A DNA stretch of 64,000 nucleotides. It comes from Phytophthora sp. 'mugwort' (Eukaryota > Oomycota > Peronosporomycetes > Peronosporales > Peronosporaceae). Under the pieces are notes generated by a model. That model was not told the DNA's origin. It ran no database searches and saw only the letters and a list, made by a program, of their open reading frames with translations. The stretch spans positions 1,390,001-1,454,000 of the forward strand of contig JAUCEF010000003.1 in assembly GCA_033558025.1 (NCBI GenBank). Direction: 5' to 3'. The translations under genes were made by a program, and so were the position numbers. This document shows positions 1 through 64,000 of this stretch, one piece after another; position 1 is the first letter of the stretch, and each line of letters begins with the position of its first letter.

Positions 1-3000
1 TCTTGAGGATCGAGACCCGGTTGGCAAAGTCGCGTAGAGTGTACTGAGCGATGTCCTCCACCAGCAGCGTTGAGAGTCCTCGCACACCTTCCAAGTCGTC
101 GTGTCCATGGTATTTCAGCCACGTGTTCGTGTAATACAGCCGCAGTCGCTCGCGTACGTCGCGAGGAACGTCGTTGCTCTTGAGGAACTGGTACAACTCC
201 ATCAAGTTCTGTTCAAACAGCATCTTGTGCTTGTAGTTTGCCTCAATCATTTCTCCCTGAGCGCCCACAAGCACGCCAAAGATCAAGATACACACGACGA
301 TGAACGCAATCTCCACCACAGTTTCAATCACGTTCATACTGACCACGTCACCGTAGAAAATTGTCGTGATCGAGCCGACAGCAAAGTGAAGTGAGCGAAG
401 ATAGCGTCTCGACGTGGGGATCTCGCTGAGCGTCCCGAAGGCATCGACGGGCAGCATCTTGTACGTCGAAAGCCACGAATTGCCGTAAATATGGTACGCG
501 TGCAGCCCCAAACGGAACCAAAGGCAGGCAATCCAATGGCCCGACAACAAGTAGACGCACAATGTGCGGATGAAGTGCAGTCGGCTTTCGCTAATGGGCA
601 AGTTGAGATCAGCCGCCAGGAACTGCGTTAAACGCTCGCTGGCTTCAATGGACTCGACGACGCGTGGTATCTTGTTGAGCTGGAAGAGCGACATGTAGAA
701 CCATAAGTACTTGCTCAGGTGAGATGTGGAAAGTGGAGGGAGATACAGCAACAAGTCGAATGGCAGCGACGTCACCACGTCGATCCAGAAATGAGTCTTC
801 AAGTGCCGTCTCCACCAGGAACGACGCCGTTTTGACGAGCTTTTCTGCGTCGAGACGGCGCTGAGAGACCGCAAGCTGCCAGTTGACACCAGGGACGCCG
901 GGTTGTGGGGTTTGGACTGTTTACCTGCCGGGACGTCCGTGCTACCTCCAGCACTGAGCTGTAACACTCGATGGAAAGCCGAGTGTTTGAGTGCCAGATC
1001 TGCCACGCAAACAAAGTCGACGCAGATGACGATCCGCTCCCAGTACACAAGTGTGGCTTCATCTTCAGCGTCCTGATGGAACGTCACCATATCCGAGGCA
1101 AAACACACGAAGAACGGGATCGTCACGGCGTAAAACCCACCAACGAACACAATCACCCATTCCCACAGTCGATAACAACGCGAGAGCAAGTTGACGAAGT
1201 CTTCAGCCTTGCTGGACGTACTACTCGAGCTACCTTCCGGTAACAGGGAGCTAGAAGAAGACTCACTTCCGTTATGATGTGAGTCATGCAAAAGCGACAG
1301 AGGTCGTCGTGGTCTTGCCCCCCCATCATTACTCGATCGAGCAGACGACCAGCTACTGGGCCAGTTGAACCGCGTCATGTGCTCGTCGTACCATTGATTC
1401 CAGCGCTCCTTCCGGTTCAAGCATGACAGATAAACCCGGAAAAGTGACGAGAACTCGGGCTGACGGCAGCGCTGAAGTAGCTCAAACCCGAGGTTAAGTT
1501 TACTTTCGGATTCCTTTGCGTTCGAGTCCTGAAGCTCTTCGCGGATCATATACGCGAAGTGCCGGTCAAAAAGTGGCAATGACTGGCTCCGCTTCAGCTT
1601 GCGCTGCCGTCGATGCGTCCGTGCTGCCCCCGATACGTGACCAAATGATTGATGGAGCTCGTGTCCACGACCCGTCAAAGCTTGCTGTCCCCCAATGCTT
1701 CCTCGTGGTTGACGTTTCTCTCCAAGTCCGCGTTGACTCGGACGATTGCGAGACTCATAGTTGGCAAGGAATCGCATGCCATCCGTCGTGACCAGGCCGC
1801 GTGTGGCTCGTTGTGGACTTGCACCTGGTAACATCGCGCCGCAGAACGTCTTACGTGTTACTCGAATGTTTCGAGCAGCTTTGGAAGCTGTCGAGGTATT
1901 CTCCTCGTCGTGTCTCGCAGTTCCTTGAGCTGGTGCAGTCACTTGAATTGGCTGCGATTGAGTCAGTTGCTGCTGCTGAGGAACTGGTGCTACCGACGAG
2001 GTTGTTTCCACTGTGGTTTCGTCGGTAAATGCGTCCGCCATGAACAGCGACACCTTGTAGCGGCGCCAGCACTCATCTTCCATCTCGGCTAACTGATCGT
2101 CACGATAATACTCGCGCATACTGCGGCTAACGGGGTTGATCTGCACCGAGGTGCCATTCTTAAAGGACCTGCTTTTGACCAAAGCTAAACCTGGAAACGA
2201 ATGTCTCGCCATGTGCCGCGAAAACAGTCGACGGCTTCTACTTGGACCTGTCGTCGATAATGTCACGGTTCGCTTGTCACCTTCTACCAAGGAATTATCA
2301 GCGTAAATTCGACCAAGTTTCGCCGATCTGCGTCCTTCAGGCAACAAGTGATCGCGCGCCCAGTGCAGCAACACGGTCATTACATTCGGCGTCCCACTCG
2401 CGGCATCGACATCGGTCCTGCTGCCTCCGTACCCGACTGTCTTGGCCAGTAGCTGCCGGACTTTCCTCTCTTCGAGTGCAGAAGCCGAGATAACCCTCAG
2501 TGGATCCGTCACGGGTGCTTTGCGCTTTGTATTCAGTTCCCGGAGCTCCTCGATGAGTTTCGGCTTCTTCATACTGGCGCTGCCTTCGTTGCCTCCAGAC
2601 TTGATGCCTTTGACAATCTCGACCGTCATGATATTGTAGCCCTTCAAACAGAACTGCACCCACTGCACAAGAGCACGCTCTGTACTCTCAGCTTCTTCAC
2701 GAGGACTCGAAGCGAGCAGTTCTTCCCACGCACGTCGTCCCAGTACAAGCAGCTCGCTGCATGTCGTGGCTTGCACGGACGCAATTCGCCGTTGACCGCG
2801 AAGAAAAAATGCTACTTCCCCGAATAAACTCCCAGCGGTGATTGTCGCGACTGCCGTCCCCATGGATTTCCAGAGCACGACGCCCGTCCCGCCCTTGACA
2901 ATGTACAGCTTGTGACCGAGGTCGCCTTCTACAATAATGGTGTCGCCGGGGATGTAGAGCTCGGATTTAAGTCGCACTGCCAAACCGTTGATTTGCGTCT

Positions 3001-6000
3001 GGTTCAGGAAGGGTGCGATGCACAGATTTTGCAGCGTATCGCCATGAAGATCCATCATGAGCTGCACTCGGAGGTTTGGAGACAAGTCGCTGAAAGTGGC
3101 GTAGAGATCTAACCCTTTGAGGTACGTGTGCTGGAACTTGAGGTAGTGCAACACGCGCGTACGGATACTGGCCGGTAGATTATGGTCTTTGGCGAAGGAT
3201 TCAAAGTGAGCTTCACGTTCCTTGAGCTCCTTTTTGGTCTTATCCATCTCGAGGATAAGCTCCGAGAGTTCCCCGACGATATGACCGACGATAAACGCAC
3301 AACACAAACACGTGAACGTGGCCCAGATGGTGCCAGGCATTCCTAGCGGAACAATCTCCTTTGATCCGACAAGAGTGAGCTGGTAAACACAAGGTTTAAC
3401 GACGTTTTTAGTAGCAGACAACGTTATCAAGGAGTTTGAGGACAAATCGGGACTTACCGTGGTCAATGCCCAGTAGAAGGCACGCAGATACAACACACCG
3501 GTCGATTCATGCTCCATGTGGACAATGGGGTCGTGGTGAGTCCAGTTTTTCGGGTTGTGATCTGTATGGCAAATGAGGTAGAAGACACAAGCGGCCAAGT
3601 GGCCTGTGAACAGCAGAATGAGCACGAGTTTGAACGGACTAAGGTAGGCCGAGATGTTGCCACCTGTGGCAAAGCGCTGCTGCAGTCTCATGATGAGCGA
3701 ATCAATCATTTCGGGCACTTGACGCACGCGAACCAGTCGCGGCAGACGACATAAACTCATGGCGAGAAAGCTGTTCCCGATGTAATAGAGAGGGAGACTG
3801 CAGAGCACGTCGCTGCGTAGTTCGTGGCCCGTGTACGTCGAGCTCCGCTCTTCTCGTGAAATGAGGTTCCCCAGCCCCACATTTTCGCACTCAAAGAAGT
3901 AAAGTTTAAGGTAGATATCGGCCACGAGCAGGGCGTCGCCCACTAAGTCGGACGCCACAAGGCCAAAGCGTACACTACTTGACGGGTGGGAAAGAAATCC
4001 CACTCGAAACGTGACCAAGAAGGCGTTATAAATGTCTAGCAGCAAGACGAGCAGGTCCCAGTACAGCCGCAGCCGCATTTTGATCCGTTGCTGCGTCCAG
4101 TTTTCCTTCTCTTCGAACATACTCGTGCACTGTTCCGTAAATTTGGCCAAGGTTGCTCGAGATTTAATATTGTCGACCACTGCTTCGAGCGTCAACGTGT
4201 CCAAGATGTGCTGCTGTGTGGCTTGCATGCGTAGATTCTCCATCTCGGCTGGGAAATGCCGCTCCACGTTGGCAATGAAGGCAGTGTACGTGATGACAGA
4301 AGCGTCCACGACCGTCGCAGCGATGACGGTCGAGCTGAAACTCTTCTGGAGTATTAATTCGCACACGCCAAAGCAGTCACCAGCCGAGAGCGCGCCGACG
4401 GGCACAGCTCCGACGCGTTTACTAAAGACATTGGCTCGTCCGTTCACCACCACGTACATGGCCTCACACAGCGTTCCCTCGGCGAAAAACGGGTCGCCAC
4501 GCTGGAAAAGCTGGCGCCGGAAAAGCCCCGTCAATTCGTACAGCAAGCGCTCGTTCTGCGCGTCAACAAACAGAGGAACTTTGCGCACCGATTCGGCGTG
4601 TAAGATGCTTGAAATGCGGTGACGGAGCTGCATTGGTAATCCATCCAGTAATTGCGTCTCAGACGTCACTTTTTGCACGTAAAGTTGTTGATGGTAGAAC
4701 TGTCGCACTCGCGCTCGGACGCTCTCAGAGATCCGAAAATGACCGAGAGTCACGTTCACGGTGTTGATCTTCTCCGAATGGTGGCGACTACCGGCTGTGA
4801 GATTCGAGATAATGTTCGACATGGCGCCTACAACGCCGTAATTGATGAGGCCGCCGATAAAGACCCAGCACGCGGCAAAGTAGCTTTCGTAGGTCGAAAA
4901 AGCGACGATATCACCGTATCCGACGGTCGTGAGCGCCACGATCGCCCAGTAGATTGACCGCACGTACGCCATCTTGACAGAATAAATGGAATGCTCGGGG
5001 TCTTGGACCTTGAACGTCGTGCCGATCTGTCCGTACGCGTCGTACAATGTCCACGAGCAATTGCCGTACAGCCCGGCGTCACGTAGACACCGATCGCGTG
5101 TGAACTCTTCGACGATAGGCTCGAATTCGTCTTCCATGACACTGAAACGAGCCATGAGAAACCATAAACAACCCGCAACATGAAGCGTCAGAGTCACATA
5201 CAACAGCATCGTCCCCGCTTCTTGTAACTTTGACGATAAAGCTCGAATATGTGCAAATTCCTGGATACTTTGTTGGAGATAACGCGCACGTAGCAAGCGA
5301 ACAAGGCGGCTCATGTGAAGCCACATGGTCCAGCCGTTCCCGCGACGAACCACAAACTCTACGAGCAGCGGCAAGGGAACGATAGCGACCAGATCCGACC
5401 ACATGCCATTCTCCCGGTACGCATCCAAAATGTAGCTCGGGTCGCTCACGGTGATGAGTGCAAGCTGGTCAATGTAGGCGAAAAAGCGTGCTCGAAGCAC
5501 GAAATCGACCATGAAAAAGGCCTCAACAAGGATGGACGTCATCGACTGCACCGAGAACAGGGACCTCAAGCCGAACGGGAACGTGTCGGCGTCGAATACG
5601 CAGTAAAGCGGCACCTCGAAGACCACAAAGACGAGCGAGAACAACCTAGCGTGCTCCCACCATTTCCGGAAACTCGAGCCAGGCATTCTCCACGGAATCT
5701 TCGCGCGGGTATGCGCACTACGGACGTCGACGCCAAAACTGACACTGTATCGACCGCTGCTCCCGATGGGATTTGTCATTGTCGACACGTTCTCTAACGA
5801 ACGCCCAAGCATCTTTTTCATCTTCTGCTCTTGTTGGTCATGTCGAGCGTGTAGTGATCGCATCTCTTCCAAGTGCTGCGTAGCGTTCTCCCGGTAGAAA
5901 ATCGTCAACGTCTTGTAGAAGGCCGTCTGTGGGAGTTTGTACAGATCGCAGTACGTCTGCGCGCGTGCGCGTTCGTCCGACCGTCCTGGGAAAAGCAGAC

Positions 6001-7558
6001 ACCCTTCTGCAAAGTGTTCCCCTGTCTTGGCAAAATGACCCGCAGGATGGTTCGGCCCGTCCAGTTGAACGCTACCACGCAGTACAAAGTACATTCCGTC
6101 GGGCAGGTTCTCGATCACCCAGTCCTTGGGCGAATACACACAGTACTCGATCCGTAACGCTAACGTGTTGATAAACTCAATGCTCTCTTTTGCCAAGAAC
6201 GCGACGTCTTGGATGCGATGAGCCTTGAGGACACTGTAGACACTCACTCGAAGATGACCGGGAAGGCGCTCGATCACTTCGTCGTGGTGGAGCGCGTGGT
6301 GGGTGGCCCATGCATTCTTATAGTAACTTAACACGCCTTCCCGTACCGTCTCGGGAAAATGCCGCATCAACATATACTCGTTGGCACTATCGACGTGTGT
6401 CATAAATTCCTGCATCCTGGCGTTGCGATGGCGAAAGATAAAGAGGAAGGTGGCGAGCACGGCGGTACTGAAGATGGCGCCGAGGATCTGCGCGAAAATG
6501 ACGTACAGAGTCTCGACGTTCGTCACGGCGCCCACATCGTAGAATCCCGTCGTCATGACGGACCGCGCGGCCCAGTACGCGGCCCGTCCGTACTGTCGCG
6601 CGACGTTCGTGCCGACCAAGTAATCTTCAATGGCCCAGCACGTGTAGCTCCCGCCGTCCCCGGTCGGTGAAACGGCAGTGATTCCTTGAGCTGTTCCGTG
6701 CTCGCCCGGTCCGGGGATTGTCATGAGCACGATGTTTGCTTTGCTACACAACATAAAGTCAATGCCACACTCCAAGTGGGCGATCGTCATGTAGCCACAC
6801 GCGATCCAGTGGCAAGCAGCGAGTCCCAGCACGACCGTATTGAAAAGCACTGCATTGCCAGTATACTCGAGCATTTGAACAATCTTCGAGTCTGTTGTAT
6901 ACATGTGTTTGATCTCCCGTACACACCCGGAGACGCGATACAAACGCAGTAACTTGAAGGTGCGTAAAATGTGGAGCGAATTAGGACCAAAGGCCAGTGC
7001 AAGCAGTTCGAACGGGATCATTGACGTCAATTCGAGGAGCACGGAGCGACGGATTCCACGATGTCGGTAACTAGTTGGGATCAGTGTGTTAAGTGACCAT
7101 GCGACCAGCATCGAGTCTCTCACGCGAGAGATAATCGACGGCCGTCGTTCCACCGCCTTTGGCCCTAACGTCGCTCGTTGTCGTCGAGTGCCAATGGCTC
7201 CAGTGGCGTCGGCAGCCACGGCTGCCTGTTCTCGACGTTGGGAGGCAAAAATATCTACCAAACTGGCAAACGCGGCAGCATCTGCCAGTAAATCGAGCAC
7301 TGTGAAGACCGTGAGCTCTGTCGTCCAGCCGGCACGCCAGGTTCTGCTCTCGTACGGGTCAAACAGGAAACCGATGCGTAGAGGGATAGATACAAAGACG
7401 TAGAATAATTCCAATATGACTATTCCGAGGAACAAGCCACGTTTCCGTCGTCGATAAAAGCTGGTTATTCTCTCCACAAGTCCTCTCTGTTTCCATGGTG
7501 CAGTAGCTGATGGAGCCGTCGATGGCATGCGGTCTCTCATGGTTGATAGTCGCGTCAT
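1..7558 (-). CDS. Giant concatenated channel with four 6-TM/cNBD-type units (3'-partial)
   Basis: One minus-strand frame stays open from ATG 7558 (in-frame TAG at 7565-7567 just upstream) to the left edge, about 2,490 residues, with one likely intron (3380-3457); CDS complement(join(<1..3379,3458..7558)). Four pore units share this frame. Unit 1: S1 near residues 42-64, filter TTGFYDVG near 337, cyclic-nucleotide-binding-like domain near 449-560. Unit 2: S1 near 637, canonical TTVGYGD near 879, cNBD near 990-1090. Unit 3: S1 near 1160, spliced filter TLTLVGSKE near 1370, cNBD near 1470-1590. A polar linker of about 500 residues with a Q-rich run follows. Unit 4: S1 near 2108, filter TTIFYGD near 2371, then S6. 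Single CNG/KCNH-type subunits normally tetramerise, so a four-unit chain could form a whole pseudotetrameric plasma-membrane pore. Only unit 2 has the standard K+ filter, so selectivity is unknown. The C terminus lies outside the window. Confidence 0.85.
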   Translation of the reverse strand, partial: MTRLSTMRDRMPSTAPSATAPWKQRGLVERITSFYRRRKRGLFLGIVILELFYVFVSIPLRIGFLFDPYESRTWRAGWTTELTVFTVLDLLADAAAFASLVDIFASQRREQAAVAADATGAIGTRRQRATLGPKAVERRPSIISRVRDSMLVAWSLNTLIPTSYRHRGIRRSVLLELTSMIPFELLALAFGPNSLHILRTFKLLRLYRVSGCVREIKHMYTTDSKIVQMLEYTGNAVLFNTVVLGLAACHWIACGYMTIAHLECGIDFMLCSKANIVLMTIPGPGEHGTAQGITAVSPTGDGGSYTCWAIEDYLVGTNVARQYGRAAYWAARSVMTTGFYDVGAVTNVETLYVIFAQILGAIFSTAVLATFLFIFRHRNARMQEFMTHVDSANEYMLMRHFPETVREGVLSYYKNAWATHHALHHDEVIERLPGHLRVSVYSVLKAHRIQDVAFLAKESIEFINTLALRIEYCVYSPKDWVIENLPDGMYFVLRGSVQLDGPNHPAGHFAKTGEHFAEGCLLFPGRSDERARAQTYCDLYKLPQTAFYKTLTIFYRENATQHLEEMRSLHARHDQQEQKMKKMLGRSLENVSTMTNPIGSSGRYSVSFGVDVRSAHTRAKIPWRMPGSSFRKWWEHARLFSLVFVVFEVPLYCVFDADTFPFGLRSLFSVQSMTSILVEAFFMVDFVLRARFFAYIDQLALITVSDPSYILDAYRENGMWSDLVAIVPLPLLVEFVVRRGNGWTMWLHMSRLVRLLRARYLQQSIQEFAHIRALSSKLQEAGTMLLYVTLTLHVAGCLWFLMARFSVMEDEFEPIVEEFTRDRCLRDAGLYGNCSWTLYDAYGQIGTTFKVQDPEHSIYSVKMAYVRSIYWAIVALTTVGYGDIVAFSTYESYFAACWVFIGGLINYGVVGAMSNIISNLTAGSRHHSEKINTVNVTLGHFRISESVRARVRQFYHQQLYVQKVTSETQLLDGLPMQLRHRISSILHAESVRKVPLFVDAQNERLLYELTGLFRRQLFQRGDPFFAEGTLCEAMYVVVNGRANVFSKRVGAVPVGALSAGDCFGVCELILQKSFSSTVIAATVVDASVITYTAFIANVERHFPAEMENLRMQATQQHILDTLTLEAVVDNIKSRATLAKFTEQCTSMFEEKENWTQQRIKMRLRLYWDLLVLLLDIYNAFLVTFRVGFLSHPSSSVRFGLVASDLVGDALLVADIYLKLYFFECENVGLGNLISREERSSTYTGHELRSDVLCSLPLYYIGNSFLAMSLCRLPRLVRVRQVPEMIDSLIMRLQQRFATGGNISAYLSPFKLVLILLFTGHLAACVFYLICHTDHNPKNWTHHDPIVHMEHESTGVLYLRAFYWALTTVSPDLSSNSLITLSATKNVVKPCVYQLTLVGSKEIVPLGMPGTIWATFTCLCCAFIVGHIVGELSELILEMDKTKKELKEREAHFESFAKDHNLPASIRTRVLHYLKFQHTYLKGLDLYATFSDLSPNLRVQLMMDLHGDTLQNLCIAPFLNQTQINGLAVRLKSELYIPGDTIIVEGDLGHKLYIVKGGTGVVLWKSMGTAVATITAGSLFGEVAFFLRGQRRIASVQATTCSELLVLGRRAWEELLASSPREEAESTERALVQWVQFCLKGYNIMTVEIVKGIKSGGNEGSASMKKPKLIEELRELNTKRKAPVTDPLRVISASALEERKVRQLLAKTVGYGGSRTDVDAASGTPNVMTVLLHWARDHLLPEGRRSAKLGRIYADNSLVEGDKRTVTLSTTGPSRSRRLFSRHMARHSFPGLALVKSRSFKNGTSVQINPVSRSMREYYRDDQLAEMEDECWRRYKVSLFMADAFTDETTVETTSSVAPVPQQQQLTQSQPIQVTAPAQGTARHDEENTSTASKAARNIRVTRKTFCGAMLPGASPQRATRGLVTTDGMRFLANYESRNRPSQRGLGEKRQPRGSIGGQQALTGRGHELHQSFGHVSGAARTHRRQRKLKRSQSLPLFDRHFAYMIREELQDSNAKESESKLNLGFELLQRCRQPEFSSLFRVYLSCLNRKERWNQWYDEHMTRFNWPSSWSSARSSNDGGARPRRPLSLLHDSHHNGSESSSSSLLPEGSSSSTSSKAEDFVNLLSRCYRLWEWVIVFVGGFYAVTIPFFVCFASDMVTFHQDAEDEATLVYWERIVICVDFVCVADLALKHSAFHRVLQLSAGGSTDVPAGKQSKPHNPASLVSTGSLRSLSAVSTQKSSSKRRRSWWRRHLKTHFWIDVVTSLPFDLLLYLPPLSTSHLSKYLWFYMSLFQLNKIPRVVESIEASERLTQFLAADLNLPISESRLHFIRTLCVYLLSGHWIACLWFRLGLHAYHIYGNSWLSTYKMLPVDAFGTLSEIPTSRRYLRSLHFAVGSITTIFYGDVVSMNVIETVVEIAFIVVCILIFGVLVGAQGEMIEANYKHKMLFEQNLMELYQFLKSNDVPRDVRERLRLYYTNTWLKYHGHDDLEGVRGLSTLLVEDIAQYTLRDFANRVSILK
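3380..3457 (-). other. 78-nt stop-free intron inside the third selectivity filter
   Basis: On the minus strand the donor GTAAGT starts at 3457 and the acceptor CAG ends at 3380. The length is a multiple of three, the phase is 0 and no stop codon occurs in frame, so both spliced and retained forms are translatable. Splicing gives LTT-LTLVGSKE, which resembles the CNG-channel pore pattern TLTTIGE. Retention would insert 26 residues between the pore helix and the filter and should disable that unit. The splice call rests on consensus sites plus the restored family pattern. Confidence 0.75.
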
Positions 7559-7833
7559 CGTCGTCTATATATCTAAAGTCTATGCACGGCGTGCGGTCAT
7601 GGCCTGGGGCGGGTCTCGTCAGGTACAAATTGCCTATACGTTTAGTCGTCTAGGAGGCAGTAACTACCCATGAATAAATAGGATATTTTGAACTCGAGAC
7701 AACGCTTTAGTGGTTTCGACTTGGTACTGAAAACTATTTTGGCATGAGACGGGTGACAACTTTTTGTTTGTCGTAAAAACTGGTGATAAAAACTTGTCAT
7801 CCCAATCATATTACACTGATTATTTTACTATGT

Positions 7834-9804
7834 TTATTTTATCCAAGCGAATTTAAAAGAATAGTCAGCCCCTTTGGAGAAATTAATAACATATAGCAAC
7901 AATCAACGCGTTAGACGTGGATACTGTAGAACCAAATGACAAAATCTCGACGCACCGAAGTGGACGACTCGACAAGCCAACGTCACTAGCATCCAGATCA
8001 TCAATTTGCCCTGGACGAGCGCCTTCTGCGTTTCCAGGACGAATGCCAACTGATACAGAATTTGCACGCCGCAGTTCCGTCGGACCAGCGCTAGAAGAAG
8101 GAGAAAAGCAGCGACTTGTAGCAGACCAAATACAAACACGACACGTGCCGTGTACTCGACGTTCTGTCGGTTGACACCGTCCAGTTCGGTATGGTACTTG
8201 GCGTTCGGTAAGTGGACCATGAACATCATATAACTACAGTAAAAGAGCGGGATAAATGCTTCCAAATACGCCGTGAGAACGAGACATTCAGTGGTATATA
8301 ACACCTCCAGCGTCTCACGCAGTATGTTTGAATGCTCGATCAAGTCGGTAGGAATCCCTCCGGCCCCCAAGGCTACACAGCCTTGCCTCCGCTTTGTTAC
8401 AGTAATTATCGATGTCGCTTGTGCAATTGGATGAATAATACTTAACCGAGCTGGACTGGGACAAATTCGGTGAAATGTACTCGACATTGAGGCCGTTCGA
8501 AGTTTAGGAAGTTTGCGCTTAAACGATCCGGTTGTTTTAAAAGCCCAGCACCGCGTTTTGATCGGTTCCGTTAATAAATCACGTGGCAATTCTTCCAAGA
8601 CACAGAGGAGGTTGCGGTCAGCTGCATCGAGTTCGTGATGGAAGCTCGAGCGAACACGAACTCCACTTTGAAGTTGGCGTTGCAGTTGAGCAGGCGAGTG
8701 GCACATTGAAGCCAAGGCCGTAAGTAAATTATCGTTTGCGTCGGCCTCGACGGTCTCACGTAACCTTTGACGGATGGTACAAGTGCGTTGATGCATCCCC
8801 AGTAGTACAGTCACCGTTTGAACTAAATCTGTAACGATGAAGATCAGCATGGTATTGAGTGTAGAGGCACTCTCCAGACACGTGGCCAGGTACAGCGCAT
8901 TGTAGAAATCCACAGTGAAAATAACCGCTTCGGGCGTCAAGTCTTCGAGGTGCATAGTGCAATGCAGCACCACGTTCTTGACAATGAGCTTAATGACAGG
9001 CAGTAGTAGAATTACAGGCAAAACAAACTCTGTCGCTGACATGTTCTGGAATAAAAGTTGATAAACTGGATAAATCATACCCATGATCTTCTGTGTCGCG
9101 ATAAATGCCACGTACTTTGAAAGTTTCTTACTGTTGCCTAAGACGCAGTAAAGCAACGCTAGCAGCGGCACGTAGAACGCTGGAGTCATTGTGATGTAGA
9201 AGAACGGGATGGGGAATACTAACGTGGCGCCAACAAACATACCAATAGCTGTATAGATCCCCGAGATGCCCACAACAAACCCAACAAGCTGTCGAGAGGA
9301 ATGGGCAAATTCCTCGACCATATACTTGCCCTGAATGAGATAAGTGTGCGCGACTGCGCCAGCCAACATGGCTACACGACACCAGAAACCATAGTTGACT
9401 GCCCAACCTTCCGCTGGTTCCTGAAGTGGCAGTAGTTCCTGAAGTGTAACCATGAGCACCATGGGGACTGGCGTCCCCAAGCACACGACCAGCACTCGTG
9501 ACAATGATGTTGTGCGTGTATACTTATCCAGAGCCAATACGCGCTCGATCGAGTACTTGCCACCGTGGTAGCTCACTTGCAACGACGTCCAGAGACCGAC
9601 TACACACGTCAAGCAGGCGCGAATACGACCGCAGATTGATTTTACAGCACGTGAGTTACCATGTCGGACTCGAGCTTCCTCTAGTGAAGGCGAAATCATC
9701 GACACGACACGACACCAGCTATTGGAATGAGAAGAGGACGGAGACAAAGGACACTTTGAAGCTATTTTTGACAGTTTGCAAGTACGATGAAAAATACTCA
9801 TCAA
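7834..9804 (-). CDS. Orphan multi-TM family protein, copy 1
   Basis: Member of a polytopic membrane family with five intact copies in this window; I do not recognise a named domain. CDS complement(join(7834..7871,7956..9804)). Shared blocks in order: LQVSYHGGKYSIERVLALDK; a first membrane segment with GTPVPM; QELLPLQEPAEGW.VNYGFW; FPIPFF; a YPVYQ-LLLPVIK membrane block; EDLTPEAVIFTVDFYNALYL; a variable polar loop; an ECLVL-YLEAFIPLFY membrane block; and VLETQ...KLMIWM...VVHFG. About ten hydrophobic segments can be read. The annotated frame would end in an unrelated tail. Splicing an 84-nt phase-1 intron (donor GTGCGT at 7955, acceptor AG at 7872) gives the family ending GADYSFKFAWIK. The true start may be the internal Met at residue 36. 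It lies just upstream of the giant channel on the same strand. Confidence 0.8.
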
Positions 9805-9924
9805 AAATATCTCAATTGGAAAATATAGCTTATTTAATTAACGGTTTTCTCCGCTCCAAAAAAATTAAAAAAGCTCAGCGGACATAAAATAAGCTGGTAG
9901 CACTGCTTTTGCTAATTTTATTCC

Positions 9925-11809
9925 TTATGAGTTGGAGGTACTGTAGACCCAAGCAAACTTGAACGAGTAATCGACACCTGTAGCACAAAACACGTTAGAG
10001 ACCCCAGACGGGTTCCTGAGTTTTTTTAGAACCAAATACCGTACCAAAGTGGGCGACACGACAAGCTAAAGTTACCAGCATCCAGATCATTAATTTCCCT
10101 TGCACGAGCACCATTTGCGTCTCTAACACAAATGCCAGTTGATACAACACGTTCAAGCGGCACTTTCGTCGAATCAAAGCCGCCAGTAGCGCAAACGACA
10201 CGAGCTGCACCAAGCCAAAGAGAAAAACGATCGTGGCCGTGTAATTGACATTCTGGCGCGTCACATTTTTCAAATCGGTGTGGTATTTCGCGTTCGGAAA
10301 ATTGACCATAATTATCATGTAGTTTCCGTAAAAAAGAGGGATAAAGGCCTCGAGGTAGGCGGTCAGGACGAGGCATTCCATCGTATACAGCACCGCGAGG
10401 GTCTCGTTAAGCGTATTGGCGTATTGAGCTCGGGTCGCAGAAACCAATCGCGAATTTTCTCGAGAAATACACAGTTCACTGCTATGTAGACGACTGGATC
10501 TCCGTGTGTTTGGTCTTGTGGGATGCACTGCATTAAGATGACGTCGTCCTAGCAATTGGTGAAGCTTTTCCAAGCAGGAAGACGAGTTTGACGAATATTT
10601 TGGGCTACAAACGATCGATCCGTTCACATTGGGCCAACAATGTGCTAAATGAGACGTTTCCGTGACGGATTTCTCTATCAGAAAGAGCAAATTGTTGTCT
10701 GCAGGCGACAAGTCATGTGATAAACAAGACCGCACACGGATATCAGCAATCGTCTGAGTGGCAAGTTTATCTTGATTCTGACACAATAAACGGAGCGCCG
10801 CGAGTAGATCTTCCTCTGTAAACGCGTCTGTAACTTGACAAAGACGTTGCAAGATTGTGTCGGTCCGACGACGCATTTTCAGGAGCACTAGTAACGTCTG
10901 TGCGACGTCAGTGCCGATAAGAAGCAGCATGGTGGTAAGACTGGACGCAGTTTCCATGAACGTGGCGAGGTAGAGTGAATTGTAGAAATCTACCGTGAAA
11001 ATGACGGCTTCAGGCGTCAAATCTTCCAGGTTTTTAGTGAAATGTAGAACAACGTTCTTGGCCACGAGCTTGATAACTGGCTGGAGGAGAACGACTGGGA
11101 GAATGTAGTGCGTCGACGCCATCGTGTGGAAGAGCAATTGGTAGGCTGGATAGACCATCCCCATGACTTTTTGGGTCGCGATGTAGCACATACAATTCAC
11201 ACAGCGCTCCCGTAACATGACACTCAATAATAGGAACAAAGGGATGTAAAAAGATGGCGTCATAGTGATGTAAAAGAACGGGATCGGGAAGAAACACACG
11301 GCCGAGACGATCATACTAGCCGCGGTGTGAATTAAAGACAAGATCGTCATGAATACAGCAAGTTGGCGCCAGGATAACGTGAATCCATTCACCATAAAGG
11401 TCCCTTGAATGAGAAATGTGGTCGCTGTCACGGCGGATAACATCAACACACGTATCCAGAAGCCATAGTTGGCACGCCAGCCGTCTGCAGGGTCCTGTAG
11501 AGGTAGTAATTCTTGTAAAATAACTAGCAGGAGCATTGGCAGCGGCGTTCCAATGCAGACGAAAAGCACGCGAGTTAAGGACGTTGTCCGCATATACTCA
11601 TCCAGCGCTAAGGACCGCTCGATCGAGTATTTTCCACCATAATAACTGACTTGAAGGGAGCTCCAGAGACGGAGTAGACGTGTGAAGCCTTTATGAAGTT
11701 GAGCAGGAGAACTCGTGACGGGAATGTCGCCAGTTTGGTGCTCAGTTTCTTGCTCAGGAGCAGCGGAAGCCTCCGTCGTGGCATCCGCACGATCGTTTGT
11801 GGGGTCCAT
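9925..11809 (-). CDS. Orphan multi-TM family protein, copy 2
   Basis: CDS complement(join(9925..9977,10045..11809)), 605 residues. This is the cleanest copy: a short polar N terminus, then LQVSYYGGKYSIERSLALDE at about residue 52, the GTPLPM membrane segment, QELLPLQDPADGW, FPIPFF, YPAYQLLF, EDLTPEAVIFTVDFYNSLYL, a variable loop and a C-terminal membrane block ending VAHFG. A 67-nt phase-1 intron (donor GTACGG at 10044, acceptor CAG ending 9978) joins to GVDYSFKFAWVYSTSNS-stop. Without splicing the frame ends in an unrelated tail. The function is unknown. Its similarity to copy 1 across the whole length indicates tandem duplication. Confidence 0.85.
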
Positions 11810-12038
11810 GAAGGAGAGTCAAACACAACGAAAAGGAGAAGTACATCTAGCAGATCAAGACTAAAACAACTACCTAACTATTCTTAATTCTGACCGAAAT
11901 ACCGCGAAATTCTAAGGGCCATCAATAGCTTGAGCTATGACGAAGCTGACCATCCTCGAGACGCACAATAACCGCGACTATAGCGGCCAAAGTCTACACT
12001 AGTGTCTGGTACATTGGATATTAAAGTGTTTCTTGGTC

Positions 12039-14037
12039 TCACTTGGCTGGATCCTCCATCCAGGTAAACTGCAGAGTGAAATCGACTCCTGCATTGGCAC
12101 ATTCGTACGTACATTGGGTTAGTACAAATCTTAATACTCTCACCATAATCTACACGGGACGTACCAAAATGTACAACTCGGAACGCCAAGATAACGAGCA
12201 TCCACATCATCACTTTGCTTTGAATAAGCGCTACTTGGGTCTCCAGGACGAAAGCAAGTAGGTAAAAAGCTTGCAGTCCGTACTTTCGCTGTAGCATTAT
12301 TGCAAGAAGTGCAAACGAGACGAACTCGAGGATTCCAAAGATAAAGACAGATTTTACCGTGTCAGCTACGTTTTCGCGAGTAACGTTATGTAATTCGGTA
12401 TGATATTTCGCGCTTGGGAGGTAGACCATGACAAGAATAAAGTTGGCGTAAAGCATGGCTATAGTAGTGTGCAAATACGAGACAAGCACGAGGCACTCGG
12501 ACGTAAAGAGAGCTTCCAACCCTTCTCGAAGAATATTGGAGCGTCGATACACAAGTGAATTCTGTCTGGAAGATCTTTTCCCTGTCGATCGAGCTTCCGA
12601 AGCCGGAAAGACGAGCATACGGGTTGGTACGATGGCCGTTCCGTGAAATTTTGCATAAAGGAGCGACATTTTTGCACGGTTCTCGACATTAAGTGATACA
12701 ACACGTGCAAAAGAACCGTTTGAGCTCGATCGGGCGACTTTTCTTCCTTGTTGGACCTTCTCCAAGTTATTAAGGCAATGATGGCTTGCTGACGATAACG
12801 TATGAGGGAGACACGATCGTACAGAGATTCCACCAAGATTTTGTTTCCCAATTTTCTCAGAATTACCACAGATTTGTCGCAGTAGACTAACGAGAGATTC
12901 TTTATTGTCCATAGTTCCCGCTGCTCGATGAGCTCGTGCCAGCATTGTGCGGCTTCGTCGGTGAAGCCCGTACAACATTGAGACGGACTGGGCGACGTCG
13001 ACTGTGATGATGATTGCCACGGTGATGGTCGCGCGTGTGCGCTGCATACATGTTGCGAGATAGACTGCGTGGAAAAATTCGACTGTGAAAATGACTGCCT
13101 CTGGCATCATATCTTCGCTATGAACCAGCGCGAGCGTGACAATATACTTCATGACGATTTTAATTAGTGGCAAGAGTAAGATCACTGGAAGTTCGTAGGA
13201 AGTATTCGCTGTTGCGTAAAAAATCACTTCATAGATCGGATACACCACAGGAATGAGCATTTGGCTGCACATATATTGAGCAAATGCGATCAGTTCTTGT
13301 CTGCACTGTAGCATATTCCGAACTGTTTGTTTACCAACAATAACCGTGAACCAAATAACGAGCAGCAGACAGAAAATGGGAATTGTAGATAGAGTAAAGA
13401 ACGGAATGGGGAATCCCACCAGAGCTGCAAGACCCATAGAGACCACTGGATAACTCAAAGCCTGGCACGTAAAGAGCAGCCCTAGCTGACGTAAGGTGAC
13501 AGTGGCGGCTCGAACCATATATTTCGCCTGAACAGCGATCGTACAGCTTACCATGCCTGCTAATATTCCCACTCGCAGCCAAAATCCGTAATTCACTTTC
13601 CAGCCATCTCTCGGATCCCCGAGAGGCAGCGATTCTTGTGAAAGTACCAGGAGTATCATAGGTACCATCGCTCCGGTCACTACAATTGCCACTCGTAGCT
13701 GCGACGTGTTTTCCATATATTCGTCAAGAGCCAGCAGACACTCACAGGAATATCTACTTCCTCGGTAGCTTACTTGAAGAGATTGCCAGCGACGAAACAG
13801 CTCTCTCGATCCCTTTTGGACCATGCGAATGCCATTTCTCAGAGAATCGGCATGGTTTAAGCGAAGAGATGATTGCCGAAGTGGCGGGACGGCAAGCATG
13901 ATGCAAATAATAGCATAGAACAAGTTGGTACGTTGCAAAGGAGGGCCGTACAGTACACAATGGTTGGCTATTTCTGAGCATTGTAGATAAAATATTTTAG
14001 AAACGCTTGATAAAAAATAGGTTACGTGGATCATCAC
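12039..14037 (-). CDS. Orphan multi-TM family protein, copy 3
   Basis: CDS complement(join(12039..12088,12165..14037)). The family blocks are present but more diverged: LQVSYRGSRYSCECLLALDE, QESLPLGDPRDGW, FPIPFF, YPIYEVIF, EDMMPEAVIFTVEFFHAVYL, ECLVLVSYLHTTIAMLY and VLETQVALIQSKVMMWM. A 76-nt intron (donor GTACGT at 12164, acceptor CAG ending 12089) restores the final GVDFTLQFTWMEDPAK-stop. The listed N terminus begins with a hydrophobic stretch not shared by relatives. The internal Met at residue 47 (13899) gives a leader of the same length as copy 2 and is the more likely start. The function is unknown. Confidence 0.78.
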
Positions 14038-14240
14038 GTCACCAGTGAGAATGAATAATCTTATCGTCGTGCGTCTCTAGCGTTCATAGCCAGCTTTAAT
14101 TAACATTTGTGTGCCTATAATTCATGCTAAGCAAATATTTTATTTCTTCTAATCAGCAATTCGAAGTCGAAACTCGCCAGCTACACAGATTGAGCCTCTA
14201 TATTTTACAATGATCGAGATAGAGCTCGGTAGTCTCGATA

Positions 14241-16420
14241 CTATCCTACAGGAGTCCAGAACTTCGGAAATCCAAGACGAGCATATTCAAATTTAAAATC
14301 AACACCTGGTCCAAGCACGAATAAAATAATGTGGTTAATTGAAAATCAAGGAAAAAATAGTAATTACTGAAAGACTTACCATAGTGTATGACCCGAAAGC
14401 ACAGTGTTATGACCATCCAAAGCATCATTTTGCATTGAATAAGCGACCTTTGTGTCTCCAGCACGAACCCAAGTTGGTACAACGGCCTCATTCCGCAGTT
14501 CCGCTTAATCACCACCAGAAGGAGCACAAACGAGATGATTTGTAGCAGTCCAAACACAAAAAAGCGAAGCATCGTACTCCCCACGTTTTCGCGCGTCACG
14601 ACTTTCATCTCGGTGTGATACTGCGCATTATTGAGATGAACCATCGTCAACATGTAAGTGCAATAGAATAAAGGCATGAACGCCTCCACATACGCCGTGA
14701 TGAGAAGACATTCAGCCGTGAAGAGCGCTTCCAAAGACTCTAACAGAATCATTGAGCGTCCGGATACTGGTCGATGTTTTCTCAGACCTCGTTTTATACC
14801 ATTGGGATTAATAGGATGGATAACCTTGGTCTCTTTTCGTGAGCAAATCGAGGAAAAACAACATCGAGTTGGCAGGATATCCTGGTTCGGTATGCTTGGA
14901 TAGCGCGGACCAGTTGAAAATTTGGCTGAATTTTGAGATTTCTTAGATTCTGCACTTACATCAGCTAGGATTTCATCCAGACTTCCCAGCACGTGTTTGC
15001 TCATCGTAGAAATCGGATGAGGAAGACACGATCGTCTACGGATCCCTACGTGTGACAACTTCTTAAAACTCGCTGGATTCCGACATAAAGTGCAGATCAT
15101 AGTCAGCATATTGTCGTTCTTGGTAGTACTCTCGACTGTTTCATAAAGTCTCGTTAAAATACACGACGTTCGACGTTGCATACCACAGAGCATAATAATT
15201 GTCTGGGACAAATCGGTCACGACGATAGCCGCGACTGTCGCGGTCGAAGACGCACTGTGCATGCACGTCGCCACGTAGACGGCATTGAAGAAATCTGCTG
15301 TAAAAATGACTTCCACCGGGATCATATCTTCCAGACTCTTGGCATAATGAAGCACAACATTCTTTAAGGCAACTTTAAGCACCGGCAGAAGTAGAATTAC
15401 AGGGACTTGGTACGATGTTCCTTCCGCTGCGTGGAACAAACTTTCGTAGATTGGGAACAGAAAGACCATCGACGTCTGAGCACACACAAAGCGAACGCAT
15501 CGAGTCACTTGATCTCCGTGTGCGAGCATTCGACTCATCGCACGAGCTCCCACGACGATACGAATAGAAGCAACCAGCAAGAGGAAAAACGGAGGCGCCA
15601 CGAACAAGACGAAGAACGGAATGGGGAACACTAAATAGGCCGCGACGAGCATTGCAAACGCTACGACGCAGGCTGGCATACAAATGTAGAGTAAAAGCAC
15701 TTGCGATGTAGATAGAACAAAGTCGTCAATGAGATACGTCGCTTGGACTATTAGCGCATGCGTCACGATACAGACTAGCACTGCTGTTCGTATCCACATG
15801 CCGTAATTCGCACTCCATCCGTCGCTTAGCTCTTGAAGCGGGATTAATTCTTGTCCGTAGACCAATGCGATCATGGGCAATGGCGTCGCAATGAAGACGA
15901 GCAAAACCCGTCTGAACGATGTCTTCTTCGTGTACTCGTCGAGCGCGAGCACGCGATGAATCGAGTACTTGCCACCGTAATAACTGACCTGCATCTGCTG
16001 CCATCGATGTAAAAGTTTGATAAAGACTTGGACTCTCCAGCTTCGTTCGCTTGGTACGGGAGCTGCCGCATTTCTTAAAGTACTCAGCGGGCAAGATATT
16101 GGTGCTACAGACGCCATCCCCGTTCTATGACTCAAAGAATGGAAGAAGGGTGGTTTCGTGAGTCCACCCGGAATACTTAAAACTGCGACGCCTAAATTGA
16201 GCTGAGCCTTACTTGCTTTACGTGATGAATTACGCGGGCAATTTACTACATTGGTCTGCCTCCCTCTGCATGTGACCAGACTAATGGTCGCAGCTTTAAA
16301 AGCGTTTGGTGGTTCTCTGACTTTATCCTTACGCCCACTTATGATAAAAATGGGATTTAACAATCTGGTAGCTAACATGTAAATACATAAAGTCTCTCGC
16401 AATTTCGATGCATGGGGCAC
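14241..16420 (-). CDS. Orphan multi-TM family protein, copy 4
   Basis: CDS complement(join(14241..14305,14380..16420)), with a probable real start at 16117 (MASVAPIS), because about 100 upstream residues have no counterpart in relatives. Family blocks: MQVSYYGGKYSIHRVLALDE, GQELIPLQELSDGW, FPIPFFVLFV, FPIYESLF, LLLPVLKVALKN, EDMIPVEVIFTADFFNAVYV, ECLLITAYVEAFMPLFY and LETQRSLIQCKMMLWM. A 74-nt phase-1 intron (donor GTAAGT at 14379, acceptor CAG ending 14306) joins to GVDFKFEYARLGF and stops at 14241. It is first in transcription order in the four-copy array. The function is unknown. Confidence 0.78.
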
Positions 16421-16800
16421 AATACGACACTATTGACTCTCCCGAAGAAAGTATTGGGCAAGCAGCTGCCTCTTGTTAAGTGTTGTCGTCAGACGCGAGA
16501 CCAAGAGAGAGCTGAGTTCATGCAGCTTTGATTCTGAATGAATCGACGTAATTTATCTATTCAACTATAATAAATACGGGGGACTTCCCCAGCTATTTTC
16601 CTTGCAAGAAATCATAAGCAATCCTATCGTAGCACTATCGAGATAGTGAGCGGAAAGCAGCAAGTACTTGCTCGTCCGCCGCAGGAGGACGCCGCTGATG
16701 TACATCAAAGAAACCCAAACGACGAGCTGGCGTAGGTCATGTTATAGTTTGCTTTGATATCACTACCACAAGAGCCTATCAATTAACAGCAGCATTTGAA
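16421..16800. other. Intergenic, no feature recognised
   Basis: This is the upstream region of the four-gene minus-strand array. I see no coding similarity or clear repeat. Confidence 0.5.
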
Positions 16801-19220
16801 ATGTCCTCTATGTTATGCCTTTCGTAGCTCTCTGTCTCGCACACTCGCATTAGATGGAGCAAACTTATCGTTGTTCCAAACGAAATGGAAGATCTGTGAA
16901 CACGTCAGTCCAAAATTCGAAAGATGGTTGCGGATCTTGTTGCACATGAAATAGAGTCCTCTTTGATGCGCCGAGCACTTCGAACAGTACCAGGTTGTCG
17001 TTCCTGTCCGGAGCCTCCCTTCCTCGTGCGCAAGCGCAGCGCACACTTCGGCACTGACGCTGACTCAGACGCTCCACCCCGTTGTTGGTGCGTGTGTCGG
17101 TGACCTTAATCAGCTCGTGCTTCTGTGGTGCATGTTGTCGATGAGATTAGACGAGCGGATCGCTGTGATGTCGTTGACGTGAAGTCACTCTCCACAACTT
17201 GGATGACCTGCTCGTGCAGCTTGGACCTAAACTTGAGATGCGTTGATCACTTTTGCTGAGTCTTCTTCCCACGCACCTGGCACTGTACAATATATGCGTT
17301 GACAATTGCCATGTCTAGAAGTCCTAGAAAACGAGAATGGTAGTATTTTTGCAGCCTACCCAGCATCAACATTTTAAGCGAAAGCACATGTCAGTAAGAC
17401 GGACCGTTTGAATCAGGCAGGATAATGCACACTTACTTTGTACTCAACTGAAGCGAGTAAGCTTGCAGCCGCAGATGATCATGCGTATCAACACCGTTCA
17501 TGTATGTCTGGTACTCCAACACCAGTCTGGGGCACTTCACTTTCGATATTGATCCGTCCTTCACTCTCCTCTCGATTGTTGCAATGTCAGTGCTCATATG
17601 CGAAGCCAAAAATAGGTCGGATATCAACCCATCCTAAGGCAACCAAGCCCGGATCACTCTTCGCCGTAGCCATCTTGAACGTTCTCTTCGAACGCTAGCC
17701 GGTCGCTTCTTGAAGTCGAACTGCACCTTTTAACACCATCCTTGCCTATTTCGTTTGGATTGTGCCGCAGTAGTTGAAACCCATCTTTCGAAGCTGCTGT
17801 GTGAGTGGTATTGAGGTATAATACCTGTCAGCAACAACAACGCGCCTCCCTTCGTACGGTTTACCTTCGAATATGCACAACAGGTTTCGGGGTACGGCAG
17901 CTGGACCATTCTTGTTGTCATTAGCTGCAGCATTACGTATTGACTGGCTTTTCTTACCAGCATCAAGCTCCGCCCTGTATATGTGACACAGACATTAGTA
18001 GTTATAATGACACTTCTGCAAGGCATGCAATACAAAACCTGATACAGTATCCGGTGGCCGCACAGCACGTGAGAACTCACTTCGAGCCCCACTTGTGCAG
18101 CTTATCTTTGATGTACGTCCTCGTGGGGTTGTGGTGATTCCGAGAGGGGAGTATCCCTTTGTCGATAGGTATCTTCGAGCCGAGAACGTATCCGGTTTTG
18201 AACGTTCTCTCCAATGTAGCTAATACCGGGCGTATCTTCCAGGCCGATCAAGCGCAGCATTGGGGCCTCTATTGTCAGCGAAATGAAGAAACCGTGTCAC
18301 ACTCTTGAAGCGATCGCGCGACATCACATCTCCAAAAGTGCCACAAGGAAAACCCCACGCTCAGCGCGTTTCCAGTGATCTGCGATGCGCTTTTTGAGAG
18401 CAATCGCACGAGCAAAAAGAAGTCCAACCCAATGTCGTAGCTCCACCGGCTGGATTTTGGTGAATCCACGAAGCCTTTCTCGAATTTTCTCTCTTGGTTG
18501 CGGGACCTGTGCGCTACCAGGTCGTCGTTGGCTCTGATTGATCTTCTCCACGCTATCTGCAAGCGTTTGTTCCTAGTATGTATGCGTGGCGGATACAACA
18601 TGGTGCCAAAATCGGCGTGGCAAGAAATACATGAACAGTTCCAGTGGGTTATCCTTACACGTCATAATGTCATCACTGGGTCCGTAGTAGCCGTCTAGAT
18701 ATCATCTATGACATGCTCCATTTCAACAGGACGTACAGCGTTTTGTCGGCACATTCTCACCCGTTTCCTTTATTGCACTAAGCTCCGCTTACCAAACACT
18801 CTTGAGCACTCTAAAACTTAAAAAAAAAACAATTAGTATATCATAGCAAAGTACTACATCGTTATTTTCGCGTAGTTTATACCTTGAATGCGGTTCTCAA
18901 TTTCAGGGTGTGGTGTTGTCAAACGTGCAGGAAGTTCATACTCAGAAGGCTCGCCATCATCTCGTAGCTCGCTGCTTTGACTATCCGACTCCTCGCCACT
19001 ATCGCTGTCAGCAAAATCCATGCCACTCGCCACTTGCAGGGCGTCTTCATCACTATCAGACTTCGATTCATTGTCGCAGCGGTATGATGCCGTGCTCCGT
19101 CGCGGCGCTCTCATCGTCTTCACGAGAGTTTCTCTGTCTTCGAATACATCGTTATTCGTGTCGTCGATAGCTTCATCGTCTGAATCCAAACAGCAATCAC
19201 CTGCAGCCCCCATCAGATTC
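16800..19220 (-). pseudogene. PiggyBac-like transposase relic (old)
   Basis: Minus-strand fragments in several frames carry PiggyBac-type signatures. A C-terminal cysteine ribbon reads YCSKCSAHQRGLYFMCNK near 16900-17000. A VKCPRLVLEYQTYMNGVDTH block lies near 17480-17560, matching the C-terminal catalytic region of PiggyBac-like proteins. A degraded middle part spans 17730-18600. An acidic, Asp/Ser-rich N-terminal piece lies at 18854-19213. Order and strand are consistent with one element. Multiple stops and frame changes show it is dead, and no terminal repeats were found. Confidence 0.65.
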
Positions 19221-20170
19221 GGATCCAGCCTGTGCGCATAGTCAAATCGCCCGTGTTGTGCAGGACACTCTTGCGTTGGACAGGGAGATGGTGTGTGAGT
19301 TACCGCACACTGTCCATCGCCGGCGTCAGGTCTCTGATCGTCGCCGATTACGCCGGCTCATTGACAGTTTCCACACTAATATCACTGCTCGCCCTTGCGA
19401 GGGACTGCGAGAATCTACGATCATTGTTTGTGGTTCCACAGCAGCACGAGGCAGCTGAGGAGTCCCAGATCTGCGGTCGTATTCTGGAGTTGTAAACAGA
19501 TGCCGAGCTGCACCGGAACGGCGGCCGAGAAACTGGCGTCTGGACAATGGTGGAGCAGCTAACGGGGGACTCATGTAGATACCACTTACCCGTAGTTCAA
19601 ACCACGTGACGGAGCAGTCTTCCATCCCTCCTTTTGAGGAAGCTGAGTACTTGCTAGAAGGCAACGCTATCGACGTCGAGTTCCGTTCCGTCGGGGGCAG
19701 GGATGAGCTTTGCTGGGATATCTGGACAATGGTTCGCTATCCAGAAACTCCAGCGAAGTTGCAAAGATCCGACGCCCAATCTCACCAATCGTATTGCGAA
19801 TTGGTAGGTGAATGAGCCAATCAGATTGTGTATCGATTACCTTCCTTCAGCTACCTTCGGTTTGCGGATTTCGCGCCATACCAAATTCAAATGAAGATAT
19901 GCCGTCCCTGTCAGGGTATACTAAAAAAAAAAGGATGCTGTCTTCAATGACTAATTAGCGCTATTCATTCGAAGTAAAGCTGAAAGTATACCACGTCATC
20001 TGTGCTGTCCAAACCGTGAACGAAGTTCAGGACCCAGCGTTCTCGCTCAAAAAGAGCACAATATGTGAAATTATTGGGTTTGGTGTAATGAATAACCAAA
20101 AAATGAATTAGCTTTACCCAGCTACCGCTACGCCTTGCAGTTATAGGGCTGCCGTCAACGACAAGCAGGT
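19221..20170. other. Gene-poor stretch, nothing recognised
   Basis: Only short unrelated ORFs and an A-run near 19925 are present. No domain similarity was recognised on either strand. Confidence 0.45.
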
Positions 20171-20174
20171 AGAA

Positions 20175-20300
20175 TCACATGATTTTCGGTTTTGCCACAC
20201 GAAGTCAGTTATCTCACAAAGGATCGGGTGATCTCACACACGATTATAGTGGTGTCACACAGGAATGTGGTAGTTGCACACAGAAGTCTCTCAAACCACA
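20175..20300 (+). repeat. Short phased repeat, TCACA-type core about every 20 bp
   Basis: Cores of the form (T/C)CACA recur at 20175, 20194, 20212, 20232, 20253, 20274 and 20295, a spacing of 18-21 bp. Flanks such as GTGATCTCACA are partly conserved. It looks like a decayed minisatellite. Confidence 0.5.
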
Positions 20301-20934
20301 CAATTTCTGGTACAGGTGTTCCCGGCAAATCTACAAAGGTCGGACTAATAAAGACGGCGAAGAGAACAAACGTCGCAGGGGAGTCACGGATAGATAAATT
20401 TACTAATTTATTACGAATTGTCCACTAGAAGCAGAGAATGCGGCGCATCGACATTGTCGAAGTCGGTCGTGGTACGAATACCCGAGTATACCCAGCAGTT
20501 CTTATTATATCTGGAGTTGGTTGCAAACCTTTGATTACCAACACAACACGTCACTGTAAACATAATGTTCATTGTCAGGCTTTAATTTGCCACTGCAACC
20601 CAGCAACTAGTGCATGCATGCATGTTTCCCGCGCGACGACATTTTCCCTTATATCAGTACATGTTCGGATTATGCGCACATCAGCCGGCAGAGCCATTAA
20701 CTAACTGTGCAAGGTATAAGCTGGTCGCAGTTGTAGATTAGGCGGGGGAACTTGTAGGTCCACACTTGTGCAGCACCAACCCATCCGGCAGCCATTTATA
20801 TCCAATCAGACGGGTACATCTCAAATTGCAACACGCTCTTCATACGCAATCACCATTCTGAAAAGCAGCGTCAGCGGCGAAGTGCAGCGCGACCCCACCA
20901 CACGTCGGCAGCTACAGCTCGGCCTCCAGCGCTC

Positions 20935-21235
20935 GGCCAGCAGATTCCGAGGGCAGTCTACATATGCGCGACCGGTGCGGAACCGAGGAAGTTGGTGGTG
21001 GTGGCGTGCGAGCTCAAACTGATGTGCTATGTGTGAATGTTGCGTGCAGGCGTACAGTAACATGTCGGCTGCCACAACTCGCCCCTTAGTGTCTGGCAAG
21101 CAGTTCCGAGAGTAGCCCACGTCCGGACAACCAGTGCGCAGCTTATGCAGTTGGGGGTGTTGTCGTACGAGTTCTAACCTATATGCTTTGTGTGGATTTG
21201 TATGCGTGCAGCTTTGCAATACGTATAAAAAGTAA
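20935..21235. repeat. Diverged tandem duplication, unit about 150 bp
   Basis: The stretch around 20935-21085 (agcagattccgagggcag onwards) is matched by 21085-21235 (aagcagttccgagagtag onwards). Both contain a G/T-rich middle and a tgtgctttgtgtg-like segment. Many substitutions separate the copies. No terminal repeats or coding potential were recognised. Confidence 0.5.
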
Positions 21236-22029
21236 TGATTGGACTGCAATATGGAGTTGTGCTGAATATGAATTGTGTAAAGTTCTACACGACTACTAAA
21301 CTCGTATGCGCGCGCAAATTTGCCAGTCAACGTCGAAAATGAAACGGTGTTTAGAGATCTCATTCATGCATGAGCGCTGGTCAGTTTTTAGCTGGGCGAC
21401 CAACTGCAGGCGCTTGGTGCCGCGATCGCTTTCTGCAATGGAACGATCCACTAAAACCTCACGCCCCGCTGAGTCAACAAGCCCCGATTTTCTTTTTCAT
21501 TGCAAAACGTAGGTGGACGCAATAGGCAATTTTTCTTCAAAATCTGCAACCACACGTGCGCTGTACTACATCCACAGACCAGCCTGCCGGACGTTGCCCT
21601 TCAATTTCCATGCGAGCGTAATTAACACCTACATGTGCTGCGACCGTCAGACATCTTCGGTGCGCCTTCTCGACGGCACAAACACTCTTTTAGCTGGTTT
21701 TGTCATGACGGCAACTACTCCACCCCAGCTGTTGTTAAAGCCTAAGTTCTCCACGAGGAGTTTGTCATGCGCAAGCTCCCTCATTCGCGTTGCCAGTGCT
21801 GTCGAGGGCTCCGTAATCGTAATGTCACGAAAAGGACGCTGCCTCCGGACTCTCTGGTAACACACTGAAATAGGAGACGCAGCAAAGTGCCAGTCTTCAG
21901 CTTCAGATGTCGTGAATAGTGCTGCTTGATGTGACGGTTGAACTGTTTGACGGGTTGTTAGTGGTAGCAAAACCCGGTGGCTCCAGCAGCACTGCCACAT
22001 AAAGTATCACCTGCTAAACACCTCTTGCG
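21236..22029. other. Unassigned stretch between repeat and MULE relic
   Basis: A minus-strand frame at 21647-22000 gives a mixed polar peptide that I could not assign. It may be a further transposon fragment. Nothing else is recognisable. Confidence 0.35.
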
Positions 22030-23159
22030 AGAAATATGCAGCTAATCCTGGGCCGTCAGGAAACTCCTTCCAACGCTTGAAAGACGCATCAGCCACGCGT
22101 AAAAATCTTCTTTCGAATCGACGAAATAGATGTCGTAAATACCGTGTCTAATGTCTGCGGCTGCAGCAACAGGAATTGCCTTCAAGCGCTTATTCACGTT
22201 CAACAGAGCGTGAAAAAGCACATGAGAAAGTTGTAGGTAGACGTCGGTCCAAACACTTCTTGGAGCGCATTGTACTGGGCATCGTCTGCATCTCCCATGA
22301 CATTCTTCAGGTGAACAATCTGACCGGCTATTTTCGTATACACTCTGAGAAATGCTGCAAGCGCAGATGTGATAACGGGCTGCGTCGTTTGAGAGACGAT
22401 GCAGAAAGCCATGAGATGAAAAGTTCGACTGTGGTCTGAGATTGCAATAACCAGCACCGGGTATCCCTTTCGCGACAGATTATAAGTTGCATCGATGCTA
22501 AATACAAAACTTTCGGCAGGTCTGTTGAGGCGCTGAAGCAGAGACTTGGTGGTAACCCAACGATGAATGGCTTCCCATCGCTGCCATTTCCTGGGCAAGC
22601 GTTTCCATCCGCATCATAGTCGCCCGTAAACGCAATGGGTGCATGCACGTCTTCCGTCCATGACGGATCCGACTTCTCCCTCACCACTCCAGTAATGTCC
22701 TGAAAACGATCGTGACTAGCTAGGTTTGTTTTAACGTAGTTGTTCACAAAGTTTTGCACCGTAGACAGTTCAGGCAAATCGTGCGATGGGATCTCAAACT
22801 TTTGACGTAAGCCGTTAAGGATCCGAAGCGGCTTGGCTTACCGCTGCCATGAGCTTGCAATACTACGTGTGGGCGGCCTTTAACGCTAGATTCGGTGGGT
22901 TCTCTGCCATCGAAAGGTGCTCTCCATTCACATATATTGATGCGAGCCCCGACCTACTGCAAGTCGTCATCTCACATCTCCATCTGCACTTCACGCCTGG
23001 AAACATCAACTTGCACTCCTTCGACGTGCACTCCAACATCTTGTAGCGCATAGGATGGGGCAACCCCGATGCACGCATGGCCCAGTTCACGCTTGGGCTC
23101 TTTCCTGACCGGCTACGTTTATTTTCTTCCAGGATTGCCAATACTCTTTCTTCCGGCAC
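22030..23159 (-). pseudogene. MULE-type (Mutator-like) transposase relic
   Basis: Around 22460-22500 the minus strand reads FSIDATYNLSRKGYPVLV, followed by SDHSRTFHLMAFC and VMGDADDAQYNAL. This is the DDE-core layout of MULE transposases (D in a beta strand, later GD and A.YNA). Upstream, 22863-23159 has a Cys-rich N-terminal segment with CTSKECKLMFPGVKCRWRC spacing, as in a zinc-binding DNA-recognition domain. Frame changes between pieces and missing termini make it non-functional. Confidence 0.6.
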
Positions 23160-23192
23160 CAGCCCTATAGCAGAATGAGGATTGCTATCAGT

Positions 23193-24067
23193 TCAAGGTG
23201 GCAAAGGTTTGCAGCCAGCTGCGCGTCTGGGGCCACCAGGTAGCCCTCGCAGACTTGATGGTGATGTATTTGCTGCTGGCGTCGATCGAGAACGGCGCGG
23301 GCAAAGAGAGCGAATTCGAGCTTCATTTACCTTATAGACCTGACTTTTCCAGGCCTTCTCTACTGTATCAATACTTATATAGTCCCCACGCCTTGATGAC
23401 TCGCTCCGCTGTCGCTCTCCGTTTTCAGCAGCGAGTCGGTTCATTTTTGCTAGCCATCGCTGGCGGAGGGGTGTGCCGTTGTTGCTTCGCATTGCATTAA
23501 TATCGTATTGAAGCGCCATATAGCGAACGTGCTGCTTAAGTGATCCCATGATAGCGACGTTAATCAGCTGCAGTACAGATGTTTGGTTGACTGGTAGCGG
23601 CACGATCTTGGTGCAATGCCCTTGCAGCATGGAAACGCACTCATGTTCATGACAATTTATGTTACGTAAAGTGTTAGTGCACCTGGATATTCCTCGGAAA
23701 TGTGAGCAGCCCAAACCTTCTCCAGACGACTCTAGCAGGTTTGCTACATCCATCCACCCGTTCCCCTGCACAGCGTAGAGGCTTCAGCTTGGTCCTCTGC
23801 TGCCGAGACCAACCGTACCACCGACGCTCGTTACGAGTGGCGGTACCCTCGCACCTTCACGTTGGATAGCTTGCCCTTCCTCTCAATGAAAGAACCGTCA
23901 TCGTTATCACCGGTCTCATCTGCGTTGAATACGAATTCTGTTGCATACCTTCTACAGATCGCTACGTCCGTCGACACAGCGAATTTGCGGTGCTGATCAT
24001 CCAGTCCTGCCATGGAGAGTACAGTCTTTCTCGGCAATCGAAAAGAATAGCCACGGCGACGTATCAT
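23193..24067 (-). pseudogene. Pogo/Tigger-like (DDE_1) transposase relic
   Basis: Two minus-strand pieces fit a DDE_1 transposase. At 23831-24067 there is FVFNADETG followed by a KG...VKVRG segment, the first catalytic Asp region. At 23193-23771 there is LPVNQTSVLQLINVAIMGSL, matching the usual LPPNTTALLQPLD block near the last catalytic residue. The intervening part is lost or shifted. Confidence 0.6.
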
Positions 24068-25311
24068 TTGTTGTACTAAACGTTATGTAGTTTCAGGACG
24101 TCGAGTCCCATGATGTTCGTTGTCCACGTGGGAAACCATTCCTCCACGAATTCAATAATATGGCTATTATTTATAGGAAAGTTTTCGCGCTTCATTTTTT
24201 TTACCCACTCTACGACAGCGTCGCTATGGGCCATATTTCCGGGCGTCCCAGCCCACCGAGAAGCACCTTGACCGTTTTTACCGAGCTCGGACGCTTTCTA
24301 CAGCTCTCTGACCTTCCAAATCCAGGCGTGAATGCTCTGCGACCACCGTCAATCTTGCTACCTCAGTAATGCATGTACCGGTAATGGTCTGGCGGACGAC
24401 GGACAGCTTGGACACGTTAATATATACATGGCGTCTACCGTTCGTTACTGCTAATACACTTTGGTAGGAATTATTTTAGCGACCTTCCTCTCCCAAAGAA
24501 GCGTCGACGGGCATCTGGGTGCTATTGTCTTCAATAACGCACTATTGACGTGTTCGTACTGCGGCGGTGTTCATAGTGTGCTCGACGGTCAAAAAATGAA
24601 TAGTGAGTTTGATTACCGATTGGCTACATAGGAGGAAATTTGGAGCTCGTGAAAAACATCACTATAAAGTCGTTCTGTCTGTAATATCGATACGTCGCAT
24701 CTGTACCCGGTACAGACTGTACGTTATGACAGCATTGACAAAATCCACCGAAAAAAAAGTAACGTGGCAACTTAAGGCAGCCATATCCTACATGCTTGTC
24801 ATTTACACTCTTCATGGCGTCATTTCTTAACTGCAAGAGTCTGGAGGAGCCTTTGGGAATGCAAAATAACGTCTCATACGCCGAATATTAATTAATGCCT
24901 TTTTAATTTCTTAACATTTATTTCCAAAGTTAACCGATAAAGGTATGTACATACCGGAGCACGGCGTTAACACGTAAAAACGACACTGGAAACAAGGTGC
25001 ATGACATATTTCTTCTGCAAAACGCAGTAGAAAGGATAGATGCGCAAGCAGACAGACGTCAAAGGCATTCACGGTGGGAAGTCATGACGGCATCAATGAG
25101 GTACGCTGCCTCTGCACACGAACGAGAAATCCGTAGTACCATAGCATTAATTGTATAAATTCTTACTAGGATCTTTTTGATTTAGGTTCAGCCGTACTTA
25201 AGTAGTATTAGTTAAGGAAAGCGTAAGTTTCCGCTTTCTGGTTATAATACTGTAATTCATCAGCAATTGAATTTTGACTTTCTAAACGACTACTTAAACA
25301 TACGCAATAAA
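24068..25311. other. Gene-free AT-rich stretch
   Basis: No coding similarity, RNA gene or repeat was recognised before the PiggyBac-like element. Confidence 0.45.
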
Positions 25312-25559
25312 CTAACCCTTGGTTCCCGACGTCGTAACTTGCGACGTAACGTTTCTGTTATGTCGTAAGTTACGGCATTGCGTGTCGAATAATACAGATT
25401 GGCTCGAGTAGTACTTTCCAATACTTTATTCAAGTGTATTGCACCTTCCAAAAAAATATAGGATAGTGCAGGCATTTGAGAAACATCAAGGGAGTGAACA
25501 GTGGCAGGGTAAAAAAGAAGTTGGGGTTAGGACCACAAGCGCCAGTGGGAGCGAGGCCA

Positions 25560-28478
25560 CTCATTCGAGAGTCTGCCGGATGGTGCGCATCCGCACCAGC
25601 CCGCGCGGGAAGATCGTCGCCGCCGCCGCCCGCGACATCGACTTCCCGCACTTCTGGAAGCAGCTGCAGGCGGCGGGGTGGACGTATAAGCGGTGGGGCG
25701 GGCTCGCGACGGAGGGGAGCTATATCAGCCCTGAAGGCTCTGGCGTGTTCGTCTGGGGAGGGTGCTGGTGGCGCACGCGGTGCGGTCGGGCCTGCTTGAC
25801 GACGGCGATGGGACACAGGGATGCCCAGCGCGAGCGCGGCGGCCGCGAGCACGACCGCGACGCCGAAGAAGACCAAGAAGACGCTGAGCATGCCCATGAA
25901 AACCCGGATCGTGAGAGCGGCGTCCAGCGCGGCCGGCGCAACGCCAAGCGCGGTTGTGGCAACGCCTAGCGCAAGCACGACGCCCAACACCTCCGTCGCG
26001 ACAGCGACGACCCCAAGCGCGAGTGAGGACGCCAACGTGAGCGCGTCGCAGATTGGCATGACCGTAGCGCTGTCGCAGGGGACGCTCAACGCCTTGTTCG
26101 ACTCGCAGGGCACGTTTGACGTCGAACTGAGTCAAGCTGCTGTTCCGCGGGCTTTAGGCCTGTCCCCGAGCGTCTTCCAGGCCGACACGTCGCTACAGGA
26201 GGCCGCAGTGAGCCCGCAGCCGCTATCGGAGGCATCCGGGCTCGAGGAGGAGGCCCCGGCTCCGACAGGCTGAACTTCGCCCGCGGACGCGCATGAAGAA
26301 GAATGTGAACTACGTACCGGACGACGAGAACACGAGCGACTACGTGAGCATCAACTCCACATGCAGCGGCGGAGAAGGCTTCGGCGAGGATGGGGACGAG
26401 CCCAAGCCAGGAGATCCAGGCGAAGACGATGACGTCCTCTCGGACGGCGACGCGGTCGAGATGGACGAGGCATTCATCGACTCGCTGCTGATCGGGGAGG
26501 ACTCACTCTGTGGGGCGGCAAAGAAGCAGCGCGAGGACGCGCTGCGCGCGACTGCGTGGACGCCCGTGTCGTCGGACTTCGAGACGGGCGAGACGGCATA
26601 CGCCGGTATGGGCGACGAGATAACGTTTCCCGTGGCTGAGTTGCGTGCTTTGGCGCACTCGCCGCTTCCGACGTTCTTGTACTTCATGCCCAAGTCTCTG
26701 TGGGTCTTGACCAACGCCGAGACCAACCGTTACGCTCTCCAGCACCTCGCTAGGCGCGCACAGGCACTTCATGGCAAGCAGCGGGGCGGGTGGGACGATA
26801 CCTTCCAAGCAGATCTGACGGCGGCTGAAGCTGAAGCGCGGGTACGAGATCCACGAGATCCTGCACGTGATTGGACTCGTCGTCGCGCGGATGTTGTGCC
26901 CACAGAGCCCCGCTTCGCAGACCACTGGTGGATGGTCGAGGACGGCGCAATCCCTGCCGGCAACTTCGGCCGCTTCATGGGGCGGAACCGGTGCCAGGAC
27001 ATCCTCCGCGACCTGCACTTCGTCGACAACGAAGTGGCGCAGACGCGAGACAAGCTCTGGAAACTCCGGCTGGTCATCGACAAGCTGCAGCAGCGGTTTC
27101 GTGCGGGGTGGTCGCTGCCGGCGGGGTTCTCGTTCGACGAGGGTGTGCTTCCGGCGACATCCCAGCGAAACACGACGCGCATGTTCATGCCCGACAAGCC
27201 GCATCGATACGGATCGAAAATGTTTATGATGTGCGACTAGAGGGATGGCTTACTGCCACAGACACGCTGCTTTTTTTTTGCAAAGTTGTTAATGTCGTAA
27301 CTTATGTCTTAGTGATCCAATGCTTGCGTTCTATGTCGTATGTAACTAGATTTGAGCTGTACGCGGGCAAACGCGTTGCTGGTGGCCGAGTTGACGCCGC
27401 ATTCGACAACAAGACAGACGCTGCCGCAGTGGTGCGCAACTTGAAGGTCGTGCTCGGGCCGAATAGGCACCCGTGGCACGCGGTCGTGATCGACCGCTTC
27501 TATTCGTCGGTCCTGTTGGCGATCGAGCTCTCAAGATGAATGTGTATGTGATCGGCACGATCATGACAAACCGGCTCGGATACGACAGCAGCGTCAAGGA
27601 GAGCCGCTAGACCCGACATGCAAGTATCCCCCGCGGCACTTTTATGTTCTCCCGCTCCGTGGCCGTCCCCACCATGGTCGCTTTCCACTGATGGGACCGG
27701 AAGCCCGTCCACTACTTGTGCACGGGCGCGGTGATGACGGAGTCAAGCATCGGGAAGAAGGTCAAGCAGGTGGGGGCAGTTCGGCACAGTGACGGACTAC
27801 CAGCGCTGGATGAAGTTCAAGAAGTATTACAAGAGCCTCTTCCTCGACTTCGTCGACATGGTATTGGTCAACTCGTACCTATCGCACAAGGAGGCCGCGC
27901 GGATGACGGGGACGCCGGCAATGAAGCGTGGCGAGTGGTTTAGCGTGCTTCAGAACCAGCTGCAGCAGCAGCTGATGGTTCCGGACTTCGCCAGCGTGGC
28001 CTCTACGCCGCCGCGCACGACCCAGAAGCGCAGGCGAGCCCCCGTCCGCCACACGCACGCGCCCGAGCAGAGCGAGGACTGGGTGACCTTGAGCGGCGTG
28101 CAGAAGCGCCGGCAGAGGTCGTGCAAGGTCTGCGCGCTGCTGCGCATAGACTCGTCCAAGCAGTCGTACGCCACCACCTACTTCTGCGAGCGGTGCTCGC
28201 TGGACGACGCCAAGTTGTGGCTGTGCAACAAGATCAGGCATGAGTACAAAGGAGTCACCAAGACGTGCTTCGAGATTTGGAACGACGACTTCAATGCTGG
28301 GACTCGATCCCACCTACCTTGGGGAAGCATGTGGTCCTGCGCCGCCCCGGTTAGAAAGCTGGCTCGCGGAAGGAGGCCCGACGGAAGCTCCAGCTGCGCG
28401 CGGATGACTGCGACAACGGAAGCGAGAGCGACGAGGATGAGGGCAACGACGATGAATGAGCTGCGTGTCACGCGATGA
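25560..28478 (+). pseudogene. PiggyBac-like transposase, broken
   Basis: Parts in order: an N-terminal motif with DIDFPHFWKQLQAAGW and YKRWGG at 25630-25700; a Ser/Thr/Ala-rich linker at 25821-26273 ending at a stop; an acidic stretch and the transposase core at 26293-27240 (HWWMVEDGAIPAGNFGRFMG, SFDEGVLPATSQRNTTRMFM); then VVRNLKVVLGPNRHPWHAVV and DRFYS at 27430-27510; and a cysteine ribbon (CKVCALL...YFCERCSLDDAKLWLCNK) at 28120-28230. Breaks are a frame change near 25740, a stop near 26271, a stop at 27238-27240, an 88-bp insertion at 27262-27349 and further frame changes near 27540-27790. The region is markedly GC-rich compared with its flanks. Confidence 0.75.
27262..27349 (+). repeat. 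88-bp insert in transposase resembling the element's own right end
   Basis: The coding similarity is interrupted after TACTGCCACAG (27261) and resumes at ATTTGAGCTGTAC (27350). The insert has a T-run, an AAGT-GTT-like segment, a GTCGTAACTTATGTC palindrome and CTTAG...TCC. The same order occurs at 28579-28632. It lacks a GT donor at its left border, so it is not an ordinary intron. Confidence 0.5.
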
Positions 28479-28852
28479 GTGTCAGCTGTCGGCAGATCGT
28501 AATGCATGCTTTCTTGAATGAACGTACCTTCTTTCCTTCTTTTCTGAAATGACTCGCCTCGCAGTGCAACTCTTCGGCTCTTTTTTTCCTGCGAAGTGTT
28601 TGAGGGTCGTAAGTTACGACTTAGCTGCTCCTTTCGAGATCGGAAAGGTGTATAACTACGACATTGATCTTGAAACCTCCTAAAAGCTTATACACCTAGC
28701 CCCATGTGCTATTTTCGTCACATACAAATTCAATGGTACATGACTACGTCGTAAGATACGACATTCACTTACGTGTTCCGGGGCCTTTTTTCGGGAATTA
28801 AGGGGTTAATGTCCTGTTGTATCCTGTATTTTTTTTTTTGGAAAAAAGAATC

Positions 28853-28914
28853 ACCGGTAATGCGTGTGTCACCGCGGGCGGGGGGAGGGTAGCGGTAACA
28901 CACGCATTACCGGT
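28853..28914. repeat. Perfect 17-bp inverted repeat with G-rich loop
   Basis: ACCGGTAATGCGTGTGT at 28853-28869 is exactly reverse-complemented at 28898-28914. After one mismatch the stem continues with ACCGC/GCGGT. The loop contains GGGCGGGGGGAGGG, which can form a G-quadruplex. It lies about 45 bp outside the right end of the PiggyBac-like element. Confidence 0.8.
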
Positions 28915-29063
28915 ACGGTCGAACACGACGAACGTCTTGATCCAGATCACACTTCGACGACCTCTTTTGTTCGGTGCGGTCTCACTCGCAAATCCAATAA
29001 TATTGTGTCTTCGCAAGCCCAACTAAACACTAGTCAAACATCAAGGATTTCCACGCTTCTGCG

Positions 29064-29707
29064 CTAGGAAACGATTCGGGAGTACTCTTCGGAGAACTTC
29101 AAGTAGCCCAGATACTTCTCCCAATTGGCGTGGCCCTTGGCTTCACGAGTCGCTGGAAGCCCCAAAATCGAGCGCACCTGCTCGGACGACTTCCCTTCAA
29201 GATACCATCCTTTGTACTGCAGCTTCAGCTTGATGGCCGCGACATTGGTGGCGTTTGCAGCCGCCATCTCTTTTACCTTTACAAACTCCAGATATCGGAG
29301 GTATTTCCCCCAGTTCGCGTGCCCAACTGCTTCGCTTTTTGCTGGAAGCCCCACGATCAATCAATCGTACATCAGCAACAGTTTTGCCTCCCTCGAACCA
29401 GTGCTGATAGGCTACTCGCATCACCGCAGCCTCTCGTGCATCGTTCAGGTTAGCGAGCCTTACAGCGTTTAAAATTAAAGCTCTATCTTCCGAGTCCTCA
29501 TCCCCTTCTGCGGTGTCTTTGCTGTCGTCCTCGCCATTGCCTGATGAATAGCTCCTCAGCACCCGAACGCCGTCCTTAACCGGCGAGACGAGGTCGGAAT
29601 ATATTTGTCGAGGTTTCGAGTTGATTTGAGGGCGCGACTACTGCGAACGAGTCGCTGCTTGACAAAAAGGCGGCAGCAACCACTGCCATGACGCAGCGCG
29701 TGTGCAT
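29064..29707 (-). pseudogene. RxLR-type secreted effector, frameshifted
   Basis: Starting at ATG 29707 the minus strand encodes a short leader with a hydrophobic core ending in Ala/Val, as in a signal peptide. In another frame there follows an R-V-L-R motif and an acidic Asp/Glu-rich stretch ending SEDR, the order expected of RxLR-dEER host-translocated effectors. The C-terminal part (29064-29360 and the end of 29197-29562) has two similar Trp/Tyr-containing repeat units, each with a GLPA...GHANW..YL pattern. Two breaks are visible: a likely one-base insertion between the signal peptide and the RxLR region (near 29600), and an ATTG tandem duplication near 29360 that separates the first repeat from its frame. 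As sequenced, no full-length protein can be made. It lies beside the transposon island. Confidence 0.7.
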
Positions 29708-30174
29708 GGTTGCCACTTCCAGGTACTCGAGCGAAAACAGAACTGAATATTTACCGGTAAGCGAATAACTGGAGTCGACAGCAAATCACTTGATCTGTCG
29801 TCTCAAAGAGGCGTAGAACATGGTACATGTACTAAAAGGGCACCCGCGATAAGGTTCTAGGATCTGCTGGTAGACACAATTATTTGTTGCAGAAAGCTCA
29901 TCACACACCAAACTGCGTCTCTACGACGGTGTGTTCAACTCCCTTACGGTAGTATACAGCGCCACTCGCCTCGTCGAGTTTTGCTGTTTTCGAAATCGAA
30001 GCTTGGAGTACGTGTAGAAAAGCATTCGTATACATGCATAGCACTATTACAGTATAATAAGTAATTTAAAACTATGATTCACACTTTTCTGTACGCCTCA
30101 TAAAAAGTGTACATTAGAGGTGTGACCCACACCACACCATTTCCGCACTAAAGCTCAGCCCACCGACGCCACTG
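29708..30174. other. Intergenic, no gene seen
   Basis: Apart from a TTACCGGTAA palindrome near 29753, which echoes the core of the hairpin at 28853, nothing is recognised. The right end is the promoter of the EngB-like gene. Confidence 0.4.
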
Positions 30175-31150
30175 ATGCCGCTGGACGCATCGCCTCTACT
30201 GCGCGGCCTCCAGCGCCTGCCACGTTGCGTGTCCAACTCCGTCGCGACGCATACATATCCTCTATCACCTTGCCCATATGCACCGTTCTCCACAGTCTCC
30301 AGATCATGCTCTATAGCCCCGACGAAGACCCGCAAGAAGCAGGCTCGACTGGTTAACCTGCCCGTGTTCTGGCCCATCGCTGGCGTTGATGAGCCGCCAC
30401 AGTTGCGTCCACACGAAGTAGACGTCGTGAACCGTCTCTTCAAGGCGGACAGTACGCTCATAACGTCGACATCGGACCCTGAGGACCTCCCTGAGTGGGA
30501 TGTACCCGAAATCGCTTTCGCCGGTCGCTCCAATGCCGGCAAATCATCCTTAATTAACGCGTTGACCGGCCAGAAGACGCTCGTGCGGACGTCCAAGACA
30601 CCGGGACGCACACAGCAGCTGCACTTCCTCAGTGTTGGCGGTAAAAAGGGAAGTCTGCCGGACCTGTCCCTTGTGGACATGCCTGGCTTCGGCTTCGCGA
30701 CGGCCCCCAAGAAGGTGGTGGACCAGTGGCACACGCTGGTGGGCGGGTATGTGGACAATCGACGCGGTAACAACCTCAAGACGACGATGCTGCTGATCGA
30801 CGCGAGACGCGGCCTCGGACCGGCAGACCACGACTTCATGGACTTCCTGCACGACCTGAGCGCGCTCTACCAGGTTGTATTTACCAAGGCGGACGCCGTG
30901 ACGAGAAGTGAGCTAGAGAAGCAGATCCAGAAGGCGCAGAACGTGGCGCTGAATGCCGAACGGATGGTAAAACACACAGATGGACACTTTTTGGTGGACG
31001 TTTTAGTCCGTATCTAACGAATCTTGTGTGCTTGCGTATTGCTAGAGTATGAACCCGATTATTCAGGTAACGAGCGTGAAGGAAAGCTTTGGAATCAAGG
31101 AGCTACAGCGTCAACTGGTCAGTATGACGGAACTACTAGCGTCGGAATAG
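30175..31150 (+). CDS. engB: EngB/YihA-type ribosome-biogenesis GTPase, probably organellar
   Basis: CDS join(30175..30966,31046..31150), 298 residues. G1 is GRSNAGKSS near residue 117, G2 is in TPGRTQQ, G3 is DMPGFG and G4 is TKAD. The single-exon frame runs past G4 into unrelated residues. Removing a 79-nt intron (GTAAAA at 30967 to TAG at 31045) joins MNPIIQVTSVKESFGIKELQ, which supplies the G5 box and the usual C terminus. Family members bind GTP and help assemble the large ribosomal subunit. The first 60 residues are rich in Arg, Ser and Pro and poor in acidic residues, as in a mitochondrial presequence. The 3' end faces the carboxypeptidase gene tail to tail, 52 bp apart. Confidence 0.9.
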
Positions 31151-31202
31151 AGATGAGGACAAAACAGTGCTGCTTTATTGTTTTCTGTATGTGTAAATGT
31201 GT

Positions 31203-34200
31203 TTAGTTTGTTATTCTACTCACTAGATCGAGGAGTTTGCTCGAGCTGTAGGATTCCGGTTTAGATCGACCGGGATTTGTGTCGGAATTATTGTTAAATT
31301 GGATCGCGTCGTTCTCCTGTCGCCGGGATTTGCGGCGCACAGATAGTCGACGTCGCTGTTCGTCGTCACGACTGGAAAGCTGTAGAGTGGGGAGTTCAGA
31401 GCGAGGTCGTGCCAAGTTGAACGGGTTTTTCTCCTCATTATCTCCAGAAAAATCTTGATCGTAGGCTGGTGCAGTTCGGAGCAGGCGTGGGATGACGCCA
31501 CTGCTGCGATTGTTATCTAAAACACTTGGTAGCACCACCAACGTGGCGCTTGGAGAATCTCGATACGTCGGCATTGGACCCAGGCGCACACCGTTCGTGG
31601 TAGCTTGGAGGATCGCACTGGAAACGCTTTTGGGGGCCTCGCTGGAACTCCTTGGACGCGCACTCTTGATTTTCGTGCGTCTCGCGCGCATGATTGTTGG
31701 TGGCAATGGCTTTGGGGTTGTCTCGGTGCCTGTGAGTGACAATTCTTCACAGTCGGGAGGAAAAGTCGTTGCATCTTCAGATTTCGGACCCAATGGCGGC
31801 GTTGCTGTCGTCGAATAGGTACGTCTCCCGTCCGGTTTCCCCTTGCGCTTCTTCTTCTTGCATTTATTGTTGCTTTTCCTTGACGCTTGTCCGAGTGCTG
31901 ACTTTGACTTGGACGAGGTGTTTCCTCGTGTGTGTTTCCGTCTAGCAGCTTTTTTTCTTGAACGACTGCTAGACGTCAAAGGTTTTCTCATTGGAGAATC
32001 TCCTCGTGCACTGGACTCCCCCTCACGTCCGTCAATCGGTTCGATTTCATCATCTCGTTGTTTCTTTCGTTCACGATGAGAACGAGGACTGAGTTGGTGC
32101 CGTTCAGCCTCGACACTGGGTGGAATTGGCTCCTCCTCGGCACCCGAAAGATCCGAATCCAAGGTGATCGAGTCATGATCATCATCGAAACCTTCAAGAC
32201 CGTTTGTCGCTGTACCAGCATGCGCAAACAATGCCGAAATGGCTGCCTCGCAGTCGAGTAACAAGTCTCTGGCAGAGCGACTTTCTTCGTCCTCGACCTC
32301 CTGTAGCAACGTCTCCACAGTTCGTGCTTGAGTCGTTTGGCTCCCGGTTGAAGAGAATACTTCGAGATTCGACTGCTGTTCGTTAAGACTGGTTTGCTTC
32401 GCTCGTTCTGCATCCAACGCCTTGACTTGGGCAGTGAGACCATAGTAAACGATCAAGCTCTGACACCAGCCTCGCCCCATTTCCTCGAGATCCCAAGTGG
32501 AGAACTGCGTGTCCTTACGTACGCCGAAGTCTGGGCCACAGAAACTTGCTTCAAGCGTGTAGCTGTTCGTCACACCCAGTTCTTGATTGACAACTACGCG
32601 CGCAGTCGTGACCTTGGATTTGTGTACGCTGAAGTCGCAATTCGCAAAGGAAAAAGACGGAGCGTGTCGCGCGACAATCATCGGGAAGACGCGTGGATCT
32701 GTGTGGACGCCAGCGTTAATATTGAGGCTGGTATTGGCTGCTGAAGCTTTGGCCCCGTCGGAGCTCCCGTATTTCTTCTTGGACGCGTAACATCCGTACG
32801 TGAAGATGTTGCGGTTAATGCTGTGGCCGTGAAGATCGCAGTAAATGGCTACACGTCCGCGCGATTGGAAGTGTGCGAGCTGTTGTTTGAGGTGATAAAT
32901 CGTGGGGAAGAGCTGTTCAATAGGATTGCTCCATTTCCGATTAAGGTCCCAGCCTGCGAGATTCACGCGAGTATTGCCGTTAATAACACCGTCCGGATTG
33001 AGCATGGGAACGACCTTAAAGATGAAGTTTTGTCGAAGAATTACAGCTCCACTACTCGAACCGGTGAGATAATCCAGCATACCCTGCATCATCCAACTGC
33101 TATTTGGTTCACCAGGGTGGACCCGTGCGGATAGTACAATAACTGGAACATCAAGAGTCATCAGGACTTGACAGACGTAACATATCAAGCAAATGGAGAC
33201 GTACTGCGCCGCTCATCGTGAGGGATGCCGTCCTTGCTTGAAGACGTGATGGAAAGCAACTCGCACGAGTTCCCAGCAAGACTTTGACATAGTTCAGTGC
33301 GACGCAACGTCTGGGATCGCACGGAATCGTGCTCTAGTTGATTCAAATAGTCCATTAAATCTGCATATCATAAGACAAAAAAACGAAATCAATACAAGTT
33401 TTTATAGATACAATACGAAGAGCGTACCAGTATATGTGTACGGCTGGATGCAAGCAAAGAATACACAATCGTTGTCGTGCTCGAATTCGTATTGAAAGGT
33501 GAGTGCGTTGGCTCCTGGGGGGGCTAACGGAGACACCGCGACGTCATATCTCACGTGTGTGCCGCGATGCCTCCACCCAACGCCTTTCGTGGCAGCGTGC
33601 TCCGAGTACACGACAGGCTGCAGTCCTTGACCGAACAATGCGCCGCTTTTCGCGAGATTCACGAGCATGAAACGATACGTGACGCCAAGTTTTCCATTCC
33701 GCACTTCAAAGTAAAACCATTGACGGTACGCTCCGTTCTTGACGTCCGGGTGGATTACCAGCTCGTATTCTTGCTGCGGTTTTCGGGATGTACACGTCGT
33801 GCTCGAAGTTTTGCGATAGATTCGTTCAGCTCGCTGTAGATTACCACTTTCGAACAGAGAGTCAAAGATAAGCGTATCACTGGGAGCGTCGCTGTCTCGG
33901 CACACGGTAGGCTGGTTGTATTCGTATACATGAAGACGTGCCAGTACTTGGAGCTCTTCGTACTCTTCTGCTTGGCAGTCCAACAAAGTTTGGCTCTCTT
34001 GAAGGATTGGTTCGGGTTTAGATGGTTGCAAGCCGTCAAATTCAGTAATCGTCAGCCCGGTTTTGACTTGCAAGGCTGCGACTGCTACGCTGTTGGGGAT
34101 ATGCCGGCGGACGGGCAGGTTCATTGGACGTTCGTCTGGTAGCCCCGTCCGAGCGAAGCGGGATTCTTCAGGCAAGTTGATGAGAGGCAGTGGAGGTGGC

Positions 34201-34280
34201 ACCAGCATGGACTGACTGGCAACCTTGCGGAATCGAGTGACACGAGAGTTCACGCTGGACATCGGGCTACAAAGGAACAA
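31203..34280 (-). CDS. Cytosolic carboxypeptidase (CCP/AGBL, M14 family)
   Basis: CDS complement(join(31203..33142,33205..33360,33428..34280)), 982 residues. The first exon carries the N-terminal beta domain typical of CCPs (WFYFEVRN, FMLVNLAKSG, CVFFACIQPYTYT). The catalytic zinc site is HPGE in SARVHPGEPNSSWM plus the His of YCDLHGHS. Substrate-binding NPDGVINGNTR and DLNRKW are present, and the catalytic Glu lies in YTLEASFCGP. The last 350 residues are low-complexity, Ser/Lys/Arg-rich. Introns are 67 nt (33361-33427) and 62 nt (33143-33204); for the second, an upstream in-frame AG would give eight extra residues. CCPs trim glutamates from tubulin tails, which controls axonemal and cytoplasmic microtubules. 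It is divergent from the DRC11-like gene. Confidence 0.9.
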
Positions 34281-34417
34281 AAAGGACGAACAATGAGGCA
34301 GTACCGCCCGTCATGTTATTTCGGCAGTGGTTAACCGCCTGTAGGGTGTCGTTACATGCCACGCGTGACTCGACTCTTCATCAATTCTTGATTTTAAGGG
34401 TCACAGGAGACAAAACA
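34281..34417. promoter_or_regulatory. Shared 137-bp divergent promoter (CCP / DRC11-like)
   Basis: The start codons of two opposite-strand genes with linked flagellar or microtubule roles lie 137 bp apart. All 5' control elements for both must fit here or inside the genes. I did not identify a definite initiator. Confidence 0.6.
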
Positions 34418-37366
34418 ATGGCGAGCAGGTATGTTCTTCTCTTTGATGCCTTTGAATTCGACCCAATGTAACTCGGTGTTGAATGGTAGTACGTACGACC
34501 AGCGATGGCAGGAAGCCATGTCGGAGCTGAACGAACAGGTGCATATCGAGGATCATACGCTCGGTGACGGGCCGGACGGAGACGCGAATGAACCGGTACG
34601 TCCTCAACAGGAGGTCTCGTACCACAACGTACTGACTTGTAGTACTGCCAGCCGCCCCAAGCCACGATCGTGGAGGCCTTCCAACACTACGCATGTTTGT
34701 ACATTAAGTACATTCAAATCCTGTCGCGGTTGTCCGAGTGTTATGACCAAATGGTGCATCCACAGAAACGAATTGATGTCAAACAAGTGATTGAAGTAGT
34801 CGCGACGCGCGTCGTGGAGCTTAAGCACCTGCTCGTCAAGTGGAACCCTCCGAATCCAGACGTCATGACGCAGCCCGAGCGAAGTTTCCCGTGGGAATAT
34901 GTGAATCTAGACGATATCCTCGTGGATCTCAAGCTGCCGCCAGAGACGCTGGAAGTGCCCGTACCGCAGTCATTTCTGGATGATCAGCAGGAGGACCTAC
35001 TACGTCGCGAACGGCTCGTTAAAGGTTACATGAAGCTGAAACACGGGGTGGATGCGATCCCTCTGGACGCCATTAAAGTCGCAAACACGACGATGACTGG
35101 TGGCGTGGGCGTCATGTCTTTGGACGAAGCGATTGCAGTGATCCAGAAGAACGAACGAGGCCGTCAAGGCCGTCAACGCGGTCTCCTCGTCCAAGAGCTA
35201 CGCGAGGAAGAACGTCAGCGTAAGCTCTACGAAGCGGCTCAAGGCGCACCAGAGATGGATCCCGATATCGCAGCGGCGAATATCCAGCGCATGTTTCGAG
35301 GCTTCTGGTCCCGTGCAGCTGCCGCCCGTGAACGCGACGCAGAGCTCGTATTCGTTGGTATGAAAGCTCCAGCGACAGACCGTTCGATGCTTGAGAAGCG
35401 GCTTGCTGATGCACGTCTACAGCGACGTGCCGAGCAGCTCGAGAACAAGGAAGAGTATGAACGCGCACTGGTTGAACTGCATGGAGTCGTCACTAATGAG
35501 GAAGGACCATTCATGAAGGAGAAGATGCTGGAACAGCGTCGCCACTGGATCACGGACGTCATGGCGACGGGCCAGCTACCGGAAGACCTCAGTGGCTTTT
35601 ACGCAGCGATGAATGGCGAACTAACTTCAGAAGAACTCGCGAAAGCTCAAGCGAAAGAACAAGAAGAAGCGAAAGCGAAAGCTATAGCGGACAAGAAAAA
35701 GACGAAAGGAGCTAAGGGCAAGAAAGAAGACAAGAAAGGAGCGAAAGGGAAGAGCAAAGACACCAAGGAACAGGAGGCGGAAGCCCTTGAGAAACCTCCT
35801 CCGCTTACGGGACCTTCTGAGCTCTGCAAGAAGCTGGCAGGTGGCGTCTCTCAATACGAAAGAGTGTGGCTGGAGCGGGAAGAACTCGATAATTTCTATC
35901 AAAAGTACGATGTCGCGCTCGCCAAGGACGTTGTACGAGGACCCGTTGAAGTCCAGGTTCGACAGCAAGTGGATGAAATGCTCGTATTGCAGCTGGTCAA
36001 CATCAAGACGCAGCTCGAGGCGGCAGCTTCAGCCGGCAAGAAAAGGAAGAAGGGCAAGAAAGGAGGCAAGAAAGGTGGCAAGAAAGGCAAGAAAGGAGCC
36101 AAGAAGGAGGGCAAAGGCAAGAAAGGCAAGCCGCTACCTGGTGACAAGATCGCGGAGCTTAAAGGCCGTTCACCCGATTCGTTCCTGAGCGTCCTCATCG
36201 AGAACCAGATTGTGCACGCGCCGCGCCAGGGCGTACGCGTGCGTGACTTTGTCGGTAGCTTCAACTTCTTGGGCACCGTCTACCAGCACTGCGAACGGCG
36301 CGACCGCTTTGGCAACTGGGTACCTCAAGACCCGTCCGCGGCGCAGCTACGCCAGTCTCTCACAGAGTACGGCGTTCTACCCCTGGGTTCTCCGTTCGTA
36401 CGTGCTCGTACGCCGTCCGTCCGCTCGATAATGCTCTATGGGCCACGCGGGTCGGGCAAGACGATGCTCGTGAGTGCTCTGGCCAACGAGACGGGCGCTC
36501 TCGTGCTCAATCTGTCGCCAAGTAACCTCGTGGGCAAGTTCGCCGGCAAGACAGGACCGACCAAGCTAGTGCACATGGCCTTTTTACTGGCCAAAGCTGC
36601 CAGTCTCCAGCCCATTATCATCTACATGGACGAATGCGAACAGATTTTTGCCGGTGGCGGCGGCAAAAAGACCAAGTCGGCAGCGAATTCGGACGGTCCT
36701 GCTCGGTTCAAGAAAGACCTCTTGCTGTACATCAAGGCGGCGTTGGAGCCGTCGGACCGCGTGCTTGTCGTGGGCACGTCTGCGGACCCTGGTGTCGCCG
36801 ACGTCAAGGACTTACGCAACTTCTTCGACAAGTTCCTGCACGTGCCGTATCCAGACTACGCGTCCCGCGTCTTGCTGTGGAAACATGCTCTGCGCATAAC
36901 GATCGCTGGTCATGCGGCCACGTTGGGACTGTCATCTGTAGCGACGACTGCAGCGCTCGCTGTTGCGGCTTCCTCGTCGTCCGTCGGAGCTTCGAGTGGC
37001 GGTGGCCAGCCGTCCGATCCTCGGAGTCGCGAACCTCTGGACATTTCGACACTGGCGCATATCTCGGAAGGCTACGCGTCTGGCAGCATCGTACGCGCAG
37101 TACAGCAGACTGTGACACCACGACGTGTCGAATGTCTGGACAAGAGATCTCTTCGAGAGGACGAGTTTTTAGGAGCTCTATCGCGACAGACGGCTACGTT
37201 CGCAGACGATCACGACAAGTTCAAGAGCTTCACGGCGGTCATCACGGGACTGAAAGACACACGCGACAAGATCCGTAAAGCTGCAGCGGACGCACTGAAT
37301 CCGGACGATAAGAAGGACACTAAGGGTAAAGGAGGAGACAAGAAGGCCAAGAAGAGCAAGAAGTGA
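34418..37366 (+). CDS. DRC11: DRC11/IQCA-like IQ and AAA protein of the nexin-dynein regulatory complex
   Basis: CDS join(34418..34428,34490..34595,34643..37366), 946 residues. The 11-nt first exon (ATG GCG AGC AG) and second exon restore the family start MASSTYDQRWQEAM; introns are 61 and 47 nt. An IQ motif (AAANIQRMFRGFW) lies near residue 250. Two Lys/Gly/Ala-rich charged tracts follow (35640-35790 and 36040-36135). The AAA domain has Walker A GPRGSGKT near 36440 and Walker B IIIYMDECEQIF near 36620. A Lys-rich tail ends the protein. IQCA1/DRC11 is a subunit of the axonemal nexin-dynein regulatory complex; here it would serve zoospore flagella. The 3' end is 62 bp from the convergent LRR gene. 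Confidence 0.88.
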
Positions 37367-37428
37367 GAGAGAGCGAGACCGCTATGCTTTTAAATACCAA
37401 GTATTCTGCATCGATTTCCATGGCCGTG

Positions 37429-40347
37429 TTAAATCGGAGGCAGTTTGAGTCGAGGTATGTGGTCATCTGTGGCTCTTTGACGTTCCGTTTGCTTGTGTTG
37501 TAGCTCCTCCGTCCAATACTGCGGGGGCTCCCATCGCGTTTCGCCGGTAGCTTCATTCTCGTAGTAAATGGCGTCGGTATACATGTCCGTGCGCTGCACC
37601 CAGCGACGAGCTTCGAGGCGTGCAAGCTGCTCTTCCAGCTCGCGGTTCTGCGTCTCAAGCTCTTTCTTCCGCTCAGCACGGAGCTTGACGGCCGTGGCGT
37701 CGAATTTGCGTGCTCGCGCCACGTCGTGCCAAGCCTCAAAGACCGAGCGAGTGCTCAAGCCACGCCACCGCTGGAGCACGGCTCGCATCTGAAGAAACTC
37801 CCTCGTGGTTTGATGAGAAACTCTCGTGCACTGCATCTCGACGTACGAGCCACGAATTTGAGCCTGAAAGAGCTCAAACAATACTTCTTCCGGGACGTCC
37901 ACAGGCATGAGGAAGCTGAACTTGGTCGTGACGCTGGAGTTTCGACTCTTGTGGTCCCCAAGTGCGCGCTTCTCAAGCTCCTGATCCACTGTTCTCACTG
38001 CTGCTTTGCGATAGTCTTCGATGCTCATGTCCGGCATGTCAACGTCAAAGAATGATTTGGTCGGGGGATCGGCTCTGGAGCTCACCTTCACAGCTTCAGT
38101 CTCAGGAGCTTCCTCTTCGTCTGAGTCTTCTTCCGACCCGTTGTCTTCTTCATCTCCACTATCGTCTCCATCATCTTCTTCCTCGTTTTCTCTTTCGTCT
38201 TCTTTTTCTTCTTCTTCAATATCGGCGTCCATTTCTTCTGCTCGAGCTTTCTTCGTGGCTTTGTGTAACTTCCGCTCTTCCATGTCAAGGCCCTCGATAG
38301 CCAGCTCCAGCTCGTAAATCTTGGTCTTCTCCGGCCCACCAAACATCGACTTGGCTTCCTCCAGTTCGGCTCGCAACCTCGCGAGTTTATCCTCAAGCTT
38401 GGCCAATTTCTTTGTTTTTGCTACCGTGTTGACCAGGTCCAGTTGACGCTCCAGTGCGTCGCGATCCTTCTCGAGACGTACACATTGATCTCGTGTGGTC
38501 TTCAGTCGAGCTTCTTTTGCTCGTTCGAAGGCCTCAATCTTCCGACGAAGCTTGTCGCGACGAGCGTCGACCCGGCGCTGAGATTTCTCGTGCTGCTTGT
38601 AAAGTTTACGCAGTCGACGACGACGCTGCTTCATTTCATGAGCAAGAAGCCGCGCTGTTCGTTCAAAGTGGGCAACACCCGTGGGCGAGTTAATGTACTC
38701 AATGGCGCGACGGCGTGTCTTCTGGACAAGACGTGCGACTTTGGTCCGTAAGTACACACTGGCGAGCTGGTCTTGAGCCTGTTCCTTCGTCAACATCTCC
38801 GCGCGTAGCAACCGGCCAAGCCGTTGACAATGGTAGGGCGCCGTTCGAGGCAGGCAGACCTTCCGGACGCGCTGGCCTCGTTCACGTAGCGCTACTAGAT
38901 CGATACACGCACAGCGTCGGAATTCAATAGGAACAGGTACGAGTTCTCCGCCGCCAGCGACACAAACAAGGCCGAACTCGTCATCGTAGTGTATCACGGC
39001 GTCTTCGACTTCTTCCGAGCTAAAACGCTGTGAGAAACGCGATCTGGCCGTCGCTGGCTTTGCGCTAGACTCGTTTGCGACTAGAAATTCCTGCTGACGT
39101 TCAATAGCGGGCAGCAACTCGGAATAGAAGCTGTCCCAGACGATACCGTAGAGCTTGAGTTCGTTGTTGCTGCCTACAGGTGCCAGTCGATCGCACATGG
39201 GCTCGAAGAAGGACATGATGGTACACAGATCCGCGTCATTGGCGCTGTCGTTCGCTCTACTTTGGTCTTTTATGGCCTTCTCGCTATTAACTTGTAACTC
39301 AAAGTTCTGGATAATTTGAGCTGCAAATGCCAATACTTCCTGGAGAGCTTCGACAAGTTCACGTCGACTGCTTCTCTGGAACTCGGCAAGGGCTTTCTCC
39401 ATGAACTCGAGCGTCGTCGGGACACCACGTGCAATGACGTCGCTGGTTGGTAAACGCAGCGGGTTTTGCTCCATACAAAGAAGCTGCAAGCCAGTCAGTG
39501 CTCGAAATGAGAATGGAAGTTCTTGGATCGAATTCCAATCCAGACGCAGCTCACGAAGCGTCTGCATGTCTCCGATATTACGCGGTAGTTTAGTGAGTTG
39601 ATTGCGTGAAGCGTTAAGAAGTCGCAGTTTAGGGAGACGTACGATGGCGTCGGGAAGTTCCTGCAGTTTATTCAGGTTCACAGACAGCGAAGTGAGTGCT
39701 GTGAGCTCTCCGATCGATTCGGGGAGCTCAGTGAGCGAATTTTCACTAAAATTGGCAGAACGCATATTCTGACAACCTCCAATGGAGAACGGGAGCTGGT
39801 TCAATGCATTATGTTCGAGGCAAAGCTTGTCGAGCTGAACGAGTTTGCCAATGTCTTGAGGCAGCTTTTCCAGAGCGTTGCACGACAGGTTAAGCGTCTT
39901 AAGAGTTAGGAGACTAGTCACAGAATCCGGTAGCTCACACAGTCGGTTCTTGGTCAGATCGAGCTCCGTGAGGTTTCGAAGTGTGCCGATACTCGTTGGA
40001 AGACGTTCAACTTCATCGGCCAAGAGCGACACCGTTTCTAGAGCCGGGAGCGCCTCAAATAACGCGTCAGGCAGGTCTCGTAAGTCGTGGCCAGTGATTC
40101 GCAGTGCTAAGAGACTCCGGAATTGTATCACGCGCTCATACGTCAAGAAACCGCGTGCTTGTTTCCACGCGATATTGAGCTCTCCAGTCTGCTGGGCTTC
40201 GTGAGCGAAAGGTGTCCATAGAGTTTCCTTCTCACGCTCAAAAGCTGCGACTTGGTCGTCTCGTTCACGCTCCCGTTGCTGTTGCCGTTCCTGTAGTTGC
40301 TCTCCAATCCAGACACGTCGATCACGGGTAAGAGTACCCTTTAGCAT
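37429..40347 (-). CDS. LRR, coiled-coil and WW-domain protein
   Basis: A single exon of 972 residues. After a charged coiled N terminus, about ten leucine-rich repeats of the short type (L..LPDSV..L..L..L.LS.N.L) run from about residue 85 to 310. An IQ/charged middle follows. A long coiled coil at about 560-720 contains KLYKQHEKSQRRVDARRDKL. A nearly pure Asp/Glu stretch lies around 730-780. The C terminus has a WW domain (YYENEATGETRWEPP) near 945. The repeats and coiled coil suggest a scaffold. Its position next to DRC11 makes a flagellar or cytoskeletal role possible, but that is inference. The start is the first Met after a stop. Confidence 0.85.
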   Translation of the reverse strand: MLKGTLTRDRRVWIGEQLQERQQQRERERDDQVAAFEREKETLWTPFAHEAQQTGELNIAWKQARGFLTYERVIQFRSLLALRITGHDLRDLPDALFEALPALETVSLLADEVERLPTSIGTLRNLTELDLTKNRLCELPDSVTSLLTLKTLNLSCNALEKLPQDIGKLVQLDKLCLEHNALNQLPFSIGGCQNMRSANFSENSLTELPESIGELTALTSLSVNLNKLQELPDAIVRLPKLRLLNASRNQLTKLPRNIGDMQTLRELRLDWNSIQELPFSFRALTGLQLLCMEQNPLRLPTSDVIARGVPTTLEFMEKALAEFQRSSRRELVEALQEVLAFAAQIIQNFELQVNSEKAIKDQSRANDSANDADLCTIMSFFEPMCDRLAPVGSNNELKLYGIVWDSFYSELLPAIERQQEFLVANESSAKPATARSRFSQRFSSEEVEDAVIHYDDEFGLVCVAGGGELVPVPIEFRRCACIDLVALRERGQRVRKVCLPRTAPYHCQRLGRLLRAEMLTKEQAQDQLASVYLRTKVARLVQKTRRRAIEYINSPTGVAHFERTARLLAHEMKQRRRRLRKLYKQHEKSQRRVDARRDKLRRKIEAFERAKEARLKTTRDQCVRLEKDRDALERQLDLVNTVAKTKKLAKLEDKLARLRAELEEAKSMFGGPEKTKIYELELAIEGLDMEERKLHKATKKARAEEMDADIEEEEKEDERENEEEDDGDDSGDEEDNGSEEDSDEEEAPETEAVKVSSRADPPTKSFFDVDMPDMSIEDYRKAAVRTVDQELEKRALGDHKSRNSSVTTKFSFLMPVDVPEEVLFELFQAQIRGSYVEMQCTRVSHQTTREFLQMRAVLQRWRGLSTRSVFEAWHDVARARKFDATAVKLRAERKKELETQNRELEEQLARLEARRWVQRTDMYTDAIYYENEATGETRWEPPQYWTEELQHKQTERQRATDDHIPRLKLPPI

Positions 40348-40525
40348 GCTTAAAGCTACTCGAAAGAGCTATTCCGAGGCAAAAATTTCCCGACTAAAAA
40401 CAAAAACGTACATCAGACAAGCTTCCAACTCGCTATCCATTTAGCCTGGTACATGAATCAAGACGCCCTGGCCCTGCCTACCAGCATTACGTCTTGGAAA
40501 TTGAGGAAAACTTTCACTCAAAAGC

Positions 40526-42109
40526 TTAAGGAGCCACCGGCGTGAACGCCTTTCGTGGCGGGTTAAGTGGTGCCGTGATGTTTTTCTTGGACGCGGGCGC
40601 CGCCTCCTTGGCGATCCGCATCTGGTCCATCTTCTCCTTAACGCGACGTGCGTAGTGCTCGTCCACGTCTCTGAAATTGTTCAGTGTGCGCTCCTGCACG
40701 GGCTTGGACGCGTTAACGAGCGACGTCGCGATGTTGTCCGTGAGTCGCTCGCGAGCTTCGTCGTCCAGTACTTTGCGGTAAAAGACGCGGACTTGACTCA
40801 GGTTGTCGTCAAAAGCAGACGAGTACTTGTCCACCACGGTGTGCTCACCGTCGTACGTGTTGTACCGCAATGACTCGACTTCTTCCGGTCCGCCCATACT
40901 GTTAGGGAAATACGTCGGGGCGTCGCCCATGTTGCCGTTCACGACGAACGGGCCGTCGCGTTGGTACGTCTGGGGCTCATTCAGCGGCCGGTTGACTGGA
41001 ATCTGCTGGTAGTTTTTGCCCAGACGGTGACGCAGCGTGTCCGGGTACGAGAACAAGCGTCCTTGCAGCATTTTATCAGGCGACGCCGCGATTCCAGGCA
41101 CCATATGCGACGGCGAGAAGGCTAACTGTTCAATCTCGGCGAAATAGTTGCGCGGGTTCCTGTTGAGCACAAGACGGCCGACCTCTTGGAGCGGAAAATC
41201 CGAATGCGGCCACACTTTGGTCACGTCAAAGGCTAGAAACTTATGTTGCTTGGCCTGTTCGGGCTTCATGGTCTGAATATACAGCGTCCACGACGGGAAC
41301 TCGCCTCCTTCAATCGCTTCGAACAGGTCTCGATTCGCATAGTCCGGGTCAGCACCAGCCAAGAACGCCGCCTCATCCACAGGCATGTTGCGGACGCCTT
41401 GGTCCGTCTTGAAATGATACTTGACGTACGTCAATTCCCCGTCCGCGTTGACGTTCCCGTACGTGTTACTGCCGTACCCGTTCATAAAGCGGTATCCGTC
41501 CGGGATGCCACGATCCGAGAAGAGCCATGTCTGCATATGCAATGACTCTGGACGTAACGAGAAGAAATCCCAGGCCATGTTGGCGTCCTTCAGGTGCGAC
41601 GCTGGCAGTCGCTTTTGCGAGTGGATAAAGCTTGGGAACAGGATCGGATCGCGGATGAAAAAGATGGGCGTGTTGTTGCAAACAAGGTCCCAGTTGCCGT
41701 CTTCCGTGTAGAATTTCAAGGCAAAGCCACGCGGATCCCGCATCGTGTCAGGACTGCCCGATTCCGCCGTCACGATCGAGAATCTCGCCGCGACGGGCGT
41801 CCGTTTGCCCGTTTCCGAAAACATTTTGGCACAAGTGTACTCGGTGATTTCTGAGTGAGTCACTTCAAAGTACCCGAACGCACCGCCACCTTTAGCGTGG
41901 ACGACACGTTCGGGAACACGCTCCCGGTCGAAATGTGACAAGTGTTCGATGAATTGGAAATCTTCGAGCAAAAGAGGCCCCGTCGACCCGGCCGTGGCAG
42001 ACGCTGTGAGTCCGTATTTTGGCATAGGTGCTCCATTACCCGTCGTACAGATCGGAGGTGCCATGATTTCCAGCGAGCGTTGGTTGTGTACTTGTCTCGG
42101 ATCTGGCAA
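40526..42109 (-). CDS. Monofunctional heme catalase
   Basis: A single exon of 527 residues, the usual size for a small-subunit catalase. The catalytic His lies in [16 protein letters not shown] and the catalytic Asn in [14 protein letters not shown]. The proximal heme Tyr lies in [14 protein letters not shown], and the [11 protein letters not shown] segment is typical. It converts hydrogen peroxide to water and oxygen. The C terminus (FTPVAP) is not a classical peroxisomal tripeptide. The start could also be the second Met, [11 protein letters not shown], 15 codons later (42064). The gene follows the LRR gene head to tail at 179 bp. Confidence 0.95.
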
Positions 42110-42174
42110 ATGGAAAACTGAGAGCTGAAGGAGGGAGCTGAGAGGTGCTACCGTTAGGTTTGGGCAGTAACAAC

Positions 42175-42271
42175 GGGCTCATAGTTTACACCCAGTATTT
42201 TCTGTTATTGTCGAAAAGGATGTGGGCTCATAGTTTACACCCAGTATTTTGTGTTATTGTCGAAAGGATGT
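42175..42271 (+). repeat. Two tandem copies of a 48-49 bp unit
   Basis: GGGCTCATAGTTTACACCCA begins at 42175 and again at 42224. The copies differ by one C/G change and one A in an A-run. They lie just upstream of the catalase start. No function is evident. Confidence 0.85.
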
Positions 42272-42644
42272 GGGCAACGGTAATGTCGTAACCACGGGAC
42301 GAGACGTGGTAAAACGAGACAGTGATTCGTTCGCGTTCTTTTGGAAAGGAGAAGTCAAGGATCGTTACTTCAAGGTCAGATACAGAGAGGACTGATATTG
42401 TTTTTACTTGGTATAGTCTTTGACTGAATCGTGTAGTGCGGCGATGGTTTTCGAGCGTCGTCATGAGAGTTTTAGAACTAAGGGGATCATAGTTACCTAT
42501 AATCCTCTTACTGGTTACCTATGATCCTTTTAGTTTTTAAATTCTCGTGACCATGGCTTCATGTGGTATACGAAACCAGTACGAAAACTGCCGAAAACGT
42601 TTTAGCCGAACCATATCCGCTTGCCACTTTCCTGACGAGTGATG

Positions 42645-42985
42645 ATGCTGGTCTATCCTGCTTACCAATTGTGTGTGATTAAGAATACCCACTGCAAGTG
42701 ATTCCAGTTCTCTTGCTTCTTTCCGGTAATAAACTCACGATGAAAAATACACTATTTCGCATTTGCAAGACCTTGACACCTGAGTGCGTAATTTACACTT
42801 TTGTCTTCTCTTGCACACGTTGTCACATACATGCACTAAAGTGCTGCGTGAAATGCTATTGTTGCCAATCGACCTCGTTCAGTATGAATTACGTCGCGCG
42901 CTACGTGTTTGCAATTCGGCAACTGGTACCAGCAGTCAGGCTTCACATGACGAAATAGAGCAAGTGCTTCACTCTACCCGTTACA
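42645..42985 (+). pseudogene. Orphan multi-TM family relic (fragment a)
   Basis: The plus strand reads MLVYPAYQL at 42645, then VIPVLLLLSGNKLTMKNTLF and LTPECVIYTFVF. These match the YPAYQLLF, PVILLLPVIKL..KN and LTPEAVIFTVDF blocks of the intact genes, with stops and frame changes. It covers only the middle of the family and lies directly before the intact plus-strand copy. Confidence 0.65.
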
Positions 42986-43018
42986 TTTTCAACCATTCTG
43001 CAATTAGTTGGTGACTTT

Positions 43019-43033
43019 TCACTTCCTCACTTC
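43019..43033 (+). promoter_or_regulatory. Two oomycete-type initiator-like motifs
   Basis: TCACTTC occurs at 43019-43025 and 43027-43033 and fits the pyrimidine-rich oomycete initiator core. If one marks the transcription start, the downstream Met at 43106 is a more comfortable start than the one at 43049. Confidence 0.35.
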
Positions 43034-43048
43034 AGTCAAGAGAGCACT

Positions 43049-44980
43049 TTGTTCAATTGGTCTCACATTTTAGTTCAGCACAATCAAGTCCCGTCAAATC
43101 TAAGGATGTTTGCTTCCTCGCCCGCTAAGGTTGCCGCGAGTGGACCCCCACCACAAGAACCAGCCCCACTAAAGCAGCAAAACCCAATTTTTTTGTCCAG
43201 TTTCACCACAAAACTCGAGCACATTTGGTTTTCGCTTCAAGTCAGTCATAATGGCAAATACTCTGTCGAACGGCTGCTGGCATTGGAAGAATATACCCGA
43301 AAGACGTCCATTACGCGTATCCTGCTAGTCTGTTTCGGAACGCCATTACCCATGGTAGCAGTTGTCTTATTGCAGGAATGTATACCATTACAAGAGCCAT
43401 CCGACGGATGGAGCGTTAACTATGGGTTTTGGATCCGAGCCGGCGTATTGGGAGGTGTCGTAGCCGTCGGAATGGCAGCTTTCGTGATCTATATGATCCC
43501 TGGCATTGCTCTGTCCAAGCTACAGCTAACACTGCTTTTCACTGGCCAAGCGATAGGTTATCCAGCAATCGGGATGCTGGTCGCTGCGCTCTGGGTCTTT
43601 CCAATTCCATTTATGGTTCTCACTATCATCAGTTTGTACGTGCTGCTGTTTGCCGTGCTCTTCCGCTTCATCGCTGGAAAACAAAATTTCCTTCAAATGG
43701 CTGCATATAAAGACGAACTCGTCCTGCTCGTTAGCTTCAGCGGCTCCCAGTCGTTCATGGCAGTCACGTACGCAGCGTATAGTGTACTGTTTGATCACGT
43801 GACCAAAACGCATCTTGAGTTGCCCGTGCTTCTCCTACTTCCTGTGATTAAACTTATCATGAAAAACTTCGTTTCATTGACGATTAAACACATGAAAGAT
43901 ATGGTCCCTGAAGCCGTCATCTTCACCGTCGACTTCTTCAACTCAATGTATCTCGCCACGTGTATGCAAAGCACGTCTTCGATCACGACTGTAGCGACGA
44001 TGATGACGTTAGACTTTGGCCAGACTGCAGTTTCTTTGCGAAGTCTTCATCAACGCTCCGACACGATCTTGTCACGACTTCGCACGACTTGTGGAGTGTT
44101 AATTCTGGACAATGACGGTCTCTTACCTGTTGCAAGAAAACTTTGCTTTGATACGGACAAGTTTAAGCAACAAAATCGTCGAGATGTTCTTCTTGATTCC
44201 TGTTTGCCACATCAATTATCCCAAGAAGGACGAAATCTTCTCGAAATACTGAAAACCGTGCCAGGCAATGGACAACGCACGCTCCCACGCATGACAGAGA
44301 TTGGGACGTCAATACGCTCTACGCTGGAAAAGTCTCCCACTATATCAAAACTATTGTGGGGCTTTTCTCGCCGTGATATCACAAAAATTGAGCCGAGTAG
44401 TGCCAGAAACACCAAAGATAAGAGACCAGAGCCTTCCCGACCAGCGGAGAAGTCGATGTGTGTCGATAATCTGAGCAATCAGCACCGTGAACTTCTCGGC
44501 GAGACGCTTGAAGTTCTGTTCATGTCGGAATGTTTGTTATTAACCGAGTACTTGGAGTCGATCATCCCTGTTCTGTACGGAAATTTCATCCTGCTGGTTG
44601 TGAATCTACCTAGTGCGCCGTACCACATGGACCTGGTCGGTGTCAATCGTGACAATGTTGGCGCTACATTACTCAACGTTCATGTGTATGCACTTCTCGA
44701 ATTCGCCTCCTTTGTGACGCTCACACTCGTAATGATGCGGAACTGCCGTATGCAAGCATTAGCTCACTTGGCCTTCGTATTGGAAACTCAAATGCTGTTA
44801 GTCCAAGTGAAACTCATGACGTGGGTGCTAATGACTCTGAGTTTCCGGGTTGTACACTTTGGTAAGCTTAAGTTGTATTTGACAAATATTGGGAACTCGA
44901 ACTAACAGTATATTGTGTTTTTTTTGTCGACAGGTGCTGACTTCACTTTTCAGTTTCAATGGATGAAGCGAGACGTTTAG
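43049..44980 (+). CDS. Orphan multi-TM family protein, copy 5
   Basis: CDS join(43049..44861,44934..44980). This is the only intact copy in the second cluster. Blocks: LQVSHNGKYSVERLLALEEY, GTPLPM, QECIPLQEPSDGW, FPIPFMVL, LLLPVIKLIMKN, DMVPEAVIFTVDFFNSMYL, the variable polar loop, ECLLLTEYLESIIPVLY and VLETQMLLVQVKLMTW. A 72-nt phase-1 intron (GTAAGC at 44862, CAG ending 44933) leads to GADFTFQFQWMKRDV-stop. It is the clearest example of the conserved terminal exon. The probable start is the Met at 43106, since the first 19 residues are unlike relatives. Confidence 0.83.
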
Positions 44981-45015
44981 CTGTCTATTACTCATGATTA
45001 TCTTGATACTTCAGG

Positions 45016-45688
45016 GAAACATTCCGCTACTAGACCCGAGTGGCCCAGCTGCTGCTTTTGATCGTCTACCCGGTGTATCAAGTCGCCCTTAACCTCGCGT
45101 TAGACACTCGGCTGGAGATCCCGGTGGTTCTGCTCCTCCCTGCACTTAGGTTGGTGATGAAGGACGTGCTCTTACGCACCATGACACACGTGGAAATCAG
45201 ATGCCAGAGAGGATTATCTTCCCATGCGCTTTATTTGGTTAATTGTATGCAGACGGCGTCCTCCATCCTCAATGTCGGGACCATTCTGCTCGTGAACTTC
45301 ACGCAATCGAACTCCGCACGCTTCTACGTTTGCATCAGGCGGTGGGAACACTTATGCTCCAACACCTCCAAGCGTGTACAGGTATCCGGATTCGATCGTG
45401 TCTACCGCATAAACTGTCTGCTTCAGCTCGAAATCTGATAGATAGTCTTGATGGGAGGCCAAAGAGCTATCGATCTCCAAGCAATGCCGACACTCCGGGG
45501 CACCGGATCGTCCTAAATGTCGAGCGAAGGGCCTAGATGTGTCAGCATTGAAAACGTCGACAGCACATTGTCTTTCCTCCCGAACTAACACCATTTCCGT
45601 TCCTACAGGAGTCGATTTCACCTTTCAGTTTGCTTGGATTACCAGATTAGGCGCCCTTATTCCTCAAGATCGAGGTCCGTTTCGATAG
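45016..45688 (+). pseudogene. Orphan multi-TM family pseudogene b, internally deleted
   Basis: It begins in the middle of the family (YPVYQVALNLAL, PVVLLLPALRLVMKD, NCMQTASSILNV) and is frameshifted several times. It then keeps CLPHKLS and jumps directly to the terminal exon (acceptor CAG, then GVDFTFQFAWITRL). The N-terminal half and the ECLVL-YLE membrane block are missing. Confidence 0.75.
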
Positions 45689-45736
45689 CAGCTCGTACAA
45701 TCTGAAGCGACGCTCACAAGAAAAGGCACCAAAACA

Positions 45737-46258
45737 ATGGATGAGCTTCAAAGTATCGGCGTCGGAATCGCTCTAGGACTTGTCCTCGTGGCCATCCTGA
45801 GCTTGTACCCTGGTGAACCCTTCGACTACACCACCAACAGCTCTGACCTCTGCTCTGTATCACCAACAACAGACGACGCTGAAACCCAGCGACAGCAGAT
45901 CGACGAGATCGAGCACGCAGCTCAACGTGTGAAGATCCAGAAGCTGCAGGAAATGCTCGGCTTGGAGAAGGACAAGGCTCAGCAGCTTGTGCAGCGCGCC
46001 AAACAGGAAGCTCTGGATGCTGTCGCAGCCAAAGATCAACGCTCGAGCAGCTACCGTCCCGGTAGTAGCAGTGCTTGGCTGGATCGTGCCTTCTTTACCG
46101 TCATGCTGGGACTTGTAACTTGGGTGCTCTGGCAAGACTACAGCATTAATCTGCTCTCGGTTATGGCTCACCTATTGCCTCGAGAAGCTCAAGTTGTTGG
46201 TCAAGTAGTCGATGCATCTCGAGGGTTTCTCGCTCAGGTTACAACTCTATGGGAATGA
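45737..46258 (+). CDS. Small two-TM coiled-coil protein, unknown
   Basis: A single exon of 173 residues. A hydrophobic segment at residues 7-25 (IGVGIALGLVLVAILSLY) could be a signal anchor. Residues 50-100 are a charged coiled coil rich in Gln/Glu/Lys. A second membrane segment lies at about 115-135 (FFTVMLGLVTWVLW), followed by an amphipathic tail. I do not recognise a family. It lies 48 bp after pseudogene b and 127 bp from the convergent histidinol dehydrogenase gene. Confidence 0.7.
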   Translation: MDELQSIGVGIALGLVLVAILSLYPGEPFDYTTNSSDLCSVSPTTDDAETQRQQIDEIEHAAQRVKIQKLQEMLGLEKDKAQQLVQRAKQEALDAVAAKDQRSSSYRPGSSSAWLDRAFFTVMLGLVTWVLWQDYSINLLSVMAHLLPREAQVVGQVVDASRGFLAQVTTLWE

Positions 46259-46385
46259 AAACACGAGTCCAGCTTCAAGAGCCCAATACCTATCACATAA
46301 TTGGGAAAGAAATACACACGTAAGCACGACGTAAGCTTTTCCCGTGTATTTGTCGAAGTGGGTGCTTGTGTTTGTGTCGCACACT

Positions 46386-47651
46386 CTACAGCAGACGCTT
46401 CTCGGCGGCGCGTGCGTGGCCTTCAAGGCCCTCCATGCGCGCCAATAGCGCCGAGTCTTGCACGAGAGCCTGCGACTCTTGTGCGTCGTCGATACGCATC
46501 CACGTGCGGATACGGAGGAACGTGTGCACAGAGAGTCCGCCCGTGTACTTGGCCGTGCCGCCCGTCGGGAGCACGTGGTTCGGGCCGGCGCCGTAGTCGC
46601 CAAAGACCTCCGCCGCACGTCCACCGATGAAAAGTCCGCCGTAATTGGTAACCTGCTCGGCGACTTCCTGCGCGTTGCTCGTGATCACTTCCAAGTGCTC
46701 GGGGGCCAGCAAGTCGGATACATTCACACACGACGTTATGTCGGGACATAGAACGGCAAAGCCGTTCTGGACACTAATACTGGCCGTGGGCGCCGACGGC
46801 AGCGTCTCGAGCTGCTTAGTGAGCTGCTCGTTCACGGCGTCGATCGTCGTCTGGCTGGTCGTTACGAGGATAGGCACGGCGGCCGTGTCGTGCTCCGCCT
46901 GGGCCAGTAGATCTGCCGCAATGGTCGCGGCATCGGCACTCTCGTCCGCAATGACGAGACACTCGGACGGTCCGGCGAGCATGTCGATGGCGCACTTGCC
47001 GAACACGAGAGACTTGGCCGCCGTGACCCACTTGTTGCCCGGACCCACGATAATGTCACAGGGCGGGACGCCACCGACGCCATAAGCCATCGCAGCGATG
47101 GCTTGAGCGCCTCCTGCTGCCAGGAAATAGTCTGCGCCAGCCAGAAACGCTGCAGCGAGCGTGGCCGGCGCCGGCCGCGGCGACGCCACCACCACCGTCT
47201 TGACGCCGGACACGCGCGCCGTAATCGCCGTCATGAGCACGGACGACGGTAGCGGATAGCGGCCGCCGGGCGCATAGCAACCGGCCGCGTTCACGGGCGA
47301 GACGTCCTGACCGGCAACGCCGCCGTCGATTTTCTGCTCGAAGTTGCTGACGGACGCGCGCTGTGCCTGCGCGAAGAGTTTGATGCGCTGTGTCGTGCGT
47401 TGTAGCACCTGCTGCTGGGCCGGCGGAAGGGTGTCAAAGGCCTGTTTGAGCTCGGTTTGAGCCACGAGCAGCGGTGCGTCCTCGAACGGAATGTCGCCCA
47501 GTCGCGCCGCGTGCTGCTTCAGCGCCGTCTCGCCGCCATTCTGCACGTCCCGGACTATAAGCGTCGCGTCCTTGAGCGCGGAGGTGTCCACGGGATCGTA
47601 CGCGAAGCTGGCCACGTCGGCCGGCCGGATCTGCTTGAGTGGGGACGTCAT
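46386..47651 (-). CDS. hisD: Histidinol dehydrogenase
   Basis: A single exon of 421 residues, close to bacterial monofunctional HisD length. Signature segments are PGGRYPLPSSVLM, GAQAIAAMAYG, GPGNKWVTAAK, DMLAGPSECLV and the zinc/catalytic-site AQAEHDTAA. APEHLE near residue 320 and AKYTGGLSVHTFLR near the C terminus complete it. It catalyses the last two steps of histidine synthesis, histidinol to histidine with two NAD+. There is no presequence. It is a stand-alone enzyme, unlike the trifunctional fungal His4. Confidence 0.95.
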   Translation of the reverse strand: MTSPLKQIRPADVASFAYDPVDTSALKDATLIVRDVQNGGETALKQHAARLGDIPFEDAPLLVAQTELKQAFDTLPPAQQQVLQRTTQRIKLFAQAQRASVSNFEQKIDGGVAGQDVSPVNAAGCYAPGGRYPLPSSVLMTAITARVSGVKTVVVASPRPAPATLAAAFLAGADYFLAAGGAQAIAAMAYGVGGVPPCDIIVGPGNKWVTAAKSLVFGKCAIDMLAGPSECLVIADESADAATIAADLLAQAEHDTAAVPILVTTSQTTIDAVNEQLTKQLETLPSAPTASISVQNGFAVLCPDITSCVNVSDLLAPEHLEVITSNAQEVAEQVTNYGGLFIGGRAAEVFGDYGAGPNHVLPTGGTAKYTGGLSVHTFLRIRTWMRIDDAQESQALVQDSALLARMEGLEGHARAAEKRLL

Positions 47652-48151
47652 GCGGTGAAGTCGGGTGCAGGAGCGTGTGCTGGTGGTGGTGGTGACGTGT
47701 CCGAGAGTGACATGCCTGCCTCAAGTTGCCGGGGCTTAGCTTTTTGTCGGAGCCTGTTTGTGCAGTCATTTACAAGACGATTAGGGCTCGGATGTTAAAG
47801 GAAACATTTTTGGGAATATACACGTACAGACAATCCTCTCTTCTACAGTATATTAAATTGTGATACACTCCAGACAGTGATACGAGACAGTGACCAGCAT
47901 AACGCCCTTCAAATAGGGTACCGATACATGTGCCTTTCGAGCGACGGGTTGCCGTAATTCTATCACACTTCAATTTGTCATAACTCCACTGAGTGATAAT
48001 ACGGAGATATCACACTCGAGGAGTATTGCATGTAGATTGTTCGCCAATCACAGCACTGTTAAATAACAGATTTGAACAGGCGACTGTGTGACGCAACATT
48101 GACCAAAAGAAAAAAAAAATGCACGTGGACGATAGCAGACCAACGAACGCT
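47652..48151. other. Intergenic
   Basis: It holds the promoter of the histidinol dehydrogenase gene and AT-rich sequence with an A-run at 48110-48120. Nothing else is seen. Confidence 0.45.
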
Positions 48152-49893
48152 CTAACGTTGCAGCCACGCGAAGTGGAAGGTGAACTCGGCGCCTGTCACC
48201 AGCGCAAGCGACGGCACAAGGGTGAGCTCAAGATACAACAATCCTACGATCGTTTGATTGGGCGTCCTACCAAAGTGCACGACGCGGAATCCCATGACCA
48301 TGAGCATCCAAAGCAGCAACTTGCCATGAGCAAGCGACCGCTGCGTCTCCAGTGCGAATGCCAACTGATGCAGCACCTTGAACCCTCCTCTCTGTTTAAG
48401 TAACAATACAAGACCCAGTATGGACACGAGCTCCAAGGACGCGTACAGGAAGATGGACTGTACTCGATTGTAGACGTTGAGCTCGTCTACTCCTTCCAAT
48501 TCCGAATGATATTGGGGGTTCGGGAGCCGCACGACAACGAGCATGAAACACGCATAGAAACACGGTATAACCGACTCCAAGTGCTCGGCTAGTATCAAGC
48601 ATTCAGTGGTAAATAGCAGACGAAGCGTCTCACTGCGAACTTCCGAGAGCGGTTCGGTGGCAGTTAATTGGACGATTGAATCGGATGGAGCAACACTTGC
48701 ACTTAAGAGGCAGATACCACAGTGCTTGTCCTTAACTGGGACGTTAGGAATGATAGGAACCTCTGCCGGGTTGTTATCTGGGAACGACTTTTTACTTGAG
48801 TCGGACAGTTCGTGTGGAAGACACGAGACCAGACTGATGTATGCGCGCTTTTGCTGTTGAATGTATCCGTGGATTGACATACGGTCATTACCGCATTTAA
48901 CACACTCTTAACTGGAGGTTGTGTAACTTGCTGAGGCCGTGTTAAGAGAACATCAGTGCGTTTGTATAGATCTTGTAACACAAGCCCAGTCTGGACGATA
49001 TCCACGGCCATAATCACTGCAATGGTGATAGATGAAGTCGCATTCTGCATACTGTTGGCCAGATACACGGCGTTAAAGAAGTCGACAGTGAAGATCACAG
49101 CCTCGGGCACGAGGTCTTCCATGCTGAAAGTGGTGAGCGACACGAGGTTTTTCATTGCGTTCTTGATCACGGGTAGAAGAAGAAGAAGCGCGGTCAGCTC
49201 CGATGCGACGTTTACAGAGGCTCCTTGGAAGAGAACTTAGTAGAAGAGATAGACGACTAGCAGCGTTATCTGTGCGGCGGGAACTCACCGAACGCGTACA
49301 GTTGCGGACGCTGGGTCAGTATGTTCCGGACAACTTTATCACCAACAATGACTCGAAATGATATGAAAAAGAGCGGGAAAAAGGCGACGCTCATAGAAAT
49401 TGCCATGAAAGGAATCGGAAGCCACAATATGCTGCCACGACGATAGCAGCGCCCGTATACGTCGCAGCAATGCTCAAGAAGAGGGCAATGAATTGACGTA
49501 TGGAAATTCGTACAGCAAGCAAAGATCTCGCTTGGTCGGTAGCGGCCACAGCAACGGCGCCAGCTTGAATTGCGCTGCGAATCCACATGTTATAGTTTGT
49601 TTGCCAGCCATCGACTGGACTCTGTAGAGGAGCAGCTCTATGAGAAGCACCATCGCGATCATCGGAAGAGGAGTACTGACACAGACGAGTAAGACTCGCA
49701 GTAGGGACTTGGTCCGCTTGTATTCTTCAAGGGCGACCATTCTCTCGATCGAATACTTGCCACGATAACTAATTTGCATCGTAAACCATATTCGCTTGAG
49801 TTTTGTGTCCATTGGAAGCAAGTGCTTGCCCGCAGAGGTCACGGGGATGGAATAGACGCGGTCAGATCGATAAGACAGGGGAATTGAAGCCAT
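48152..49893 (-). pseudogene. Orphan multi-TM family pseudogene c, near full length
   Basis: The full family order is visible in shifted frames: MQISYRGKYSIERMVALEEY near 49760; a frame change near 49620 inside the NY..W region; a second block at 49391-49588; EDLVPEAVIFTVDFFNAVYL near 49100; a shift near 48830; and ECLILAEHLESVIPCFY near 48580. VVHFG is followed by an intron and the terminal exon GAEFTFHFAWLQR with a stop at 48152. At least three frame breaks make it inactive, but the last exon and splice sites look intact, so decay is recent. Confidence 0.8.
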
Positions 49894-50404
49894 TTTACCT
49901 CGTTCTTGATCGAGTTTGTTAGTACCTGGTAGAGAAATGTTAATAGTGACGTAACCAAGGAACAACTCGGCAGTATTTACAGGGATTGTAGTCGGAAACA
50001 GATCGGTTAGTACTGTATTTCCGGAGGAAAACGTTGTCAAGGCCTGATAAGACACATCTAGATTGGTGTGGATGCCAATAGATGGACCAAAGTAAAGTAC
50101 TACTGGTATACACGATGGAAGATTTTCAGGGGCTCAGCTATTGAACAAATTTGAACTAATCCGTGGGACCTACGAGTTGGAGAGAAGGCTGGCTCTGTAC
50201 AATGTACAAGGAATTAGAAGGTGCAAGACACTGAGGGGGTCTCTCCGTCACGGTCTGTATGTCGGGTAAACGGTGCTGTTTCTTGGTATTCCGGATGTTG
50301 GATTGGTACACTGTTGGGCGGGAAGGTTAAAAAAAAAAGTTGTCATTGGGCGATACTGTACTTACTACGAAGTATTCTGCATTTTGGTCGTGAATCCAAG
50401 AAAA

Positions 50405-50705
50405 TTAGAATGTGAAGTCGACGCCTGCCACCAACACAATCATACGCAGCTAAGGAGGGTTTCAACTGCTACAACTACTGAAAAGCATGACGCGGAATCT
50501 CACGGCCATGAGAATCCAAAGCAGCAACTTGTCTTCAGCCACAATTTTACTTCGCCGGTGTAAGTATATGGCTTTGCCCTGCTGCTGTTGGGCCCACCGT
50601 ACCATCTTGTATTGTTGAATCCAGACGCCGTCATTACCCCGTTGGACGGCATCTCCAATAGGTAGAGTTTCAACCACGAGGACGAGTGTGATCATTGGCA
50701 ACTTC
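50405..50705 (-). pseudogene. Orphan multi-TM family pseudogene d, head joined to tail
   Basis: Starting at 50701 the minus strand gives PMITLVLVVETLPIGDAVQR and GVWIQQ (the GTPLPM-QE..PL-GW block). It passes directly to KLLLWILMAVRFRVM (the C-terminal block) and then the terminal exon GVDFTF-stop at 50405. About 400 internal residues are deleted. Confidence 0.7.
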
Positions 50706-50759
50706 TAGGACGACTTTGCTGGCTGGATGTCAGTATCGCAGTCTATTCGTAAATATTCA

Positions 50760-52327
50760 TCACTTTTGGACATGAATCCATGAAAAGTGGAAAGTACAGT
50801 CAACTCTTGTAAATGCAGACAACTATTAGCATGAAGGAGTGACTTTCATCCCGGATAAAAACGTACCAAAGTGAACAACTCGGAAGCCAAGTATGATCAG
50901 CATCCAGCCAATGATCTTGCTCTGGATTGGTAACATTTGAGTCTCGAAGACAAACGCGAGATGGTACAGTATTTGTAGTCCACAATCTTTCTTCAACACG
51001 CTCGTAAGTAGAAGAAAAGAGAGAAATTCCAGTAATCCATAGATGAAAATGGTTTGCACTATGGCCATCGAGTTCTCTTCATTAATTCCACTAAGTTCTG
51101 TATGGTGTTGTGCACTCGGGAGCTTTGCCATCATAAGAACGTAGCTGCCATAAAGCAATGGAAGGAGAAATTCCACATATTCGGCCAGAACGATGCACTC
51201 GACGGTGAAAAACATCGCGAGAATGTTCCGGAGGGTGGCGAGATGTTGGCATCACAGCTACTGTATTTATATCTGGTTTGAGCGGCTTGGCAATGCGTGT
51301 TTGGGTTGGGGCCAACCGATGAGCTCGTTTCCGGCTTGTTGAGCAGTTCCAGTCCATTCGACGATAATTTATGCGCAAAACACGACCGTACTTGCACCTG
51401 ATTGCGGTCTTCTATGGTGAATTTATCGGGATACTGACACAACAAGCACGCCGCGTCGATGAACGTCACGTCCGTACCAATACTACGGTAAAGCTGTCTC
51501 ATGATTCGGCTTGAAGAGCGTAAATTCCGTATAACTGTGTGCCATTTTTCCACCAAATCGATGACTAAAATGGTTGCGACGGCGAAGGTTGAAGACGCAT
51601 TTTGCGTACATGTGGCGAGGTAGACGGCGTTGAAAAAATGCACAGTGAAGATAATATTCTCTGGAATCAAGTCGGCAAAGTCTGCGGACACAGCGCTACG
51701 AGGTTTTTCAGTAGGATTTTGCCAACAGGCAGCAGCAAAAAGACGGGGAGTTCATATGCTGAACCCGCCACTCTTTGGAACAAGTGTTAATACGCTGGAT
51801 AACTCACTCCCAACAATTCCTGGACGTTGACTGCTGTATCAAAGCGTACTAGTTGGCGTCGATTGGATAGCACGTTTCGGATGGTAGAAGCTCCAAGGAG
51901 GACGCGCATGACAGTCAGGAAAATAACGAAAATAACGGCGTCAGTGTGATCACCATAAACGGAATTGGAAATACTGACAACGATGCTATCACGATCGATC
52001 CAGCTGCGTAGCTTAAAGCGGTGCACCCGAACTGTAAGCTAGCTGGGGTATGGAGACAGTCACGTTTTGTAAAAAATAATTAAACTGGACAGCTACCGCG
52101 TTCGAAGTCAGCCGCTTAAGATGGCAGCACGAATCCAGAAGCCCCAGTTGGCTCTCCATCCATTGGCAGGATTCTTCGAGAGGCATAACTTCTTGGAAAG
52201 ACACGATCAGAATGAGCGGGAGCGGTGTCCCAATACAAATAAGCAGCACATGGAGCAATGATGTCTTCTGTGTGTACTCTTCAAGAGCAAGCAGAAGCTC
52301 GATGGAATATTGGCCACGATGGCTCAC
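50760..52327 (-). pseudogene. Orphan multi-TM family pseudogene e
   Basis: Blocks: SHRGQYSIELLLALEEY at 52327 and GTPLPL-QEVMPLEE; a frame change near 52150; FFNAVYLATCTQNASSTFAV near 51600; CFAHKLS near 51370; a shift near 51230; and ECIVLAEYVEFLLPLLY to VVHFG near 50860. The terminal exon (VDCTFHFSW, stop at 50760) has lost the AG acceptor in the expected place. Confidence 0.75.
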
Positions 52328-52455
52328 TTAAGTCGTCACCCATGCACGCCGAAGTCTGGTGATTAACAAGTGGACGTTTCTTGGAAAACCTTGTGCTGAG
52401 TGAACGATAGGCGTACGACTTGGTCCAGCTTCGGGCGGTCAATTTACCGCCAGGA

Positions 52456-52493
52456 AAAGAATGCTTTTTTTTACCGGTGATGTAGCATTCTTT
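52456..52493. repeat. Short hairpin with 10-bp arms
   Basis: AAAGAATGCT at 52456-52465 is reverse-complemented at 52484-52493. The loop is a T-run plus ACCGGTGA. It lies between two pseudogenes. Confidence 0.6.
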
Positions 52494-52599
52494 ATCTGAT
52501 GTTCCGCTGGCCAAATGAAGACTGTTTTCTCGCCAAGTTTGGCTCGACATTGGCGTGAGCAGCTACTTTAGGACCTTTTTCGGAGTTAAGTTATTGCAG

Positions 52600-53024
52600 T
52601 GTACGATACCAATTGTTGGTGAACGTACCGAAGTGCTCCCTCCATGCTGCAGATAATTGACGGTGAAGACACGAAATGCAGCTTTGTTTTTTCTTTCGTG
52701 AACTTTTCGTGATGGTGGCATAGCGGCAGACAGCAGGTAGCTGCAGTTCTAGCCGATTACCCGATGCAGTTGGGGGTCATTATTTGGGTGGACGATCGGT
52801 AAACGCCATCCCAGTTCTAACAAATCCATGGTTGTCGCGATGGTAAAAGTGGAGGAAGCGCTCTGCATGCACATGGTCACGTACGTCACGTTGAAGAAGT
52901 GCACTGGAGATGCATAGTATATAGTGAAACGAAGTTTTTGAGCACCAACTTGGTCACGGAAAGCAGTAGGAAATGCGGGGAGTTCGTACACGGGACCCAT
53001 GATGCTCTTCCTATTTGCGGACAT
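52600..53024 (-). pseudogene. Orphan multi-TM family relic f
   Basis: The minus strand at 52749-53024 reads YELPAFPTAF (altered PVILLLP block), HFFNVTYVTMCMQSASSTFT and a D..ELGW segment. Near 52640 a trace of the HFG-donor region remains. It is heavily degraded. Confidence 0.6.
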
Positions 53025-53772
53025 TACCCACCATTATCAAAAATTGATCGGTCCGTACAGCGATTCTTGGAGAGATGGCGGCGGCGTTCGTGATGCTACA
53101 GTTTCAATTGCTATCTAACGTCTAGAGTGCCACCTTTCGGCTATCTCGCGCTGAATCATTTTTAAGAATTTCAATGATTCATGCTACAAACTTGATCGTG
53201 ATCACTCAAAGGAGCAACACATGCGAAAGGTAGATTCTAGGATAGATTCGGTTCCAGCATAGGTATATAGTGCACGCGTAAGGAGCGTATTTCCCGCGTT
53301 ACGGAACAGAAGTAACTTAAACGCAAGCAAGCTCGGATTGGCGCCGCTCAAGAACAAGTAGTCTCTCAACAAGAATACTGGTACCAGTTGTGACTTTCTG
53401 CAATCATGGAGAAGCAAATGACTCAAATCCAGATACGACGCTACCGTCCAGATACTACTGTAGTAAAATATTCTTTAGTTTGAGTTCTCTTTTCTTGTGT
53501 GCCGTACCGCAGCTAGAAACTCCACGCACATATCCAGATTTGTGTTATATTATCTGAAACGGTTATAGAAGAATCGTCACTTTGGAATACACAAAAGGTT
53601 TATACTACTTTCAACGTCACCTTAACTCGAATGGTATGAATAGCTTCACCCCGTTCTATTTACATCACTCATGGTGCTCAAGATCAACTCGAGCATTCTA
53701 TTATCTCCTATTCAAACTTCCGTGCCCCCTTCATGGCCTTATAATACAGTGATAATCACTCCGTTCATTAAA
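53025..53772. other. Intergenic, no gene recognised
   Basis: The right part is the upstream region of the MAP kinase. No repeat or coding similarity was recognised. Confidence 0.45.
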
Positions 53773-56528
53773 ATGGCTCATTCGGCTTCTTCAAGTAGTA
53801 CACTGGGCTCACACGGGGGTAGTTTGTCAAGTAACTCTACCACAGGTAGTTTTAAAGTCTACGGTAGTGTGTTCAAAGTGAACGCTCGCTACCAGTTCCT
53901 GAATCCGCTCGGTAAAGGCTCGTATGGCGTCGTCTGGTACGCAGCTTAACGTGACATTCTCCACTAGTTCTCCAAGCTAATCAACTTATCCGGACTTGTA
54001 GTGCCGCGAAAGACCGCGAAACAGGGCAATGCGTCGCCATCAAGAAGGTCACGCCCATGGCTAAACGCACAGTAGACGCGAAGCACACACTCCGCGAAGT
54101 TTTGCTTCTTCAACACCTCGGCAAGCACCCGAACGTAAGGAAAAAATTGTAAATTTTTTATTTTATTTTTTTTTATCAATCCTTTGATTTCTTCCAGGTC
54201 ATCTCCATTCACAACTTGTCGGCCAACGTAAAAGACGACGAGTTATATATCGTCATGGACCTCATGGATACCGACATGCACCGTGTGATTCAGAGCTCGC
54301 AGCCGCTGTCCGATGCTCATGCAAAATATTTTCTCCACCAGCTTCTAATTGGTGTCAAGTATTTACACGATAATGGCGTTCTGCACCGTGACCTCAAGCC
54401 AGGAAACCTGCTGCTGAGCAAGACTTGCCAGCTCAAGATCGCTGACTTCGGGCTCGCACGTAAAATTCCGCGAGCGTTTGTGGCGTCTTCGAACCCGCTA
54501 GAGCGTCCACGGTCTGCTCCGGCAGCAAGCTCCACGACCAGAGTTTTAGACCGTCCACCAATGACTGAGCACGTTGTAACGCGTTGGTACAGAGCTCCTG
54601 AATTGATGCTACAACCGGACGGACTGTACGACCAGAGCGTCGACATGTGGTCGGTCGGGTGCATTTTTGCCGAGATCCTTGGACGCAAGGCACTTTTTCC
54701 AGGAAAAAACTTCTTACATCAATTGAGTCTCATTTTTGACGTGATTGGAGCCCCTTCACCCGACGCAACGAGGCGAATTCAGAGTTCTCAAGCACAGCGG
54801 TTCTTGCAATCTCTTGGGAAGAAACCTAAGGTGTCTTTCCGCTGCTTGTTGCCAACTGCGAGTGATGCTGCGGTCGATTTACTCGATCAAATGCTGGAAT
54901 TTGACCCCATTAAGAGAATATCGGCACAAGACGCTCTATCGCATCCTTATATGCAAGACATGGAACGCAAATACCGACACCGTAGCGGCGGAGCGGAGCC
55001 TCCTCCACCTATGCGAGCCGATTTCTCGTTTGACTTGAAAAACTTGACCAAGATGGATCTGCGAGCGCTCATTGTCAAGGAAGTTGATAACCATCGCAAG
55101 TCAAGTCTAAAAAGAACCAGCTCTTCATCCACCGAGCTGGCTTCGACCCAAGACAGCAATGGCAAGTGTGAGCACCGTAATATTGTCGAGAAAACCCCAG
55201 CGTCTAGCTCAACTCCATCAGTTATTTCCAGCTCTGGAGCTCGCATCAGCAAAATCCACGCTACTTTACGCCACGCGCAGGAACAAAGTCAGCAACAGGA
55301 CAAGAGGACAACAAATAACCAGCAACGACTGCAAAATGCAGTCACGTTTGGGTCGAATCGTCAACGAATCCGACAGAACAGCAAGCCGCCAGTCCCGAAA
55401 CAACAAGAAACTAACGTCTGGGTCTCCAATCAGCACGAACACGTCCGAGTGGTGGCAGCTCAGGCTTCTCTTGTCTCCGACAGTTTAGCGTCACGGGTAT
55501 CTCCAGCTGTAGAGGATGAGGAGTCTAAACTTCCACCAAAAAGTCAAGCCACAACGCCACAGCCTGCGCCATCTCACCAGCTTTCTGCAGATGGTTATAC
55601 GAAGGACAGACCGTCAAACACAGAGAATAATGGTCCTAAGTCCTACGCCCGAACCAGTTTGTCAGCTCAGACTGCTCACTCACGAGTGTATGGACCCAAT
55701 CTAGATGTAAAAAACGAAGACCGAGAGGTACAGAGCCCGTCAGGAGCGGACGCCATGGCGGATGCGGTTGCTCTCACAAAGCGGTCGAAAGCTTTGATTG
55801 CGTCTCTGGCTTTATCCGCAAAGACCTCGAACGCGTTGAACGGGTCAACACACGTCCGAAATGGTTCAACTTTTGACGCTCGTCACTCTCAAGCGTGGCA
55901 ACCGAAGCCAAGCATAAATCCTGAGTCTTCTGTTTCATCCTCTTCGTCGCCTTGTTCTCTATCTCGAGATGATTCCAATGACAGTAAAGTTTGTATCGGG
56001 ATTTCGCGTTCGAACCGCCCCGGATCGGCGATGACACTGAAAAAAAGCACGAAAATGGTCCCTGAAGAACGTCCTACCGCTACGCACACGGTGGAGAGAC
56101 CTCGTCGAGTTTCGTCAGCGGGTCCTACGAGGTCAAAGCCTCGTCCATCGACAACAACAGGGTGTCATACTGCCCGAGGCGCTAGTGCAATTAATACGTA
56201 CGTGGGCTCGATCAACTCGCTCATTCGTGCTCCGAGGTCGAACGCGGGACTATCGCTAGCTGAGTCGGCGAACAATATGCTGGCAAACATGACTCAGCAT
56301 GCATCAAATGGTTCAAGGGAAGAAAATGCCACGCCTGGTACCTTGAGAGGCATTTTAAAGTCGGAACGCTCGGCATCGCAGCTTCTAGGAGCGGATTTTC
56401 AAGGGAAAAAGCACGTAGGAAGAAAACTTACGGTGCCTAAAAGCCCCAAATTCTCCGTCATGTCGTGGCAAAAGAAGAGGGGAGACAGCAGAATAGTAGA
56501 CTACAACAGCACGGGTATCACGCGCTAA
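53773..56528 (+). CDS. ERK-type MAP kinase with TEH activation loop and long tail
   Basis: CDS join(53773..53936,54002..54134,54198..56528), 875 residues. Introns are 65 nt (GTACGC to TAG) and 63 nt (GTAAGG to CAG). Splicing restores the glycine loop LGKGSYGVVCAA and VAIKK (subdomains I-II). The catalytic loop is HRDLKPGNLLL and the magnesium loop DFGLAR. The activation lip is TEHVVTRWYRAPEL: the Thr of TxY is present, but the Tyr is replaced by His. The P+1 WYRAPE and the MAPK insert region are normal. The kinase ends near residue 345, followed by about 530 Ser/Gln/Arg-rich residues, as in ERK7/MAPK15-like kinases. A 30-residue insertion precedes TEH. I chose Met 53773 because upstream in-frame residues are not kinase-like. 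Confidence 0.88.
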
Positions 56529-57897
56529 CTCAATGAATCTCAACATGTCGGAGTGAATAAAACAAATATGTGGCAAAAACATTTTAATGTTGTTTTCCTG
56601 GACATCTCACACGTTTCGCATAGTTCACGCAGTTATCTGCAACTTAAATCAAGGTCGACTTTAATTAACTTCATTCGTAGTGGACGTTTGAACGGTTTAC
56701 CGTATTCCAGCCTGCAATTGCTGCATTCAAGGCGGGACAAGCCTCTTCCTTGAAACTTGCGGTGGACATGCGCCGGCGAAGTCCCACTCGACTTCCTGCT
56801 TGCATCAAGTTACGGGCGGAGATGGACATATCAAGCCGTGATCGTCACAGGTTCCTCAACGAGTTGGACAAACAACATTCTTCATCGTTTTAACACGTGG
56901 GCACACAGGGTTTTGCGCACAGGACTTGAAAGCGTAACGTAGCGGTCGTCTTGATCAATACTCAGTCTTTTCTGCCGCAACGATGTCCAATGCAGTTTGA
57001 GGCGGACGTAAACTTTCCAAATGCATCCATCGTAATGTCCGTGGTTTAAAGAGCCGGTGCTGGAGTCTGGATGTGAAAAACGTGAAGTAGTCAACTTGTG
57101 TCAAGGAACAATAACGGATAGTGTCAATAATATCAATACCTTCGTGGGACTCTCCACATATTACAACTTTTAAATTGTGTAACCTTTGGATATGGATGTT
57201 ATGGACATAACTATGTAGATGCTACACCTTTGCCCGCAAGCCAAGTTGGAAATTACAAAATGATAAATTTTAAGTTATGTTGGGTTACACTGTAATTTTC
57301 ACTTTAGCTAGAAAATCGGCAAACATCCCTCAACCAAACTCGGAAGTAGCGCAGCGCTGGGGTCAGTCAGTATAGAAGTACCTAGCATACTGTATGTATA
57401 TATATATATACAAACATGTGCAGATCCTCTTCTGTCCTTACAAACTCTCTGTCCTTAAGTTAACTTGTTTCAAGTGGCGACGAGTTTTTTTCTTCTCATG
57501 GATGTTGAATACAACTACCAAGCCATTGAGTTTTTTTTCATACGTTCTTTTCATACATTTTTTTATTTTCCTACGTTTACAACTATATATTTACTTCGTA
57601 GGCAGAAATATCGACTGTCACGTTTCGAATACACTACATCCAAAGTATGGAACCGTCGCGTCTACGATGGGTGCTAGACTATTGGACAACGCTTAGTGTA
57701 ACTCCCCATATGGGATCTGACAATCTGCAGCTTCAGCGGCTTCTACTCTGACCCAAGCAGCGTTGCACGATGAGAGTCTCGTGGTACACGTGGCGCTTAC
57801 TTACCAACTTTCTACCTATTAACCTAATTGACCTCTTGGTGCAAGTGGTGCTTATTTACCAGCTTTCTAGGTTAATCTCGCCAAAATCGAACCAGAG
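56529..57897. other. Intergenic, AT-rich, no gene recognised
   Basis: It contains a TA microsatellite-like run near 57395-57412 and T-runs at 57485-57570. An imperfect direct repeat near 57787-57873 (TGGCGCTTACTTACCAACTT / TGGTGCTTATTTACCAGCTT) precedes the channel gene. The short ORFs here look non-coding. Confidence 0.5.
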
Positions 57898-60800
57898 ATG
57901 CCAACGTCGTCACCACGAGCGCATTCTGTCACCAAACGGCCTCCTGTTGCCCGACATCCTGGCGCAGTTGCCATACTCACGCGACATCCCTCTTCCAGAA
58001 CTCTATACAAGACGGGGGAGAAAGCTGCGACTCATGATGCGATGATCCAGCGCTTCCAGCTTCGCAGGATGTCGAGTAGTGCAGGTTTCCCGTCCAAGTT
58101 TGGGCGTGCCAACGACGTTGTCATCGACAAGGCCATGGGAGACTTGCAACGACATCGTCGGTTTTCTCTTCGTCGCTCAATTAGGGCAATAACAAGTATT
58201 AAAACCAGACGCCAAGTGTTCCGACGACTAACGTCCCCCATGACGCCCTACAGCTGGGCTTCCACTGCGCATGGGGTCGTCATGCTCACTATTTACCACT
58301 TTCAGGTCCTGTATTTACCTTTTTTCGTCAGCTACTACCGGAATGGCTTGTCGACTGTGGCAATATTTCTGGAAATAATCTTTCTGTTGGACTTATTGTT
58401 GAATTTCAACACTGCGTACATGAAACAAGGCGTGATTGTCAAGTCTCGCGGCAAGATCGCGCAACAATATATGCGCAAATGGTTTGTCTTTGATTTGCTC
58501 TCTGCAGTCCCAGTTCAAAGCTTGTACTGCAGCGGAGCCAACTCGATAAAATGCACAAATACTGCCATTCGAGACGTTCAGATCCTCCTCATGCTCTTGC
58601 GCTTGCTGCGCGGGGCTTTCATCGAGAAAGGGATCTTAGTGAATCGCGTCACGCGGGTTGCCAAGCATCTGGTGGACTGGATACGCTATTCGCGCTATTC
58701 ACACTTACTTGGTATCGCCCAGTTGATGTGGGCTGTGCTCCTCGTTGCGCACTATATGGCGTGCATTTGGCACGTTGTATCTGGAGATAAGTTCACGCAT
58801 GCCATGCAGCCCAAGTCGGTGGGCGAGCAGTACGCAGCCGACTACTATTACGCAGTGAGTCTCATCCAAGGCCAAGGAAATAGCGGTGGAACTTGGGACG
58901 AGAATCTGTACTCGAGTGTGGCCATCATTGTGGGCTCTGTCATCCTCGCTATTGTCTTTGGCAACGTCGCAATGCTTGTGTCCAACTTTAACGCCAATTC
59001 GACCAATTACCACCGCAAAATGGAAGCCGTGTACGCCACAATGGACAAGATGGAGCTACCGAGCAAGCTGCGCGAGCGTGTCAACGAGTACTACAAGCAC
59101 GTTTGGCAAGAGTACGAGGCGCTTGATGGCAACGTCAATAAATTTCAACAGGAGCTGACGCATACATTAGGGATCGAGATTGGGCTCTACAAGCACATGA
59201 ACCTCGTAGTCAAGGTTCCGTTCTGGGAAGACTGCACTCCAGACTTCCTCACGCAGCTCGTGTTGAACCTCGGCGTCCGTGTGTACATGCCAGACGACTA
59301 TGTAGTTCGTCGTCGGGAAGTTGGTTGCGAAATGATGATGGTTAATCGTGGATATTGCAAGCTTTCGAAACCATCCAAGACTATAGTTGATGAAAAAGCA
59401 GCAAAAGAAACCACAACGACGGATACGCCTTACAAACCCGTCTTTACATTACAAGATCTCGCTGCGGGTAACTCAGTGAACATCACCCAAGCCACTGACG
59501 ACGAAGAAGATAGTGATGACGGGAGTTCGGATGATGAGACCGATGAAATATTTCGTGGCGGCATGTTTGGAACCTCAATAGACTCGCGATGGATGTCGAG
59601 AAATTCAAACAGTCAATCGGACACGATGAATTTCACGGATATGAACCGATTGCGCCACGTACATCCTCAACGTCCCAGCTATCCGAATGGTATTGAGCTG
59701 AAGAAAGGGAGAAGGCACCGAGAATACTTGCACCCGGGTGAAGCTTTCGGTGAGATGAGTCTTCTCATGAACTATAAGCGAACAGCCAACGTTCGAGCTG
59801 TGACTTTTGTTGAAATGTGCGTCCTGGACCGCGACACGTTTCAGAAAATCATTTCGCGCTACCCTGAAGACCGTCGACGGGTTCTCACTCGAATGCTAGA
59901 GAGTTGCATCGACAAGAAGCTCATTCCGTTTCCATGGGAGAAGATCATTGCAGAAGTGTCTACTAAACGGGGCAAGGAGGATCTGTCTCACTCCAGTGTC
60001 ATCGCCAGCATGACTACCTCGGAGGCGGCGCGAATACTTGTAGAGGAGATTGACGTCAGTACTCCGGACGAGTCCATTAAGTACGGGTTTCAAAGCTATG
60101 ACGAAGCGTTTCTTGACGATTCGTCGCTATGCTACAGCAATTCGGCAGATACAAAGATCAGTGATCGTCGAAATAGTGTTACTCGAAGTGATCCTCTTCG
60201 AGACTCCAGCAGCGATAATCGCTCGTCAATGAGCGACACGACCGAGTTGAAGGCAGAACAATTAGCCGACACTTCCTCAAGCCAACACTCGAGTCCGACA
60301 CTCTCGAACTTACTAATGCTTATGCAGAGCATGGCTGACAACATCGAGCGGCTTCAAAAAGACGTAAACGATCTGAAAACTCGAGAACGCCGGGGTTGCA
60401 GCTGTGGAAAAGGTGGACTGGGTAGTATCAACAGTCAGCGGCCTACAGCTTCGCATTTGGAGGTAGCTCCAAGATCCTCTCGCGCCCCGAACAAGGCGAA
60501 CGCCATGACTACGAAAGAAGATAATCTGAGCCAAACTTCTCGAAAACCGTCGTTCGTCATCCTCCCTACCGCCAGTCTCAAGCCCGATCATCACACTGGC
60601 GACGCCAAGCGTCCGACCTCGACCTTGCGCAAAATCCGTAGCAGTAGACAAGAGAGTGGCATCAAAGATCGTCCTGATCACTTTCCAACACGTGATCATA
60701 CGAAAATATTACCGATACAGGCGACAGCCAGCGAGGTGTCACAACTAGACGAGCCTCCTGTGCTTGAGACTGAGCCCGATCGTTATCCTACCAACACGTC

Positions 60801-61041
60801 GAGTCGCTCCAAAGCAGCAAGAAGCCCAACGTTGGCCGATATACTGTGGAAGCGGAGCAATACGAGCGGCGACCTGCTCAAACACACGGACGAAGAGCGC
60901 AATGCGGCGCGATTGCGGCGGCAGATTCGAGCTCGCCACAGTTTACCGTCAGAAGTTACAGCGGAGCAAGCATCGCCCAGAGCGGATGACGAGACGACGG
61001 GGCAGCTCAAACCAGCCTTTTTTCTGGGCTCTGGTGACTGA
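57898..61041 (+). CDS. CNG/KCNH-type channel with LIQGQGN filter and split cNBD
   Basis: A single exon of up to 1,047 residues; the first 48 are low-complexity and the true start may be Met 58042. Six membrane segments lie between about residues 125 and 370. S4 is LMLLRLLRGAFIEKG, with few charges. The pore reads YYYAVSLIQGQGNSGGTW (filter near 322-331), with no GYG or GFG. The S6-C-linker contains FGNVAMLVSNFNANSTNYH. The cyclic-nucleotide-binding fold begins at about 437-491 (VPFWEDCTPDFLTQLV) and resumes at about 608-652 (HPGEAFGEMSLLMNYKRTAN, with the phosphate-binding GE and R.A). An acidic, Asp/Glu-rich insert of about 110 residues separates the halves. The last 350 residues are disordered. 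Ion selectivity cannot be predicted. Confidence 0.87.
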   Translation: MPTSSPRAHSVTKRPPVARHPGAVAILTRHPSSRTLYKTGEKAATHDAMIQRFQLRRMSSSAGFPSKFGRANDVVIDKAMGDLQRHRRFSLRRSIRAITSIKTRRQVFRRLTSPMTPYSWASTAHGVVMLTIYHFQVLYLPFFVSYYRNGLSTVAIFLEIIFLLDLLLNFNTAYMKQGVIVKSRGKIAQQYMRKWFVFDLLSAVPVQSLYCSGANSIKCTNTAIRDVQILLMLLRLLRGAFIEKGILVNRVTRVAKHLVDWIRYSRYSHLLGIAQLMWAVLLVAHYMACIWHVVSGDKFTHAMQPKSVGEQYAADYYYAVSLIQGQGNSGGTWDENLYSSVAIIVGSVILAIVFGNVAMLVSNFNANSTNYHRKMEAVYATMDKMELPSKLRERVNEYYKHVWQEYEALDGNVNKFQQELTHTLGIEIGLYKHMNLVVKVPFWEDCTPDFLTQLVLNLGVRVYMPDDYVVRRREVGCEMMMVNRGYCKLSKPSKTIVDEKAAKETTTTDTPYKPVFTLQDLAAGNSVNITQATDDEEDSDDGSSDDETDEIFRGGMFGTSIDSRWMSRNSNSQSDTMNFTDMNRLRHVHPQRPSYPNGIELKKGRRHREYLHPGEAFGEMSLLMNYKRTANVRAVTFVEMCVLDRDTFQKIISRYPEDRRRVLTRMLESCIDKKLIPFPWEKIIAEVSTKRGKEDLSHSSVIASMTTSEAARILVEEIDVSTPDESIKYGFQSYDEAFLDDSSLCYSNSADTKISDRRNSVTRSDPLRDSSSDNRSSMSDTTELKAEQLADTSSSQHSSPTLSNLLMLMQSMADNIERLQKDVNDLKTRERRGCSCGKGGLGSINSQRPTASHLEVAPRSSRAPNKANAMTTKEDNLSQTSRKPSFVILPTASLKPDHHTGDAKRPTSTLRKIRSSRQESGIKDRPDHFPTRDHTKILPIQATASEVSQLDEPPVLETEPDRYPTNTSSRSKAARSPTLADILWKRSNTSGDLLKHTDEERNAARLRRQIRARHSLPSEVTAEQASPRADDETTGQLKPAFFLGSGD

Positions 61042-61679
61042 TAATTGTGATGACTCATCACAGCGCGGATCCATGAATTCTGGTCGCGACGTCCAGGGCG
61101 ACCATAATGTCCTTCACGATTCAAGGATCCTCCGCAAGCTTGCCGGGCATAACCGTGACAACAATGCATAGTGCGAACAGAGACCGTTCTGTCTGTTTTG
61201 CTCGTTAAGAAGCCCTGTTTGTTGAAGTGGGCATATATTCAGGTGTGTCAGGCGTGTCTCTTGCCAATCTGCCGCCTAGACGTTATTGTAGGCCAACCAG
61301 CCACCTCGACACACCATACACTACGTCGTGGTGCAGTCGTGTTTGGCCAGATGTAGGGCGCGTCGCCGCAGTAGCTGCACACTTACGGGGAGAGATCGCC
61401 GCATTCGAAAATTCAAACTGGAGGCAATACCGTGTGGCAACACTGGGACAAAATTTCAGCGCTACGTAGCCTCAGGATTGGTAGCTTATTCGGTAAAGCT
61501 GCGCTGTAATTGGTCTAATTATCGGCCTGCAAGAAATGTAAGGGCCGCTTCCCGTTTTAAAGCGGTCAACGCGGAGATCGCTCCTGGGTAGCAAATCGCC
61601 AGTTTCGAAAAAGGTTTGGTCCCTTCCTTTCCAACGTATAGCACTCAGACCTCAATCTCAGACCTCAACTAATTGTTCG
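61042..61679. other. Intergenic, nothing recognised
   Basis: Only short ORFs on both strands are present. It is the 3' flank of the channel gene and the start of the right-hand transposon zone. Confidence 0.45.
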
Positions 61680-62880
61680 TGGCGATGCGCAAGACGGACT
61701 CTCCCTCAGACGACGAGCTGTCGGGTGGCGAAAGTAGCCAAGAGGATGTGCAATATTGGTAAGGCGATAATCGGTTCGCAAATACCAGGTTTATATCGAT
61801 CATTTTACTGGTATCCACGTCGGTAATGTATTGGTGCTGAACTGCGGCCAACCAGTTTACCCTGACAGCTCTCGGACAGATGGCTGGTGCCAAAGCCTAC
61901 GATGACGGGTTCGCAACTCACTTTTCTATGGACCCCCAACTCCTCTACCAAGATGCTCGCGCCCACATCCTGCTGTCCCTGCCGCCCCCTGTGTTCACCA
62001 ACAGGCACCTAGTGATGGACGTGTACTGCCGTCCGTTGCCGCAACGACTACGACCGGGCCATCATCGAGTGCTTCGGTTGAAAGCGCGGCGCAGTCAAGA
62101 AACGTGTAGCCGATTCTGGTATATGAACAAGGTGCAGCATATCCGTCGTGAGCACCTCGCTTTCGCCCAAGCTCGCTGCCACACCTGGTAGGACGGGCTC
62201 CGTCGTGCGCTACGTCCACCACACTGCTAAATGGCTGTAGTGGATTATCAAGTGCAACCTACCGCTCTCGTTTGCGAAAGCAAGCTGTCTCGATGGTACG
62301 ATCATGCAGTGTACATATATCACGTTTCTTACTCCTCTTTGATTCACTGACTAACATCCGGCTATTAAAATGTGTACAGACACACGTCCTTGCAAGCGAT
62401 CTGTGTAGAGACGCTCACGCGTTACATGGAGGGAAGTCAAGCACGCGATCGTGGCATAATACCGGTACGCTTTGGACTCATCATCAACGGGTGGATCCAT
62501 GCCTCTGAGCACTACCTCGCGACCTTTGGATGATATGAGGTGGACGAAGCAGTGAAGTGCCCGCTGATTTTGATGGCACCACTCGGCGATCACGAGGATG
62601 ATAACCATTCCCCTTCCGCCCAACATGCCTTCTTGGGGACGATTCTCTTCCGCGACTTCCGTAAGTGCTTCGAGCAGTGCGTCATTTTTTTGGAAACAAA
62701 TGCTACGTCAATCGCCGCCTAGAGTCGTTGATGGGCGTCCCGCTAGTCGGGTGCGCCGGCCATTGCTTAAGATCTAGTCGTCAACGAAACGATCATGAAT
62801 GTGCGGACGGCTTCGACGTGGTGAAAGCTCCATGCTGCAGATGGGAACACCAATTACTCAGCAAAACCCCGGTGAGTATT
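61680..62880 (+). pseudogene. hAT-type transposase relic (BED-finger family)
   Basis: Plus-strand pieces in order: a Ser/Asp-rich leader (61683-61760); CRNDYDRAIIECFG near 62030; a polar zinc-finger-like part; KCNLPLSFAKASCLDG near 62250; PVRFGLIINGWIHASEHYLA near 62460-62520 (the first catalytic Asp position here reads N); EVDEAVKCPLILMAPLGDHE; and NRRLESLMGVPLVGCAGH near 62710. The GDN-like and GC.SH-like blocks are typical of hAT transposases. Several stops and frame changes show it is dead. Confidence 0.6.
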
Positions 62881-63289
62881 TGACCATTTTGTGAATATAT
62901 TGCTCTATTGGTGCTAGAACGGTGTTTTGACGAACGTTTGCGGCTATAGTTTAGGCGAAACTTCTACGAATCACCCGTCAGCAGGCTCGGAGGGGTCTGC
63001 GTTTGTAATGCTGAACCGATACTTGTTCTCCTGCCGTTTATCGACGCAGACGAAGACGATCTCGAGGAATCGATACCGTCGGCTGCGTGAGCTCCTGGGC
63101 GAGCTGAAGGACGTGGGGTCCGTCTCGATGGCACTACACAGCGAGCATGTTAACCTTCTCGACGTCCGAGTCTGATTTAATGGTCTCATTGCGACAATGA
63201 AGTTAGCACCTGAATTTTGCGCCCGTTACCAGCGTCCGCGAGCACGTTGTGGTCTGGCGCAATCAGCCGCAGGAATTCACTCAGTGAGG

Positions 63290-63970
63290 GACAGTGGAGT
63301 CGTGGGCGTTGTCCTCGGTCCCAACATATGCGAAGCACACGTTCATCTCCCAGTCGACGGCCACAAGCACGTTGGTGGAGAGTCAGCCCTTGCGGTTTCG
63401 GAAGGCCTCAGCATCAGCACTTGGTACGACAACTTGGAAATTGGCACTGTCGAACGCGCACACTGCCTCAGTGAAGTAGGAAAGCGCACTTTGAAGTGCG
63501 CTGGGATCGGTTCTGTCATTGCCATCTCAATGCGTAGAGCCAGCGGTATAGCCTGAACCCAATCATGTGATGCTTGTGGATGGACAGTGGAGTAGGAGAG
63601 GTCGAACTGGGTCTCCTGTCCTCTGCACGACTTGGCGCTTCCAAACCAGTCGAGGGTCACGCCTAGGATCTCTCGCTGGTCACGCAGAAAGCGGGGAATC
63701 CCTGGCTCATTAGCGCTAGTACAGGATGTCGAACGCGCAATGCCCCATCTGGAACTGGTCTAGGAAGATACCTTCATGCGGCGACTAGTACCGATCTCTG
63801 AAGAACATCCCAGCGCTTGCTGGAGATAAGAGCAACCTTGGCACACGGATTGCGTGACCGGACTCACTCAGCATCGCGACGACAACGGCGGTAGCGAGGT
63901 CATCGTCAGAGTCGGAGAAGATGTCGTCGCCCATGTTGGCCGATGCTGGATTGAACGGGGCTTCATTCAA
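63290..63970 (-). pseudogene. Harbinger-type (DDE_Tnp_4/HARBI1-like) transposase relic
   Basis: The minus strand near 63330-63470 reads FQVVVPSADAEAFRNRKG, a stop, then LSTNVLVAVDWEMNVCFAY and GTEDNAHDST. This matches the HARBI1 layout of P....R..KG..S.N.....D...F......G..HDS. An acidic N-terminal piece (GDDIFSDSDDDLATAVVVAM) lies at 63870-63935. Stops and shifts separate the parts. No terminal repeats were seen. Confidence 0.65.
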
Positions 63971-64000
63971 CTTCGATTTAGTGACTGCCACAAAATCATA

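Follow-up and report, generated by a model that had tools for sequence, protein, structure and literature searches.

A Phytophthora gene predicted to encode a single-chain, four-unit channel with cyclic-nucleotide-binding domains, one canonical and three altered filters

Does a single gene of Phytophthora sp. 'mugwort' encode four channel units in one chain, each with its own selectivity filter, and what kind of pore would such a chain form? The question is raised by the left end of the window, that is the whole stretch of 64,000 nucleotides that was analysed, which belongs to a genome assembly of 86 Mb in 154 contigs. The initial annotation had described there four pore units in one uninterrupted minus-strand frame, followed by cyclic-nucleotide-binding modules. 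To our knowledge, only covalent four-repeat channels, of which Nav, Cav and CNGK are known, provide a natural route to a pore whose four filter strands all differ.

Read from the ATG at 7558, the frame contains 2,671 codons in total without any internal stop and extends beyond the left window edge, ending 458 bases to the left of window base 1. Inside the window there are 2,519 codons and 0 stops; the five alternative frames over bases 1-7558 contain 63 to 110 stops apiece, and at this base composition a run of 2,671 codons would stay open by chance with a probability of about 10^-48. Pfam assigned Ion_trans to four stretches of the window part and cNMP_binding to three, and a fourth cyclic-nucleotide-binding domain (CNBD), in frame with the rest, was found to the left of the window. 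Both the four pore units in one frame and the modules behind them were recovered, with a CNBD behind each unit and the last one beyond the window edge. Every unit consists of a 6TM part with a pore, followed by a C-linker and a CNBD, as in the CNBD-channel superfamily (for unit 4 this was read from sequence only). The S4 segments of units 1-3 carry three or four regularly spaced basic residues, and the S4 of unit 4 is poorer. Pfam found no domain in the linker between units 3 and 4 and, up to E 0.1, no PAS (eag) domain as in KCNH in the window part, N-terminus included. We consider the four-unit architecture of the gene product as almost certain. The positions of all the features are collected in Table 1.

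Table 1. Features of the four-unit gene (window positions, unless a C3 contig coordinate is given)
Feature	Position	Strand	Basis
Whole coding region, window part	1..7558	-	Open frame; continues left to C3:1389543
Unit 1 (6TM, pore, C-linker, CNBD)	5723..7486 (residues 25-612)	-	Structure model and SthK match
Unit 1 filter, MTTGFYD	6536..6556	-	Register of unit 2
CNBD 1, without ligand-contact Arg, Glu kept	5909..6103	-	Sequence comparison
Unit 2 (6TM, pore, C-linker, CNBD)	4145..5707 (residues 618-1138)	-	Pfam and structure model
Unit 2 filter, TTVGYGD, canonical K+ type	4910..4930	-	Sequence
CNBD 2, Glu to Val, Arg to Phe	4262..4510	-	Sequence comparison
Unit 3	2531..4144 (residues 1139-1676 of the unspliced frame)	-	Pfam and sequence; fold of unit 3 of a P. 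cactorum relative
Predicted in-frame intron, GTAAGT...CAG, 78 nt, inside the unit 3 pore	3380..3457	-	Comparison with homologues
Unit 3 filter, TLVGSKE	3356..3376	-	Register of unit 2
CNBD 3, ligand-contact Glu and Arg both present	2708..2953	-	Sequence comparison
Long low-complexity linker between units 3 and 4	1199..2530 (residues 1677-2120 of the unspliced frame)	-	Sequence as read
Unit 4, window part	1..1198 (residues 2121-2519)	-	Pfam and sequence; charge-poor S4
Unit 4 filter, TTIFYGD	347..367	-	Register of unit 2
CNBD 4, Glu and Arg present	C3:1389711-1389938, left of the window	-	Sequence comparison

The flanking genes were examined by Pfam and pairwise BLAST. At 7903-16420 of the window, on the minus strand, there are four adjoining long open frames of 633, 604, 700 and 724 aa, with a mutual identity of 37-53%, in which no Pfam family reached the cut-off. 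A 1,047-aa frame at 57898-61041 (plus strand) matches cNMP_binding once and Ion_trans not at all, and a match to the transposase DDE_Tnp_1_7 (PF13843) is located at 26293-27240 (plus strand).

Structure prediction covered part of the pore only, namely units 1 and 2 of this protein and unit 3 of one relative. The AlphaFold2 model of units 1 and 2 (1,114 residues, 36 sequences) had a mean pLDDT of 79 and a pTM of 0.72 and consisted of two tandem 6TM-CNBD units, whose top PDB matches were human CNG channels (TM-score by target of about 0.8). The nearest PDB sequence to unit 1 was SthK (E 2.5e-25). The predicted unit 3 of the relative from P. cactorum was CNG-like as well (pLDDT 80, pTM 0.51).

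The frame is uninterrupted in that it has no stop, but the mRNA probably is not, as an intron is likely in unit 3. In the raw translation, 26 residues separate the unit-3 pore helix (YWALTT) from the filter (LTLVGSKE). Bases 3380-3457 begin with GTAAGT and end with CAG, are 78 nt in length, in frame and stop-free, and probably represent an intron that splits the unit-3 pore. With this segment removed the protein has 2,645 residues, unit 3 reads YWALTTLTLVGSKEIVP and its pore spacing is the same as in the other units. The contiguous pattern from pore helix to filter of unit 3 was matched by 89 of 125 proteins. A string of the type [VA]G[ST]x[ED] was present in 91 of the 125, two of them outside the contiguous pattern: in P0052 the unit-3 pore is contiguous with one variant residue, and in P0079 the string is a chance match near the C-terminus and no filter. 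The gene model P0119 of Phytophthora lilii terminates with YLRAFYWALTTVSSSFQV, which resembles a read-through into the intron. A unit 3 with a 26-residue pore insert was rejected in favour of the intron on account of the GT-AG ends, the spacing of the units and the contiguous homologues.

Mapping of the codon positions placed all four filter strings in the one frame from ATG 7558, as initially annotated: TTGFYDVG is at residue 336 (codon from 6553), TTVGYGD at 877 (4930) and TTIFYGD at 2398 (367), with TLTLVGSKE between the unit-2 and unit-4 strings. The reading of one canonical and three altered filters also stood, but the register of unit 1 was off by one, since its filter aligns with that of unit 2 as MTTGFYD. 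In unit 1 the first Gly and the final Asp are kept and the second Gly is replaced by Tyr; in unit 3 Tyr-Gly is replaced by Ser-Lys, so that Lys occupies the place of the second Gly; in unit 4 the first Gly is replaced by Phe.

Homologues were searched with the full-length protein and with unit 2. The full-length search (7,976 candidates scored) yielded at least 83 proteins with E<=1e-10. Among the matches listed, the best had 84% identity at 100% coverage, and Phytophthora, Pythium, Globisporangium, Albugo and Saprolegnia are among the genera named. With unit 2 as query, 98 proteins were found at E<=1e-5, and this search added the diatom Thalassiosira profunda, the labyrinthulomycete Hondaea fermentalgiana and metagenomic proteins. 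The database names are hypothetical, cyclic nucleotide-binding domain-containing, or voltage-gated ion channel. To the 120 proteins which the searches supplied we added the spliced window protein and four paralogues of this genome, which made a set of 125 sequences. Four pore matches were found in 89 of them, three in 18, two in eight, one in seven, five in two and eight in one. Unit-specific profiles gave the order 1-2-3-4 in 75/121, 1-2-3 in nine and 2-3-4 in four. The sequence with eight pore units, P0008 (Pythium oligandrum, 4,070 aa), has the order 1-2-3-4-1-2-3-4 and is perhaps two adjacent genes merged in one model.

The four paralogues of the window's own genome (L018, L019, L020 and L021) have four units each in a single open frame, and the family is expanded in oomycetes. 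Units lying in separate genes, which the initial annotation had named as the sign of a run-through, were not what we found in this genome: five genes carry four units in one frame. Further CNBD genes of the same genome differ in layout. L022 (G000:C10:1486501-1496500) has four pore matches, three in a 1,906-aa frame and one upstream, and L023 (G000:C9:3346501-3356500) also has four, three in a 1,510-aa frame plus one; the filters of both are wholly degenerate (e.g. TGLFEGELP, SASSEPEFP, KKARNVAP). L026 (G000:C18:3145501-3152500) is a two-unit CNBD frame of 1,405 codons with the filters GVGYGD and TVGYGD, which fits the two-repeat tandem type. In L024 (G000:C7:4869501-4879500), which is P0100/P0103-like, the pore matches are spread over several frames (GQGD, GFGD, FGD, CYGD), and it is probably a four-unit gene with introns.

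We considered as core proteins the 77 sequences with four pores in the order 1-2-3-4, near-copies included. GYG or GFG was absent from units 1, 3 and 4 alike in 76/77 and present in unit 2 in 77/77, with VGYGD in 75/77. Checked unit by unit in this way, the filters proved conserved among the core proteins, both the altered three and the canonical one. Precisely, the second Gly position of unit 1 was non-Gly in 73/77, the second Gly position of unit 3 was Arg or Lys in 66/77, and the first Gly position of unit 4 was Phe or Trp in 70/77. At the level of the second Gly, the four units of the window protein form the ring Y-G-K-G. Among the 77 the rings were D-G-R-G (46), Y-G-R-G (12), Y-G-K-G (three), G-G-G-G (three), N-G-N-G (two) and S-G-N-G (two), the others being single. 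The outer acid ring D-D-E-D was found in 65/77. Since this odd arrangement is conserved among related species, the four-unit layout probably represents a channel type of its own and not an artefact.

In distant four-unit proteins units 1, 2 and 4 are near-canonical and unit 3 is odd, with the filters VVVIGD (diatom and Hondaea), VVCFGD (P0095) and LVVYGD (P0097). For this reason the unit-3 change, judged from the filter strings, looks older than those of units 1 and 4; through the diatom and labyrinthulomycete relatives, the order of the filter changes becomes readable and testable. Another distant four-unit member, P0079 (Saprolegnia parasitica, 2,373 aa), has the filters AFGD, GFGP, DYRD and AFGD; its unit 3 shares with the core family an Arg in place of the second Gly.

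In a tree of 88 units, each repeat position of 21 stramenopile-type proteins, some of them metagenomic or without firm species, formed one side of a branch, with SH-aLRT values of 94, 87, 73 and 94 for repeats 1-4 (none starred). Repeats 1 and 3 clustered with a support of 92. This tree was built without P0107, P0108, P0082, P0122, P0084 and P0110, which have long branches or two units; in the first tree, which included these six, repeat 3 was split into 15 and 6, and repeat 3 of P0107 was placed with repeat 4. P0118, a protein with four units and canonical filters that we used as the stand-in for CNGK, formed a separate clade (support 98). Joining its repeats to the matching stramenopile repeats was rejected by the AU test (p 0.0047, 0.00032, 0.00081 and 0.011 for repeats 1-4), which suggests, with P0118 as the only stand-in for CNGK, that the four repeats may have arisen separately in stramenopiles. 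The homologues, which have equal length and unit order, the paralogues of this genome and this repeat-by-repeat phylogeny together support the initially proposed covalent four-unit CNBD channel having one canonical and three altered filters.

Covariation between units 1 and 3 was followed on a tree of 80 proteins, from which P0079, P0097, P0100, P0103, P0008 and one gapped row were left out and to which three-unit models were added. Within the D-R clade there were two losses of the unit-1 Asp, both accompanied on the same branch by a change of the unit-3 Arg to Asn; the unit-3 Arg was lost five times in total, three of them without loss of the Asp. Weighted by branch length, the chance of the double coincidence was 0.0055, a value calculated after the pattern had been seen, and the independent-pairs sign test for these two units was not significant (p 0.5). 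This weak covariation is a hint that the filters of units 1 and 3 meet in one pore.

The ligand-contact positions of the CNBDs were placed by alignment to SthK and LliK, and the aligned Glu and Arg columns are those which we take to be the ligand contacts, from this alignment and from general knowledge of CNBDs. In the core proteins the Glu is present in 76/77 in each of CNBDs 3 and 4, and the Arg in 64/77 in CNBD 3, in 74/77 in CNBD 4 and in 0/77 in CNBDs 1 and 2. At the Glu position CNBD 1 has Asp in 49/77 and Glu in 23/77 (Glu in the window protein), and CNBD 2 has Val in 67/77. Because the column preceding the Arg position of CNBD 1 is K or R in 45/77, a shift by one residue could rescue a phosphate contact in that domain.

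We propose, giving it about even chances, that the gene product is a pseudotetrameric CNBD cation channel that conducts cations other than K+ and is controlled via CNBDs 3 and 4. The four units of the single chain would close one pore, predicted to be cation-conducting and probably not K+-selective, because three of the four filter strands cannot supply the GYG backbone. The predicted pore would be lined by four acids forming a ring (D, D, E, D). One step further in would come a second, asymmetric ring, Y-G-K-G here and D-G-R-G in most paralogues, whose unit-3 basic residue would face unit 1. Binding of cyclic nucleotide to CNBDs 3 and 4 would open the channel or shift its voltage dependence, with CNBDs 1 and 2 as structural parts. 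The unit-3 basic side chain could also block permeation, which is a point against conduction. Only tentatively do we go further, to a four-repeat CNBD channel of the stramenopiles' own, in which the oomycetes would have rebuilt a K+-type filter into an asymmetric and charge-paired one (acid or Tyr in repeat I, a basic residue in repeat III and the outer acid ring), selecting Na+ or passing mixed cations. If true, this would be an independent counterpart of the repeat-III Lys of Nav on the base of a cyclic-nucleotide-gated channel.

A four-repeat protein that does not conduct, its filter being plugged and its role being that of a voltage or cyclic-nucleotide sensor or of a scaffold, is an unlikely explanation, though one to which the predominance of a basic residue in the unit-3 filter lends some weight, as do L022 and L023, multi-unit CNBD genes of the same genome with wholly degenerate filters. 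Against it, VGYGD of unit 2 and the D-D-E-D ring are retained in most core proteins, and this retention suggests selection on a working pore. CNGK channels are K+-selective and are opened by cGMP, or by pH in zebrafish. We regard as improbable a K+ channel of the CNGK type whose altered filters are still K+-selective. The four 6TM-CNBD units, as in CNGK (PMC4749565, available part), and the canonical unit 2 agree with it, but CNGK pores have GYG or GFG according to the same part of that source, and here three units lack them in nearly all core proteins; moreover, the repeats do not join those of P0118, the CNGK stand-in. From the filter loss in 76/77 and from the AU tests against P0118, a K+-selective CNGK homologue was set aside as unlikely.

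The units could also conduct within a larger assembly, e.g. a pair of adjacent chains, in which case a single chain's filter would not be that of the pore. None of the results obtained here demands one chain per pore; we nevertheless hold this arrangement to be very improbable, as four ordered, unit-specific filters suit one chain per pore, and so does the coupled change of units 1 and 3, although weakly. Hardly any credence is left for the view that separate channel genes have been read through or fused in the long frame, or that it is an assembly artefact: 33 of the 125 sequences, as database gene models, have one to three pore matches, but full-length homologues occur across many assemblies, four further four-unit open frames are present in the same genome and the clades follow the repeat position, and on these three grounds separate genes read through were rejected.

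We found no published description of this four-repeat family in the open-access literature that was searched. A survey of calcium signalling in oomycetes reports numerous CNG and HCN homologues, and the part of it available to us makes no mention of a four-repeat CNBD channel (PMC4820453). Other sources on these organisms, likewise available in part, are a survey of diatom channels (PMC11085791) and a zoospore membrane proteome of P. parasitica (PMC12223298). In the accessible part of an RNA-Seq study of P. infestans, expression of cyclic-nucleotide-related genes, among them those for CNG channels, falls mostly in sporangia and zoospores (PMC5322657), and because of this one may reasonably guess that the present family takes part in zoospore signalling.

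The layout of a covalent four-unit CNBD chain, initially thought to depart from channels assembled of single-unit subunits, stands, but it has a precedent in CNGK of animals and a choanoflagellate, whose filters are GYG or GFG and whose single chain forms a pseudotetramer of four 6TM units, every one with its CNBD (PMC4749565, available part). Its repeats cluster as 1+3 and 2+4 in the available part of PMC7576140, and the clustering of repeats 1 and 3 is shared by the family described here; the differences are that GYG or GFG is here restricted to unit 2 and that the lineage is stramenopile. A search for CNGK relatives from P0097 gave 16 proteins, one of them animal (P0122) and none a clear CNGK. 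P0122, from the beetle Trypoxylus dichotomus (1,907 aa), has four CNBDs and four weak pore matches with degenerate filters, and was kept out of the 88-unit tree as too divergent. Two-repeat tandem CNBD channels were described in 2020 in oomycetes and dinoflagellates, and in the same source, as far as its available part goes, filters that deviate strongly from the consensus are a matter of individual channels and not of clades, TIGE of metazoan CNG channels being the sole exception (PMC7576140). The present proteins resemble these in having tandem CNBD units in oomycetes (PMC7576140, same part), but have four units instead of two, and a whole clade departs in three of them. In the present family one strand of a K+-type filter is unchanged and the other three are altered in a conserved pattern.

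SthK and the human CNG channels are the nearest to single units in sequence and in predicted fold, but are assembled from four separate subunits. In Nav channels the DEKA filter places a Lys in repeat III. With Nav and Cav the present protein shares four 6TM repeats per chain (24-TM) and an asymmetric filter and, with Nav, a basic filter residue in repeat III; it differs from them in the CNBD behind every unit, in the CNG-like predicted fold and in a filter derived from TTVGYGD and not from EEEE or DEKA.
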